From Taiwanofungus camphoratus (taxonomy: Eukaryota > Basidiomycota > Agaricomycetes > Polyporales > Taiwanofungaceae), in contig CP021220.1 in assembly GCA_003999685.1 (NCBI GenBank), positions 558,001-622,000 of the forward strand: a DNA stretch of 64,000 bases, read 5' to 3'. Every line of letters begins with the position of its first letter. Positions within the stretch are counted from its first letter, which is position 1. Positions 1 to 64,000 of the stretch are shown piece after piece. Position numbers and translations under genes: made by a program. The notes under the pieces were generated by a model that was not told the DNA's origin, made no database searches, and saw nothing but the letters and a program-made list of their open reading frames with translations.

Positions 1-2054
<2,054 letters not shown>

Positions 2055-2261
2055 TGTACCTTGTATCGGCGTAAAATATTTAGTTATACTAGAGGCTCTT
2101 TGCATGGACGATATATATTACTACATGTTTGGCGGAAGAGATAAATAAGCATTAATCACAGTAATAAGAAGACTGCAGTAACCGCAGTAGTAGAAAATTT
2201 ATGCAAATCAAATCAAGGGCGGAAATCAGATATCGTCACGATGAATGTGGAGGCCGTAATG

Positions 2262-5115
2262 TCAGAGGAAAGCTTGAGCTTGGAGGTTCCATATCCTCGC
2301 ATATTCACCTTCTCGTTTCAGCAGCTCACTATGTGTACCTGCCTCCACAATCACTGAATCATTCATATATCTGAGAAGAAGTCAGCTGGTACGCTCTGTA
2401 AAGCTTCTGTTGAAAGGCTCACAAGATGAGATCTGCATGCCGTGTCAGGTTTCCAAAGCGATGCGAAGAAAACAACATAGTTTTGTTCCCTCGCAAATCG
2501 CGCAACCTTACAAATAGGTCTGGTATCAAGTTGAAACAAAGTATGAGAGAGGGTAAGATATCAAAAGCCACATGGACAAAAAATGGTACGCACCGTGCTC
2601 TGCGGATGGATCAAGAGAAGCACTCGGCTCATCAAAAAGTAGCAGCCCGACCGTAGACTCATTCGAAACTATTGATCGCATGAACGTACGCGCTCTATTC
2701 CGGTAAATTAGGCTCCGTATCTCAATAATACTGACGCATACCCACACCGCAAGGCGCTGCATCTGTCCTCCACTTAGTGTTGTTCCGTTCGTTGTCGGCA
2801 TTCCCGCAACGCCACGCAGCGTACTGATATCAACCGGGCGCCCGAAAAGAGTACGTGTACTCTCGGGAAGAGTCCCATAGTAATCACCCACAGGACGTTC
2901 GATATACGTGTCGAAACCCTCAGGTAAGCGCTCGATGAATGCTTCTGCGCCGCCAAGCCGAGCAGCTAGGCGGATGTGGTCTTCATTTCCAGCATTAGAC
3001 GGATTCCCGAGCCCAATGTTATCCCGGATCTACTTGCTTGAAACGTAAGACAAGCTGGAACATAAGGAGACAGAAAGAGGATCATGAAGGCGAGACTCAC
3101 GGTCAGCGGGAAGTGCGTGTAATCCTGGAATAGTACCGAAACGGTCTGCCGGAGATCAGCCAGCTTCAGCGTCCGGATGTCGTGTCCGTCGATGAGGATC
3201 TCGCCCTCCTGAGGATCATATAGCCGCACAATGAGCTTCAGAATTGTGCTCTTGCCAGAGCCGTTTGCGCCGACGATGACCTGTAGAATCAATCTTCAGC
3301 GGTTCCGAAAGGAAGTGGAGCCGAGGAGGAAGAAAGGCACGAGTAAACCTACACAAAGCTGACCTGCAAAGAGTTTGAAAGAGATATTACGGATAGCATA
3401 GTTTTCAGAATCGGGATATCGGAATGTTACGTTCCTAACAAGTCCGGCACAACGTGAATTGTGGATCGCAATCACCAGCACACACCAGGAAGGGCCGAAT
3501 CAGCGAGATCTGGGGCATACCTGAACTCTACCGAGATTCCCGCCTTCACTTTCTGCACATCCTCTGGGAAGGGCACAGTTCCATCTGGTATGCGGTTCGG
3601 GATGTTTACAATATCATATAACTTGCGCACTGTTGCCAACTGTTCGGCTATCGAGCCGAACTGGTCGATGAAACGGTATACAGTCCAGCCAAAATTTGCG
3701 GTAGTCTGCTGGATCAGATTGAGCGAAGCCAGCGTAACTGGGATGGATGCCGGGTGCTGAACTGCGCGGAGAGAGAACACGATCTATGCGAGAGAAAAAG
3801 GAGTCGGATGGAAATGTGAGATAAATCAAAACGTTAGACACCGATCAAAGGGGGAGAAAAGTATATATACCTGGGGCACTTCGCGAAATGGTTCGGAGAA
3901 GAACGATGAAAAATTTAGCTTGTCACGGAACATCAAAGCACGCCTGAGATCCCAAAAATCGCCGGCATCATCACCCACACTCCGCACTGCTTCTTTGAAT
4001 TCTGGATCGACAGTAATTTAAGCACCAAGAACATGTATGAGGAGCTAGATGCGGTAGACCGACCTGTGGTGGTATATTCAGCGAGATTTCCTGCAATAAA
4101 CTCCTTACGGTGATCCATATCATTTACAACATGCTTTAAGCCTTGCATCTTGATGTAATCTTTATTCTTAGTCGTGGCTGCCCAGACTGTACATACATAA
4201 GATCAGATACTGTGTTATGTCCTGTGCATACTACAATACCTCCAGCAGTAGGACCATACACCTTGTTAGTGTGGAACCATTCAAAAATGGACTGCGACAA
4301 ACTAATCGCCGCAAGTAGAGGACCGTCAGGTTGACCTTTCAAAACGTCCATGAGAACAGATATCTGGGATACAATTTGTATTGCCATAGTGGACACAGCG
4401 GAGGCCATGGTGAACGTGTCCCATGCAATTCCACTCGAGGACGAGGACGATGCCTCTTCGAGCTGGCGCTGGACAGCAGGGTCCTCGAACGTGGGAAGGT
4501 CAAGCCTGGCACGAGCATAAAAGAGGTGCACAGAGTAATGTTGCTTGAGACGAGCACGTAATGGATAGGCGATGCGACTTTTCGCGTAAGATAATAGACG
4601 ATTCGCGATCGCACAGCCCATGCGGCCTAGGGATATACGCAACAGAAAGTCTTTGTCGACTGTTCGCGTGTCAATGGCTACTTGCACCTAATGTACACTC
4701 AATATTCTGACCCCCCATGAGAAGAATGACCTACAATGTTGAGTAATTGTCCAGAATACCTGAAGAAGCAAGTAAGGACTAGTCGAATTTTTGGGCGAGT
4801 GTTGCATTACCATACAGTGGCAGCAGGAACCAAGGAAAGGAGTAGTTCAACGAGGACATAGCAGAAGAGAAGTATCCAGCAGTTCCTAATACTAGATATG
4901 TCTTTAATCATCCTCCAGACATATGGAAGGCTCTGCGCCATCTTCAGATATTGTTCGAGCTTGAATAGACCGGGTACACTCCATCCGAATATAGGTGGTG
5001 GCTTTTCTTCGTATAAATCCCAGACGCCAATGCGTGAATGCTTGACACGTTCCGTATCCTCTGGATCAAAGATACCACTGCGAGAGCTATGAGAATGCTT
5101 CCTTAACTTCCTCAT
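2262..5115 (-). CDS. Half-size ABC transporter (one membrane domain, one NBD), complete
   Basis: A 715-residue membrane ATPase of the exporter type (transmembrane half, then one nucleotide-binding domain), expected to work as a dimer; substrate unknown. Walker A GANGSGKS is at about residues 463-470, the signature LSGGQ at 604-608, Walker B LLLFDEP with D635/E636, and the switch histidine (FSSHRFGN) at 667. A stretch of roughly 30 residues holding LFGRPVD sits just before the signature, as I remember from basidiomycete relatives. Exons from the start: 5115-4811, 4759-4735 (25-nt microexon), 4687-4240, 4186-4064, 4001-3871, 3783-3521, 3434-3353, 3280-3101, 3029-2746, 2694-2594, 2519-2423, 2370-2262. 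Their sum is exactly 716 codons. The ATG at 5115 is the first in frame. No mitochondrial leader is obvious, so I do not call it ATM1. Confidence 0.9.
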
Positions 5116-5821
5116 GTCGCTGAGCAGAGCTGCAGGTGGCACTTTCCAAAGAGTGAGACGCGGCTATGCCGCATGCTGTAGCACGTGATTAAACCACTGT
5201 AGCCGGTGAGGCCTACTCATCATCGCTAGCTTTTCTTACACCGCTCAGTGAGCCCCTAACTTTTACATTTGAACGAATTCTACTTATAGTACTCATAGTA
5301 TCTGCTTTATCACGGGCTGTCGCATGGGAAAAATAGATGAGTTTCTTTCGTCTGGGTGTATTGACCTAGGCCGGAAACAATGTACATGCATTTTCTCCAG
5401 AATCCGGACCTGAAGTACAAGAATAAATATTGTTGTTGTGATTTTCAGTCATAAATGACTATCGTATCAAGGGGCTTCAACTTGGAAAAGCCCCGACGCT
5501 TATCTCAATGGCATAATCAGCTTAGATCTAACACGGACACCTTGCCTTCAATATGAAATCATGTCACAAAACATTAAGGTAGCCCCGTTTCATACATCCG
5601 AGTTCCGACCAATCGTACGCGAGTGCCATGGTTTTAAATTGCAAAGATTTGAAATTTCATTAGGGTTGGTCATGAGGGTATAGAATTGGATCCATATCAG
5701 AGAATATAATCCAGGTATTTTGAATCATACCGCCATCCAACATGATTGTCACTTTGATCATCTATGTCGTGCTGGTCAATTCATTTTCAGATCTCAGACA
5801 CGTTTGGCGGTTCTAACTCTT
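5116..5821. other. Upstream DNA of the ABC transporter, no gene seen
   Basis: About 700 bp with stops in all frames and no recognisable repeat. It is the upstream region of the minus-strand ABC gene and ends at the 5' boundary of the LINE. Before that insertion it would have been joined to the DNA after 36020 and shared with the copper-fist gene. Confidence 0.6.
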
Positions 5822-5828
5822 GAATGCA
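5822..5828. repeat. Left target-site duplication of the LINE (GAATGCA)
   Basis: Seven bases identical to those directly after the A12 tail at 36014-36020. It lies 68 bp before the ATG of LINE ORF1. A 7-bp match alone is modest evidence, but its position fits target-primed reverse transcription. Confidence 0.6.
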
Positions 5829-6103
5829 TAGAGGTCATCGCTTCTTGAACCAGTACCACCATCATCTCCATTAGGCGCCCTAGCTTAGTCGTCGAAATGG
5901 CCCCCACTTTCAATCCCTCTTCCTACCCAACTGGCTCCCATTACACCGCTGGTGACTCTCAAGTCACTGGGACGCCCTCGACTGGCACGTCGCCTTCGAG
6001 GGGGTCCGGCGGTACACCTTCAGGGCGACCTGCCCCATATCCTGTGCCTGATGCGCGGGGATCTCAAACCCAAGCCCAAGTTGAGGCCCTACGACTTGCT
6101 CGT

Positions 6104-6674
6104 TGTTACAAGGCGGTGATGGTGCGAACTTACATTTTCATTTCTCTTCACTATACCGGACTAGCGGGTCGTGTACACTTACAATTATCACCATTATTCC
6201 TGACGGGCTGACCGTCACCCGCTTAGTTATGGACTGTTCCTCAGAAGGGACCACTTGGGCCTCTGACTTATGGACGCTTAGGTGCTGGAACCCGTGGGAG
6301 TGAGGGCTGGCTTGCCCTAAACCCACCATAGTACTTAAGGGGTTGGCTCACCGCGGAGCACCCCAATCTTGTCCTCCTTAGTTACACTGTGTACTTTGGT
6401 GCTGTCGTTACCATTTGTACTTCACGACTGGGCTTAGGCCTCTATACCTTTGTCTATTCAACGGGTCGCCTTAGACCACCTATATCCTTGTGACTACACT
6501 AGGACATAGGCTGTGACTTAGCCCGCAACTCTCTCGAGACCGTTGGGCTAGCGGTTGAAGACTTAGACGTGTACTCGTCGTCAGCCAGGCTGACTCCTCG
6601 TTTACACTTCACGCCTGACTACTCAACGACCCCCCGTCACAGTAGTCACCTACGGGCGTAGACCCCCCGTAACA
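6104..6674 (+). repeat. Left LTR of element A
   Basis: 571 bp, TG...CA ends. It contains the 11-nt tract at 6365-6375 that is complementary to the primer site just inside the LTR, which places the likely transcript start (R) near 6365. Confidence 0.95.
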
Positions 6675-6676
6675 TT

Positions 6677-6687
6677 AGGACAAGATT
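6677..6687 (+). promoter_or_regulatory. Self-primer binding site of element A
   Basis: Eleven bases, two nt inside the left LTR, are the exact reverse complement of 6365-6375 in the LTR. In Tf1 and other members of its group the first 11 nt of the element's own RNA fold back onto the primer site and prime reverse transcription. I see no obvious tRNA 3'-end complement here. Confidence 0.75.
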
Positions 6688-6879
6688 CCTTCTACAAACT
6701 CTATCTCAGGATAGCGAATTAGAACGCGAGCAAGTGGAAGAAACCGGACCCTCACCAACGTCCTCATAGGAAGGATTGGGTAAGACCAGTGTCCCCGTTG
6801 GAAGGGACTGGCAGGAGGATCACTTGACTACAAGTGCGTACCATCAGTGTTGAATTGAAGGATAAGAAACACCGGAAAG

Positions 6880-9800
6880 ATGGAGAAGTTCCTGGCGATA
6901 GTCTGGAGAGCTATCACCTGGCGAAGAAAATTGAAGGAAGGAAGGGAGGAAGACTACATACCCCGACCGGAAACAACAGAAGAAGCAGCCCTAGGGATCC
7001 CCTGGGATGGACCGCTTACCCCAAGCGACAATGACCTCAGACTTTCTCAGCCCTCCACTGAAGCCCTCGAACAGGGGCAGAGAGGCACAGGCTCCAGGCA
7101 AGGACACCGACACAACCACCCCAATACAGCTCTGACACCTCATCACTGGAAGAAGAGGAGCTGCTACCGACGCAGGAAGCCAGGACACTTGGTCAAGGCA
7201 TGCCCGGAGCCCAGGAAAATCAGAAAGGAAGGACACAGAGACGTGGCCCTAGGGGAAGCTGACGATGAACACGATAATCCACACAAAAGCGAACCCAGAC
7301 TTCCACAACCTTCCAATGATGCCGGGAGAGACAGGGAACTGGAACTGCACCACTCGTCAAACTCAGACGACTTCGCCTTGGAGGAAACCCAGCCATATCC
7401 GGTCCCACCAGCAGACTACTGGAGCAGTGAAGAAACGGAGGAATCCTTAGGAACGTCCACCGTAGAGTCCATTGAACAGAAACGGTTCCCTCATTTTGAG
7501 CACTTCACTGATGCCCCAGGAGGGGAATCATTGGCTGAAGGCACAGGGAAACCTGCGCAAAGAAACTTGGACAAGCCAAAGACCAGTAAGGACCCGACCA
7601 TCTCAATGGGGGCCACAATCACAGGATATCGGAAAGGAACCACTCTGTATGTAGAAGGTTATGTCGTCGCCGGGAAAAAGGCCATCGCTGTGAGACCACT
7701 AATCGATAGCGGAGCCGATGCCAACCTCATACACCCTGACCTTGTGGAACGATGGGGACTGCCCACACGACCGCTACCTCGGAAGGTACGAAGTACGACC
7801 ATTGATGGGACCCCCAACAGGGGTGGACCAATTACCCATCGAGTTGAAGGGAGCATACGGCTTGAAGGGTATGACATACCCACAAACTTCTATGTATCGG
7901 ACATCGGGGACCTCGAAGTAGTGCTGGGCAACCCTTGGTTGATTCAAGTCAACCCGCAGATTGATTGGCCGAAAGGGACCCTCACGGTTGACCCGGACAG
8001 GATTAAGGAATGGCAGGGGTACTATGCTTGGATCATGAACCAGCCTACCACGGACGGCATCCCATTGTGCCGAGCCTCTGCACACGAGGACGATGATGAG
8101 CATGAAACCATCCTATGTGCTTATACAAGGGGAGAAGGGGTCTTAGGCATGTTCAACGATCAACCGGAACCCCTATTCGATGAAATGGGCCTGCTGCAGC
8201 CACCCAAGAAGTCTCAACCATCGTTAGATCGGAACAGCCATGTAAGGGGCTCAAAACGGTTCATAGCCACCGCCAGGCAGACAAGCGCACCACTGACACC
8301 CCCTGAGGAGGGGCCACAGATTGAAGACCTGGTGCCTGAGTACTTACTCGACTACCGGGACCGCTTTGAAAAGGCGGCCGCTGCTCGATTCCCTGGTTCG
8401 AGACCATGGGACCACGCTGTGGAGACAAAGCCTAACTTTGTACCTAGGAAGTGCGGGGTAATTGCATTATCCCTGGCTGAACAAGCAGAGATGGACAAGT
8501 TCCTTGACGAGAACCTGGCGAAAGGATATCTACGGGACTCAAAGTCACCCATGGCCTCCCCAGCATTTTTTGTGGCAAAAAAGGATGGTACACTCAGGCC
8601 CTGTCAGGATTACCGATACCTCAACAACAGCACGGTAAAAGATGCATACCCACTCCCACTCATTGGAGAGCTCATCGACAACCTGCAAAAGGCAACTATA
8701 TTCACGAAGCTGGACCTCCGAAATGGCTACAACAATGTACGCATCAGGGAGGGCGACCAGTGGAAGGGAGCGTTCATGGTGAATCACCACGGAACCAAGA
8801 AGCTAGTTGAACCAACGGTAATGTTCTACGGCATGTGCAATGCCCCGGCCACCTTCCAGCGGCTTATGAATGATGGGTTTCAAGACATGCTTGCGGAAGG
8901 ATGGTTAGCCATTTATATGGACGACATCCTGATCTACTCCAATGATGCTACCATCCACCGAGAACGGACACGCCGGGTACTGCAACGCTTGCAGGAGATG
9001 GACCTCTTTGTGAAACCGGAAAAGTGTGCCTTTGATGTACAAGAAGTTGAGTTTCTGGGAATGACCATCACACCGGGCCACATCCATATGGACACTGGCA
9101 AGCTGCGGGGCATCGATGAATGGCCCATACCGACCAAAGTCAAGGATGTGGAACGATTCCTGGGCCTTGCCAATTACTATCGACGGTTTATACGCGGATT
9201 CTCGGACATCGCCCACCCCCTGAATGCACTTAAGAAAAAGGGGGTAGCTTGGAACTGGTCGAACAAGTGCCAGGCAGCCTTCGAGGCACTTAAATGCCGT
9301 TTTTGTGAGGCCCCAGTACTCACCATGCCCGACCCTGAGAAACCGTTTGTAATCGAGGCCGATGCCTCACTGGTTGCGACAGGTGCAGTACTGCAACAGG
9401 AGGGCCCTGATGGGAAACTTCACCCGGTGGCATTCCTTTCAAAATCGCTGAAGGAAGCAGAACGGAACTATCAGATCTATGATAGAGAACTACTGGCAAT
9501 CGTACGAGCACTTGAGGAATGGCGTCACCACCTGGAAGGCGCAAAGCACCCGGTCACGGTTATAACGGACCACAAGAACCTGACATACTTCAGAGAAGCC
9601 CAACGGCTAACACGACGCCAGGCACGATGGCAACTACTGCTTTCACAGTTTGAATTACGACTGGAGAATCGAAAGGGTAAACGACTTGTAGTGGCGGACG
9701 CCCTATCACGTAGACCAGGACACCCAGGGGGTGAGAGGGACAATGAGGACATTGTCCTCTTACCAGAAACACTGTTTGCAAAGGCAGTTAATGTTGACCT

Positions 9801-11862
9801 CATCGAGCGCATCCGGCAACACCGAAGTCGTGACAGCATGGTCATCGAGACGATTGACGCTTTAAAACGGGGGAAAGTACCACCATTCAAGGGCACTGGA
9901 TTTGCGCACACAACATTGGCTGATTGGGATGTGCAGGATGGATTGATTCTGTACAAAAATCGAATCTACGTACCTCCTAGTGATGACTTGCGCAGAGAAG
10001 TCATTCGACTTTGCCATGACACCCCAGCTATGGCCCATCCAGGAGCACAGGGAACGTTTGCCATTGCTAGAAGGGACTGGTTCTGGGATGGCATGAACAC
10101 GTTTATCGAAAAATACGTGAAAGGCTGCGCCAAATGCCAGGAGAATAAGGTCAACACGCATCCAACACGACCACCAATGCAACCCATCCCAACGGAACCG
10201 AACTCCAGGCCGTTCTCACACATCTCAGTCGACTTCATCACAGACCTGCCAGAATCGCGTGGATCTGACGCACTAATGGTAGTGGTGGACCGAGAACTGT
10301 CCAAAGGGATAGTCCTGGTTCCTTGCAACAAGACCATCGATGCAGTAGGAACAGCCGAGGCACTCCATCAGAACGTTTACCGGCGATATGGGCTACCTGA
10401 CAGAATCATATCGGACCGAGGCCCACAGTTCGCAGCAACGGTGTTCCGGGAGTGGTGCAAGCTGACAGGTGTCAAAGCGGCCATGAGCACTGCCTACCAT
10501 CCGCAGTCTGATGGAAGCACTGAGCGTGTCAATCAGGAACTCGAAGCCGCATGGAGAATCCTGTGTGCCAACAATCCTTATAACTGGGCAAAGTTTATCC
10601 TGGAATTTGAATTCGCACACAATCAGGTGCCACATGCTGGAAGAAGGGAGTCACCATTCAAGCTGATTATGGGATATGATCCAAAGGCAATCGGATCACC
10701 AAAGGCATCGGAAAGGTACCCATCAATCAAGGACCGACTCTTAGCCATCGGAGAGTTCAGAAAGGAAGCACTGGCAGCACAGGATCTAGCTGCGCAGTTG
10801 ATGGCAGAAAGGGCTCGAACCACATGGCAGCCACTTGAGAAGGGGACGCAGGTTTGGCTAGAAGCAACTAACCTCCGCCTAAAGACCCCGAGGAAGTTTT
10901 CCCCAAAGCGAGTGGGACCACTCAAGATAGCCGAAGTCCTAGGACCGCTAACATACAAGCTTCAGCTACCAAGGGCATGGAAGATACATCCAGTATTCCA
11001 TGCATCGCTGTTGACACCATACAGGGAAACCAAGGAACATGGTCCGAACTTCACAAGGCCGCCCCCAGAATTAGTCGATGGCGATGAAGAATACGAAGTC
11101 GAAGCCATTCACGGGCATCGTGCCCAACGTGGGAAATGGCAGTTCCTAATCAAATGGGTTGGATGGCCGAACTCGGCTAATACATGGCAGTCCGAGGCGG
11201 ACTTAAGGAACTCGCCCGACCTTCTGGAGGAATATAAGAAGGTCAACAGGTTGCCTGCAAGGCCCCAGGTCAACGCCCGCTACACCCGGATCTGCAAAGC
11301 TGCATACAACCGACATTCAGTGGAGGCACGGCACTACAATGTCCACTCATACAGACCCCCGACAGCTATCCGTCTACTTGAACCACAGCGCAGCAAGGGT
11401 ACGAGACCTCGCACCCCGAGTACGAGCAAGACACACACGCGCACACCCCTACCGAAACATTCAGGAGACAGTGCCCCCATTGGCAGCGTCCGACGATCCG
11501 TACGATCAGTGGAGACTTGCGCACCGCACGGCCTGGGCCCTGGTGGATGCCGATCTACGGCCAGAAATAGACACCCGGCTGTTGGCTTGGCCAGACCTGT
11601 GGGAGTTGACGAACATTTATCGGACACTGGTCATTGTCGCGCGAGAGGCTGGCAGCTTGGCCACACTCGAACGAAGGCAAACAGGCCTTGGGCCAAATGG
11701 CAACAACCCGACAACGTGGCAGTTGGCCACTCTCCACATAGACGCAAGCCGAGCAGCCCGCAACCTGCTCGCCGTCCTCATGCGCTCCCCTCTAATGGGC
11801 GTCATCGACAACCTGATACCGCCACGACATCAGGCCAGAACACAGGCCCCTTCTGTCAGTGA
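6880..11862 (+). CDS. Pol polyprotein of element A
   Basis: Open frame of 1660 codons. In order: a zinc-knuckle region near residues 95-108, aspartic protease (DSGADAN, about 7.70 kb), reverse transcriptase with YMDD near 8.91 kb, RNase H (ADASLVATGAV, about 9.36 kb), integrase with an HHCC finger (about 10.0-10.14 kb) and a DDE core (SDRGPQF; YHPQSDG), then a chromodomain (about 11.09-11.25 kb). The chromodomain is the mark of chromoviruses and tends to steer insertion to heterochromatin. The last ~200 codons are Arg/Pro/Ser-rich and overlap the accessory frame; they look like an off-frame reading of it rather than a real domain. Confidence 0.93.
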   Translation: MEKFLAIVWRAITWRRKLKEGREEDYIPRPETTEEAALGIPWDGPLTPSDNDLRLSQPSTEALEQGQRGTGSRQGHRHNHPNTALTPHHWKKRSCYRRRKPGHLVKACPEPRKIRKEGHRDVALGEADDEHDNPHKSEPRLPQPSNDAGRDRELELHHSSNSDDFALEETQPYPVPPADYWSSEETEESLGTSTVESIEQKRFPHFEHFTDAPGGESLAEGTGKPAQRNLDKPKTSKDPTISMGATITGYRKGTTLYVEGYVVAGKKAIAVRPLIDSGADANLIHPDLVERWGLPTRPLPRKVRSTTIDGTPNRGGPITHRVEGSIRLEGYDIPTNFYVSDIGDLEVVLGNPWLIQVNPQIDWPKGTLTVDPDRIKEWQGYYAWIMNQPTTDGIPLCRASAHEDDDEHETILCAYTRGEGVLGMFNDQPEPLFDEMGLLQPPKKSQPSLDRNSHVRGSKRFIATARQTSAPLTPPEEGPQIEDLVPEYLLDYRDRFEKAAAARFPGSRPWDHAVETKPNFVPRKCGVIALSLAEQAEMDKFLDENLAKGYLRDSKSPMASPAFFVAKKDGTLRPCQDYRYLNNSTVKDAYPLPLIGELIDNLQKATIFTKLDLRNGYNNVRIREGDQWKGAFMVNHHGTKKLVEPTVMFYGMCNAPATFQRLMNDGFQDMLAEGWLAIYMDDILIYSNDATIHRERTRRVLQRLQEMDLFVKPEKCAFDVQEVEFLGMTITPGHIHMDTGKLRGIDEWPIPTKVKDVERFLGLANYYRRFIRGFSDIAHPLNALKKKGVAWNWSNKCQAAFEALKCRFCEAPVLTMPDPEKPFVIEADASLVATGAVLQQEGPDGKLHPVAFLSKSLKEAERNYQIYDRELLAIVRALEEWRHHLEGAKHPVTVITDHKNLTYFREAQRLTRRQARWQLLLSQFELRLENRKGKRLVVADALSRRPGHPGGERDNEDIVLLPETLFAKAVNVDLIERIRQHRSRDSMVIETIDALKRGKVPPFKGTGFAHTTLADWDVQDGLILYKNRIYVPPSDDLRREVIRLCHDTPAMAHPGAQGTFAIARRDWFWDGMNTFIEKYVKGCAKCQENKVNTHPTRPPMQPIPTEPNSRPFSHISVDFITDLPESRGSDALMVVVDRELSKGIVLVPCNKTIDAVGTAEALHQNVYRRYGLPDRIISDRGPQFAATVFREWCKLTGVKAAMSTAYHPQSDGSTERVNQELEAAWRILCANNPYNWAKFILEFEFAHNQVPHAGRRESPFKLIMGYDPKAIGSPKASERYPSIKDRLLAIGEFRKEALAAQDLAAQLMAERARTTWQPLEKGTQVWLEATNLRLKTPRKFSPKRVGPLKIAEVLGPLTYKLQLPRAWKIHPVFHASLLTPYRETKEHGPNFTRPPPELVDGDEEYEVEAIHGHRAQRGKWQFLIKWVGWPNSANTWQSEADLRNSPDLLEEYKKVNRLPARPQVNARYTRICKAAYNRHSVEARHYNVHSYRPPTAIRLLEPQRSKGTRPRTPSTSKTHTRTPLPKHSGDSAPIGSVRRSVRSVETCAPHGLGPGGCRSTARNRHPAVGLARPVGVDEHLSDTGHCRARGWQLGHTRTKANRPWAKWQQPDNVAVGHSPHRRKPSSPQPARRPHALPSNGRHRQPDTATTSGQNTGPFCQ

Positions 11863-12094
11863 TGGTCCGCCCAACTCTATCACTGGTGGTGCCCCTAGCT
11901 CGACCAGTGGGGGGAACTCCCCCTTCTGCATACGATGCCGACAAATGGGACATTGGAGCCATGACTGCATGCATACCAGTGATGACGATATCCCTTCCGA
12001 CCAGTCTGACACCCTCCGACCACGAGCCAGGGTCAAATCAGAACAAGAGGGGTCAGACGCTGAGGGTTCGATCGTCGGGGCGACGAGTCCTTGA
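11339..12094 (+). CDS. Accessory zinc-knuckle protein of element A (extra 3' ORF)
   Basis: 251 codons in a different frame from pol, starting inside the pol 3' end and stopping 11 bp before the right LTR. A helical middle holds LRPEIDTRLLAWPDL and a C-terminal CX2CX4HX4C zinc knuckle (CIRCRQMGHWSHDC) precedes an acidic tail. Element B has a clearly related protein in the same place (20463-21269), which argues for a real, selected gene. A zinc knuckle suggests nucleic-acid binding, so it may act like an extra nucleocapsid; that is inference. How it would be translated (internal start, spliced or separate RNA) is not visible. Confidence 0.75.
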   Translation: MSTHTDPRQLSVYLNHSAARVRDLAPRVRARHTRAHPYRNIQETVPPLAASDDPYDQWRLAHRTAWALVDADLRPEIDTRLLAWPDLWELTNIYRTLVIVAREAGSLATLERRQTGLGPNGNNPTTWQLATLHIDASRAARNLLAVLMRSPLMGVIDNLIPPRHQARTQAPSVSDGPPNSITGGAPSSTSGGNSPFCIRCRQMGHWSHDCMHTSDDDIPSDQSDTLRPRARVKSEQEGSDAEGSIVGATSP

Positions 12095-12105
12095 GAGGGG
12101 GGTAA

Positions 12106-12676
12106 TGTTACAAGGCGGTGATGGTGCGAACTTACATTTTCATTTCTCTTCACTATACCGGACTAGCGGGTCGTGTACACTTACAATTATCACCATTATT
12201 CCTGACGGGCTGACCGTCACCCGCTTAGTTATGGACTGTTCCTCAGAAGGGACCACTTGGGCCTCTGACTTATGGACGCTTAGGTGCTGGAACCCGTGGG
12301 AGTGAGGGCTGGCTTGCCCTAAACCCACCATAGTACTTAAGGGGTTGGCTCACCGCGGAGCACCCCAATCTTGTCCTCCTTAGTTACACTGTGTACTTTG
12401 GTGCTGTCGTTACCATTTGTACTTCACGACTGGGCTTAGGCCTCTATACCTTTGTCTATTCAACGGGTCGCCTTAGACCACCTATATCCTTGTGACTACA
12501 CTAGGACATAGGCTGTGACTTAGCCCGCAACTCTCTCGAGACCGTTGGGCTAGCGGTTGAAGACTTAGACGTGTACTCGTCGTCAGCCAGGCTGACTCCT
12601 CGTTTACACTTCACGCCTGACTACTCAACGACCCCCCGTCACAGTAGTCACCTACGGGCGTAGACCCCCCGTAACA
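12106..12676 (+). repeat. Right LTR of element A
   Basis: 571 bp, identical by eye to the left LTR. It is preceded by a purine-rich tract (GAGAGGGGGG) that would prime plus-strand synthesis and followed by the target duplicate CTCGT. Confidence 0.95.
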
Positions 12677-14072
12677 CTCGTGGAGCCTCCTTTGAGATGG
12701 AAACGATCCCAGAATCGCTTCCACCTCCCTCATCTGCTGCAGAGGCTTTCATGCCAACTCAGCCATTCATGCCCACCCCTACACCAGAGGTGAGCAGCCC
12801 ACAGAGGGACATTGAGGACAACACGTTTATCGATTTCCCACAGGGGGAGCCTGCACCACATGTCTCGGCGTTACCCGAGGCCATGATGTATGCAACGGCT
12901 CCCAAAGTGCAGGTCTTCCAAGGCACCTGTTCATCACAAGATGAGACTCCAGACTCCCTGCTAGCGGCCATCAGGGAATCGTTGCAACACATCTTGTATA
13001 CTTTGCACGTTGACCAGGATGCGTATTCGCGTATCATACGGAGGGATGTGAATAAGTACCACGCTGAGGCCTACGGACTTGAGTGGAGGGATACAGCACA
13101 AGCCGCTCTGCAGGTGGCCAATCAAATGGTCACTCTGATTGGAGCGGAACATATCGCGGACATTAACGGGATTGGTCACTTGGCTACCCGTGTACGCGAA
13201 CTAGTCGACATTAGGGCGGAGCTGGAATCCACCATTGCCGAACAACGCAAAACTATCGGTGAAATGTCGGTAGCACTCACATCGGTACTCCCTAAACCAT
13301 CGGATCAATGGTTTGAAGGAGCACGCACAACGCTTGGGGCCATTGCGACCTCAACCACAAACGACAGTGGCAAGCTTATTCAAGCTGTCACCACGAACAC
13401 TTCCACCCTACGAGCATTGTCGAAGAGGGTAGAGGGTATAGCCGCCATAGCACCAGGTTACGCTGCCGCTACGGCCTCATCGTCCGCAAAACAGACGCCC
13501 AAACAGGTGCGAATACAATCGCCACCCAACGAAGGACCCAAATCTGCACCGGCAGACAAGGGTAAGAAGCGCGCAGCTCCACCCTCTCCCACGAGGAGTA
13601 GGGCGGCTTCACCCACAGCAAAAAAGGCGAATACTAGACAAGTAATTGACCTTACAGCCGACGATGGTCCCAACTGGGACGACATACGGGGAGCGACAGA
13701 GATCGCGCAAATCGCCCCCAACATTTCTTTGTCGGATGCTTTACGTATCGCACAAGGCATGGCTGCTCCCGCTCAACTGTCATCTCGACAAGGCGATAGC
13801 AGATACACGCTGATACGACCTAGGGGACCCTGGTACCTAGGGAGTGCTCCGCAACGTGGCTGGGGGTAGTGTGATAACTGTGAGGGTGTGAGGGTAGGAG
13901 CTACAACCTGTATGATACCGGGAAACCTGTATGTCTTGTTTTTGTAAGTAGGGGAGTAAGGGGTCAAGGGTCCTGCACAACAGGATCTTGTTCCTAAGTG
14001 TTATACTATCCCTAAGGCCTTGCGAGGCCCTCCAAAGTACGTGAAGTCCTTCGAGATTCTGCGAAGTCCTTC

Positions 14073-14572
14073 TGTTACTGTCGGATAGGACCAGAGACGT
14101 ATTCGTTTTTTCTTTCCCTTTGTTTGTCACACCATGGACGCGCGGCATCCCTTCCACACCTTATTTACCCAGATTGACTGACGGGCCGACCGTCCCCGCT
14201 TACGCCATGGTAGTTATGTACTTTCGGGCCGCTGACTCCTCTCACCTTATGCGGCCTCTGGGGGGCTGCTAGTATACCTGGGGGCTGATGGTGGCAGTAT
14301 AAAGGGGAGTCCCACTGTTGGAGGTTCCCCTAGTCGTATTCTCTTCGTTCATCCTTCCTAAAGTGTACTACGCATTAGTACCAATACACGCTAGTCTTCA
14401 CACATCTCCTTGCACCGCAAGAAGCCCGTAAAAGACTATCGCGACTACATAGGGCTTGTAGTTGAAGACTACCGAGGATCGTGACTTGTCGTCACCGTCG
14501 CTCCTCTTCGACCCTTCGCTGCACACTGCTCCAAGCTTCTGCAGCATTATCAGGGTGAACCCCCCGGTAACA
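14073..14572 (+). repeat. Left LTR of element B
   Basis: 500 bp with TG...CA ends. A TATAAA box at 14298-14303 lies about 34 bp before the 11-nt tract at 14332-14342 that matches the primer site, so promoter and predicted RNA 5' end agree. Confidence 0.95.
14298..14303 (+). promoter_or_regulatory. TATA box in the LTR of element B
   Basis: TATAAA, followed at normal spacing by the predicted transcript start at about 14332. The same arrangement occurs in the right LTR. Confidence 0.7.
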
Positions 14573-14574
14573 CT

Positions 14575-14585
14575 AGAATACGACT
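14575..14585 (+). promoter_or_regulatory. Self-primer binding site of element B
   Basis: Eleven bases, two nt inside the left LTR, are the exact reverse complement of 14332-14342. Length and spacing are the same as in elements A and C, though the sequence is unrelated. This supports Tf1-type self-priming. Confidence 0.78.
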
Positions 14586-15467
14586 CCACAAACCCGAACC
14601 CGTCCTGGTTCGAGAGGTCACAAGAAGACAGTGCCTAAAAGACCCGTACCGGTCTCGAAGAAGGCGAGGTCAGCGTACTCGTAAGATTAGTACTGATCAC
14701 CACGGATTATCAACGACCTTTTGATATCGACTACGAACAAGAAGAAGAGCTGGACCACGCAACATTTGACCCTACTCTCCCGACTCTAGAAGAGGTCCTG
14801 GATCGAGCTGAGCGCAACCTCAGAGCCATTCTCCACGCCGATAGTTCCACCAGCTTCCTCCCAGCTGAACAGAGGGAGCTGATCCTTTACACCCGCTCCC
14901 GCATCTCCAGAGCCAGCGACGCTTGGCAAGCCGTATTAGAAAATCACGACAGGCTGGCAAGTAGGGAAGGGAGCCGACCGCTACCTCCCACTCCCTCTGA
15001 AGATTTTGACGAAATCCTTGACCACCGTATCCTCACTGCTCAGAAGGTGCTCTCAAACCCACGTTTCTCATTTCAGTTGGCCGTCCCCATAATCGTGAAC
15101 CTGTATCAAAGGCTACTGAGCGCCCGAGATTTCTATCGCCGGTGGCAAGCTGGATCCATCCTCCAAAACGAGGCGGAGGTCGACCCTGACGTGCGCCGGG
15201 AAGGCTCATCGCTATCAAGCGGAGAACAATCGGGACGTACACCGACATTACACGAAGACTTCTAACTGGAGGGTCTGCTCAACGCAACCGTGCCCTCACT
15301 GCTACGACTCTGCACTCTACAGGGGAAGTGATTTCGAACCTTGTACTCCAACCAATCGTGCCCTCATCCAGGCCCGCTGGACAACCTTTGACGAAACCGA
15401 CCCACCCTCCGACGAAGGCTCCAGCTCAGAACTAACCGACCCTGACATTGAACGAACAGAACGACAA

Positions 15468-16697
15468 ATGAAGACTGAAGGGACAGGAAAAACATCCCCT
15501 TCCACCCCGGAAACACCCCGTGGCTTGAGCTCTTTCCGATCAGGAATAGGGGAATCGGGGCCACCGCCTGACGATGGGCTGAGGGGGGAAGGCCCCCTCG
15601 AGGGAGGACCACCTTATGACGAGAGTGGAGGACCCCCAGGAGGACCACCTGGCAGAGGAGGACCACCTGGCGGAGGAGGAACACCTGGCGGAGGAGTGCC
15701 CGGTGGAGGAGGACCACCCGGTAGAGGAGGACCACCTGGGGGAGGAGGACCCCCTGGGGGAGGACCCCCTGGAGGGGGGCAGCCGTCTGGAGGAACGCCC
15801 CTCCCACAGGGAGCTGCACGGGTACCGGACCGAAAAGAGCCAGAAATTACTAAGTTCTCTGGAAAGCGAGAGGATGCCCGACACTTCCTCATCCAATTTG
15901 CCCGAAGATTTGACACCGAGCGATGGGCCTCTGCTTCCGAACGAGAGAAGGTCGGCAATTTCCTTGGCCACCTCGAAGGCCATGCTGGTGCCTGGGCCGA
16001 TACTCTCACCGAAAAGGCACTCGAACCCCACCCCCTCATCCGAGGGGTGAGCCGGGGGTACGGCACTTTCAGGAATGTCGCTCTCGAGTTCATCAAAAGG
16101 TTCGGGGTAATAGAGGAGGAGGTCTCTGCAGCCATCGAACTACGGAACTTGGCCTATACCTACGACAAACCCATTGCCGATTTCAACGAGGAGTTCGACC
16201 GACTGGCCCGCAGGGCAGAAATCACCGAAGAAAGTGCCCTTATGGCCTGGTACCGAGAAAAACTACCCAGCACCATGCGAGTCCGAATCATGGAACGAGA
16301 TGTAGCCCCCACAACCCTAGAAGGATGGAAGGAAGCTGCTGCCCAATGGGACCGGGCCTATCGAAACAACAAGGCCATCGATGCCGCTCAAAGAACTTCG
16401 AAAACCCCTCCACGAGTCGCAGCAAGGGCATTTGACAGTGGGAAGCCCGACCATCAGCGCTTGCAAGACCGAAGGACGGGCTCCTGCTACAAATGCCACA
16501 ATAAGGGGCACCTGGCCAAAGACTGCCCAGAGCGAACCTCAGGTCAGGGAACAGGACCCCCAAACCGACGGGCCAACATGAAAGATGAAAACGAGGCGGA
16601 TGATGAAGCCTCTGAGCAGGAGGAGCAGGGGCAAGAAACGAAAGGAGTAAGATTCCCCCACTTCTCTCAGCACCACGACTTTGTGGATTTTCTGTAA
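15468..16697 (+). CDS. Gag protein of element B (main open part)
   Basis: 409 codons. A Gly/Pro-rich repeat comes first. A retrotransposon gag/capsid-like helical domain follows (about 15.83-16.37 kb; FLIQFARRFDTERWA, then ADFNEEFDRLARRA), and then a CX2CX4HX4C zinc knuckle (CYKCHNKGHLAKDC) at about 16.48 kb. The protein packages the element RNA. Gag-like coding potential is also visible from about 14.74 kb, so the gene may begin earlier. Pol follows 11 bp after its stop. Confidence 0.85.
   Translation: MKTEGTGKTSPSTPETPRGLSSFRSGIGESGPPPDDGLRGEGPLEGGPPYDESGGPPGGPPGRGGPPGGGGTPGGGVPGGGGPPGRGGPPGGGGPPGGGPPGGGQPSGGTPLPQGAARVPDRKEPEITKFSGKREDARHFLIQFARRFDTERWASASEREKVGNFLGHLEGHAGAWADTLTEKALEPHPLIRGVSRGYGTFRNVALEFIKRFGVIEEEVSAAIELRNLAYTYDKPIADFNEEFDRLARRAEITEESALMAWYREKLPSTMRVRIMERDVAPTTLEGWKEAAAQWDRAYRNNKAIDAAQRTSKTPPRVAARAFDSGKPDHQRLQDRRTGSCYKCHNKGHLAKDCPERTSGQGTGPPNRRANMKDENEADDEASEQEEQGQETKGVRFPHFSQHHDFVDFL
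15628..15791 (+). repeat. Gly/Pro-rich minisatellite in the gag of element B
   Basis: Tandem, imperfect units of about 9-18 bp built on GGAGGACCACCTGG encode runs of Gly-Gly-Pro-Pro. Such low-complexity linkers vary in length between copies. Confidence 0.8.
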
Positions 16698-16708
16698 GGC
16701 GACCCGAC

Positions 16709-19700
16709 GTGACGCACGAGTCGCCTAAACTCTCTGTACGAAATGTAATTACCGGAACGCGCAAGCGCAATACACTTTATCTACCGGGTTACATCGTCGT
16801 AGGAGAGAAAGCCGTCGCTGCATGCCCCTTATTGGATAGTGGGGCTGACGCCAACCTAATTCACCCCGACTTTGTAAGGAAGTGGGGACTCCCCACTCGA
16901 CCGCTTCCCAGGACAGTAACCTCAACCACCATTGATGGCTCTGCAAACAAAGGGGGACCGATTACCCACAGAGTCGAAGGGAGCATACGATTAGAGGGGA
17001 ATGACATCCCAACCAACTTTTATGTCTCAAACATTGGAACGCTCGATGTAGTACTCGGCAACCCCTGGCTCGCACAAGTCAACCCACGCATCGATTGGGT
17101 AGAAGGAACGCTCGAGATTGACCAAGCTCGACTCACAGAATGGCAAGGATACTATGCCTGGATCATGAGCCAACCCACGACAGACGGAATTCCCCTGTGT
17201 CGAGCTTCCATTCATGAAGACGATGAGGAGCTTTCGGATATAATGTGTGCTTACACACAAGGGGAAGGGGTTCTGGGGATCTTCCAACAGAAAGGGCAGC
17301 CGCTCATACGTGAAGACGGGCTACTGCAGGCCCTAAAGCCCACACAACTAGGGCTCCATCGACTAACACGTTTCCCTGACTCCCCACGTATGGTATGGGA
17401 TGTCCCAGAGCTCACGGAATTGGTGATCCCCAAGGACCCACCCCCATCCGTAGAAGACCTTGTCCCAGAATACCTGTGGGACTATAAACGGTTGTTCGAA
17501 AAGGAGGCTGCCAACCGGTTCCCAGAATCCAAGCCCTGGGACCATGCCATCGAATTAAGGCCAGACTTTGTCCCCAGAAAATGCGCCGTAATTCCTTTGT
17601 CTCCAAATGAACAGGCAGCGATGGACAAATTTTTGGAAGAAAACCTGGCCAAGGGCTATCTCCGAGAATCGAACTCACCAATGGCGTCACCAGCCTTTTT
17701 TGTCAAAAAAAAGGATGGTACCTTGCGCCCGTGCCAGGACTACCGATACCTGAACAAGGGCACGATCAAAGATGCCTACCCCTTACCCCTCATAGGAGAG
17801 CTAATCGACAGGCTCCAAAGGGCCACTGTGTTCACTAAATTAGACCTCCGAAACGGGTACAACAACGTCCAGATCAGAGAGGGCGATCAATGGAAAGGAG
17901 CATTCATGGTCAAACATGGGAATCAGGACAAGATCGTCGAACCCACTGTCATGTTCTTTGGGATGTGCAACTCGCCGGCCACGTTTCAGCGAATGATGAA
18001 TGACGCGTTCCAGGACATGCTGGCCGAGGGGTGGATCGCAATCTATATGGACGACATCCTCATTTTCTCCGACAATATGGAAGTCCACCGAGAACGTACC
18101 AGACGCGTCCTACAACGGCTGCAGGAATGGGATCTATTTGTAAAGCCAGAGAAATGCGCGTTCGATGTCGTCGAAGTTGACTTCTTGGGAATGACCATCT
18201 CACCTGGACAGGTGCACATGGACAAGGACAAACTGGCAGGAATCGCAGATTGGCCCATTCCTACTAGGGTCAAGGATGTGGAACGATTCATGGGTCTCGC
18301 CAACTACTACCGACGCTTCATCCACAACTTCTCCCACATCGCTCACCCCTTGAATGTCATCAAGAAGAAACGCGCGGAGTGGAACTGGACCAAAGCCTGC
18401 CAGGAGGCCTTTGACGAGCTCAAACGGTGTTTCCAGAGCATGCCTATCCTTCGCATGCCCGACCCGTCCAAACCATTCACCATTGAGGCCGACGCCTCTC
18501 TGGTAGCCACTGGTGCAGTGCTTCAACAACTTGATGAAGAAGGGCGGCTACACCCTATAGCTTTCCTCTCGAAGAGCCTGAAAGAAGCGGAGCGGAATTA
18601 TCAAGTATATGACAGAGAGCTGCTGGCCATTGTCCGAGCACTTGAGGAATGGCGCCACCACCTTGAGGGAAGTGGACATCCGGTCACGGTGATCACCGAC
18701 CACAAGAACCTCACCTATTTCCGAGAAGCACAACGACTCAACCGACGCCAGGCCCGATGGCAGTTATTCCTGTCACAATTTGACCTGCAACTATTAAACA
18801 AAAAAGGCAGTCGACTCATAGTCGCCGATGCACTCTCCCGGCGACCTGACCACCCAGGAGGGAAACATGACAACGAAGATGTCATCCTGTTACCAACAGA
18901 CCTCTTTGTCAATGCCACCAACACTGCAATCATCGAAAAGATACGTGAATGTCGTACCCGTGACAGGATGGTCATCGAGACGATTGACGCTTTAAAACGG
19001 GGGAAGGTACCGCCATTCAAGGGCACAGGCTTTGCGCACACAAAGCTGGCAGACTGGGACATTCAGGAGGGACTAATTTTATACAAAAACAGAGTTTACG
19101 TACCCCCTGATGATGATCTGCGCCGAGAAGTCATTCAACTCTGTCATGACACACCAGCAATGGCACACCCAGGGGCACAAGGTACAATGGCCATCACCCG
19201 AAGGGACTGGTTCTGGCATGGAATGTCTTCATTCATCGAGAAATATGTTGAGGGGTGCGCCAAATGCCAGGAGAGCAAGATCAACACACACCCAACGAAA
19301 CCCTCCCTGATGGCCATCCCCACAGAGCAGAACTCAAGGCCATTCTCGCACATATCAGTAGACTTCATCACTGACCTACCAGAGTCACAGGGCTTCAATG
19401 CGCTCATGGTAGTGGTTGACAGAGAACTCACCAAGGGCATTGTGCTCATACCCTGCACCAAGAACATAGATGCGGTAGGGACGGCAGAGGCCCTACACCT
19501 CAATGTATACAGACGATATGGCCTACCTGACCGGATGATATCCGACCGAGGACCACAGTTCGCAGCGGCTGCATTTCGAGAATGGTGTAAGCTGACAGGA
19601 GTCAAGGCGGCAATGTCCACTGCCTACCACCCCCAATCAGATGGGAGTACAGAACGGGTCAACCAGGAACTGGAGGCGGCCTGGAGAATCCTATGCGCAA

Positions 19701-20827
19701 ATGACCCCCACACCTGGGTCAAACACATCCCCGAGTTCGAATTCGCACACAACCAGGTGCCGCATGCTGGAAGGAAGGAATCGCCATTCAAGCTCACCAT
19801 GGGGTACGACCCGAAGGCCATCGGATCTCCACGACCCTCCGACAAATACCCCACGCTCCAAGACCGCCTGACCCAGATCTCCGAATCCCGCAAAGAGGCT
19901 CTTGCAGCGCAAGAGCTAGCCCAAAAGCTGATGGAGGAACGAACCCCTTTTCCCTGGAAACCCTTCCAGGAAGGCGACAAGGTTTGGCTAGAAGCCACGA
20001 ACCTCCGGCTAAGGACAATAAGTCGGAAATTTGACCCAAAACGGCTTGGACCCTTCAAGATCACGGAAGTCAAGGGGCCACTGACGTACAAGCTACAGCT
20101 CCCGAGAACCTGGAAGATTCACCCGGTGTTCCATGCATCGCTGCTCACCCCATACAGGGAAACGGCGGAACACGGACCCAACTTTCTGAAACCACCACCT
20201 GATCTGGTCGAGGGGGAAGAAGAGTACGAAGTCGAGGCCCTCCGCGGGCATCGTGCCCGACGTGGGAAATGGGAGTTTCTCATCAAATGGAAGGGATGGC
20301 CGGTCTCTGCCAGCACCTGGCAGAAGGAAGATGATCTACGGCATTCCCCTGACCTGCTGAGGCGTTATAAGAAGGCAAACCACCTAGGCATCAACCCAGT
20401 CGACAACCGTTCAACCACCCTGCAAGGAGCCACTCCGCAGCACTTCAAAGCCGCCTCCCACCATGTCCCATCGAACCAATGCCGCCCGAGCCCGCCTTGC
20501 CGCCTCCATCCTCACCGCAGGAAATGCCCGCACACTGAATCCCTTTCTTCGGGGACCGCAGAACCTCCCCAACTTCGCCGAGGGGATTGTCGTCCCCCTA
20601 CCTCGCCAAGCAACATCTGGCCTCGCCGCCGACTTTCTGACCCCCGCCGACCGTCTCGGATGGGTGCTGGCCAACGAACGACTACGCCCGGCGGTGGACA
20701 CCGCCCTCGTTGTCTGGCCCGATCTTGCGGCCCAGGTCGCCATTTTTCGACATCAGGCCGAGGTCGTCTTGCACCTCGATCAGGTGATAAGGGGGTACAG
20801 AGGGGAGAGGGAGAAGGGAGAGCATGA
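16709..20827 (+). CDS. Pol polyprotein of element B
   Basis: 1372 codons: aspartic protease (DSGADAN, about 16.84 kb), reverse transcriptase with YMDD near 18.05 kb, RNase H (ADASLVATGAV), integrase (HHCC finger and DDE core with SDRGPQF) and chromodomain (about 20.22-20.37 kb). It is clearly homologous to the pol of element A across the whole length, but diverged at most third positions. The last stretch overlaps the accessory frame and looks like an off-frame reading. Confidence 0.93.
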   Translation: MTHESPKLSVRNVITGTRKRNTLYLPGYIVVGEKAVAACPLLDSGADANLIHPDFVRKWGLPTRPLPRTVTSTTIDGSANKGGPITHRVEGSIRLEGNDIPTNFYVSNIGTLDVVLGNPWLAQVNPRIDWVEGTLEIDQARLTEWQGYYAWIMSQPTTDGIPLCRASIHEDDEELSDIMCAYTQGEGVLGIFQQKGQPLIREDGLLQALKPTQLGLHRLTRFPDSPRMVWDVPELTELVIPKDPPPSVEDLVPEYLWDYKRLFEKEAANRFPESKPWDHAIELRPDFVPRKCAVIPLSPNEQAAMDKFLEENLAKGYLRESNSPMASPAFFVKKKDGTLRPCQDYRYLNKGTIKDAYPLPLIGELIDRLQRATVFTKLDLRNGYNNVQIREGDQWKGAFMVKHGNQDKIVEPTVMFFGMCNSPATFQRMMNDAFQDMLAEGWIAIYMDDILIFSDNMEVHRERTRRVLQRLQEWDLFVKPEKCAFDVVEVDFLGMTISPGQVHMDKDKLAGIADWPIPTRVKDVERFMGLANYYRRFIHNFSHIAHPLNVIKKKRAEWNWTKACQEAFDELKRCFQSMPILRMPDPSKPFTIEADASLVATGAVLQQLDEEGRLHPIAFLSKSLKEAERNYQVYDRELLAIVRALEEWRHHLEGSGHPVTVITDHKNLTYFREAQRLNRRQARWQLFLSQFDLQLLNKKGSRLIVADALSRRPDHPGGKHDNEDVILLPTDLFVNATNTAIIEKIRECRTRDRMVIETIDALKRGKVPPFKGTGFAHTKLADWDIQEGLILYKNRVYVPPDDDLRREVIQLCHDTPAMAHPGAQGTMAITRRDWFWHGMSSFIEKYVEGCAKCQESKINTHPTKPSLMAIPTEQNSRPFSHISVDFITDLPESQGFNALMVVVDRELTKGIVLIPCTKNIDAVGTAEALHLNVYRRYGLPDRMISDRGPQFAAAAFREWCKLTGVKAAMSTAYHPQSDGSTERVNQELEAAWRILCANDPHTWVKHIPEFEFAHNQVPHAGRKESPFKLTMGYDPKAIGSPRPSDKYPTLQDRLTQISESRKEALAAQELAQKLMEERTPFPWKPFQEGDKVWLEATNLRLRTISRKFDPKRLGPFKITEVKGPLTYKLQLPRTWKIHPVFHASLLTPYRETAEHGPNFLKPPPDLVEGEEEYEVEALRGHRARRGKWEFLIKWKGWPVSASTWQKEDDLRHSPDLLRRYKKANHLGINPVDNRSTTLQGATPQHFKAASHHVPSNQCRPSPPCRLHPHRRKCPHTESLSSGTAEPPQLRRGDCRPPTSPSNIWPRRRLSDPRRPSRMGAGQRTTTPGGGHRPRCLARSCGPGRHFSTSGRGRLAPRSGDKGVQRGEGEGRA

Positions 20828-21269
20828 CGAGGCCAAATGGTGGGCCAGCCCCATCCGGGAAATTGGTATATCGTACTGGCAGGCCTGTAATGCTACGCGC
20901 TCCCATCTGAATTTCCTCCTTCGCACCGACGTCGTCTCCGCCCTCGAGCATCTCCTACCACCCTCCTCCGTCTTCACGCGCCCAGCCCCCTCCACGCAGG
21001 ACGAATGGACAGTTTGTCTCCACCCCGAGTGCCGCCCCCTGGACCGATGGGCTGGGGCCTGTGAGTTCTGCATGGGCCTTGATCACGTTGCTGCTGATTG
21101 CATCCACCGGCCACGACTGGGGGAGCCGGCTGTTGAGCCCTTCGTCCCGCCTCGCTGTCTGGATTGCTATGCTGACGATCACGACACCGACCAATGCCCC
21201 AAGGCAGGGGCTGCCTGGTCGGAAATCAGTGGGTCGAAGCAGCCTGACGAGGAAGCTACCAGGTCATGA
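20463..21269 (+). CDS. Accessory zinc-knuckle protein of element B (extra 3' ORF)
   Basis: 268 codons from an ATG inside the pol 3' end, in another frame, stopping 41 bp before the right LTR. It shares with the accessory protein of element A the core LRPxxDTxLxxWPDL and a second helical block ending in LLPP, and it is of similar length. It carries two CX2CX4HX4C zinc knuckles (CEFCMGLDHVAADC and CLDCYADDHDTDQC) where A has one. Conservation between families whose LTRs are unrelated supports function; what it does is unknown. Confidence 0.75.
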   Translation: MSHRTNAARARLAASILTAGNARTLNPFLRGPQNLPNFAEGIVVPLPRQATSGLAADFLTPADRLGWVLANERLRPAVDTALVVWPDLAAQVAIFRHQAEVVLHLDQVIRGYRGEREKGEHDEAKWWASPIREIGISYWQACNATRSHLNFLLRTDVVSALEHLLPPSSVFTRPAPSTQDEWTVCLHPECRPLDRWAGACEFCMGLDHVAADCIHRPRLGEPAVEPFVPPRCLDCYADDHDTDQCPKAGAAWSEISGSKQPDEEATRS

Positions 21270-21310
21270 AGGTAGGTGTCGGGGCGACACCTGAGAGGAG
21301 ACGGGGGTAG

Positions 21311-21810
21311 TGTTACTGTCGGATAGGACCAGAGACGTATTCGTTTTTTCTTTCCCTTTGTTTGTCACACCATGGACGCGCGGCATCCCTTCCACACCTT
21401 ATTTACCCAGATTGACTGACGGGCCGACCGTCCCCGCTTACGCCATGGTAGTTATGTACTTTCGGGCCGCTGACTCCTCTCACCTTATGCGGCCTCTGGG
21501 GGGCTGCTAGTATACCTGGGGGCTGATGGTGGCAGTATAAAGGGGAGTCCCACTGTTGGAGGTTCCCCTAGTCGTATTCTCTTCGTTCATCCTTCCTAAA
21601 GTGTACTACGCATTAGTACCAATACACGCTAGTCTTCACACATCTCCTTGCACCGCAAGAAGCCCGTAAAAGACTATTGCGACTACATAGGGCTTGTAGT
21701 TGAAGACTACCGAGGATCGTGACTTGTCGTCACCGTCGCTCCTCTTCGACCCTTCGCTGCACACCGCTCCAAGCTTCTGCAGCATTATCAGGGTGAACCC
21801 CCCGGTAACA
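21311..21810 (+). repeat. Right LTR of element B
   Basis: 500 bp with two visible differences from the left LTR. A purine-rich tract (GAGAGGAGACGGGGG) precedes it and the target duplicate CCTTC follows. Confidence 0.95.
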
Positions 21811-23374
21811 CCTTCGAAGTTTTAGCTAAATCACGCGAGCTGACTTCGTAGGCTGTATAGAGTTAGGGAGCAATAAGCCAATGGACTATAATTTCTACTA
21901 AGCGGCAGAGGGTACGAGACTGCTGTGAAGTCCTTTTAGCTAGAGTTAGCTAAAGGGTGTAAGGCTTAGAGGTTTGTTAGAGCGAGGTGGGCGAGGTTTG
22001 GCTGGCGTAGGAGACTTGTAGGAGAGGTCGGATGGTTCGGAGAGCTAATACTTGGAATAGGAATGAGGGAACGAGGTTGCTGGAAGCTCTGAAGTGTCTG
22101 ATGACGTCGAGGTGTGGGTCGGAGAGTTCGAGGGCGTAGAGAGATGTACTATAGCCTGTAATGAAGGCTATGGGGGAGTCGTAGGGTTATTCGTAGGACG
22201 TAGGGATGACGCAATGTGAGCCTAAGGGTATAACTAAGGCGGAGGCCCACCGGATAGGTGCTATAAGAGGTGCTGAAGGGCACGAAGTCACGGCAACTTC
22301 GTAGATCGTAGTGCGTAGTTCGGAAGCGTAGACGTAGTTCGTAGATATATCGCGAGCGTAGACGTAGTTCAAAGGTACTGAAACGGAGCTGGGGTGGAGA
22401 CTTAGGGACCTTGGGACCGTTCCTAAGGTTGTACTCGCGGCGCTTTCCTGAGATCGGAGCTACAGGGGAACTGGTATTCCAAAGAGAGAAGCGTACACTG
22501 AGGGGTCTCTCTTGTACATAGTAAACTACCTCTGACTAAATAGGAGAGCGTGAGGTGAACTAATCTTGCGCGAAGTGATCCTTACGAGTCCGAAATGTGT
22601 ACTAAAACGCATGGACTCCGAAGTGAACACGAGGGGGATAGGAACTAATTAGGAACTGAAACAGGGGAACTACGAATGGTAGAAAGGTGACCAACTTCAT
22701 TCACGAGGGCGGGATGACTATCCGAGAGCAGCCATGCGCCGTGATCACCTATCTTAGTGGGCTAAGAGCGCACGAAGTTCTTAGCAGCGGGACTTGGCCT
22801 AATCGGGGTAGGAGGTGTCCTAACTGGGTGGAGGGCCATATGGATACGCCCTAGGATGACCTTATGGCGTAGGATCGAGACCCATGGGGGTGCACAAGGC
22901 TTCCTAAGTCCAACTTCCGGAACTTCGGACCGTTTCGGAGCCTATCGGAGGTAGCTGCAATCACAAGAGCTAGGAGAGACTTAGCTAAGACTTCTTAGCT
23001 AAGCCCGGGATGAGTGACATAGTAGATAGGACCTAGATCCAATGGAACAGTATGGGAGGGCCGGCAGTGTCCGATAGTGGACTTAGCAGGAGTTAGGGAC
23101 TTCGCGTCTAGCATTCGAAATCTCGTAGCACCTCGTGTGACTTCGCAAGACTTCGTAGGGTGTTAGGAGGGTTTAGGAAGGAGAGGGGGCGTTAGGAATA
23201 TTATAGGAACCTATCCCTCCTGTCGTAGGCTGTAGGAGAGTCTTAGAGTGGTCGGTTGGGGGATTAGAAAGCTCCTAAAATCGCGATTCGGGGCCCAGGA
23301 GGCTACGGGACTCATCAACGCGCGACCCCCGTCCCCGTCCTGGATTAGGACGAGAACATGGAATAGGCCCCACG

Positions 23375-24610
23375 ATGGTGGCATGGGATCCAACCCGCCC
23401 ACTAATCACGATCGGGACAGCTACAAATGCTCGGCCCCCACCCGTAATCAAACATGCGACACAACCGGCCCGGGGTGCAAGCCCTAAAACCGTGATTCTC
23501 AGATTCGACCGAGCTCTCGAACTCGGCGATCTCCTAGACCTCGACAACCTCAAGGTAGTCGTCCAACAATTGTTGGCCGGAGCAGGAAACTCCGTCAACT
23601 ATCTTGTCAACGCCATTGTGCCACCTGGCAACGGGGAGGTACATTTGGTATGCAGTGAACGCCCTACTACAATAGAATTGGGCGCCCTCAGAGCCGGCAT
23701 GGGACAACTAGTCGCTCCTCATGTGGCACCGGATGGAATGAATCCAGTTGGGCTTACGCTCGACTGGGCTCATGTTATCACCCAGATGGCGATCAAGGCG
23801 TTCCCGTTGTACCGGGACGGAACCAGGATCGAATACACACCGCTCGAAATCTTCCAAGAACTCGTGCGAAACAATGAATGGGCGGAGGATGTAGTCCTAC
23901 ACCCACACCACTCGCCTAAGGCTCGGTATCAATCAGCCTCAGGCGGCAGTGGCTTATTTATATTTGCCATATTCGACACCCAGTCTGGTTCTACGGCCAT
24001 CCGGATCATGAAGAAACCGATACGCCTGTTCGGCAAGACGTATCGATTACAACCATGGATTGAGACGTCAGCCGTCCCGATCTGTCTCAGGTGCTGGCGA
24101 TGGGGCCACATTGCCCCATTATGCCAGTCGGCTCATGAGTGTTGCGTCAAGTGTGGCGAACCTCATATATTGACATTACACGAGGAACAAGCCTCGTGCT
24201 GTGCACAAAGAAGGGCGGCAATGTCGGTGAAAACCATTGCGTGCCCACCTGAACACGCCAGTTGTCCGAACTGTGGCAAAACTGGTGAAGATGGACACCA
24301 AGCGGATTCGCCCAAATGTCAGTGGGCAAAGAAGCGACGTGACCAACAGTGGCATAAGGCCCACCCGCCGGTGGTGTCTGTTGCTAAAGGAAGGGCGGCA
24401 GCAGCGAAAGCTGCCACCAGAGGAAAGCTGCATGGCCTGTCTGAAAAGGCACGAGGCAAACAACCTGCTCGGCCTGGACCCTTGGGCGAGTCATTTGAGA
24501 TCACGGACCCTTCCGATGGTGAAGGTGCATCTGGTCATGAAAGCGGTGAGGTCCATTCCAGTGACTCAAGCACGCCCAGGCCTCGAGGAGTTGGAGGATC
24601 GGCCGCATAA
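23375..24610 (+). pseudogene. LINE ORF1, C-terminal part with zinc knuckles
   Basis: Open frame of about 411 codons with no good ATG at its start (first codon GTG, a stop just upstream), as expected if it was cut off from the N-terminal half by the spacer. It begins WDPTRPLITI, continues into a conserved ORF1 core (VILRFDRALELGDLL), and has zinc knuckles: CLRCWRWGHIAPLC, then CVKCGEPH and CPNCGKTGEDGH. It ends with an acidic Ser-rich tail. ORF1 proteins coat the LINE RNA. ORF2 starts about 20 bp downstream, a tight spacing that suggests termination-reinitiation or a similar link. Confidence 0.8.
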
Positions 24611-27600
24611 GCAGACAATTCTATAGTTGCCTATGTATAATACACCGCATAATTCGGTTATAAACATTACACAAGATAGATCTGAGTCTCCATTTGAGGC
24701 ACCGGACTCTAACTGCACACCCAGCCCAATGGTGGGAAGTGAACAGATTGAGAATGAACCGAACAATCGGCCCATCCTCACCATTATTAGTGCAAATGTC
24801 CAGAAATCGGCGGAAAATACTGGCATTTTGTTAGAAAGACATAGGGATGCTGATATAATTTGCATTCAAGAAATATACTGGGGGCGCATCAAGGATGTGG
24901 TTTCAGCAAAGTCACGAAACGGGGAGACGTATGAAAATACGTTTGCCCATGCGTCGTTCAAATGCCTCGGGGCGTCGAAAGATTCCCGGGTTGCAGTTTA
25001 TGTCAACAAGCGGTGGGCGTCGGCCTCTCCGCAAGTTGTCACCCATAGCGTTTCCCATAAGGATTGCCTTCTGGTAGCGCTCAAGCTTCCGTCCAGAGAC
25101 TTCAATGTCCTGAACGTGTACAATGACAGCACCACATTTGATGCTGTCCGATATCTGGAAACACGTGTACACGCGCTTCCACCCATTGCGTGTATGTGCG
25201 GGGATTTCAATCTCCGACACCCATTGTGGGATACACGCGCTGCGGGATCTCGGGTGCGGCCTCCACACTATGCTGATTCCAATCGCCTCATCGAGTTGGC
25301 TCAGACCGAACTCGATCTGGTCTTGATGAACGCCCAAGACGGTCAAGTCACGTGGCGATCACACAACATCGCTCTCACGCCTGGAGTCATAGACTTGGTG
25401 TGGATTGACCCAGTGTACTACGAAGGCCAAGACCTTCATATACTCATGTCACATCGCCACAACAGCGACCATGCGGTCCTGAGGTGGGAGATGCCGATTG
25501 AGGTTGAGCCAGAACCGATGCGGGGGATTCCTCGTACCGGCGACGCGGCCCAACAATTCGTGACGGCAACGGCGAAACTATTCGTCGATTACCCTACACA
25601 CTTCAGCAGCGCCCAAGGCGTTGAAAGAATGGGGGATCGTCTAGAGCGAGACCTCCAACGACTATGGATGGAGTTTTCGGCAGTAAAACGACCATCCAAA
25701 TATTCAAAGTTGTGGTGGGATGCTGCATGTTCCCGCGCGGCCACTAAGTTGGCGAACACCCAACACCGCCTTAGTGCGGCGTCGGGGCAGTATCGCTACA
25801 TACGTCATCAGTCGGAACCTGGAGCTCAGGCCACTGCAGACGCATATGATGTTGCTGCCGAACTTCGGTCCGAACGGCATAAACAACGTGCAACACTTCG
25901 CCTTGCCACGAAGTGGGCGAAGCGAGCACACTTTGATCGAATCATGGATGAATCCAATCCCCAATCGATCTCGGACTTTGTTGCATGGACAAAGCCGAGA
26001 CGACAAGAGGCCACTATTCAGCTGCGGCAAGCTGACGGTGCACCAGTCCAAAGTGCGGCTGATCTTAGTCGTGCTTTCCAAGCCCAGTTCACGCCTGCCA
26101 ACCCACGGCCGGTAGATCTGTCCTTTGTGGACGAAATTCCTCAACGGGAGGAGCTGACTCTACCAGATATTAGTGAGTTTGAGATTCACGAGAATCTCAA
26201 ATCCACTAGCAATACATCCACACCCGGTCCTGATCACGTGAACTGGATGTGGATTAAATGGATGGTGGACCGGATCGAGCGCCCTGAGGAGGGCATTGAA
26301 ACCGATCTCGGTATACACGTGCGGCATTGGCTGCGCGCGTACTATAACGCTTGCCTCGACTTCGAGGTTTATCCGAGTGTATTTAAACGGTCTGTTACGG
26401 TGGTCTTACCCAAACCGAACAAACCGGACTATACGCTAGCAAAGGCTTATAGGCCTATCTGCTTGCTGAATTGCTTTGGCAAATTGTTCGAAAAGATCAT
26501 TGCCAAATGAATGCAGTGGGATGCCCAGAAATGGGGAATCCTACACCCATGTCAGTTTGGTGGGGCTATGCAACATAGCACCACTGATGCTGGCATCCAA
26601 CTTGTGCACAATGTCAAAGAGGCATGGGCGCGCAACCTTATCCCATCGGTGCTTTTGCTAGATGTGTCACAGTTCTACCCGTCCATCAATCATGATGCGC
26701 TGGTAGGAATCATGCGAAAGCAGGGCTTCAATAGCAAGCTCTGTAATTTCATGACAAATTACTTGATCGGGCGAAAAACCCGATTCTTGTTTAACGGCAC
26801 CCTGACCGATCCATCTGACTTTGATGTCGGAGTCGGCCAGGGTTCGAGTTTATCCCCGATTCTATCTGGGGTTTACATTGCACCGGTCATACACAAGTGG
26901 GCGCCAGTCCATTTGGTACAACCGGGCCGAACCGGGACTCAGTTCTATGTGGACGATGGTCTCATCATGGCGGCTTCACCGAAGGCTATTGATGACAGCC
27001 CGCAAGCCCTTGTTTTGAAGAACAACGTCATCTTGGCAGATGTCTTCCACAATCTCGTCGGCGATCTAAACCGTTTAGGTTTAGGCGTCGAAGGAGACAA
27101 GCTGGAGTTGATGCACTTCTGGAAGCGCCAGAAGGGGTATTCGACTTCCCGACCCCTTGGTCCGGATTTAACCATCCGAACTGATGGACATGACGTCATT
27201 TTGTGAGCAAAGGACACGATGCGCTATCTTGGGTTCTTTTTAGACCCCAAGCTTAGTTTCCATGCACACGTGCGGTTTTACGCCAACAAGGCGGCCAGCA
27301 CGTGCAATGCACTCCGCATGCTCGGAAACTCGGCACGCGGATTCCATCCAATCAACAAGCGGCGGCTATACATTGCGCACGTTGTTCCGTTGATGCTATA
27401 TGGCGCTCAACTGTGGTGGAACCCACAATGGAAAGGCCTCAAATGGGCTGCAAAAGAACTGCAGACTGCTCAGTCTAGAGCAGCTAGGTGGATCACCGGC
27501 TGCTTCAAGACCACACCGATCGGGGCGATGGAGATGCTGGGTGGGTTGGTCCCCATCCGCATCCAGGTCGACCGATACATGGAAAAAGCTGCGCTTAGAG

Positions 27601-27814
27601 CGCGGCGAGTTCACGAAGGGCACCCAATGAGGGCCGCTCTTTCACCTTATTGGGCGACCAACGTCACCAATATCACTGCGCCATGGCCGCTTAACTCGCG
27701 ACGTGGCAAAAAACAGGTTGTCACCCCCATGACGTTCATAGATCGCATCGGGCGGCAGTCATCAGAAGACTTTGCACCACTCCACCCGGAGGCGCGGCCC
27801 GGTGATCGGGTCGT

Positions 27815-28385
27815 TGTTACGGGGGGTCTACGCCCGTAGGTGACTACCGTGACGGGGGGTCGTTGAGTAGTCAGGCGTGAAGTGTAAACGAGGAGTCAGC
27901 CTGGCTGACGACGAGTACACGTCTAAGTCTTCAACCGCTAGCCCAACGGTCTCGAGAGAGTTGCGGGCTAAGTCACAGCCTAAGTCCTAGTGTAGTCACA
28001 AGGATATAGATGGTCTAAGGCGATCCGTTGAATAGACAAAGGTATAGAGGCCTAAGCCCAGTCGTGAAGTACAAATGGTAACGACAACACCAAAGTACAC
28101 AGTGTAACTAAGGAGGACAAGATTGGGGTGCTCCACAGTGAGCCAACCCCTTAAGTACTATGGTGGGTTTAGGGCAAGCCAGCCCTCACTCCCACGGGTA
28201 CCAGCACCTAAGCGTCCATAAGTCAGAGGCCCAAGTGGTCCCTTCTGAGGAACAGTCCATAACTAAGCGGGTGACGGTCAGCCCGTCAGGAATAATGGTG
28301 ATAATTGTAAGTGTACATGACCCGCTAGTCCGGTATAGTGAAGAGAAATGAAAATGTATGTTCGCACCATCACCGCCTTGTAACA
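27815..28385 (-). repeat. Right (3') LTR of element C
   Basis: 571 bp; 3' LTR in the element's own orientation. A purine tract on the minus strand lies next to it at about 28386-28398. Confidence 0.95.
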
Positions 28386-28396
28386 TTACCCCCCTC

Positions 28397-29152
28397 TCAA
28401 GGACTCGTCGCCCCGACGATCGAACCCTCAGCGTCTGACCCCTCTTGTTCTGATTTGACCCTGGCTCGTGGTCGGAGGGTGTCGGACTGGTCGGAAGGGA
28501 TATCGTCATCACTGGTATGCATGCAGTCATGGCTCCAATGTCCCATTTGTCGGCATCGTATGCAGAAGGGGGAGTTCCCCCCACTGGTCGAGCTAGGGGC
28601 ACCACCAGTGATAGAGTTGGGTGGACCATCACTGACAGAAGGGGCCTGTGTTCTGGCCTGATGTCGTGGCGGTATCAGGTTGTCTATGACGCCCATTAGA
28701 GGGGAGCGCATGAGGACGGCGAGCAGGTTGCGGGCTGCCCGGCTTGCATCCATGTGGAGAGTGGCCAACTGCCACGTCGTCGGGTTGTTGCCATTTGGCC
28801 CAAGGCCTGTTTGCCTTCGTTCGAGTGTGGCCAAGCTGCCAGCCTCTCGCGCGACAATGACCAGTGTCCGATAAATGTTCGTCAACTCCCACAGGTCTGG
28901 CCAAGCCAACAGCCGGGTGTCTATTTCTGGCCGTAGATCGGCATCCACCAGGGCCCAGGCAGTGCGATGCGCAAGCCTCCACTGATCGTATGGATCGTCG
29001 GACGCTGCCAATGGGGGCACTGTCTCCTGAATGTTTCGGTATGGGTGTGCGCGTGTGTGCCTTGCTCGTACTCGGGGTGCGAGGTCTCGTACCCTTGCTG
29101 CGCTGTGGTTCAAGTAGACGGATAGCCATCGGGGGTCTGTATGAGTGGACAT
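28397..29152 (-). CDS. Accessory zinc-knuckle protein of element C
   Basis: 251 codons, almost identical to the accessory protein of element A, with the same CX2CX4HX4C knuckle and the same overlap with pol. That it stays open in both copies of the family supports it being a genuine part of the element. Confidence 0.75.
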   Translation of the reverse strand: MSTHTDPRWLSVYLNHSAARVRDLAPRVRARHTRAHPYRNIQETVPPLAASDDPYDQWRLAHRTAWALVDADLRPEIDTRLLAWPDLWELTNIYRTLVIVAREAGSLATLERRQTGLGPNGNNPTTWQLATLHMDASRAARNLLAVLMRSPLMGVIDNLIPPRHQARTQAPSVSDGPPNSITGGAPSSTSGGNSPFCIRCRQMGHWSHDCMHTSDDDIPSDQSDTLRPRARVKSEQEGSDAEGSIVGATSP

Positions 29153-32100
29153 CGTAGTGCCGTGCCTCTGCTGAATGTCGGTTGTATGCAGCTTTGCAGA
29201 TCCGGGTGTAGCGGGCGTTGACCTCGGGCCTTGTAGGCAACCTGTTGACCTTCTTATATTCCTCCAGAAGGTCGGGCGAGTTCCTTAAGTCCGCCTCGGA
29301 CTGCCATGTATTAGCCGAGTTCGGCCATCCAACCCATTTGATCAGGAACTGCCATTTCCCACGTTGGGCACGATGCCCGTGAATGGCTTCGACTTCGTAT
29401 TCTTCATCGCCATCGACTAATTCTGGGGGTGGCCTTGTGAAGTTCGGACCATGTTCCTTGGTTTCCCTGTATGGTGTCAACAGCGATGCATGGAATACTG
29501 GATGTATCTTCCATGCCCTTGGTAGCTGAAGCTTGTACGTTAGTGGTCCTAGGACTTCGGCTATCTTGAGTGGTCCTACTCGCTTTGGGGAAAACTTCCT
29601 CGGGGTCTTTAGGCGGAGGTTAGTTGCTTCTAGCCAAACCTGCGTTCCCTTCTCAAGTGGCTGCCATGTGGTTCGAGCCCTTTCTGCCATCAACTGCGCA
29701 GCTAGATCCTGTGCTGCCAGTGCTTCCTTTCTGAACTCCCCGATGGCTAAGAGTCGGTCCTTGATTGATGGGTACCTTTCTGATGCCTTTGGTGATCCGA
29801 TTGCCTTTGGATCGTATCCCATAATCAGCTTGAATGGTGACTCCCTTCTCCCAGCATGTGGCACCTGATTGTGTGCGAATTCAAATTCTGGGATAAACTT
29901 TGCCCAGTTGTGAGGATTGTTGGCACACAGGATCCTCCATGCAGCTTCGAGTTCCTGATTGACACGCTCGGTGCTTCCATCAGACTGCGGATGGTAGGCA
30001 GTGCTCATGGCCGCTTTGACACCAGTCAGCTTGCACCACTCCCGGAACACTGTTGCTGCAAACTGTGGGCCTCGGTCCGATATGATTCTGTCGGGTAGCC
30101 CATATCGCCGGTAAACGTTCTGATGGAGTGCCTCGGCTGTTCCTACTGCATCGATGGTCTTGTTGCAAGGAACCAGGACTATCCCTTTGGACAGTTCTCG
30201 GTCCACGACTACCATTAGTGCGTCAGATCCACGCGATTCAGGTAGGTCTGTGATGAAGTCGACTGAGATGTGTGAGAACGGCCTGGAGTTCGGTTCCGTT
30301 GGGATGGGTTGCATTGGTGGTCGTGTTGGATGCGTGTTGACCTTATTCTCCTGGCATTTGGCGCAGCCTTTCACGTATTTTTCGATAAACGTGGTCATGC
30401 CATCCCAGAACCAGTCCCTTCTGGCAATGGCAAACGTTCCCTGTGCTCCTGGATGGGCCATAGCTGGGGTGTCATGGCAAAGTCGAATGACTTCTCTGCG
30501 CAAGTCATCACTAGGGGGTACGTAGATTCGATTTTTGTACAGAATCAATCCATCCTGCACATCCCAATCGGCCAATGTTGTGTGCGCAAATCCAGTGCCC
30601 TTGAATGGTGGTACTTTCCCCCTTTTTAAAGCGTCAATCGTCTCGATGACCATGCTGTCACGACTTCGGTGTTGCCGGATGCGCTCAATGAGATCAACAT
30701 TAACTGCCTTTGCAAACAGTGTTTCTGGTAAGAGGACAATGTCCTCATTGTCCCTCTCACCCCCTGGGTGTCCTGGTCTACGTGATAGGGTGTCCGCCAC
30801 TACGAGTCGTTTACCCTTTCGATTCTCCAGTAGTAAGTCGAACTGCGATAGCAGCAGTTGCCATCGTGCCTGGCGTCGTGTTAGCCGTTGGGCTTCTCTG
30901 AAGTATGTCAGGTTCTTGTGGTCCGTTATAACCGTGACCGGGTGCCTTGCGCCCTCCAGGTGGTGACGCCATTCCTCAAGTGCTCGTACGATTGCCAGTA
31001 GTTCTCTATCATAGATCTGATAGTTCCGTTCTGCTTCCTTCAGCGATTTTGAAAGGAATGCCACCGGGTGAAGTTTCCCATCAGGGCCCTCCTGTTGCAG
31101 TACTGCACCTGTTGCAACCAGTGAGGCATCGGCCTCGATTACAAACGGTTTCTCAGGGTCGGGCATGGTGAGTACTGGGGCCTCACAGAAACGGCGTTTA
31201 AGTGCCTCGAAGGCTGCCTGGCACTTGTTCGACCAGTTCCAAGCTACCCCCTTCTTCTTAAGTGCATTCAGGGGGTGGGCGATGTCCGAGAATCCGCGTA
31301 TAAACCGTCGATAGTAATTGGCGAGGCCCAGGAATCGTTCCACGTCCTTGACTTTGGTCGGTATGGGCCATTCATCGATGCCCCGCAGCTTGCCAGTGTC
31401 CATATGGATGTGGCCTGGTGTGATGGTCATTCCCAGAAACTCAACTTCTTGTACATCGAAGGCACACTTTTCCGGTTTCACAAAGAGGTCCATCTCCTGC
31501 AAGCGTTGCAGTACCCGGCGTGTCCGTTCTCGGTGGATGGTAGCATCATCGGAGTAGATCAGGATGTCGTCCATGTAAATGGCTAACCATCCTTCCGCGA
31601 GCATGTCTTGAAACCCATCATTCATAAGCCGCTGGAAGGTGGCCGGGGCATTGCACATGCCGAAGAACATTACTGTTGGTTCAACTAGCTTCTTGGTTCC
31701 GTGGTGATTCACCATGAACGCTCCCTTCCACTGGTCGCCCTCCCTGATGCGTACATTGTTGTAGCCATTTCGGAGGTCCAGCTTCGTAAATATGGTTGCC
31801 TTTTGCAGGTTGTCGATGAGCTCTCCAATGAGTGGAAGTGGGTATGCATCTTTTACCGTGCTGTTGTTGAGATATCGGTAATCCTGACAGGGCCTGAGTG
31901 TACCATCCTTTTTTGCCACAAAAAATGCTGGGGAGGCCATGGGTGACTTTGAGTCCCGTAGATATCCTTTCGCCAGGTTCTCGTCAAGGAACTTGTCCAT
32001 CTCTGCTTGTTCAGCCAGGGATAATGCAATTACCCCGCACTTTCTAGGTACAAAGTTAGGCTTTGTCTCCACAGCGTGGTCCCATGGTCTCGAATCAGGG

Positions 32101-33611
32101 AATCGAGCAGCGGCCGCCTTTTCAAAGCGGTCCCGGTAGTCGAGCAAGTACTCAGGCACCAGGTCTTCGATCTGTGGCCCCTCCTCAGGGGGTGTCAGTG
32201 GTGCGCTTGTCTGTCTGGCGGTGGCTATGAACCGTTTTGAGCCCCTTACATGACTGTTCCGATCCAATGATGGTTGAGACTTCTTGGGTGGCTGCAGCAG
32301 GCCCATTTCATCGAATAGGGGTTCCGGTTGATCGTTGAACATGCCTAAGACCCCTTCTCCCCTTGTATAAGCACATAGGATGGTTTCTAGCTCATCATTG
32401 TCCTCGTGTGCAGAGGCTCGGCACAATGGGATGCCGTCCGTGGTAGGCTGGTCCATGATCCAAGCATAGTACCCCTGCCATTCCTTAATCCTGTCCGGGT
32501 CAACCGTGAGGGTCCCTTTCGGCCAATCAATCTGCGGGTTGACTTGAATCAACCAAGGGTTGCCCAGCACTACTTCGAGGTCCCCGATGTCTGATACATA
32601 GAAGTTTGTGGGTATGTCATACCCTTCAAGCCGTATGCTCCCTTCAACTCGGTGGGTAATCGGTCCACCCCTGTTGGGGGTCCCATCAATGGTCGTACTT
32701 CGTACCTTCCGAGGTAGCGGTCGTGTGGGCAGTCCCCATCGTTCCACAAGGTCAGGGTGTATGAGGTTGGCATCGGCTCCGCTATCGATTAGTGGTCTCA
32801 CAGCGATGGCCTTTTTCCCGGCGACAACATAACCTTCTACATACAGAGTGGTTCCTTTCCGATATCCTGTGATTGTGGCCCCCATTGAGATGGTCGGGTC
32901 CTTACTGGTCTTTGGCTTGTCCAAGTTTCTTTGCACAGGTTTCCCTGTGCCTTCAGCCATTGATTCCCCTCCTGGGGCATCAGTGAAGTGTTTAAAATGA
33001 GGGAACCGTTTCTGTTCAATGGACTCTACGGTGGACGTTCCTAAGGATTCCTCTGTTTCTTCACTGCTCCAGTAGTCTGCTGGTGGGACCGGATATGGCT
33101 GGGTTTCCTCCAAGGCGAAGTCATCTGAGTTTGACGAGTGGTGCAGTTCCAGTTCCCTGTCTCTCCCGGCATCATTGGAAGGTTGTGGAAGTCTGGGTTC
33201 GCTTTTGTGTGGATTATCGTGTTCATCGTCAGCTTCCCCTAGGGCCACGTCTCTGTGTCCTTCCTTTCTGATTTTCCTGGGCTCCGGGCATGCCTTGACC
33301 AAGTGTCCTGGCTTCCTGCATCGGTAGCAGCTCCTCTTCTTCCAGTGATGAGGTGTCAGAGCTGTATTGAGGTGGTCGTGTCGGTGTCCTTGCCTGGAGC
33401 CTGTGCCTCTCTGCCCCTGTTCGAGGGCTTCAGTGGAGGGCTGAGAAAGTCTGAGGTCATTGTCGCTTGGGGTAAGCGGTCCATCCCAGGGGATCCCTAG
33501 GGCTGCTTCTTCTGTTGTTTCTGGTCGGGGTATGTGGTCTTCCTCCCTTCCTTCCTTCAATTTTCTTCGCCAGGTGATAGCTCTCCAGACTATCGCCAGG
33601 AACTTCTCCAT
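28629..33611 (-). CDS. Pol polyprotein of element C
   Basis: 1660 codons, nearly the same sequence as in element A: zinc knuckle (CYRCRKPGHLVKAC), protease, reverse transcriptase (YMDD), RNase H, integrase, chromodomain. Differences from A are scattered single substitutions. Confidence 0.93.
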   Translation of the reverse strand: MEKFLAIVWRAITWRRKLKEGREEDHIPRPETTEEAALGIPWDGPLTPSDNDLRLSQPSTEALEQGQRGTGSRQGHRHDHLNTALTPHHWKKRSCYRCRKPGHLVKACPEPRKIRKEGHRDVALGEADDEHDNPHKSEPRLPQPSNDAGRDRELELHHSSNSDDFALEETQPYPVPPADYWSSEETEESLGTSTVESIEQKRFPHFKHFTDAPGGESMAEGTGKPVQRNLDKPKTSKDPTISMGATITGYRKGTTLYVEGYVVAGKKAIAVRPLIDSGADANLIHPDLVERWGLPTRPLPRKVRSTTIDGTPNRGGPITHRVEGSIRLEGYDIPTNFYVSDIGDLEVVLGNPWLIQVNPQIDWPKGTLTVDPDRIKEWQGYYAWIMDQPTTDGIPLCRASAHEDNDELETILCAYTRGEGVLGMFNDQPEPLFDEMGLLQPPKKSQPSLDRNSHVRGSKRFIATARQTSAPLTPPEEGPQIEDLVPEYLLDYRDRFEKAAAARFPDSRPWDHAVETKPNFVPRKCGVIALSLAEQAEMDKFLDENLAKGYLRDSKSPMASPAFFVAKKDGTLRPCQDYRYLNNSTVKDAYPLPLIGELIDNLQKATIFTKLDLRNGYNNVRIREGDQWKGAFMVNHHGTKKLVEPTVMFFGMCNAPATFQRLMNDGFQDMLAEGWLAIYMDDILIYSDDATIHRERTRRVLQRLQEMDLFVKPEKCAFDVQEVEFLGMTITPGHIHMDTGKLRGIDEWPIPTKVKDVERFLGLANYYRRFIRGFSDIAHPLNALKKKGVAWNWSNKCQAAFEALKRRFCEAPVLTMPDPEKPFVIEADASLVATGAVLQQEGPDGKLHPVAFLSKSLKEAERNYQIYDRELLAIVRALEEWRHHLEGARHPVTVITDHKNLTYFREAQRLTRRQARWQLLLSQFDLLLENRKGKRLVVADTLSRRPGHPGGERDNEDIVLLPETLFAKAVNVDLIERIRQHRSRDSMVIETIDALKRGKVPPFKGTGFAHTTLADWDVQDGLILYKNRIYVPPSDDLRREVIRLCHDTPAMAHPGAQGTFAIARRDWFWDGMTTFIEKYVKGCAKCQENKVNTHPTRPPMQPIPTEPNSRPFSHISVDFITDLPESRGSDALMVVVDRELSKGIVLVPCNKTIDAVGTAEALHQNVYRRYGLPDRIISDRGPQFAATVFREWCKLTGVKAAMSTAYHPQSDGSTERVNQELEAAWRILCANNPHNWAKFIPEFEFAHNQVPHAGRRESPFKLIMGYDPKAIGSPKASERYPSIKDRLLAIGEFRKEALAAQDLAAQLMAERARTTWQPLEKGTQVWLEATNLRLKTPRKFSPKRVGPLKIAEVLGPLTYKLQLPRAWKIHPVFHASLLTPYRETKEHGPNFTRPPPELVDGDEEYEVEAIHGHRAQRGKWQFLIKWVGWPNSANTWQSEADLRNSPDLLEEYKKVNRLPTRPEVNARYTRICKAAYNRHSAEARHYDVHSYRPPMAIRLLEPQRSKGTRPRTPSTSKAHTRTPIPKHSGDSAPIGSVRRSIRSVEACASHCLGPGGCRSTARNRHPAVGLARPVGVDEHLSDTGHCRARGWQLGHTRTKANRPWAKWQQPDDVAVGHSPHGCKPGSPQPARRPHALPSNGRHRQPDTATTSGQNTGPFCQ

Positions 33612-33801
33612 CTTTCCGGTGCTTCTTATCCTTCAACTCAACACTGATGGTACGCACTTGTAGTCAAGTGATCCTCCTGCCAGTCCCTTCCAACGGGGAC
33701 ACTGGTCTTACCCAATCCTTCCTATGAGGACGTTGGTGAGGGTCCGGTTTCTTCCGCTTGTTCGCGTTCTAATTCGCTATCCTGAGATAGAGTTTGTAGG
33801 G

Positions 33802-33812
33802 AATCTTGTCCT
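33802..33812 (-). promoter_or_regulatory. Self-primer binding site of element C
   Basis: Eleven bases, two nt inside the 5' LTR (33815-34385), complementary to the tract at the predicted transcript start in that LTR; the same sequence as in element A. Confidence 0.75.
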
Positions 33813-33814
33813 AA

Positions 33815-34385
33815 TGTTACGGGGGGTCTACGCCCGTAGGTGACTACCGTGACGGGGGGTCGTTGAGTAGTCAGGCGTGAAGTGTAAACGAGGAGTCAGC
33901 CTGGCTGACGACGAGTACACGTCTAAGTCTTCAACCGCTAGCCCAACGGTCTCGAGAGAGTTGCGGGCTAAGTCACAGCCTAAGTCCTAGTGTAGTCACA
34001 AGGATATAGATGGTCTAAGGCGATCCGTTGAATAGACAAAGGTATAGAGGCCTAAGCCCAGTCGTGAAGTACAAATGGTAACGACAACACCAAAGTACAC
34101 AGTGTAACTAAGGAGGACAAGATTGGGGTGCTCCACAGTGAGCCAACCCCTTAAGTACTATGGTGGGTTTAGGGCAAGCCAGCCCTCACTCCCACGGGTA
34201 CCAGCACCTAAGCGTCCATAAGTCAGAGGCCCAAGTGGTCCCTTCTGAGGAACAGTCCATAACTAAGCGGGTGACGGTCAGCCCGTCAGGAATAATGGTG
34301 ATAATTGTAAGTGTACATGACCCGCTAGTCCGGTATAGTGAAGAGAAATGAAAATGTATGTTCGCACCATCACCGCCTTGTAACA
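33815..34385 (-). repeat. Left (5') LTR of element C
   Basis: 571 bp, identical by eye to the other LTR of this element. The target duplicate GTCGT follows at 34386-34390 and LINE ORF2 resumes in frame. Confidence 0.95.
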
Positions 34386-35708
34386 GTCGTGGACCGGTAC
34401 ATTGATCGATTTGAACGAATGTTTTTGGACGGAAAGGGTCCAAACAAACGTTCTCCTGAATTCGCCGATTGGTTGGAGTTCACCTGGTGGCCGGAATTCC
34501 AGCGCCAGTTGGCCCAGCCAGAAGGGCGAATGTTATTTACTGATGGGTCGTATGCAAATGCGCCCACAGTGAGATCTGGTAGCGCGTGGCTCGTCATTGA
34601 CGGGGAAGACCACGTTGCCCATGGAAAGTTCGGGGCCGGCAAGGTCCAGAGCTTTGATGCGGAGATGCTGGCATTGGCACGTGGGCTGCGAGAAGCAGTC
34701 CATGACGTCCCTGCCCACATCACCACCCTCATAGTCTGTTCCGATAACCAATCGGCACTTGACCGAATTTTCAAGCCGGAAGTCGGACCATCGCAGATGG
34801 CGGCGGTCATGGCTTCTCAACACGTAAGAGCGTTCCTAGATGCAGATGAACGCCGACGCATCGTCCTTTTCTGGGTCCCATCCCATAAAGGCATATTTCA
34901 GAACGAGTTCGTCGATGAACTCGCGAAGAAGGCATTGGATGATCCCCAACCGGAATTCATCTCACAATCGATGGCCCTTGCTCGTGTCAAGGCAAGGGTC
35001 AAAAAGCGCTGGGGAACGTTAGTCGACAACCCCAACTATCGCGGTCGACGGTTATGGAAAGTAACCGAGGACGCCTTACCGCTGCATGGGACCACGGCCA
35101 AGGGCACGTGGGTCTTGAAGGCAGCCGGCAAGTCCAACAAGGAGGTGGCACGCGTATGCTGTGTGCTCACCAACCATTTCCCTGGCGGCGAATACCGCTC
35201 TCGGTTCAACATCCCTGGCCCTCACCTCTGCCTATGCGGAGCGGAGGAAACCAGGGAACATGTACTCTTCGAATGTCCATTCTGGATTAGGACGAAGCGC
35301 CAACAGGGTCCTCGTGATCCGCTTCTGATGGGGCCCCCTGAACAAAGGGGATGGACCCCGGATGACATAATGGAGTTCCTTTGGCTCAATCCGATGGTCT
35401 CCACTTTTGACTGGGCGGAGATTCTGGCAGAATCTCTACTTGAAGCTGAAACGGCGAGGACAAGAACATTCACTCATGCCCGTCTTATGTGCCACACTGT
35501 CGGAAGACAGGCGGCCTGGCAGCGGTTCCATGCGGACCGGCATTTAGATCCTGGTATGACCACCGCCCTGGGTGGAAAATACCGAGATTTCTGCGAATGG
35601 TACGACGTTGAAGCAAAGGTGTTTGAAATGTACCATAATTGGATAGAAGAGGGGATAGCGGAACCCAGTATCCATGACGACCCCCCTGTCTATCCGAACG
35701 ATAACTGA

Positions 35709-36013
35709 GGCCTGAAACCTGTAGGGCTAGACTTGGTTCCCTAAGTGATTTACTGACGGTACGGGATTACCGGGCCGAGTAAACACACAGAGCGTGAAAA
35801 ACGGGTCGGGGTCGGGTATGGCGTCATATGGCGACTGTACACTTCTTGTCAGGCCTTGTTGGATTATATGCCCACGCCATATAACGAGGCCACCGAAAAC
35901 TGTAGGTGTGCCGCTCATGCGGGCGCGGATGCCCACTTACTATCATTATTACTCTACATGTACCTAAGTCGTATGGAGTATAAACACGAAGAATTTAATT
36001 TAAAAAAAAAAAA
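35709..36013 (+). other. 3' untranslated end and A12 tail of the LINE
   Basis: About 290 bp after the ORF2 stop without coding signal, ending in a run of 12 A (36002-36013) directly before the target duplicate. This defines the 3' end of the LINE. Confidence 0.75.
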
Positions 36014-36020
36014 GAATGCA
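36014..36020. repeat. Right target-site duplication of the LINE (GAATGCA)
   Basis: Follows the A12 tail directly and matches 5822-5828. It lies 213 bp before the ATG of the copper-fist gene. Confidence 0.6.
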
Positions 36021-36233
36021 CATGCGGCGTTTACCGGTAGACCTTGTGACTATCTGTCACACCCATTACGTGCGTGACAGAGTACCATTCAGGTTTCAGG
36101 TACCCCCTCGATCTTGATGTGACGCCCAGCAGGACCACATATCCATAACCTTGCTAATCGCACCAGACACAGCTTCGATTCTTTCCCTCTCCCTCCAAAC
36201 TCTTACACTGTTCATTTGGGGAGGAAATATGCA

Positions 36234-37915
36234 ATGGTGATTAACATACAAGTAATTGACTCCATCGAAAGCATGCTAATGACTCTTTGCAGGTGTTCGT
36301 AAATAATCAGAAATTCGCATGGTAAATCCCAAGCTCTTGCGTCTTCCTTCGAAGCTGTACTCACATTATGTGTCGCTGGTAGTGAATCTTGCATCAAGGG
36401 GCACAGATCCTCCTCTTGTGCCCACACCGACCGTCCACTTTTCGAGATCAAGAGGAAAGGTCGTCCAGTGTCGCAATGTGAAAAGTGTAGGGAGCTTCGC
36501 AAAACAAAGCGCATGCATAATAAATGCAATTGTATGGCGAATTCGTGCCACGACGGGATTCCTACTGCCTCCAATGCCATTGTAAGCACCATAAAAACGT
36601 CTTCGTTGACAAAATGTACGTGATTCTACTTTTCCAATCCTCATTACGTATTCAATTTCGCACCACTCGATATTTGTTTCAGGCTCATCAGCGAGCAGGT
36701 TCAAGCCTATCGCTCCGGCTTTGCCAAATGGGCTTAAGGACGTATTTTCAGCTCAAGGTGTATCAAATGCTATCTCATCGCATCCGGGTTCAAAAGGTTT
36801 GCTTCCTTCAGGCAGAAGTATCATATCGTATTATCTCAATGCTTTCCACCGTGCGATTTCCAGTATCAACTCCATCGAACCCCTGTCACTGCACGAACTC
36901 CTGGAATTGCCAATGTCGGGCCGCAGATAACGCCAGCTCGCTTAATCTCCCTTCAAGTTCCGTAACAGAGGCTTCTAGTGCGCGGCGCAGGAACGGACTC
37001 GTGACTCTTGCCCAAGCAGCTGCCTTTTGTTGCAATCAAGAGCTTCCTCTGGCTTCTGACCCCTTGAACCATCCCCCAACTACAACGTGTGTGGTGTCCT
37101 CTCAGGTGGCACACTCTGCGTCTACGGTGGAAGTGGAACAGTCAAATGAGCGCCGGAAGCACAGGCGCTACCATGATGGCTTATCATCAGATCCGTACTT
37201 TCCGCCGCAACCCAAACGACACAAGCTCAGCCTACCATTCACGTGCGAGCATGAGTCTCATGCGTTACAGACCACAAGAGGGCCTGATCTCCCACCGATC
37301 CTATACCCATATAGTAATTCCCTCACGTCGGCATCAGAAGGCGCCTCGCCGTCACCCACGTTCCCTGACATTCCTCCACTCAGTACTATCGCGTCACTCG
37401 CAGGTTCTGGATGCTGCTGCGGTTTGCAGTGTTCCTGCCCTGGATGCGTCGAACACCGTGGAGCGGAGCATGTATCGGAGGATTTCAATGACTGTGATGA
37501 CGGGTGTGGGACTTGTGTCGATAACGATGGCGGTATAGAATTGCCATCTGCAGGCCCTGCTTTCAGTTCCGGTGAAAGTTCCAGCTCGTCGACATCAAGA
37601 TTTATCGATGCATTCCTTGCGCGTGCGGCGTCGCTGCCCCTTCCTCCCCGCACGCGTACGGCGGCTTTGGATGCCACGAACGTTACTGTGTATCCGTCTA
37701 CGTTGTTCCTAGGGGCTATGAAGGAGCGCGAAGAGCGTGGGGTGGCCTTCGGGCTCGTTTCACTTCCACCACTCGAGTGTGGTTGTTCCGGAGGTTGCGG
37801 GTGCCCCGAGGGGCGATGCGAGTGCGGAGACGAGTGTGGTGGATGTTGCGCAAGTGAAATTGATTCTCGGGACTCCGAGACTGTTGGAATAAGCATGTCC
37901 GCGCCTACGATTTGA
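36234..37915 (+). CDS. Copper-fist transcription factor (Ace1/Cuf1/Mac1 type)
   Basis: 476-residue nuclear regulator of copper (or iron) homeostasis genes. The N-terminus is a complete copper fist: VFVNNQKFACESC, zinc ligands C11, C14, C23, H25, and the minor-groove motif RKGRP at 35-39. Cys-rich clusters follow: CHCTNSWNCQC, then CCCGLQCSCPGC, then CGCSGGCGCPEGRCEC near the C-terminus. The last resembles the C-rich copper-sensing motif of Cuf1/Mac1 proteins. Exons: 36234-36236 (ATG only), 36293-36321, 36383-36615, 36683-36796, 36864-37915; sum 477 codons. The MVFVN start is universal in the family and fixes the ATG-only first coding exon. Only about 0.2 kb separates the ATG from the LINE, so its promoter may have changed. 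Confidence 0.92.
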
Positions 37916-39517
37916 CTCTAATGTGTGCTGTCAGCTTTTCTGGGTTTGTGTAATATTGTGTTCCTATGATTACTATGGTTGTACGTCCATTATCTTCTCA
38001 TGCTTAGGTGTTCCATATGTATCACTAATAGGTCTGAACATTCTTGTTATTGGCTCTCAAGCATGCACTTGAGCAACTTCTATGTATAGTCACTGTTTCG
38101 GCGACTGTATCATCATTATTGATCTGAAATCTGTTTCGTGATTATTGAGAAAGGAAGGTCAAGCGTTTTGGTTTACCAATCGGCAAGATTCGAATTTACA
38201 AGTTGTGTTCACTGCTCATGCTCCAGGTCACAGTACTAGTCCCTACATACGGTGATCACATGACTACATGATCGCACTGGCAGAATGTGTTCACGAATCA
38301 TTACTCTCCTTGTTTAAGTTCTCCTGCCTCGTACTACGCGGCTTATTAGGCATTAACTGTCCTATACTTTCCTCTCGGACTTGACTGCAGTTGCATGCGT
38401 AAATGCTGACTCTCCGAGTCGACGTAGCTTCTTCGGCCTGCCAGCATCGTGCACTTTCTTGTCGGGCTGGCTAGGAATAACGGCGATTCAAAGTTGGTGC
38501 AAAATTTGCATGGCAGTCATGCACTAGTCGCATTAGCTGACTACAGGTTGACTGGTGTGCGACACTGATTGTTCCACATTCAGCCACTGAGGTGTAAGAA
38601 ATTTGACTACTTAGTCGAGTTATGCAATTTTGGTACCAGCAAGGTGACTAAGGCTGATATTCATTTTTTACAGTGTCATATCTGATGGGTGGACTGTGCT
38701 GCCCAAATTAGCTCTATAATAAAGTCTGTGTTGCGATAACCATCAAGAGGTCTAAGATCGCGTTTGCAGTGCCAGTCTCTTTTGACAGATCATCACGATA
38801 TGAGCGACTAGTGCTATTATGTAATTGCATATATGGTTCAATGGATTCATGATGCTGCTTATAGTAGGCTGGATTCTCACTCAGTGTTATGTAGTTGTCT
38901 TTGATAGAGTTTCGTCGACTCAGATCAAGCTTACCAAGTGACCACAGCGCAGAATGCTTGCAGATTGAAGAATGGAGTGGGATCTCAGGGCTTCAAAGCG
39001 CCATTACATTAGGGCCTCCACGTTGTCCATTACTGAAGGCGGAGGTTTAACCGTACAACTGCCGCATGCAAGATTGTTATGGTAGTCACAAACGACCATA
39101 GCAAAGTTGTGGATGAGGAGTCGTAGCAAAACGATATATATGCCTGAGGACGACTTTGAGTCGACGACCGAAATTCGTCTTCCAGGCGGTCTCGTTGCTG
39201 CCGAGTTAACATTCTGTGATACCTTCACAAGTTGTGTTTTCAAGGCACACGATGGCGAATCTCCCACCGCTGTCAAGGAAGAAGTAAGTATAGAAGGCAA
39301 AAGTTCATTGCATCATGACCGGACGGAGTGATAGTACTCTGGCCCTCGTCTCGACTGGCCGATCTGGGCGCCGTTCATTGTTCAAGACGCTCATGATCGA
39401 TAAAAGACTAGCGTGTCGCAGTGCTGTATGACCAGCTTATAATCGATATAAGACTAGAGCATCACAGGGCTACATGACCATCTTGACAGGTCTTCGCCGC
39501 AACGATTACCGTTCAAA
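37916..39517. other. 1.6-kb intergenic region, no gene supported
   Basis: AT-rich DNA downstream of the copper-fist gene and upstream of the DUF6533 gene. A frame of about 65 codons near 39.14-39.33 kb (MPEDDFESTTEIRLPGG) is not recognised and has no support beyond being open. The only structure seen is the tandem duplication at 39396-39487. Confidence 0.5.
39396..39487. repeat. Two-copy diverged tandem repeat (46-bp unit)
   Basis: Units 39396-39441 and 39442-39487 share ATCGATAnAAGACTAG and CATGACCA-like ends. They lie just upstream of the DUF6533 gene's ATG, so they could be promoter elements; no known binding site is recognised. Confidence 0.6.
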
Positions 39518-41321
39518 ATGTCTTCCAATGCTACTATTATCGCAGAAGAAGAAATTCTTGTTGCACAAAAGTGAGTCATTTAGCCGCTTTCATGAGTGAT
39601 TCATCGTCATAATGTCGATGTTAGCTTCGTCAATAACTATTGCACGTTGGCGACATGCAGTAAGTATCGGCTAGAAACTGGTCCTTTCATCACTGAAGAC
39701 TTATCATGTGCGGTATCCTCTTCGACCTAGCCCTAATTCTCTATGAACACACGACTACTTTCTCCCAAGAGGCCCTTTTAATATGGGGCGCGAAGACAAC
39801 AGGCGCTACGATTGTCTTCATTCTGAATCGATATCTCCTGTTTGCATACGGGGTTATTCTTGCCCTAGAAGTGATTCCCTGGAGCACCCCTAAGGTAGGT
39901 TGCTTTGCCCTGCTTTCAGTCCATTAGAGTTATCCTCATATGCTGGGAATTATCACAGAGGTTACTTTCATCCATTGATGGACATGTGATAGACAGCTTA
40001 TTTATCTCCTTTACCCAGTTGTGGTGCTATATCTTACATCGATAATATCATTACATTTGCATTATATTTCATCCTAGCGGGTAAGTGTTGTTAGCAGCTA
40101 TTTTGATTGCAGCCTGAAATTCAGCTAAATCTGTGGAAAGCCTTTTCAGCTCTTCGAGTATATGGCATTGGCGGCAAAAAATGGCATACTACTTTGGCGA
40201 CACTAGCATTAGCTCTGGTCCCACTGGGAACCAATATTGTGGGTTTGTCTCAGCATCCGGCCAGTATCAGCAGAATCTGACAGGTTTAATCTAGTACATC
40301 ATGGTAAAGTCACGGTATGATGGTGTTGAATTTGTAGGCAGTATACCAGTCTGCTTTCAGACGAGCCCCGTTACCTTCGACACTTACTACAGGTAATAAC
40401 CAAACACTCTTATCATTGTGAATTATTAAAGTCCCCCTTACGCAGATGTATGGCTCTTCCATTCCTTGAGAGCAATTCAACAAATTGCTGAAGGATACGA
40501 GATAACAGTGGTCATTGTGGCTCGCACATGTGCAATTGCGTCTGATCTGGTTGTTCTTCTTGTTACTTGGACTTCAAGTTATCAAATCAGACGTAATGCC
40601 AGTCAAGCTCACCTCAAAACTCCTTTGACAACATTAATACTAAGTGATGGTAAGTTGGCTGACAAAATTGAACCATTAAAGATTGCTTATTAGTTGACTC
40701 GGCCAGGAACCATCTATTTTGTGTATGTCAGGCTCGACTTGTTTCCAGCTTTCCGTGATAAATCTTTTATGATGTCTTCTATGACAGCATGCTTCTCATT
40801 GTCAACATCTTACAGATCACCTTGACACTAGAGAGCCTCCAGAGTTCAAATGTATGCTTTGATACGGTTGTGCATCATTTATATGTATTGAAGGCCTTCA
40901 ATTCACAGGAGTCAATGGACTATCCTTCAATTTTTCTTGCACCGTCTGGCTGTCTTTTTCTTCCGAGGGGTATATGGCTGATTTTGTCATTAGGATGTCC
41001 TCCATACTTGTCTCAAGATTTATCATGGATCTTCGTCAAGTTGGAGCTCATGATGGCATTGACTCACAGACCTTGCTACAAATAGGATCCAACCAGTCCT
41101 CACAGACTTCTACATTGCAGTTCAGTTCTCTCTTGATTGGTCATTTGGATGCACCTCTAGAATTTAGGTCATTCTCAGCTATAAGTGAGAGTACTTTCGA
41201 GAGTCCAGATGTAGCAGAGGACAAGCAGGATTATGTGGTGGAAGAGAACAATGAAGAGATGATCGCAGACATTGTGCTCCCCACTGATGAGGTTGTTGAG
41301 CTTCATAGCCTCAGGATCTGA
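39518..41321 (+). CDS. DUF6533 multi-pass membrane protein
   Basis: 376-residue integral membrane protein of a family greatly expanded in mushroom-forming fungi; function unknown. The N-terminal DUF6533 signature is present (NNYCTLATC, then LILYEHTTTFSQEALLIWG, then LNRY). Several hydrophobic helices follow, then LRVYGIGGKKW, then SSILVSRFIMDLRQ before an acidic cytosolic tail. Exons: 39518-39570, 39625-39659, 39731-39870, 39920-39960, 40019-40080, 40150-40238, 40295-40303 (9 nt), 40338-40392, 40446-40649, 40707-40722 (16 nt), 40788-40851, 40909-40943, 40994-41321; sum 377 codons. The intron at 40304-40337 is only 34 nt. Several junctions were chosen for frame and family fit, so single boundaries could shift, but the gene looks intact. 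Confidence 0.82.
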
Positions 41322-41690
41322 TGTTGTTGTATATGTCTGCAATCATTATGAGATGCCCCTGTATTATATAGAGGTATAGACTATGAATTGATCTCCAAGA
41401 CAAAATTGAAACCACAAAGAACAAGACATCGTTCTCAATATAAATGATTTGCTCACTATGCTACCGGGTTTCGGTGTCTTTTCGAAGTCTCATCCATGAG
41501 ATTTGCGATGTTCTTATTACTTACAATACGATAGTGTCAACCGTTCTCACTGTATTATCACATGAAGAGTGAGTTCCTTCTTCACTACTTGTTATTCTAC
41601 ATCTTTGTTGATACATGTTGTACAGTTCCCAACAGAGATCCGATACCAAGACCGTCCCCTATCATACGCTGACATACCTGAGTTAGTGAT
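41322..41690. other. Intergenic region between convergent genes
   Basis: AT-rich 3' flanking DNA of the DUF6533 gene (+) and the E2 gene (-). No coding or structured element seen. Confidence 0.6.
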
Positions 41691-42672
41691 CTAGTGAGTA
41701 AAGTATAAGTGAATTGCATACGTATCATCTGAAAAGATGACGATATCAGAAAGCAAGTCACCGCAAAGCTCGATGCGCAAATACGTACCGTGATAAGCGA
41801 AACGACTCTGGAATTGAGCGGCGGTCACGGAAGTGAGCGAGGTGATATAGGCTACAGGAAGCAAGTCAGAGACGAACCTTCTTCGGGTTATCCGGAGCGT
41901 GCCGCACATAAACATCGTTCTCTGGAGGTCTGCGATCTTATTCAGAACGCCAAAAGTGCAGTTCAGGTTGGACTCAGGCTCACCGCTCCTTCTTCTGCCA
42001 CAGCGGAAACCAGTCTGTATAGCTGTATATATGCGAAATAACAGTAGAAGAACCTACCTTACATGACGCCAACATGCTCTGTAGTGTCACACAAACCGCG
42101 GTGACACTCAAGACGGGGGACCACTCGTTCCCTAGAATGGATGCACAAATCTGATCGTTCAGTTTATCAGCGATGATCTCGTCTGTATAAATCGAAGAAA
42201 ACACTTACATGACCATTAGAATATACATGCTTAAGAATGCGTACAACAGATGAAGGTAAGCACAGTTCGATCGTGCAAGTGGAGGTGGCGTACTGGATGC
42301 ACCGGTGCCTGGTATTTATCGTCCACTACAAACTGCACGGCAGGGGAGGATATTGGATACTGATTATCAAAGCGGAACATCAGCGCGAATACTTCGCCCT
42401 GAATGTATTCGTCGATTAGCCGCTTCGAAGAACAGGACCCAACATCCGAGGCGTCAAGGTGAGACGTACCGCGTATATTGTATCGCCCAAGACCTCTATA
42501 GAGAGATACCATGTCTGAAAGTCGTCAGCACTCAAAAGCGTGATGCCTGCCCGTTCAATAATTAGCTCCCTACGAACGGTCAAGGATACGGGGAGTCGCG
42601 CGTACCTACTGGAGTCCCCTGAGTCTTGATCTCCATCAACTCCTTCTGTAATCGTCTGCTTGCGACCGACAT
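41691..42672 (-). CDS. UBE2W-like ubiquitin-conjugating enzyme E2
   Basis: 160-residue E2. UBE2W enzymes attach ubiquitin to protein N-termini. The core reads FDNQYPISSPAVQFV, then PVHPHVYSNGHICASIL with the catalytic Cys at 92, then NEWSPVLSV, and ends with KKSRFAYHDDT. The placement of HPHVYSNGHIC and the short HDD-containing tail match UBE2W/Ubc16 rather than other E2s. Exons: 42672-42606, 42546-42470, 42398-42294, 42229-42209 (21 nt), 42150-42058, 41994-41984 (11 nt), 41929-41878, 41807-41789 (19 nt), 41728-41691; sum 161 codons. Nine exons for 160 residues is dense even for this genome. The start MSVASRRLQKEL fits the usual E2 N-terminal helix. Confidence 0.9.
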
Positions 42673-43164
42673 ATTTGGTATCGAGAACGTTCAAAGACTC
42701 AACGCTACGGGTGTCTAGTGCTTTCCAGGAGTCTTGTGCTTGCCACTCCTTGTCCTATTTATCGTAGGCGAACACAACGGTGTCCGGGTTAAGCTCAGTC
42801 CATAGGCTGAAGAAGCGCCTGAATCACTATCGAACAAATAAGCGCAAACTTAGCGCACCATAAAAGCGGGTCAAAAACATTCACGTCCCAACAATGTCAT
42901 AACATCTCCGCTTTAGAGTCACTTGCTTCCCGTACATTTTAGATGAGCAGGGGATATGCAGGCGCTCGCGAGGATGAAGATTTACTTTCCTTGCTTTCAT
43001 CATTGTTTCTTGGTGATGTACTATTGTCCACCTTGCAACATGACTTGCAGGGAATATACGTACAGATTTTGGTCAGCGGATGTCACTTCTAGGCGCTGTC
43101 TAGCTGAAGCAATACAATACTATTTTTACACCGTGACCGTTTTGAAAAACCGTCTATCAATAAG
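42673..43164. other. Upstream DNA of the E2 gene / downstream of HEM3
   Basis: About 490 bp with no supported gene. A 158-codon open frame on the plus strand overlapping this region and the 3' end of HEM3 has no family resemblance and is taken as a shadow. Confidence 0.55.
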
Positions 43165-44378
43165 TTATGCTACACTGGTTGCAGTTGCAGTTTCTTCGGC
43201 CTTGCTCTGCTCAATCTTCCTCTCTCGGTCTTTGGTGATCTCGTCCAAGATTGTCCTCGCACCAGTGTCAATCAGTAACCGAGCTAATCTCTTCCCAAGT
43301 GCCTCTGCTTCCTCCATGGAACTGACATCCTCCTCCAGTGTATGCTCTACATGCTCCTTCCCGCTCAACGATGTTACACAGCCCATAATAGTCAACACGC
43401 CGCCCTTCCCGCACCCGCTCTCCCTCAGTTGAGTATGCACCCCAACTGGAACACTACACCCGCCCTCCAGCACGCGTAGGCAAGCGCGCTCTGCGCGGCA
43501 GGACCACTCCGTCGGCCAGTGCGTTAGCGCAGCGCACAAGTCGCGGGTAGCGGCATCGTCTGCGCGGATCTCGATAGCCAGGGCACCTTGCGAGACTGCA
43601 TGTAGTAGTGTAGGAGGTCCTAGATCGGCAGTGACGCGCGAGCCCCAGCCTAGACGGATCAACCCTGCTTTGGCAAGGATAAGTGCAGCATACGGACCAT
43701 CGGGAGCATCAAGCTTGGCTATGCGCGTGTTCCTAACGAATGAAGCACAGGTCGGGATGAGGATGAACAGATCACGTCGAGAGGTAATCGTGTACGCACA
43801 AGTTTCCACGCTTTACAATGAATTGGCCAAGGGAACAGGATCAGACATGTGCGGCTACGGCCCAAGACAAACAAAAAAGAACTCACCACATCCTTAAAAA
43901 CTAATCTCGGAAAGCGTCGCTTGAGCTGTGCGACCCTCCGCACACTGCTCGTGCCTACGACGCTTCCGTCCGGGAGCTCATCGAGGCTCTTCCAAGTCTC
44001 GCCCTTTTTCACAACCAGAGAGTCCACTGGATCTTCCCTCTTCAACACTCCAGCGATCTCGCACCCTTCCGGCAGCTCTGTCGGCACGTCCTTGAAACTA
44101 TGCACGAGCATGTCGACCTCGCCTGTGCGTAACGCAACTTCTAGCTCCTCCGTCCAGAGTGCTTTTCCACCAAGGAGGTACAGTGCTTGAGATTGGTTCT
44201 TGTCCCCGCCTGTAGACATGAAGAGTGCCTCGAAGGCAGTCGAGGGGTGCCGAGCTTCGAGAGCATTGCGTACAATATTCGTCTGGACCCGGGCGAGCTC
44301 TGATGCACGAGACGCGAGAATGAACTTGCGACGAGTAGCTTGTGGATGCTCGGCCGTAGAAGGTGCCAGTGTAGTCAT
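43165..44378 (-). CDS. HEM3: Hydroxymethylbilane synthase (porphobilinogen deaminase)
   Basis: 356-residue cytosolic enzyme that joins four porphobilinogen molecules into hydroxymethylbilane, the third step of haem synthesis. Clear motifs: KFILASRASELARVQ, GGKALWTEELE, MLVHSFKDVPTELP, GTSSVRRVAQL, then LRVLEGGCSVPVGV with C260 as the residue that holds the dipyrromethane cofactor. Exons: 44378-43887, 43810-43800 (11-nt microexon encoding RGNL), 43732-43165; sum 357 codons. The microexon restores the conserved FKDVRGNLNTRIAKLD. The first in-frame ATG is used; length is normal for fungal enzymes. Confidence 0.95.
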
Positions 44379-44704
44379 ATTGGTCCTCTGAACCGTACTG
44401 GAATCACCGAAGAGGTCTTGCGCCTCGCGAGGGTCACAGCTATATCGCTGTCGCCGCAAACGATCGACACCGTGGGAAAGACGATCTTATCCGGCAATGA
44501 CCACAGACCTCTTGAGTAGAGGCTGGCCGTAAACTGCAAAGTCGCCCATCCAGAAAACACAATAGTAGTAAAAAGTAACATGGATACATTTGTGGGGTGT
44601 GATTAATCTAGTAAAAGCTACCTATACGGACATGTACTGCGCCATGCTGAATATGAGGATGGCAGCGTGAATGTCACAATAACAGGTATACAACGAGGAG
44701 TTTC
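44379..44704. other. Short intergenic region between HEM3 and NFU1
   Basis: 326 bp: upstream DNA of HEM3 and downstream DNA of NFU1, both on minus. No other element recognised. Confidence 0.6.
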
Positions 44705-45700
44705 TTACCTTGAGTCCTTGGACTCCTTTGGCTTTTCGCGTGAAATACGCTGTTCTAACTTCTGGAATTCATCTAACGCAATAGTCTCCTCGGGATCCAG
44801 CACCTATAAGAGGAGATGGTCAAACCAATTTGAGAGCATCCAGCGTTCCAGATACGCACTTGCTCTACACCTTTCACCTCCGGAATGTAGTGCATTAGCA
44901 TTCTCTCGATACCAGACTTCAGTGTCACGGTACTCGAAGAGCATCCCCTACAGCTGCCCTTCAATTTTACCGCCACATATCCGTCGTCCGTGAAGCCCCG
45001 GTATTCGATGTCCCCGCCATCCTCCATGATCGCAGGCCGCACCCGTGTTTCCAGCAGCTCCTTGATCATGGCGACTGTCTCCGAGTCGGTGTCGAGGATG
45101 CGCATGTCCTGTGGGCCCGCAGCCTCGCGGTCCTCGTCTGAGCGAAAGAGCGGCTGGCCAGAGGAGAAGAACTCCATGAGAATGGAGTAGATCTCGGGCT
45201 TCACCACCGACCAGGACGTCTCGGAGTCTTTGGAGACGGTGACGAAGTCAGGGCCGTAGAAGACAGTGGTGACGCCTTCGATGCCCATGAGGCGGAGTGC
45301 GAGGGGAGACTTGAGCGACGCTTTAGTATCGAGGAACTCGGCGGTGCCATCTTCCATGACCGGCACGCCAGGGATAAACTTGAGGGAGTCGTCGTTCGGG
45401 GTTGTCTCAGTCTGAATGAACATAGACCGGTCTACAAGTGATCATGAGCTTCTACAAAAGAGGCATGATTTAAGACGCACAATGGAGAGGACGCTCTCTG
45501 CTAGACAATGTCCTCGTCGAACGAGTGCTAGAGGCAGTAGCTAGGGTTGACCCATAGTGTAGACTTGCCGAACAAGATGCGGTTACTGAGAAAGACCTTG
45601 CCGATGTACATAGATGGACTCTAGATCGTTGGCGTAGAGCTGCCTTTGATGTCCTCGATAGAGTTCGAAGAGACGAGGATGCGAATGATGGTGAGGACAT
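44705..45700 (-). CDS. NFU1: NFU1 mitochondrial iron-sulfur cluster carrier
   Basis: 296-residue mitochondrial scaffold/carrier that helps deliver 4Fe-4S clusters to lipoyl synthase and other client proteins. A Ser/Arg-rich leader (first ~74 residues) fits a mitochondrial targeting peptide. Then the Nfu N-domain (MFIQTETTPNDDSLKFIPG) and the C-terminal Nfu domain (RPAIMEDGGDIEYRGF, then GSCRGCSSSTVTLK) with C234/C237 as the CxxC cluster ligands. Exons: 45700-45481, 45431-44860, 44803-44705; sum 297 codons. The branched-chain E2 at 50057-51785, also in this window, needs lipoic acid and hence this pathway; there is no sign that the two are co-regulated. Confidence 0.95.
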
Positions 45701-46581
45701 GGCTGTTCAGCTGTAAGAATTGAAACATGGCCGCCGCTCTTGCGTCGCCGGTTCGTGGTGAAGTCACTGCATCAGACTTACTAAGCGCACCGGCCGATCA
45801 GGCCCGGAGCCAATCAGAATACGCTAATAAAGTCACCTTCCTGGTGTGAGATACTAACTTGATCCATATAGGATCAACTTGAAGTGAGCAGAAATTCGCA
45901 TATACAACCTTGGATCGTTTTTTCTAAATAGCATGAACTCTCAGGCGTCGTGCGCACAAATCATCACAGAACAAAAGCCGATTCAGGACGATGAGGACTG
46001 GAAAAAGAGGTAATAAGAAGAAAATTCTTTGAATTGACACAAATCACCCTACGAGTCACATCGGGAATAATCTTGACTGCAGCATTGACGTACCGACATA
46101 ATTACTGGTCCGTTTCAGGATCCCATTTCCACATTGGCGACAGGCTTACGTGTGTAGGACATAGCTGGAGAAACAATTTGATCGTCAACCTGCCTGCTGA
46201 GGCAAAAACAGCACAATCGTATCAATTCAGTACACTTCACTTTCTAATATTACCGAGGATGGTGTTTAAAGTACAAACTTCAAGATTACTTGACGTTCGA
46301 ACTGCGAAAAGTCGAAGACTGGTTGTCCTCGCTTCTCAATTGACCCAGCTGGTCACAGATCCGATATGAGGGACAAGCACTAGTTTCGCGCGCTTCGGCG
46401 CTCTCAAGATTCGAAATACAGTTGCATAGTAAGACAAGAGACACTACCGTAGCTACGGTCGGGTTGAGGACGCGAATAACTTTTCCAATTCGGGGTTTGG
46501 TTCAGGCGATCGATTGCACGTGGCGACGTCGCGGAACTCTGAACTGCTCTTGTTCCGGCCTTGCAAGTTGGTGAAGACAGA
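45701..46581. promoter_or_regulatory. Divergent upstream region of NFU1 and ALG1
   Basis: About 880 bp between divergent starts. A CCAATCA box lies near 45810, within about 110 bp of the NFU1 start, a spacing at which CCAAT-binding factors often act. Open frames of 80-130 codons on both strands here have no family resemblance and were not called. Confidence 0.5.
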
Positions 46582-48655
46582 ATGGAGAACATTCGTTCGC
46601 AGTTGTTGAGGATTGCTTTCTCTTGCTCTTTTGTTTTTGTTGTATGGCGACTTCTGAGACAACCACGACGGCAAATTTCTCTCCGTTCGGCCGCGATCCT
46701 CGTCCTTGGCGATGTTGGCCGCAGTCCGAGAATGATGTACCATGCACAGAGTTTCGCAGCTACTGATTTCGAGACCTTTGTCATCGGTTATCCGGGTTTG
46801 TACTTACGTTAGACACCTATCTGAAGTTACTGAACTCTTTCAGGCTCGAAACCTATCCCTTCTCTACTCACTATCCCCCACGTACACTTCCTATATCTCT
46901 CCACCCCTCCTGCATACCTGTCTTCGTTGCCTTTTGTGGTTGGCGCACCTCGAAAAGTGCTACACCAAGTTCTGAGCATTCTTCATGCTCTCCTTGTGCG
47001 TATCCCGAATCCTCCAGAATTTATCGTTGTACAGGTGCGTCTGGCGCGGGCTGCAACATGAAGCCAATCTGACTGAACTGCATTCATGTCGAAAGAAAGA
47101 ATCCACCCAGCATACCGACCCTTGCGCTTGTCTGTCTCATTGCTAAACTGCGAGGATGTAAGGTCATTATTGACTGGCATAATCTCGGATATAGCATCCT
47201 TGCTCTGAAGTTGGGCGAGCGCCACATCTTCGTCAAGCTGGCCAAGCTGTGAGCTAACTTATCTCATGTACCCAATGTTCTTTAATTCCTATTACCACAT
47301 CTTACAGTTTTGAGCAGTATTTCGGCCACTCAGCATATGCTCACCTCTTCGTTACCCACGCAATGCGCGACCTTCTCGTAACAGAATGGGAACTTCAGTG
47401 TGTACATCTTCAATATCTTCCATTTTCGCCACATCTTTACTTCCGTCTATATCAGAGGGCACAAAGCTGTCCTCCATGACCGCCCGCCCGCGCATTTCCA
47501 CCGCGCCTCACCCTCCGAAGCACACGAGCTCTTCCTCCGCTTGCGCCCGGCGTTCTCTGTCCCCTCCCTCGTCTCTTTCCTTCCTTCGTCTACGCATCCC
47601 TACTCAACGCCTTTCACATCCGTCTCCCGTTCATCGACCCAAGTGTCCTCTTCCCATGCCGCGCAGCTATCAGGCATCGCTGACACCTCGGACCCCGACC
47701 CGGATCTCCTCGCAGTGAGCGCGACATCGATGCCTGCCTTCCGTGAGGACCGCCCTGCGCTGCTCGTCTCGAGCACATCCTGGACGCCCGATGAGGACTT
47801 CGGGATGCTGCTCGACGCGCTGACGACGTATGAGCGGCGTGTGCGCTCTCTCTCCCCAAAACTAGCTGTGAATCAGATGCCGGGCGAAATTGCGCCAGGG
47901 AGAGGGCTGCCGAAGGTGCTGGTCATAGTGACAGGCAAAGGGCCATTGCGCGAGAAATATATGCAAGAGGTCGAGAGACTGCAGAGCGGAGCAGGAGGGG
48001 ACGAGCCGTGGCGATTCGTTCGGTGTGTGAGCATGTGGCTTGAGGCGGAGGATTATCCACTGTTACTCGGTGTGTATTCCGCGTGCACTTACCTCTTGAT
48101 CTTCTGCTGGAGATTGCCAATGGCTCATAATGTTTCGGCAGGTTCGGCAGATGTAGGGATCTCGCTGCACTCGAGTTCCTCGGCTCTCGATCTGCCTATG
48201 AAAGTGGTGGACATGTTTGGATGTGGTCTGCCCGTGTGTGCTCTCAACTTTGCATGGTCAGTGTTATTCCCTCTCGCGACCAGGGCTATGAGACTGACAT
48301 TGAAGATCCCAGCTTGCACGAGCTGGTGAAAGATGGCGTCAACGGACTCGTGTTCAATAACGCCGTCCAGCTCGCTGAGCAGCTCGAGGTGTGCAATCTC
48401 GTATCTGTTTTTGACCTCGCCTTACCATTGATTTCTGCCGTCCAGACGCTCCTCGCCGCCCATCCTTCCTCTCCAGCTCTCGCAGCGCTGCGTGCCAGTT
48501 TACAACATGCCGAAGCTAGCTCACCTATTTCATACTCTTCTCTTCGTGTGTCGCCCACGGGAGAACGCGAATGGGAATGGGGCACTTGGACGCAGAATTG
48601 GGACCGCGTTGTGCGTCCGCTGGTGCTCAGAGATGTCGGTGGAGACGAGCTATGA
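46582..48655 (+). CDS. ALG1: ALG1 beta-1,4-mannosyltransferase (dolichol pathway)
   Basis: 552-residue ER enzyme (GT33) that adds the first mannose to GlcNAc2-PP-dolichol on the cytosolic face of the ER. An N-terminal membrane anchor ([13 protein letters not shown]) is followed by [43 protein letters not shown] and, in the C-domain, [19 protein letters not shown] and [13 protein letters not shown], all diagnostic for ALG1. Exons: 46582-46795, 46844-47034, 47100-47248, 47308-47397, 47456-48069, 48142-48256, 48313-48388, 48446-48655; sum 553 codons. The large exon 5 carries a Ser/Thr/Pro-rich insert (about 47.54-47.70 kb) longer than in yeast. An upstream TTG in the same frame was ignored in favour of the ATG. 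Confidence 0.95.
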
Positions 48656-49036
48656 GCGGGCTATACTCAGAATATGATCTGCGGTTGCGAGAGCTGAGAT
48701 CGAAGTACAGATTTGAGGCTTAGTGCAAGTCTTTCCGGCAGCGGGTCGATCGCGATTCAGCCATGGGCAGGTGTAGGTAGCAGCACATCATGGTTCTGCT
48801 TGTTTAACGAGCACGTCGCTGGCCTGAAGCAGGCATATAGGACGCCGAGGTGAACGGGCTGTTCATAACTTATATTCACAATCGAGACAGACAATCTAAC
48901 AAGCTCATATTCATATTCTCAGTGTGACTTAGTGTGACCACATCGACAGTAAGCTCAGTTGCATCGGTGCCCAGTGCCACAGCCTGGCTCAGCGACATTA
49001 CGGAGGAATAATGCAAGACATACAAAATGTGTACAA
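48656..49036. other. 3' flanks of convergent ALG1 and UMP1
   Basis: 381 bp with no coding signal or clear structure. Confidence 0.6.
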
Positions 49037-49752
49037 TTACATGCGCAACTTCTTCTCCATCTGTGCGTGGATGTCCAGAGGTTGCGCTAGCTCCGATGCT
49101 GTGAAAAAGAAATCAAAGATAAGCACGTCGGCATATTGAAAGAAACGCATAAGGCGATCGGAGGGACACGAAACGAGGACGTAACAGAGTACATACCTGG
49201 CATCATGAAGTCGGCGCATTGGAGTGTCTCGTCGCGACCCATAAGGATGTCAAGATGGAGGTTTGACTGCGGGAGCGCAGGCATGTGCGGGTTCTACGCA
49301 TCCCAAACGTAGCGTTAGACTATTAGCGTCCAGATTGTTAGTGCAGGCTAAACGGGGCAGACTTACATGTGCAACGATCTTGCGTTCCATGAGTGTCCTC
49401 ATAGGCATGTGCAGCCCGAAGATGTTTCGCTGCATAGTGAGCTTCATGTTATCCTGCGTCGCTTCCCACTGACATACCAGCCAGTCAGGATTCAACGCCG
49501 GTCAAAGACAACAAAGACCCACATTCTCTAGCCGCTCTCTCACAGAGTCCTTCTTTACCACCTCTGCTGCGATGCTTCGCGGACCATACTGGAGTGTGTC
49601 ATGCAGACCAAAACTGTTGGCCGTGTCCCTGACAGAGGCGGACTTGGGCGCGGATGCTGGGACAATGCGAAGAGAGGGTTCCTGTGTGGAGATGTATCAA
49701 TTTTTTTTTTTCATATGAAGATTAATGGAAAACATTCAGAAGGACAAACCAT
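49037..49752 (-). CDS. UMP1: UMP1/POMP proteasome maturation factor
   Basis: 140-residue chaperone that holds half-proteasomes during 20S assembly and is degraded as the first substrate. Motifs: FGLHDTLQYGPRSIAAEVV, then NMKLTMQRNIFGLHMPMR and the highly conserved NPHMPALPQSNLHLDILMG. Exons: 49752-49750 (ATG only), 49681-49523, 49468-49367, 49293-49197, 49098-49037; sum 141 codons. The first intron begins directly after the ATG (ATG|GTTTGT); a competing upstream ATG runs into a stop within a dozen codons. The next gene on this strand ends about 300 bp away. Confidence 0.92.
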
Positions 49753-50056
49753 TGTCAATGAGTGAACAGAGCGTGCAAGCTGAGGGATTAAGTAGAGTGC
49801 ACTGCTCGGGGACGCGCCATCCTGTAAACGCGTCAGTGGTTGCTAATTAGGAAATCTTTATCCCGATTAGGTAAATATTTAACCCTAGTAATTGAGCACG
49901 GAGGTTCAACGAACGCTATAAGCATTGAAAACCCTGAGTACATAAGGTGCACGAATGACAAGTTACACTTAGATCACTGAGGTACTATTACATGCTACGT
50001 AGCAACGGTAAATGGGAATCCTACAATTTGGTCCCTATACTGTCGCCAAATTTGTG
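49753..50056. other. Short intergenic region upstream of UMP1
   Basis: 304 bp, AT-rich, no gene seen. It must hold the UMP1 promoter; no Rpn4-like site was recognised. Confidence 0.55.
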
Positions 50057-51785
50057 TTATACACTGTCCGCTATCAGTCTTTGCGGATACTCGACCCATG
50101 TCCTCCATGCTTCCGTAAACGCAATAAGCTCGGCACCCTCAACAATTCTGTGATCGGCACTCCAGCTAATCCCGACTTTCAGTCTTCTCTCACCTTGCTG
50201 GTTGCCTCCGTCGACATCCCACACCCATTTCGCCCGCCCGATGGCTACAATAGCGACCCCACCACCTGGTACAAGCACCGGGGACGCATAATCAACATCT
50301 CCGGTCCCGCCGACGTTTGACACAGTCACTGTTCCGCCACGTTTAGGCATCTCAGTGGGAGTAAGTGCGCAAGGTATTTGGCGGCCAAGGTGCGAGAGGA
50401 GTTTGAGCTGCGACGCGAGTGCATACACCGAGGCCGTGTCTGCTTTCTGGATAGTAGGAGTATATAATCCAGTGGGAGTAGAGAGAGCGATGCTGATATC
50501 GGCATGAGGACGTATAGTAAGGGTTGGATTGTCAGACGATGGCTGTCCATTCTGAGGAAGGGAAGTAATTGAAGAGCGAAACAGTGGCCACTCGAGCATC
50601 ACTCTCGAAAGAGTTTTGAGAAGGATGGGAAGATAGGTGAGACGAGTATAGCGTGCAGAGTCCGATACGGCAGGTGGGTCGGGTGGTGGATGGAAAGCTG
50701 AAGAGACTGCAGGGGATGTTTGAGGCAGATGTGAAGCAGGAAGATAATGTGCCGGGATATGCTGATTCAAGACATGCAGGAAATCATGCAAGATGGTAAG
50801 ATCAAGGGTGGTCGAAAACCTGACGACGCATAAATTAAGAGTCCTTACACCCTACTCAGGATTTACTTACCCAAACTGCGGAATCTGCAAGCTCTACAGG
50901 AACGGATGCCTCGTTAGTTATATTTCGTGAAAGAGAAGGCACTGACCTTCTCCATTGCTTTCCACATGTTGCGTCTTGTACGACCCAGTTCCACTACAAT
51001 GTCCGAATCCACGATCGCCTTGCTTGGAGTAGGAGAATGAACGCTCTGAATTTCAGGGATTGACCCCGCCAAGTATGCGTCTACATCACGCCTTTCGATC
51101 CTGCCAGCCTTGCCGCTGCCGGGCACCAGTTGAGTCATGTCAACCCCTTTCTGTCGAGCATAATGGCGAACGGACGGCGTGGCCAAAACATTCCCAGTTT
51201 GCGATCCTAATGGAGCGATAGCATTGCTAGGAGCATTAGGATCCAGAGGATGCGGTCTTCGCTTGAGCGTTGCTGGTTTATCAACGTGGCTATTGTTTGT
51301 TTGATGTACAATGCTTGGACGCATATCAGCGGTCTCCAACTCCAAGCGAGGAGGAGGGCTAACGGGCTCCATTTGAGGAGTCTCAGGACTATCCGAGGTG
51401 GCATCACCGTCGACTTCAATAGTGCATAGACCGGCTCCGACTTTGGCGACTTCACCCTCCTTGACGAGAAGGTCCTTGACGACACCGTCAAAGGGGCTGG
51501 TAATTTCCACGCTGGCTTTGTCGCTCTGAACTTCACACAGGGGGTCAAACACCTGGACAGAACTAGCAGGCTTTACACTCCTGCAGACGGTGTTCAGTTG
51601 AGACTTGAGGCAAAACGAAAAGGCGCAAACCATTTGATGACCTCACACTCGGTGATTCCCTCACCGATGTCTGCCAATTTGAACTCTTTCAATAGCTTGC
51701 GTGCGGCCCAGGGTGTGAGAGACGTATGGAATTGAGAAATGAAGACCGGTCGGCTGAAAGTGCGGAAAGGCCGTATCAACAGCAT
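50057..51785 (-). CDS. Branched-chain 2-oxoacid dehydrogenase E2 (dihydrolipoyl acyltransferase)
   Basis: 524-residue mitochondrial E2 core subunit that transfers acyl groups from branched-chain keto acids to CoA. Order: targeting peptide, lipoyl domain starting [12 protein letters not shown] with lipoyl-lysine K73 in [11 protein letters not shown], a Pro/Ser linker, the peripheral-subunit binding domain ([16 protein letters not shown]), then the acyltransferase domain. [12 protein letters not shown] and QSDKA favour the branched-chain enzyme over pyruvate or oxoglutarate E2. Exons: 51785-51631, 51580-50947, 50893-50871 (23 nt), 50819-50057; sum 525 codons. Oddity: the active-site motif reads [11 protein letters not shown], with Glu at position 498 where most E2s have Asp (HRxxDG). 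Confidence 0.9.
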
Positions 51786-52151
51786 AGTCACCTCAGGCTA
51801 GCGAGACTTGCTTGTTCGACGTAGCGAACGTAGAGAACGCACTACCGACTGGCCGTGCATAAATGTAAGCGTCAGGCGGTCCTCAAGACCCCCCGTGAGT
51901 GTGACCAGCTTTGCACCAGCTGAGCGCTGGATTTTGCTCAGCGGGGTTGGAAACGCGCTACGCGTTTCTGGTCTTCCTCCGAGGCGTGCATTGGCCGCCG
52001 CAACGGTCTCAAGCTTGTCACTGTTCATCGCAGCGCCCAACTCTGCGCTTCATTAACACACGAAAGCCTCGCTTGCAGCGCGTGTACTGCCAATATAGCA
52101 TTGTGTACGTTATTCTGTCCCGTTCAGTGCACCTCTAGCTGCATAGTTGAC
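51786..52151. promoter_or_regulatory. Divergent upstream region of the E2 and dynein-tail genes
   Basis: 366 bp between divergent starts. The plus-strand start is uncertain (52152 or 52302), so part of the downstream gene's first 150 bp may also be leader. No gene here. Confidence 0.55.
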
Positions 52152-55100
52152 ATGTATCCGCTCCAGCAATATTTCGGCAGTCATCGAAGACCGCTTCCTC
52201 GAGTTTTCTCCTGGTCGAGCAGGAGCCCTTCAAAGTCGAAACTAGGGTCATTGTTTGGCCAGTCAAAGGAGTCGCTCAGTCCCGCGCAGCCTTCGAGTGT
52301 CATGACCGCCCTCGAACCCCCCCTGACCCCTCTGACAACAACGACTAATGGTACTCTGCCTATCAACGGCAATGGGAACGGAATACTGCATGACAACCTT
52401 GCGGATCCATCTATATCATTTGATTCCTCGGTATTCCGATCATACCTTCTGGCGCTACTCCCACCTGTCGTCGGTGCATCTCTGGAGGAGCTAGAGTCTC
52501 TCTTTGATGACGAATTTGACGATCGCGTCTCTCGTTTTGCAGGCGAAGGCGGCGGAGTTATTTACGTCTCAAAGAAGAGGGACGAGGTAGAAGGTGAGCA
52601 GTCTTTGGATCAGTTACAGTACGGAGATTTATATAGAGCAGAGGATGTTCCACCGACATATACGTACAAACTAACGCCACAACTGACTTACGATTCATCA
52701 CATGTTACGACTCTGGCCATCATCAAACGTGGACCAACATTGGACTCCACAAGTCCTCTAGCGACCCAGCTACACATTCTGAATCTTTTTGGAGGTGACG
52801 AGACGCCTTACGAGAGCTTGCATGCCGTGGTGAGTTGTGCTGTGAAACCATGGTTCGAAGCTTTTGTCGGTGCTCGAGGAGGAGGTAAAGAAGGCGACAG
52901 CAAGATGGGTTAGTAGCTTCATGGCTGTATGATCGACCCACGTCACTCAACAAATACACAGGAATCCCCATGACAAAGAAGAAGTTTGCGGAGCTGGAGC
53001 TTTCACTGCTTCATCTACAACAGAACGTTGAAATCCCGGAGACCCACTTGATCATACATCCCATCATCCAAAGAACAGTTGAACAGGCTCGGACGGCGGG
53101 TACACGGCCAAGTATCTCGGATATCCCTCCCAAGCTTCTGAATGACAGCACATTCCTTAACACATTGCATGGACATGTCAATCAGTGGATCAAGTCCATT
53201 CAGACCGTTACTAAATTGTCAAGAGACGTATCATCCGGAACAGCGTCACAAGAAATTAATTTCTGGCTGAGTCTGGAACGTGCGCTCGAGGGCATCGAGA
53301 CCCAGCTGCGAAGTGAGGAGGTCAACATGGTAATGGATTGCTTAAGAAACGCAAAACGGTTCCATGCCACTGTGAGCTTCATTGCGGACACGGGTTTAAA
53401 AGATGCTACGGATACCGGTAGGTTCTTATGCCTCTTTGACTTTGGTTCAAAAATGCACCAACTCACCTCTCGTAGTGCACAAGTACAATCAACTCATGAA
53501 GGATTTTCCTTTGAATGAGCTCCTTTCGGCGACGGATCTCGACAAAATTCAGGAATCCCTCGTACTCATCTTTGGTCATATCAACCGCAAGCTCAAGCTC
53601 TCGCCTTACCCAATCCGTCGAGCTCTCCCACTAGTTGAGGCTATTTCGCGCGACTTCAATGACCAGCTTCTGCGTGTCCTCACTTCGCATCGACTGCTAT
53701 ACACGCCCTATGAAACATTCGAACGTCTCTTATCACAGACAATGGGAATATTCCGTACATGGGATGATAACATCAAGGAATTCACTAACGTTGCCCGTGA
53801 AGTCACAAGGAAGCGCTCGGAGAAGTTCATTCCTATCAAGGTGATACCAGCCCATGCTAAGTTGCAGGACCGCACACGCTATCTCCGCGATTGGCGAAAG
53901 CAGCATGAACAACTTGCTGTGATGACCGGTCCTACTAAAGGCCTTAGCGGTGTTGGTATGGAAATGGGAGGAATGGACATGGAGACAGAGGTCAAAGAGG
54001 CGTACGAGGTGATGAAAAGGATTGATGTCCTTGACGTTTCTGTTGGCAAGTCTCTACGACATTCGTTCTGTCGGAATTGTCGCTAACCTTTAGGCACTGT
54101 AGAGGGCAGCGAGATATGGGTGGCGGCCGAAAATGCGTACAACGAGCGCGTAGCTCGTGTAGAGAACCAGATCATTGCGCGACTACGGGACAGGTTGGGA
54201 ACAGCACGGAACGCAAACGAAATGTTCCGTGTCTTCTCCAAATTCAATGCCCTGTTCGTACGACCAAAGGTCAGCGAGTCATTCAGGACTTACGCATCTG
54301 AGCTCACGCTCTTCATTCTGGCTTGAACAGATTCGAGGAGCCATCCAGGAGTATCAAACTCAACTAATTGACTCAGTCAAGGAAGATATCAAACGTCTAC
54401 ATGACAAGGTTGGCTTGCAACTCATTACGGAGGTATTGTCCCAACTGACAGTGTCCTAGTTCAAGACACAATACCGATTTTCCGAAGCATACCATATGTC
54501 ACAAATGCGGGACTTGCCGCCAATATCTGGTGCTATAATCTGGGCACGTCAGATCGATCGGCAGTTGCAGACCTACATGAAACGGGTTGAAGACGTACTT
54601 GGTAAAGGGTGGGAACTCTATGCAGAGGGTCAAAAGCTCCAGTCAGAGAGTTCGGCCTTTCGGAAGAAGTTGGACACAAGACCGGTCTATGATGCTTGGC
54701 TCCAAGATATCAGTCGGCGAGATATGGGCGTCAACGGTCGATTATTCGAGATCGTGCGGCTTCGTGGAGGTGGCTTCCAGCTAGCTGTGAATTTTGATCC
54801 GCAAATTATCACACTGTTCAAAGAGGTCAGGAATTTGTTGTGGCAAAATTTTCAAGTGCCACACGCTACCACCAATATGGCGAAGGACGCAAAGCGGGTT
54901 TATCCACATGCCGTCAGTCTTATGGAGACTGTCAGGACGTATGGGCAGACATTAGATCTTGTCGAGAACAACAAGGGTATTGAATGGCTTGTGGCGGAAT
55001 ACCGGAACGAAGCGCAACGGATGGTCACGCGTGGTAAGCGGAACTCCTCTATGTTGTGGGATGTACTGCCTTATGATTATGTGAACAGGCATGAACATCA

Positions 55101-56491
55101 GATGGGATCATTTTGTGTCTCAATATGACACAGGTCGATATAGTTTGGGGGGAGATGCTCGTGACAATCGACATATTCAATTTGTCAGGGAATTTGCGAG
55201 CGTAGTCTCGATCCTGCAGGTATTTTAATTTCGTTTTCAAGACTGAAATGTTTTTGAAAATATCCTAGGACAAAACCAATAACGTAATTGATTTGTACAA
55301 AGATATCACCCGCGCAGTTGAAGAGCTTTCCACCTGTCCATATACCTCGGAAGCCTTCACAGAGCTGTTGGGCAAAATACAGACAGCGGTAAGCGCTTGC
55401 GCAGATAGTGCTTGTTGTCGATGTCCATTGATGCGCGCTAGATTGACCGCTTGAACTTGGAAGGATATGCCAACCTCGAGCATTGGGTGGCTGAGCTAGA
55501 CCAGCGCATCGAAGGCATCTTACTGCAACGCCTCGTCCACATTATTCAAGTCTGGTGTACAGAATTTGATCGTACCGATGACATTGATGGCCGGCGCGAG
55601 CCGTCCTTGCCCTTGAGAGACATCACCAATAAACGTCGGGCTGAAAAGCGACTAAAAGATGACAAGGTATGCCGCCAGTCCGAGCCTAGTCAGGTTTCTG
55701 AATGAAGCTTTCCTTAGTCGCCAGAGGGTACTTTGACTCTGAAACCCATCGTACACGAAATCCGGATACAGAATCAAGTGATATTCCTCGACCCACCGAT
55801 AGAGTACGCCCGACAAACCTGGATAAGGCAACTTCATGGCTGGTTGGGTAAGCAAACCAAAACTGTGTTCCTCCCTACGCCCTAATTGGACTCCAGGAGT
55901 TGTGTGTCGATTACGCCGAATTCAGAGTTCCCGATACGAGATTGGCCTTCAGATGCAAGAAGCAACGTCAGCGGAGACAACATACACTTCGCTGGTATGT
56001 GTCTCCAGATGGTTTCTGTACGACCCGCCCGGAGTTGATACCTTGGACGTCTACAGTTGACGCATTTTTCCGACTCGACGCTAGAACGGCCATTCGCTCT
56101 CATAGAAAACAAAGTCCAGCAGCTGAAAGACTACGTCGCTAAGTGGTTGCAATTCCAGTCTCTCTGGGATCTCGAGACGGAGTATGTATTCAGCCGGTTA
56201 GGAGACTCACTAGCACATTGGCAACAACTCCTCACCGAGATCAAGAAAGCTCGCACGACATTCGACACTTCCGAGACTCAGAAGGCGTTTGGAGTGTGTG
56301 TTATCGACTATGAACAGGTTCAGGCCAGAGTGAATGCCAAGTATGATGCCTGGCAAAGAGATATCCTAAGCCGCTTCGGTGTGAAGTTGGGCAACGCCAT
56401 GAAAGAGATGCACGCGACAATTTTGAAGGCTAGGAATGATCTCGAGCATCAGTCAATAGAGGGTCTAGTAGGGAGTTCGCGCAGGTTCTGA
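52152..56491 (+). CDS. Dynein heavy chain tail only (no motor domain)
   Basis: 1249 residues matching only the N-terminal tail (DHC_N1) of cytoplasmic dynein heavy chain, which dimerises and binds intermediate chains. Recognisable blocks: [14 protein letters not shown] near the start, then [47 protein letters not shown] and [16 protein letters not shown]. It ends after [13 protein letters not shown]. Exons: 52152-52908, 52962-53417, 53476-54045, 54094-54269, 54331-54408, 54460-55033, 55089-55219, 55269-55388, 55442-55666, 55718-55847, 55897-55994, 56057-56491; sum 1250 codons. The intron at 54046-54093 is GC-AG. A complete chain is over 4000 residues; linker, AAA+ ring and stalk are absent. 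A possible donor (56463) lies at the point where homology stops, so the final LVGSSRRF looks like intron read-through. A shorter start at 52302 is possible. Confidence 0.85.
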
Positions 56492-57370
56492 AGATTTAAT
56501 TGGTATACCGTCATTCATTCTGCACTCTTGTTACACATACTTGTCATTGCATTTTATATGTATTTCACCACACTCGCTTGTCCCTACTATACATGATATC
56601 CTTGTATTCATTACCATACCTTCTGCAATATAGGATGTCATGCACATCACGTCTCTTCGCAGCTCCTAGTTTATCATCTGTACAACGTTCACTCCAGTTG
56701 TTGAACATAAAGAATGTCGCGTGAGGATGGGTTGACAAGGAGACTATAATCTGTTGTTGATCCTCAGCACGAAACACTTAGTCACCGCTACTTTTGTACG
56801 AAGAAAATACTACATTGAATTTTTTATAAATCCCTTATCCCTCTAGCCAAAATGCTCCATTTATCGTGAGGATCATTTACACCAAAGCGATTTTTCTAAA
56901 ACTCAACTGACGGAGTGATACTTTTCAATTTCGCAGTATGACATAATTATTTCCCATTTGGGTAGAATGTTCCCATTTGGGAAATATTTGTACTAAGCTC
57001 TCCTTGTCTATTCACTCTCAGTAAAATTGCTCAAATTTCTCTGAAACACTTCAGAGTTTACTTTTAACATTGAATATACCTCTCTGTGACTGGTACACTA
57101 GTATCTATACTAAAAGTAGATGAATTTTTTTTCAACCACCAATTTCGCAGTTGTGCAAAAGCAGCGGTGACTAAGTGTTTCGCACCATAGCGAGCTGGTG
57201 ACGATAATAAGATGCAAATAAAAAAGCACAATTAAGCTATTGCTGAGAGCAAGCCAGATAGATCGAGCAGCGGTGATCTGCGCTACATTTTCAATCACCT
57301 CCCTCTTCGACTGGCCTCCAGAACTAATAACGCTTGTGAGAAGTCTCCACTCACCGCGTGGCCTATACGT
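56492..57370. other. AT-rich region after the dynein tail, holds a MITE-like element
   Basis: About 880 bp with no dynein exons on either strand and no other gene. The centre is the inverted-repeat element at 56770-57182. The minus-strand CNNM gene ends at 57371. Confidence 0.65.
56770..57182. mobile_element. MITE-like inverted-repeat element
   Basis: 413 bp bounded by perfect 20-bp terminal inverted repeats (56770-56789 and 57163-57182; CGAAACACTTAGTCACCGCT), which extend with mismatches to about 30 bp. It is AT-rich, has no coding capacity, and holds internal copies of AATTTCGCAG and two CCCATTTGGG palindrome-like blocks near 56.95 kb. A convincing target duplication is not seen (only CA on both sides), so the transposase family is undetermined. 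Confidence 0.65.
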
Positions 57371-59990
57371 TTACGTCCCGTTCGGCGGTGAGCCTACCAG
57401 CGTGCTCTTATAATGGAATCGACGATCGCTATTTGGAACACTTCTTGATTTCACAGCTTCACCCGACGGATCGACGCCGTTTGCACTCGTGTAATCGGTT
57501 CGAACCACAACCGGTAAGGGGCTGTAGCTCCGACTTAGCAGTGGCGTGCGATCACCGTGACCCTGGACCGTCGAGTCTGAGTTGGCACGACTTACTCGAT
57601 ACTCCACAATTCTATGGCAGGCGAAAGGAATGAGGCAGTGTTCAGGACTGTATAATGTTGTGCGACTCACCCGCGCATAACAGCTGCATTCTTCAGACGC
57701 GTAGCGCGGCGCTTGCTTTGATTGTCTTCATACCGATCTGTTTCATCTACAATCTCTTCGGAGATGATTTCCTGTCGATCATGTAAGCCTTCACGGTGGG
57801 GATCTCCACTTCATCAAGGAGACAAGCAAACCTCGATGATATCTACAATGCGGAGCAAATTGAACGAGTGTGACTCGTTCAGAATGAATGTAGCACTCAC
57901 CTTCAAGAGTGACGACACCGATCGCACCGCCTTCTCGACCTGGAGTATTACTTAACAGCAGAAGATGTGCACGGCCAGTTTGACTGGGGCATCGCAAAGT
58001 GGTCGTTGAACAATTTGATTAGTAGAGGTCGCTTTCAGATCAGCGCAGCACAAAAGAGGGATGGGAGACGTACAAGTAGTCCAGGGCCTGAAAACAGTTG
58101 ATTGATGGATGTGCTTCAGGCAGGATAGAGAGAGGGAAATGGGAGACAGGAAGCGCCTGTGAGGGGTCATATACAGAGAGCTACACAAGACGAGCATCAG
58201 CCAGAAGGGACAGAACCTAGTGGATGCCGTGATATTAGTGTGACATATACCGTCTTAATGAGTAGTAGCCCCTGAAATGCGAAAGGCCTTCCTGGCTCAT
58301 GAACAGGAATACGCGAATATCCACTCCGTAGGCTGGTGGAAATTTCGTAGTTCAGCAGTTGAAAAATTGACCAAATACAGTACCAACAAGAAGTCCACTG
58401 TGTCGTGATCTAGTACCTTGTCGGCACTGATTGTCACGACATCCTACAACATTAGCATTGTCAAATATATCCAATGATTCAGCATCATGGACCGTAAGTG
58501 CGTACCGCCATGGGGGTCATGATCATCTCTACATGCTTATTGTTGAGCTCGAGCACGCCGTTGAGGATGCTGATCTCGTCGTCTCGCAGGGGCTCTTCAC
58601 CCTGACGATGGAACGCTAAAAATGACCTGTTGAGTGGATGCCAAAGCGTGAGTATAACGTATTGATCAAAAGCGAAAATGAATGACTTGAGCTCTGCCTT
58701 CTTATACGTGTGTGCTTCGTTCGCGCCGAGAATGTAGTCAAGTAGCTTGGCTATCGGGTAGGCGATCGGTGCTGCGTTGTTGCTGAGTGGAGCTGTAATG
58801 GGAGAAGGTGCAGGTCTGGTGCTTACCGAACAAATACATCATGCCCATGACAATGGGCGCGCATGAGGCACCTATGGAAAGTCCATACCGGACACTTACT
58901 GCTTGAGGGATGATTCTAAAAGGACAGTATGTTTCAAGCTGCGGAAAAAAATCCAGTAGTATTCATACTCACTCTCTGTTTAAACAAAGGGCCATTAGCG
59001 CAACGATTAGGCAAAATTGCGAACTGCTTTATGTTACACACCCAAATATCACTATAGAAATCGCCCGTCAGTATGATGCTGCAATTTTCCCAAGAGTGGG
59101 TGGATGATACAGGGGAGATGACACTCAAACATCAAGCTCGCTTCTGGAGGTACTGCAGGGCACTAAGGCTTGAGTTCATGTGTAAAGTAAAGACCACATC
59201 CGGTAATAAACCCAGCATGGCCAGCCTCGTACGGTGGCAAACCCACACAGACACTTCGTACTTCTACTATTTGACTGAGAAAGCTTACTTACCTATCGTT
59301 GTAGTAGAGATCACGACGGCTGGCAAGCCTCCGCCAAGCTATAAATGCACCTTTGTCAACAAACAAGTAATGACTGAGAACAACGTATCTACTTACAGCG
59401 CTATCAAGGAAAATTGGCAGACTTTCGTTCACAATCTACACGAAAGTGCTGAGATTCATGGTTTCATATCAGATTTGCACTCAACATACAACATTCCCTA
59501 GTAGGAGAACCTTATATCAGGTGAATTCACAATTCTCAACAAAATGGAGCACACGATAACATACCACAAGGACCCAGTGACGGCGATGCGTAAGAAGCCG
59601 CAGAACTGGGAAAGAATTGAGCCAAGAAATAATAACAAGATGGTAATGGGAACCTTTCTGTGCGTTTTTTCGTTCCTGGGGATCGTCCGAAGAGGTAGCC
59701 AGGACGCGAAGATGAAGTTCGTCCAGGCCCATTAGGCCGAGGGTCAGTCTACATGGCGGAACGGTAAATTTATCAACAAGTCAGTGTAGGTGAGCTTAAA
59801 ACGAGAAAAAATGAACACACCCCGAGAAGACTCCACCTGCCAAGACAAGGCTCACGCTCATTATGACCTTGTACCAGAATTCAGGGGACCCTGTCTGCTC
59901 GCCATCTCCTACTGCGGTAGGAAAGGTATGGATATCCATAGGCGACGCGTGAGCGATTTTTATAAGCAATGAAAAGACAGAATAAAGCAT
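57371..59990 (-). CDS. MAM3: CNNM/Mam3 family membrane protein (DUF21 plus CBS pair)
   Basis: 473 residues: signal peptide, DUF21 transmembrane domain (FSGLTLGLMGLDELHLRV, NVIVNESLPIFLDSALGGG, VIFGEIIPQAVSVRYGL), then a CBS-pair region (EEPLRDDEISILNGVLEL, YSRIPVHEPGRPFAFQGLL, DIIEEIISEEIVDETDRY). The family transports or senses Mg and other divalent metals; yeast Mam3 acts at the vacuole. Exons: 59990-59821, 59748-59654, 59605-59565, 59510-59490, 59435-59397, 59338-59293, 59051-59042 (10 nt), 58975-58973 (3 nt), 58915-58827, 58792-58687, 58626-58506, 58443-58388, 58332-58251, 58180-58074, 57983-57901, 57842-57832 (11 nt), 57771-57671, 57611-57371; sum 474 codons. Intron 58793-58826 is 34 nt. 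Confidence 0.88.
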
Positions 59991-60246
59991 AGGAGATAGA
60001 ACGGAGAAAAAAGCAGGGTGTGAACGTACAACAGCCCGTTAAGTATGTAAAGTGTTTTTGGGATAATACTAATAGCACCGCGTACAAACTCCGAATGAGG
60101 TCACCAGACGCGCAGAGCACGTGACCTCATAAAAGGGCGGATGATCGAGGCTTGTGATTTCGCCATCACGTGCCTTGATACCAAACTTCTGTCCGGTAAT
60201 TGGTCGCTCGAAATCCTGCTCTTAGCTGTCGATTTTGACTCTTTGC
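59991..60246. promoter_or_regulatory. Divergent promoter region of MAM3 and TRM2
   Basis: 256 bp between divergent ATGs. It must hold both promoters; no specific site recognised. Confidence 0.5.
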
Positions 60247-62847
60247 ATGATACGCATTACTCGTAACCTTGCTCCTTCTTTCGGTGCTTTTTCCAACTCA
60301 CGGTCAACTTCAACGGTGTTTAGTTCTCGGTCTCGGACTTTCTCGGTATCAATCATGAGCGAGGCTCAGATTCGTCCCCATCCGGAATCCGAAGCAACCA
60401 GTCCAGACGATGCCCCTCCAGAGAAAAAGCCACGCCTCGACTCTGTATTGCCGGCCCTCCAGGACAACAATCTTGGACTTCATATGTCATCAGATCCGGA
60501 CACGGTATCTGTTAACCCCCCCATAATCAAATTTACCCACAGTCAGATGAAGAAAGGCAAGCGGAAGGACAAGAAGCAGAAACATCTTCCTCCAGAGCCC
60601 TACTCCGCAGAGGATGTGGTAGCAAAGGATGTTGCGACTCTCCTCGGGGAGGCTGCTGTAACCCAGGCAGTGACAGATGCAACTGAATGGGATCCTCCTT
60701 TTGAGCAAAAGGAGGAGGTTGAGCTTGTCGTGTCTTGTCTCTCTTCTACTGGTGTGTACATGTCACGTAATTTCTTTAAAATGACGATCACCGTATCCTT
60801 GTCTGGAACACATATCTCCTGATAATCTCGAGATCCCGTTTCGAGTGTGATGGATCAGGTCTGGATAGCGAATATAACGTCTCTAAATGCAGACTAGCTT
60901 GAAACGTCTCATATTAAATAAAGGCACAGCCTGCTGTGTATCGACGAGCAATCCTTCGTTGCAAGTCTTGGCCCTTTAGAAGAGGGGAGGAAGGGGGGCA
61001 CGCACTGTGCCTCCTTTGCGAGGAAGGGCGACCGTCGGCCCTTTTCACTTCACGCACAATTCCGTTCGGTTGCTATCTGATGACCGTGGTAGCACAAGCG
61101 TTCGCCAAGGCCGCACTTCAGTGCATCTTTGTCCAATTTCTCCAAGGAATGTGTCCAAGCCCTTACATCCGGCATTCTATCTGCAGGGGAATCACTAGCA
61201 ATTGCGCCATCACCGCGACGACCTTGGGCAGTAGTCACTCCCTTGGCCTTACCCGGCGAGATAATTCGTGCACGCGTATATCGGCATTCCCGTCTGCACT
61301 CTTATGCCGACCTCTTGGAAGTCGTAAAGCCGAATCCAGAATTGAGGGATATGACAAGGGTACAGTGCAAATATTTTGGCAAGTGTGCAGGGTGTCAGTA
61401 TCAGGTATATTGTAAATCTATTGCATCTGCGTGTGTAGGGATTGAACAATTGTCCCTATAGATGCTATCATATGACATACAGCTCGATCTCAAGCGGAAT
61501 GTCATTGTGAAGGCATACCAAAATTTTTCTGGTACGTCGTCTTTTCCTTGCAATCTGGTGGCTGCCCATCATCCTTTTTACTAGATCTGCCGCCGGCATC
61601 TATTCCTCCTATTCTTTCGACCATCGCATCTCCCTTGCAATATGGCTATCGCACGAAGATCACGCCTCACTTTGAAGCACCGCCAAAGCAAGTTCGGAAA
61701 GTGTCCGCTCATCTCCCAATGGATGGCAGCTCCAAGCCTGAATGGCTCAGGATTGGCTTCAATCAGATAGGGACGCGTCGAGTGATGGACATCGAGGTTT
61801 GTGTTCTGACAGTATTATGTGCAGTGGCTTGGGTTGAAAATTGTCGGTATTCTCATTCTCAGGAATGTCCCATTGCTACATCTACGCTTAACAATGCTCT
61901 CGGTCCTTTACGCGAAGATATAATAAAGTGTGTGCTCAAATCACTCCGTTCTTGCATTGGTACGATCTGGTCACAGAAACATCTATTCGTACAAAAAGGG
62001 GGTATCACTCCTGCTACGAGACTCCTTGGAAATTCCCAACTCGGCCAAGTCGCGCAGTTCTTCGCCTGAATCTTCACGGGATAGATCACGCAGTGCATCT
62101 CCACGGCCTTTGCATACAATAAATGGAAGTGTAGACTCCATGGTTACTTTTTCGGGTGCTCCCTCTGCCCCCAGTCCTTCGGATGATCCCACATCGCTAG
62201 AAAGGCACTTTTGCGTCAAGGATCACAAGGCAACAGTGCGCGAGCTCGTAGGCGACAAGGTTTTCGAGTATATAGCCGGGTCTTTCTTCCAGAACAACAA
62301 TTCTGTGCTGCTTCCTCTCACATTCTACGTCCGCGACGCAATCTTCTCAGAAGATGCTTCAGCCAGGACTTCTCCGCAACCAACCCATCTGGTCGACGCG
62401 TACTGTGGCAGTGGCCTCTTTGCAATTTCGCTTGCTTCGGCTTTCGAGAAAGTAGCTGGGATAGAGCTCTCAACAGACTCGATACGCTTTGCCACACGCA
62501 ATGCGAAACTGAACAATCTTCATCGAAAATGCACGTTCATGGCCGGCGATGCGTCCGACATCTTCGCCACCGTGCAGGACTTCCCGAGGGAGAAGACAGT
62601 ACTCGTCATCGATCCACCTCGGAAAGGCACGGACGAGAAATTTATTGACCAGCTCCTCAAATTCAACTGTGCGACGGTCGTGTATGTCAGCTGCAATGTG
62701 CATACGCAAGCACGCGATGTTGGGGTGATCCTGCAGAAATCTGAGGAGATAGGTGGGCGCAAGTACGTACTGGAAAGTCTCAGAGGCTTCGATCTGTTCC
62801 CGCAGACGGCACATGTAGAATCGGTGGCAGTGTTACGACTTCTCTGA
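60247..62847 (+). CDS. TRM2: tRNA (uracil-5-)-methyltransferase TRM2
   Basis: 646-residue SAM-dependent enzyme that makes m5U54 in the T-loop of tRNA. A TRAM-like region is followed by a cysteine cluster C229-x5-C235-x2-C238 plus C337, the pattern that binds a 4Fe-4S cluster in RlmD/RumA relatives. The methylase part has HLVDAYCGSGLFAISLA (SAM site), LVIDPPRKGTD and YVSCNVHTQARD with nucleophile C596. Exons: 60247-60751, 61187-61404, 61462-61531, 61585-61796, 61863-61927, 61977-62847; sum 647 codons. The first ATG gives an Arg/Ser-rich leader like a mitochondrial presequence, while Met37 (MSEAQIRP) would give a cytosolic/nuclear form. The first intron (435 nt) is far longer than the others. 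Confidence 0.93.
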
Positions 62848-62982
62848 TGTGAACAAGTCTGGTGAATCGCTGCCGCCACGGTTAATTTATGGACATTAGT
62901 TCCGAGATTCACAACAGCTTTCAATAGACGGTTATGCCGCGTGTTAGGTTGCAATTACGCCGTGCGAGCGCTGCGCAGACAA

Positions 62983-64000
62983 TTACGTTTGCTTCGCACT
63001 GGATTCTGATATATGGATATCCCCCAACTTCTCTCCCACCTTGATCTTCTGGCCTGCATTTACAGCAAATTCAAAGTTTTTGGGAGCCTCAAAGACGAGA
63101 ACGATGGTACTGCCAAGGCAAAATCCGCCCATCTCTTCGGCTTTAGTCAGCGGCTGTCCCTTGAGGACGGGTGACGCCGCGGAGTATACGGCCTCTGTGT
63201 AGGTTCCTATAGGGTGAGAACGCCTGGAACCGACGTTCGTCCGGAGAGCCTGCGTAAAACAGTATTCACGCTCAATATCATGACGGAATGGGTAGCGTAT
63301 TATGTTAACCAACCTGGTCAAAATCAATCTTAATGCTGCCGACATTTGTTGCGCCGACAGGAATCATCCCAAAGAAACCGTGCTTCCAACGCCCTAGCAA
63401 GGCGACACGCTCATTCAGGACAAATAAATTAGGCAGTCGTTTTACCATCCAAGGCGAGACTGAGAATAAATCGCCTTCAAGTAGGATTACGCCTTAGTGC
63501 ATGCTCATCGATGGAAAATCAGGATTTTAACATACCGACAAAATGCCTCCTCTTCTCCACTACCCATGCCGCCGGACTATGAAAGCGATGATAATCACCA
63601 GGAGCCAGATATATGACAACGAAGAAGAGTGTGTTCTCCGGCTTTGCAATAGTACGTGAGCGATCAAGGAAGGGTCGGACGCCTATCTCAGCTGCGACTG
63701 ACGCCTCGTGGGCCACAACCTCGGACAGAGGAGCATCAGAGGAGACAGAGGCGTCGATCTGTGGACCGTGCTTTTTGGAAGGGCCTGCCTGTGGGTGTGA
63801 GGAGGGCGATTCCGAGATGGTCGGCACGCTCTTCGCCCTGTCTTGAGAACTTTCTCCACTCGGTGTTGACGTCCCCGATGACGCTGGCGATGGGGGTGTT
63901 GAGGTGCCCAAGAGGTCCTGGAGACTGTATTCTATCCCGTTGATGTCGGCGAAGCTTCGGTCATGCACCTCCGCCATGTCGCGTTTTGGGAATTCAATCT
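62983..64000 (-). CDS. Phosphatidylserine decarboxylase, C-terminal part (5' end outside window)
   Basis: Membrane enzyme that makes phosphatidylethanolamine from phosphatidylserine. It contains [47 protein letters not shown] and [21 protein letters not shown] is the self-cleavage site, whose Ser becomes the pyruvoyl cofactor. Exons from the 3' end: 62983-63249, 63314-63474, 63536 to the window edge. The frame stays open to the edge, so residues upstream of the Met at 63977 are also coding. Between the conserved ELLG-like and YLAPGDYHR blocks lies a Ser/Thr/Pro-rich insert (about 63.65-63.90 kb) not found in short family members. Mitochondrial (Psd1) or endomembrane type cannot be decided without the N-terminus. 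TRM2 ends 135 bp away, convergent. Confidence 0.9.

What the first reader, a model, noticed from the sequence alone, without database searches (positions are those of the whole stretch)
11339..21269. A conserved extra zinc-knuckle gene at the 3' end of two chromovirus families
Seen: element A (11339-12094), its sister copy C (28397-29152) and the distinct element B (20463-21269) each carry, after the integrase/chromodomain and in another frame overlapping the pol end, a 250-270-residue ORF with C-terminal CX2CX4HX4C knuckle(s). The A and B proteins share a core (LRPxxDTxLxxWPDL and a second block ending in LxPP) although their LTRs are unrelated. Known: Tf1/sushi-type elements normally encode Gag and Pol only, with the knuckle in Gag. 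Inference: this is a real third gene, possibly a nucleic-acid chaperone, packaging factor or integration-site factor. I know of no description of it.
Basis: partly seen in the sequence, partly recalled or inferred. Interest (0 to 1): 0.8.

Follow-up and report, generated by a model that had tools for sequence, protein, structure and literature searches.

The report
Third zinc-knuckle gene in fungal retrotransposons
Several families of virus-like jumping elements in this fungal genome carry a real but apparently uncharacterised third gene after their enzyme gene, encoding a protein with zinc knuckles that probably binds nucleic acid, and one of these families has spread without the capsid part of its own shell gene.

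Summary
A and B share a core (Smith-Waterman 131; 0 of 1000 shuffles as good). ORF3 is under purifying selection: dN/dS 0.13-0.30 where it overlaps pol and 0.19-0.50 beyond it over 8 comparisons, highest against the most decayed copy. The overlapping pol frame is no better conserved than the unused third frame. So ORF3 is a gene and the pol tail is its shadow.

Two things were missed. First, element A, its sister C and older A-type elements lack a capsid domain: 18 of 18 A copies that could be measured have the same short LTR-to-knuckle distance. B has gag, pol and ORF3. Second, two further families (D, E) carry post-pol zinc-knuckle ORFs. In 12 sampled E copies that ORF lies in all three frames relative to pol with one ATG, arguing for an independent cistron.

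ORF3 resembles no Gag capsid, Env or solved fold; the models are poor. Best reading: an RNA-binding accessory protein acting on the element's own RNA; this is inferred. A 2010 figure legend mentions an 'additional ORF' in fungal elements; I found no characterisation.

The parts
6104..6674 (+). element A, 5' LTR (571 nt)
   Evidence: 100% identical to 12106-12676; 5-bp target-site duplication CTCGT
6880..11862 (+). element A, 5' ORF: about 95 residues, nucleocapsid-type knuckle, protease, RT, RNase H, integrase, chromodomain; no capsid domain
   Evidence: Pfam; knuckle at residue 95. This window copy has a Cys-to-Arg change in that knuckle that no other copy listed shows; 36 exact copies elsewhere have it intact
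11339..12094 (+). element A, ORF3 (251 aa): predicted helical core plus one C-terminal CX2CX4HX4C knuckle; +1 frame relative to pol, overlap 11339-11862
   Evidence: dN/dS; low-confidence model
12106..12676 (+). element A, 3' LTR
14073..14572 (+). element B, 5' LTR
   Evidence: 99.6% identical to the 3' LTR; TSD CCTTC
15468..16697 (+). element B, gag (409 aa from ATG; capsid plus knuckle); frame open and conserved from 15120
   Evidence: PF03732 and PF00098 above cut-off; dN/dS 0.13, upstream extension 0.12-0.24
16709..20827 (+). element B, pol (PR-RT-RH-IN-chromodomain)
20463..21269 (+). element B, ORF3 (268 aa): predicted helical core plus two CX2CX4HX4C knuckles; +1 frame relative to pol, overlap 20463-20827
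   Evidence: dN/dS; low-confidence model
21311..21810 (+). element B, 3' LTR
28397..29152 (-). element C (second copy of A; LTRs 27815-28385 and 33815-34385), ORF3
   Evidence: TSD GTCGT
28629..33611 (-). element C, 5' ORF (same layout as A; knuckle intact)

Best explanation
Shown: ORF3 is a third, protein-coding gene of these chromoviruses (LTR retrotransposons of the Ty3/gypsy type), kept by selection; in family E its ATG is kept while its frame relative to pol is not. Inferred: it makes a small RNA-binding accessory protein whose zinc knuckle(s) grip the element's own genomic RNA, with the helical core (A, B) or other N-terminal part (D) as partner-binding or multimerising module. It would promote nuclear export, packaging or reverse transcription of that RNA. 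Production from a separate, probably spliced, 3' mRNA is inferred. In the A lineage the capsid domain is gone, so capsids must come from another element (inferred) or from ORF3 itself (less likely). What A keeps (knuckle, enzymes, chromodomain, ORF3) would then be the set that has to act on its own RNA.
For: Gene: dN/dS 0.13-0.30 in the overlap and 0.19-0.50 outside it, with the pol frame (37-60% identity) never better conserved than the third frame (43-63%) in 8 of 8 comparisons; D 0.23, E 0.24. Yardsticks: RT-RH 0.04-0.06, gag 0.13. Own start: the ORF3 Met is present in 8 of 8 A and 30 of 30 B copies read, with stops in the same frame upstream. Among 12 sampled E copies the ORF3 frame relative to pol is 0 in 3, 1 in 3, 2 in 6, with the same ATG 40-48 nt after the pol stop. 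Nucleic-acid binding: a CX2CX4HX4C motif in all four families; D scores 32.9 bits against PF00098's cut-off of 20.8; of 11 solved structures hit by the A/B profile the top 3, and 5 in all, are retroviral Gag or nucleocapsid (best E 0.0067, the only one below 0.01). Capsid-less A: 18 of 18 measurable copies have LTR-to-knuckle distances of 1053-1058 nt, and older A-type elements L041, L042 and L044 have the same layout. Precedent: the CERV protein of the C. elegans LTR retrotransposon Cer1, made from a spliced mRNA, needs its cysteine loop for export of genomic RNA from the nucleus (PMC10309623, passages read).
Against: No transcript, protein or binding data. A's knuckle is below the Pfam cut-offs (17.7 of 20.8 bits); B and E have no Pfam match. 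ORF3 of A and B is not basic overall (pI 7.2 and 5.8), unlike typical nucleocapsid proteins (recalled); D and E are (9.6, 9.2). The D core shows no homology to B or A (668 and 496 of 1000 shuffles as good; only the knuckle aligns), so 'one gene in four families' may be two independent gains. Two older copies, L049 and L050, have lost the ORF3 Met. dS is above 1 in 13 of the 16 estimates, so the ratios are rough. No conserved splice donor was seen by eye in the A-type leaders. Gag already supplies a knuckle in B and D, so a second one is not obviously needed.
Confidence: 0.5

Rival explanations
1. ORF3 is a Gag-like capsid protein (a relocated or second Gag), which would explain how the A lineage does without the usual capsid.
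For: Size (251-268 aa) and order (helical part, then knuckle) resemble Ty3 Gag (recalled). A lacks the usual capsid and still spread. The B model has a helical core at residues 61-166.
Against: Profile comparison with Gag has probability 19.9% (E 0.0011 for this single comparison) over 101 columns that end in the knuckle. Cores without the knuckle: 507 of 1000 (B against gagB) and 346 of 1000 (D against gagD) shuffles score as well, while the control gagB against gagD gives 1 of 1000. Foldseek finds no match below E 0.5 in the PDB or viral libraries, but model confidence is low (mean pLDDT 46.3 and 44.5). B and D keep a gag beside ORF3, and E's ORF3 (84 aa) is too short for a capsid.
Confidence: 0.12
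2. ORF3 is a DNA- or chromatin-facing factor: an integration-site or anti-silencing protein working beside the chromodomain.
For: It lies next to the integrase-chromodomain end. Plant Retand elements carry post-pol antisense ORFs with a predicted DNA-binding domain (PMC11963269, passages read). CCHC knuckles can bind single-stranded DNA (recalled).
Against: No DNA-binding domain other than the knuckle was found by Pfam. Knuckles of this spacing mostly bind RNA or single-stranded nucleic acid (recalled). No insertion-site preference was tested.
Confidence: 0.2
3. ORF3 is a C-terminal extension of Pol made by frameshift or stop readthrough, not a separate protein.
For: In A and B ORF3 is +1 to pol, the direction Ty3 uses (recalled). 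In D, 4 of 5 copies read are in frame with pol across one stop.
Against: In E the relation to the pol frame is not kept (0, 1 and 2 in 3, 3 and 6 of 12 copies) while the ATG is; 1 of 5 D copies is out of frame. In A and B the ORF3 frame has stops upstream of an ATG present in 38 of 38 copies read. The pol tail that would be shared is unconstrained.
Confidence: 0.08
4. The ORF is a chance or shadow ORF kept open by selection on pol.
For: It overlaps pol for 524 nt (A) and 365 nt (B).
Against: The overlap is better conserved in the ORF3 frame than in the pol frame in 8 of 8 comparisons, and the part outside pol has dN/dS 0.19-0.50. In the 17 D and E junctions read, ORF3 starts after the pol stop.
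Confidence: 0.02

Closest known systems
Chromoviruses (chromodomain Ty3/gypsy LTR retrotransposons) of basidiomycetes
   Same: LTRs with 5-bp TSD, PR-RT-RH-IN-chromodomain order; gag with a knuckle in B.
   Different: An extra sense gene after pol. Most full-length fungal elements in the 2010 survey had one or two ORFs; its figure legend allows an 'add. ORF' of unknown function (PMC2864245, section 5 read). Which clade A, B, D and E belong to was not tested.
CERV of Cer1 (C. elegans LTR retrotransposon; Ty3/gypsy type is recalled)
   Same: Accessory, non-Env protein of an LTR element; cysteine-rich putative zinc finger; acts on genomic RNA (PMC10309623, passages read).
   Different: CERV has a possible C4-type finger and other domains; no sequence comparison was made. 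Spliced origin is shown there, only inferred here.
Post-pol ORF3s of bdelloid rotifer LTR elements and aORFs of plant LTR elements (Retand, Grande, RIRE2)
   Same: Extra ORF between pol and the 3' LTR (PMC5408684, PMC7264820, PMC11963269; passages read).
   Different: In the passages read those are Env-like, esterase, exonuclease, coiled-coil or transmembrane types, or antisense ORFs with a predicted DNA-binding domain. The rotifer paper mentions a Zn knuckle in the Juno elements, whose place I did not read; no passage gives a knuckle to an ORF3.
Retroviral nucleocapsid zinc knuckles (PF00098)
   Same: CX2CX4HX4C pattern; D passes the Pfam cut-off.
   Different: Here the knuckle sits in a separate 3' gene with an unrelated N-terminal part, in addition to a Gag-type knuckle.
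BARE-2-like Gag-deficient but Pol-coding elements (recalled; the name only occurs as a counted term in the listing)
   Same: A coding element that must obtain capsid elsewhere.
   Different: In A the capsid domain itself is absent, and ORF3 is kept.

Membership tests
Chromovirus (Ty3/gypsy) | RT, RNase H and integrase in that order, chromodomain after integrase | tested here: met
   Pfam above cut-off for A and B; D by similarity to polA and polB
Chromovirus (Ty3/gypsy) | LTRs and target-site duplication | tested here: met
   A, B and C with 5-bp TSDs; D LTRs 477 nt identical, TSD not checked; E LTRs not checked
Chromovirus (Ty3/gypsy) | Gag with capsid domain | tested here: inconclusive
   Met for B (PF03732); D gag has no PF03732 match at E 0.1 but resembles gagB; not met for A, C and A-type relatives
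CCHC zinc-knuckle protein (PF00098) | CX2CX4HX4C motif / Pfam gathering score | tested here: inconclusive
   Motif in 38 of 38 A and B copies read; score above cut-off in D only, below in A, no match in B or E
Gag / capsid protein | homology to Retrotrans_gag or capsid fold | tested here: not met
   sequence; fold searches without significant match but on low-confidence models
Envelope protein | transmembrane segment | tested here: not met
   highest 19-residue Kyte-Doolittle mean 1.42 among A, B, D, E
CERV-like RNA export protein | needed for nuclear export of genomic RNA | not testable with these tools
   needs RNA localisation data

The most novel reading that the evidence does not exclude
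Post-pol zinc-knuckle proteins are a general accessory gene of basidiomycete chromoviruses, gained at least once and perhaps twice. They let an element's RNA be recognised and carried apart from Gag, which allowed the A lineage to shed its capsid and live on other elements' capsids while keeping its enzymes and its ORF3.
Probability: 0.25. Interest if true: 0.75.

Novelty: new variant of a known kind. Interest (0 to 1): 0.6.

Why it matters
LTR retrotransposons of fungi are usually annotated as gag plus pol. A conserved third gene, present in four high-copy families of one genome, would change how these elements are annotated and gives a testable candidate for RNA export or packaging in fungal elements. 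The capsid-less but otherwise coding A lineage, with 18 measured copies of the same form, is a natural case for asking which functions an element must carry itself and which it can borrow.

Tried and rejected
Homologues outside this genome: viral contigs with ORF3 of A/B and of D, and genome contigs with ORF3 of A/B, matched patterns but gave no confirmed relative; these collections are viral and prokaryotic, so this says little. A second genome-contig scan was allowed and not used.

Capsid idea: tested by hhalign, shuffles, two structure models and Foldseek on the first of them; nothing supports it, but the models are poor.

Readthrough in D: suggested by the same-frame stop, rejected after the frames in E were read.

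A broken nucleocapsid knuckle as a feature of the A family: my first reading, rejected, because of the 42 places listed only the window copy shows it.

Homology of the D core to the A/B core: not found.

A further gypsy locus as a control without ORF3 (L072; pol about 29% identical): its integrase frame ends early and its 3' end was not seen, so it says nothing. I have no chromovirus family shown to lack ORF3.

First knuckle count was wrong for minus-strand loci; corrected.

Rows left out: of the six A-type loci L043 and L044 were not used (start anchors uncertain), pooled E used 9 of 12 copies (L065 and L066 broken, L067 compared alone). E junctions are 12 copies, 11 of them picked by me from the 78 listed; D junctions are 5, 4 picked by me. 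In one search one distance (2030) and two LTR spacings (6974) are cross-pairings of neighbouring elements and were dropped; 24 of the 42 knuckle places had no scored LTR to pair with, having scored 40 of 225 candidates.
Full report
What was checked. The window is a stretch of a 33.2 Mb, 15-contig genome. The size and contig number remind me of Heterobasidion irregulare; this is recall, not a test, and 'basidiomycete' rests on it too. They lie between a chromovirus pol gene (RT, RNase H, integrase, chromodomain) and the 3' LTR of elements with near-identical LTRs and 5-bp target-site duplications (A CTCGT, C GTCGT, B CCTTC), so the elements are young insertions.

Is it a gene? Yes, within this genome. 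I compared A with 4 of 6 older A-type loci (L041, L042, L045, L050) and B with L046-L049. In the part of ORF3 that overlaps pol, dN/dS in the ORF3 frame was 0.132, 0.144, 0.229, 0.297 (A) and 0.148, 0.153, 0.150, 0.182 (B). Beyond the pol stop it was 0.244, 0.289, 0.342, 0.499 (A) and 0.192, 0.196, 0.281, 0.250 (B). The highest values belong to L050, whose ORF3 holds 10 stops. dS is above 1 in 13 of these 16 estimates, so the ratios are rough (simple Nei-Gojobori counting). In the overlap, amino-acid identity in the ORF3 frame was 0.59-0.76, in the pol frame 0.37-0.60 and in the unused third frame 0.43-0.63; the pol frame was never above the third frame. So pol is the unconstrained partner after the chromodomain. 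By the same method RT-RNase H gave 0.04-0.06, gag capsid-knuckle 0.13 and a chromodomain stretch 0.13. ORF3 evolves somewhat faster than gag and much faster than RT.

Element A has no capsid. In A the 5' ORF starts about 200 nt after the LTR and runs 94 residues before a nucleocapsid-type knuckle and then the protease. There is no Retrotrans_gag match, whereas B has one. Forty LTR places (of 225 candidates) and 42 knuckle places could be paired in 18 A-family copies; all 18 distances were 1053-1058 nt. LTR pairs were 5976-6002 nt apart in 16 of 18; two others were 5523 and 6511. Older A-type elements L041, L042 and L044 have the same layout: LTR pairs 94-98% identical, 205-259 nt from LTR to the start of the 5' ORF, and no match to the capsid part of gagB. 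The capsid-less form is therefore a form that has been copied, and the loss predates the A/A-type split. In the window copy A one knuckle cysteine is changed; 36 exact copies elsewhere, sister C among them, have it intact.

Two more families. A weak gag match led to family D (L053; pol 45-49% identical to B and A). It has gag, pol, identical 477-nt LTRs and, after pol, a 483-aa ORF with two knuckles (CX2CX4HX4C and CX2CX6HX4C), present in 37 full-length matches at 84-100%, 23 of them stop-free. A search with that ORF led to family E: a chromodomain pol end followed by an 84-aa ORF with the same pair of knuckles, 78 matches at 62-100%. E's LTRs and gag were not checked. D scores above the Pfam knuckle cut-off (32.9 against 20.8 bits); E has no match. 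dN/dS was 0.23 for D against L055, 0.24 pooled over 9 of 12 E copies and 0.24 for L058 against L067. D was found through gag, not through ORF3, so it is an unbiased hit; E was not.

How it is expressed. In 12 E copies I looked at the junction: the pol stop is followed after 40-48 nt by the same ATG, but length changes put ORF3 in frame 0 (3 copies), 1 (3) or 2 (6) relative to pol. That argues strongly against readthrough or programmed frameshift in E and for independent initiation. D is in frame in 4 of 5. In A and B the ORF3 Met is present in 8 of 8 and 30 of 30 copies with stops upstream in the same frame; of the older copies L049 and L050 have lost the Met. How a ribosome reaches an ATG several kilobases from the 5' end is not shown; a spliced or separate 3' mRNA is the usual answer for such genes and is my inference.

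What it makes. A and B share a core that is not found in D; D and E share the double knuckle (33-52% identity). Outside the knuckles, ORF3 of B and D does not resemble Gag capsid. None of A, B, D or E has a likely transmembrane segment. The low-confidence models (mean pLDDT 46.3 for B, with one block of ten residues at 87, and 44.5 for A) show a helical core, and the B model matches nothing significantly in the PDB or viral libraries. What is common to the four families is the zinc knuckle. Of 11 solved structures that the A/B profile hits weakly, the top 3 and 5 in all are retroviral Gag or nucleocapsid; the rest are splicing factor SLU7, LIN-28, RECQL4 and CLIP1. The best-supported function is therefore binding of nucleic acid, most likely the element's own RNA. 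Cer1's CERV shows that such an accessory protein can be needed for nuclear export of genomic RNA (PMC10309623, passages read). Against this, ORF3 of A and B is neutral to acidic (pI 7.2, 5.8) and their knuckles are weak by Pfam.

Known or new. Extra ORFs between pol and the 3' LTR are known in plants and rotifers (PMC7264820, PMC11963269, PMC5408684; passages read). For fungi, a 2010 survey says most full-length elements have one or two ORFs and its Figure 3 legend lists an 'add. ORF ... with unknown function' (PMC2864245, section 5 and passages read). Passages of a 2011 survey say LTR elements usually encode two ORFs and mention nested complex elements with additional domains (PMC3248453). 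Nine literature searches listed no paper whose title or abstract start describes a post-pol zinc-knuckle gene in fungal chromoviruses; several listings showed only part of the papers found (for example 20 of 209, 10 of 535), and subscription journals and supplements were not searched. I call it a new variant of a known kind.

Limits. One genome; no other fungal genome could be searched; no chromovirus family lacking ORF3 was found as a contrast; counts in the genome are lower bounds; function and expression are untested.

Noticed in passing
window 14639-15265 (+), element B: A further ORF between the 5' LTR and gag (208 aa stop to stop), 77% identical over 180 codons in L046 with dN/dS 0.144, no Pfam match, no in-frame ATG; an ACG in a CACCACGG context is shared with L046 and L047 (in L047 the frame is broken). 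The gag frame, +1 to it, is open and conserved from 15120 to the gag ATG, so the two may form one product by frameshift or splicing.
   Followed up: partly
L053 (C14:1247500-1256000), minus strand: Chromovirus family D with gag, pol and a 483-aa post-pol ORF with two knuckles; 37 full-length matches in the genome.
   Followed up: yes
L056-L067: Family E: 84-aa double-knuckle ORF 40-48 nt after the pol stop, in all three frames relative to pol among 12 copies; 78 matches.
   Followed up: partly
window 12697-13869 (+): A 390-aa ORF between elements A and B with no Pfam match; a 19-residue piece of it recurs in L043.
   Followed up: no
window 23375-27839 (+): Looks like a non-LTR element: a 411-aa ORF with cysteine-rich motifs but no Pfam match, then endonuclease (PF14529, PF03372) and, by eye, reverse-transcriptase-like ORFs; element C starts inside the last of them.
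   Followed up: no
genome-wide: Stops inside decayed copies are mostly TGA, which would fit C-to-T mutation of CGA codons (methylation or RIP-like); not tested.
   Followed up: no
LTRs of A and B (6200-6225 and 14178-14202): A 26-nt block, 92% identical, inside otherwise unrelated LTRs.
   Followed up: no
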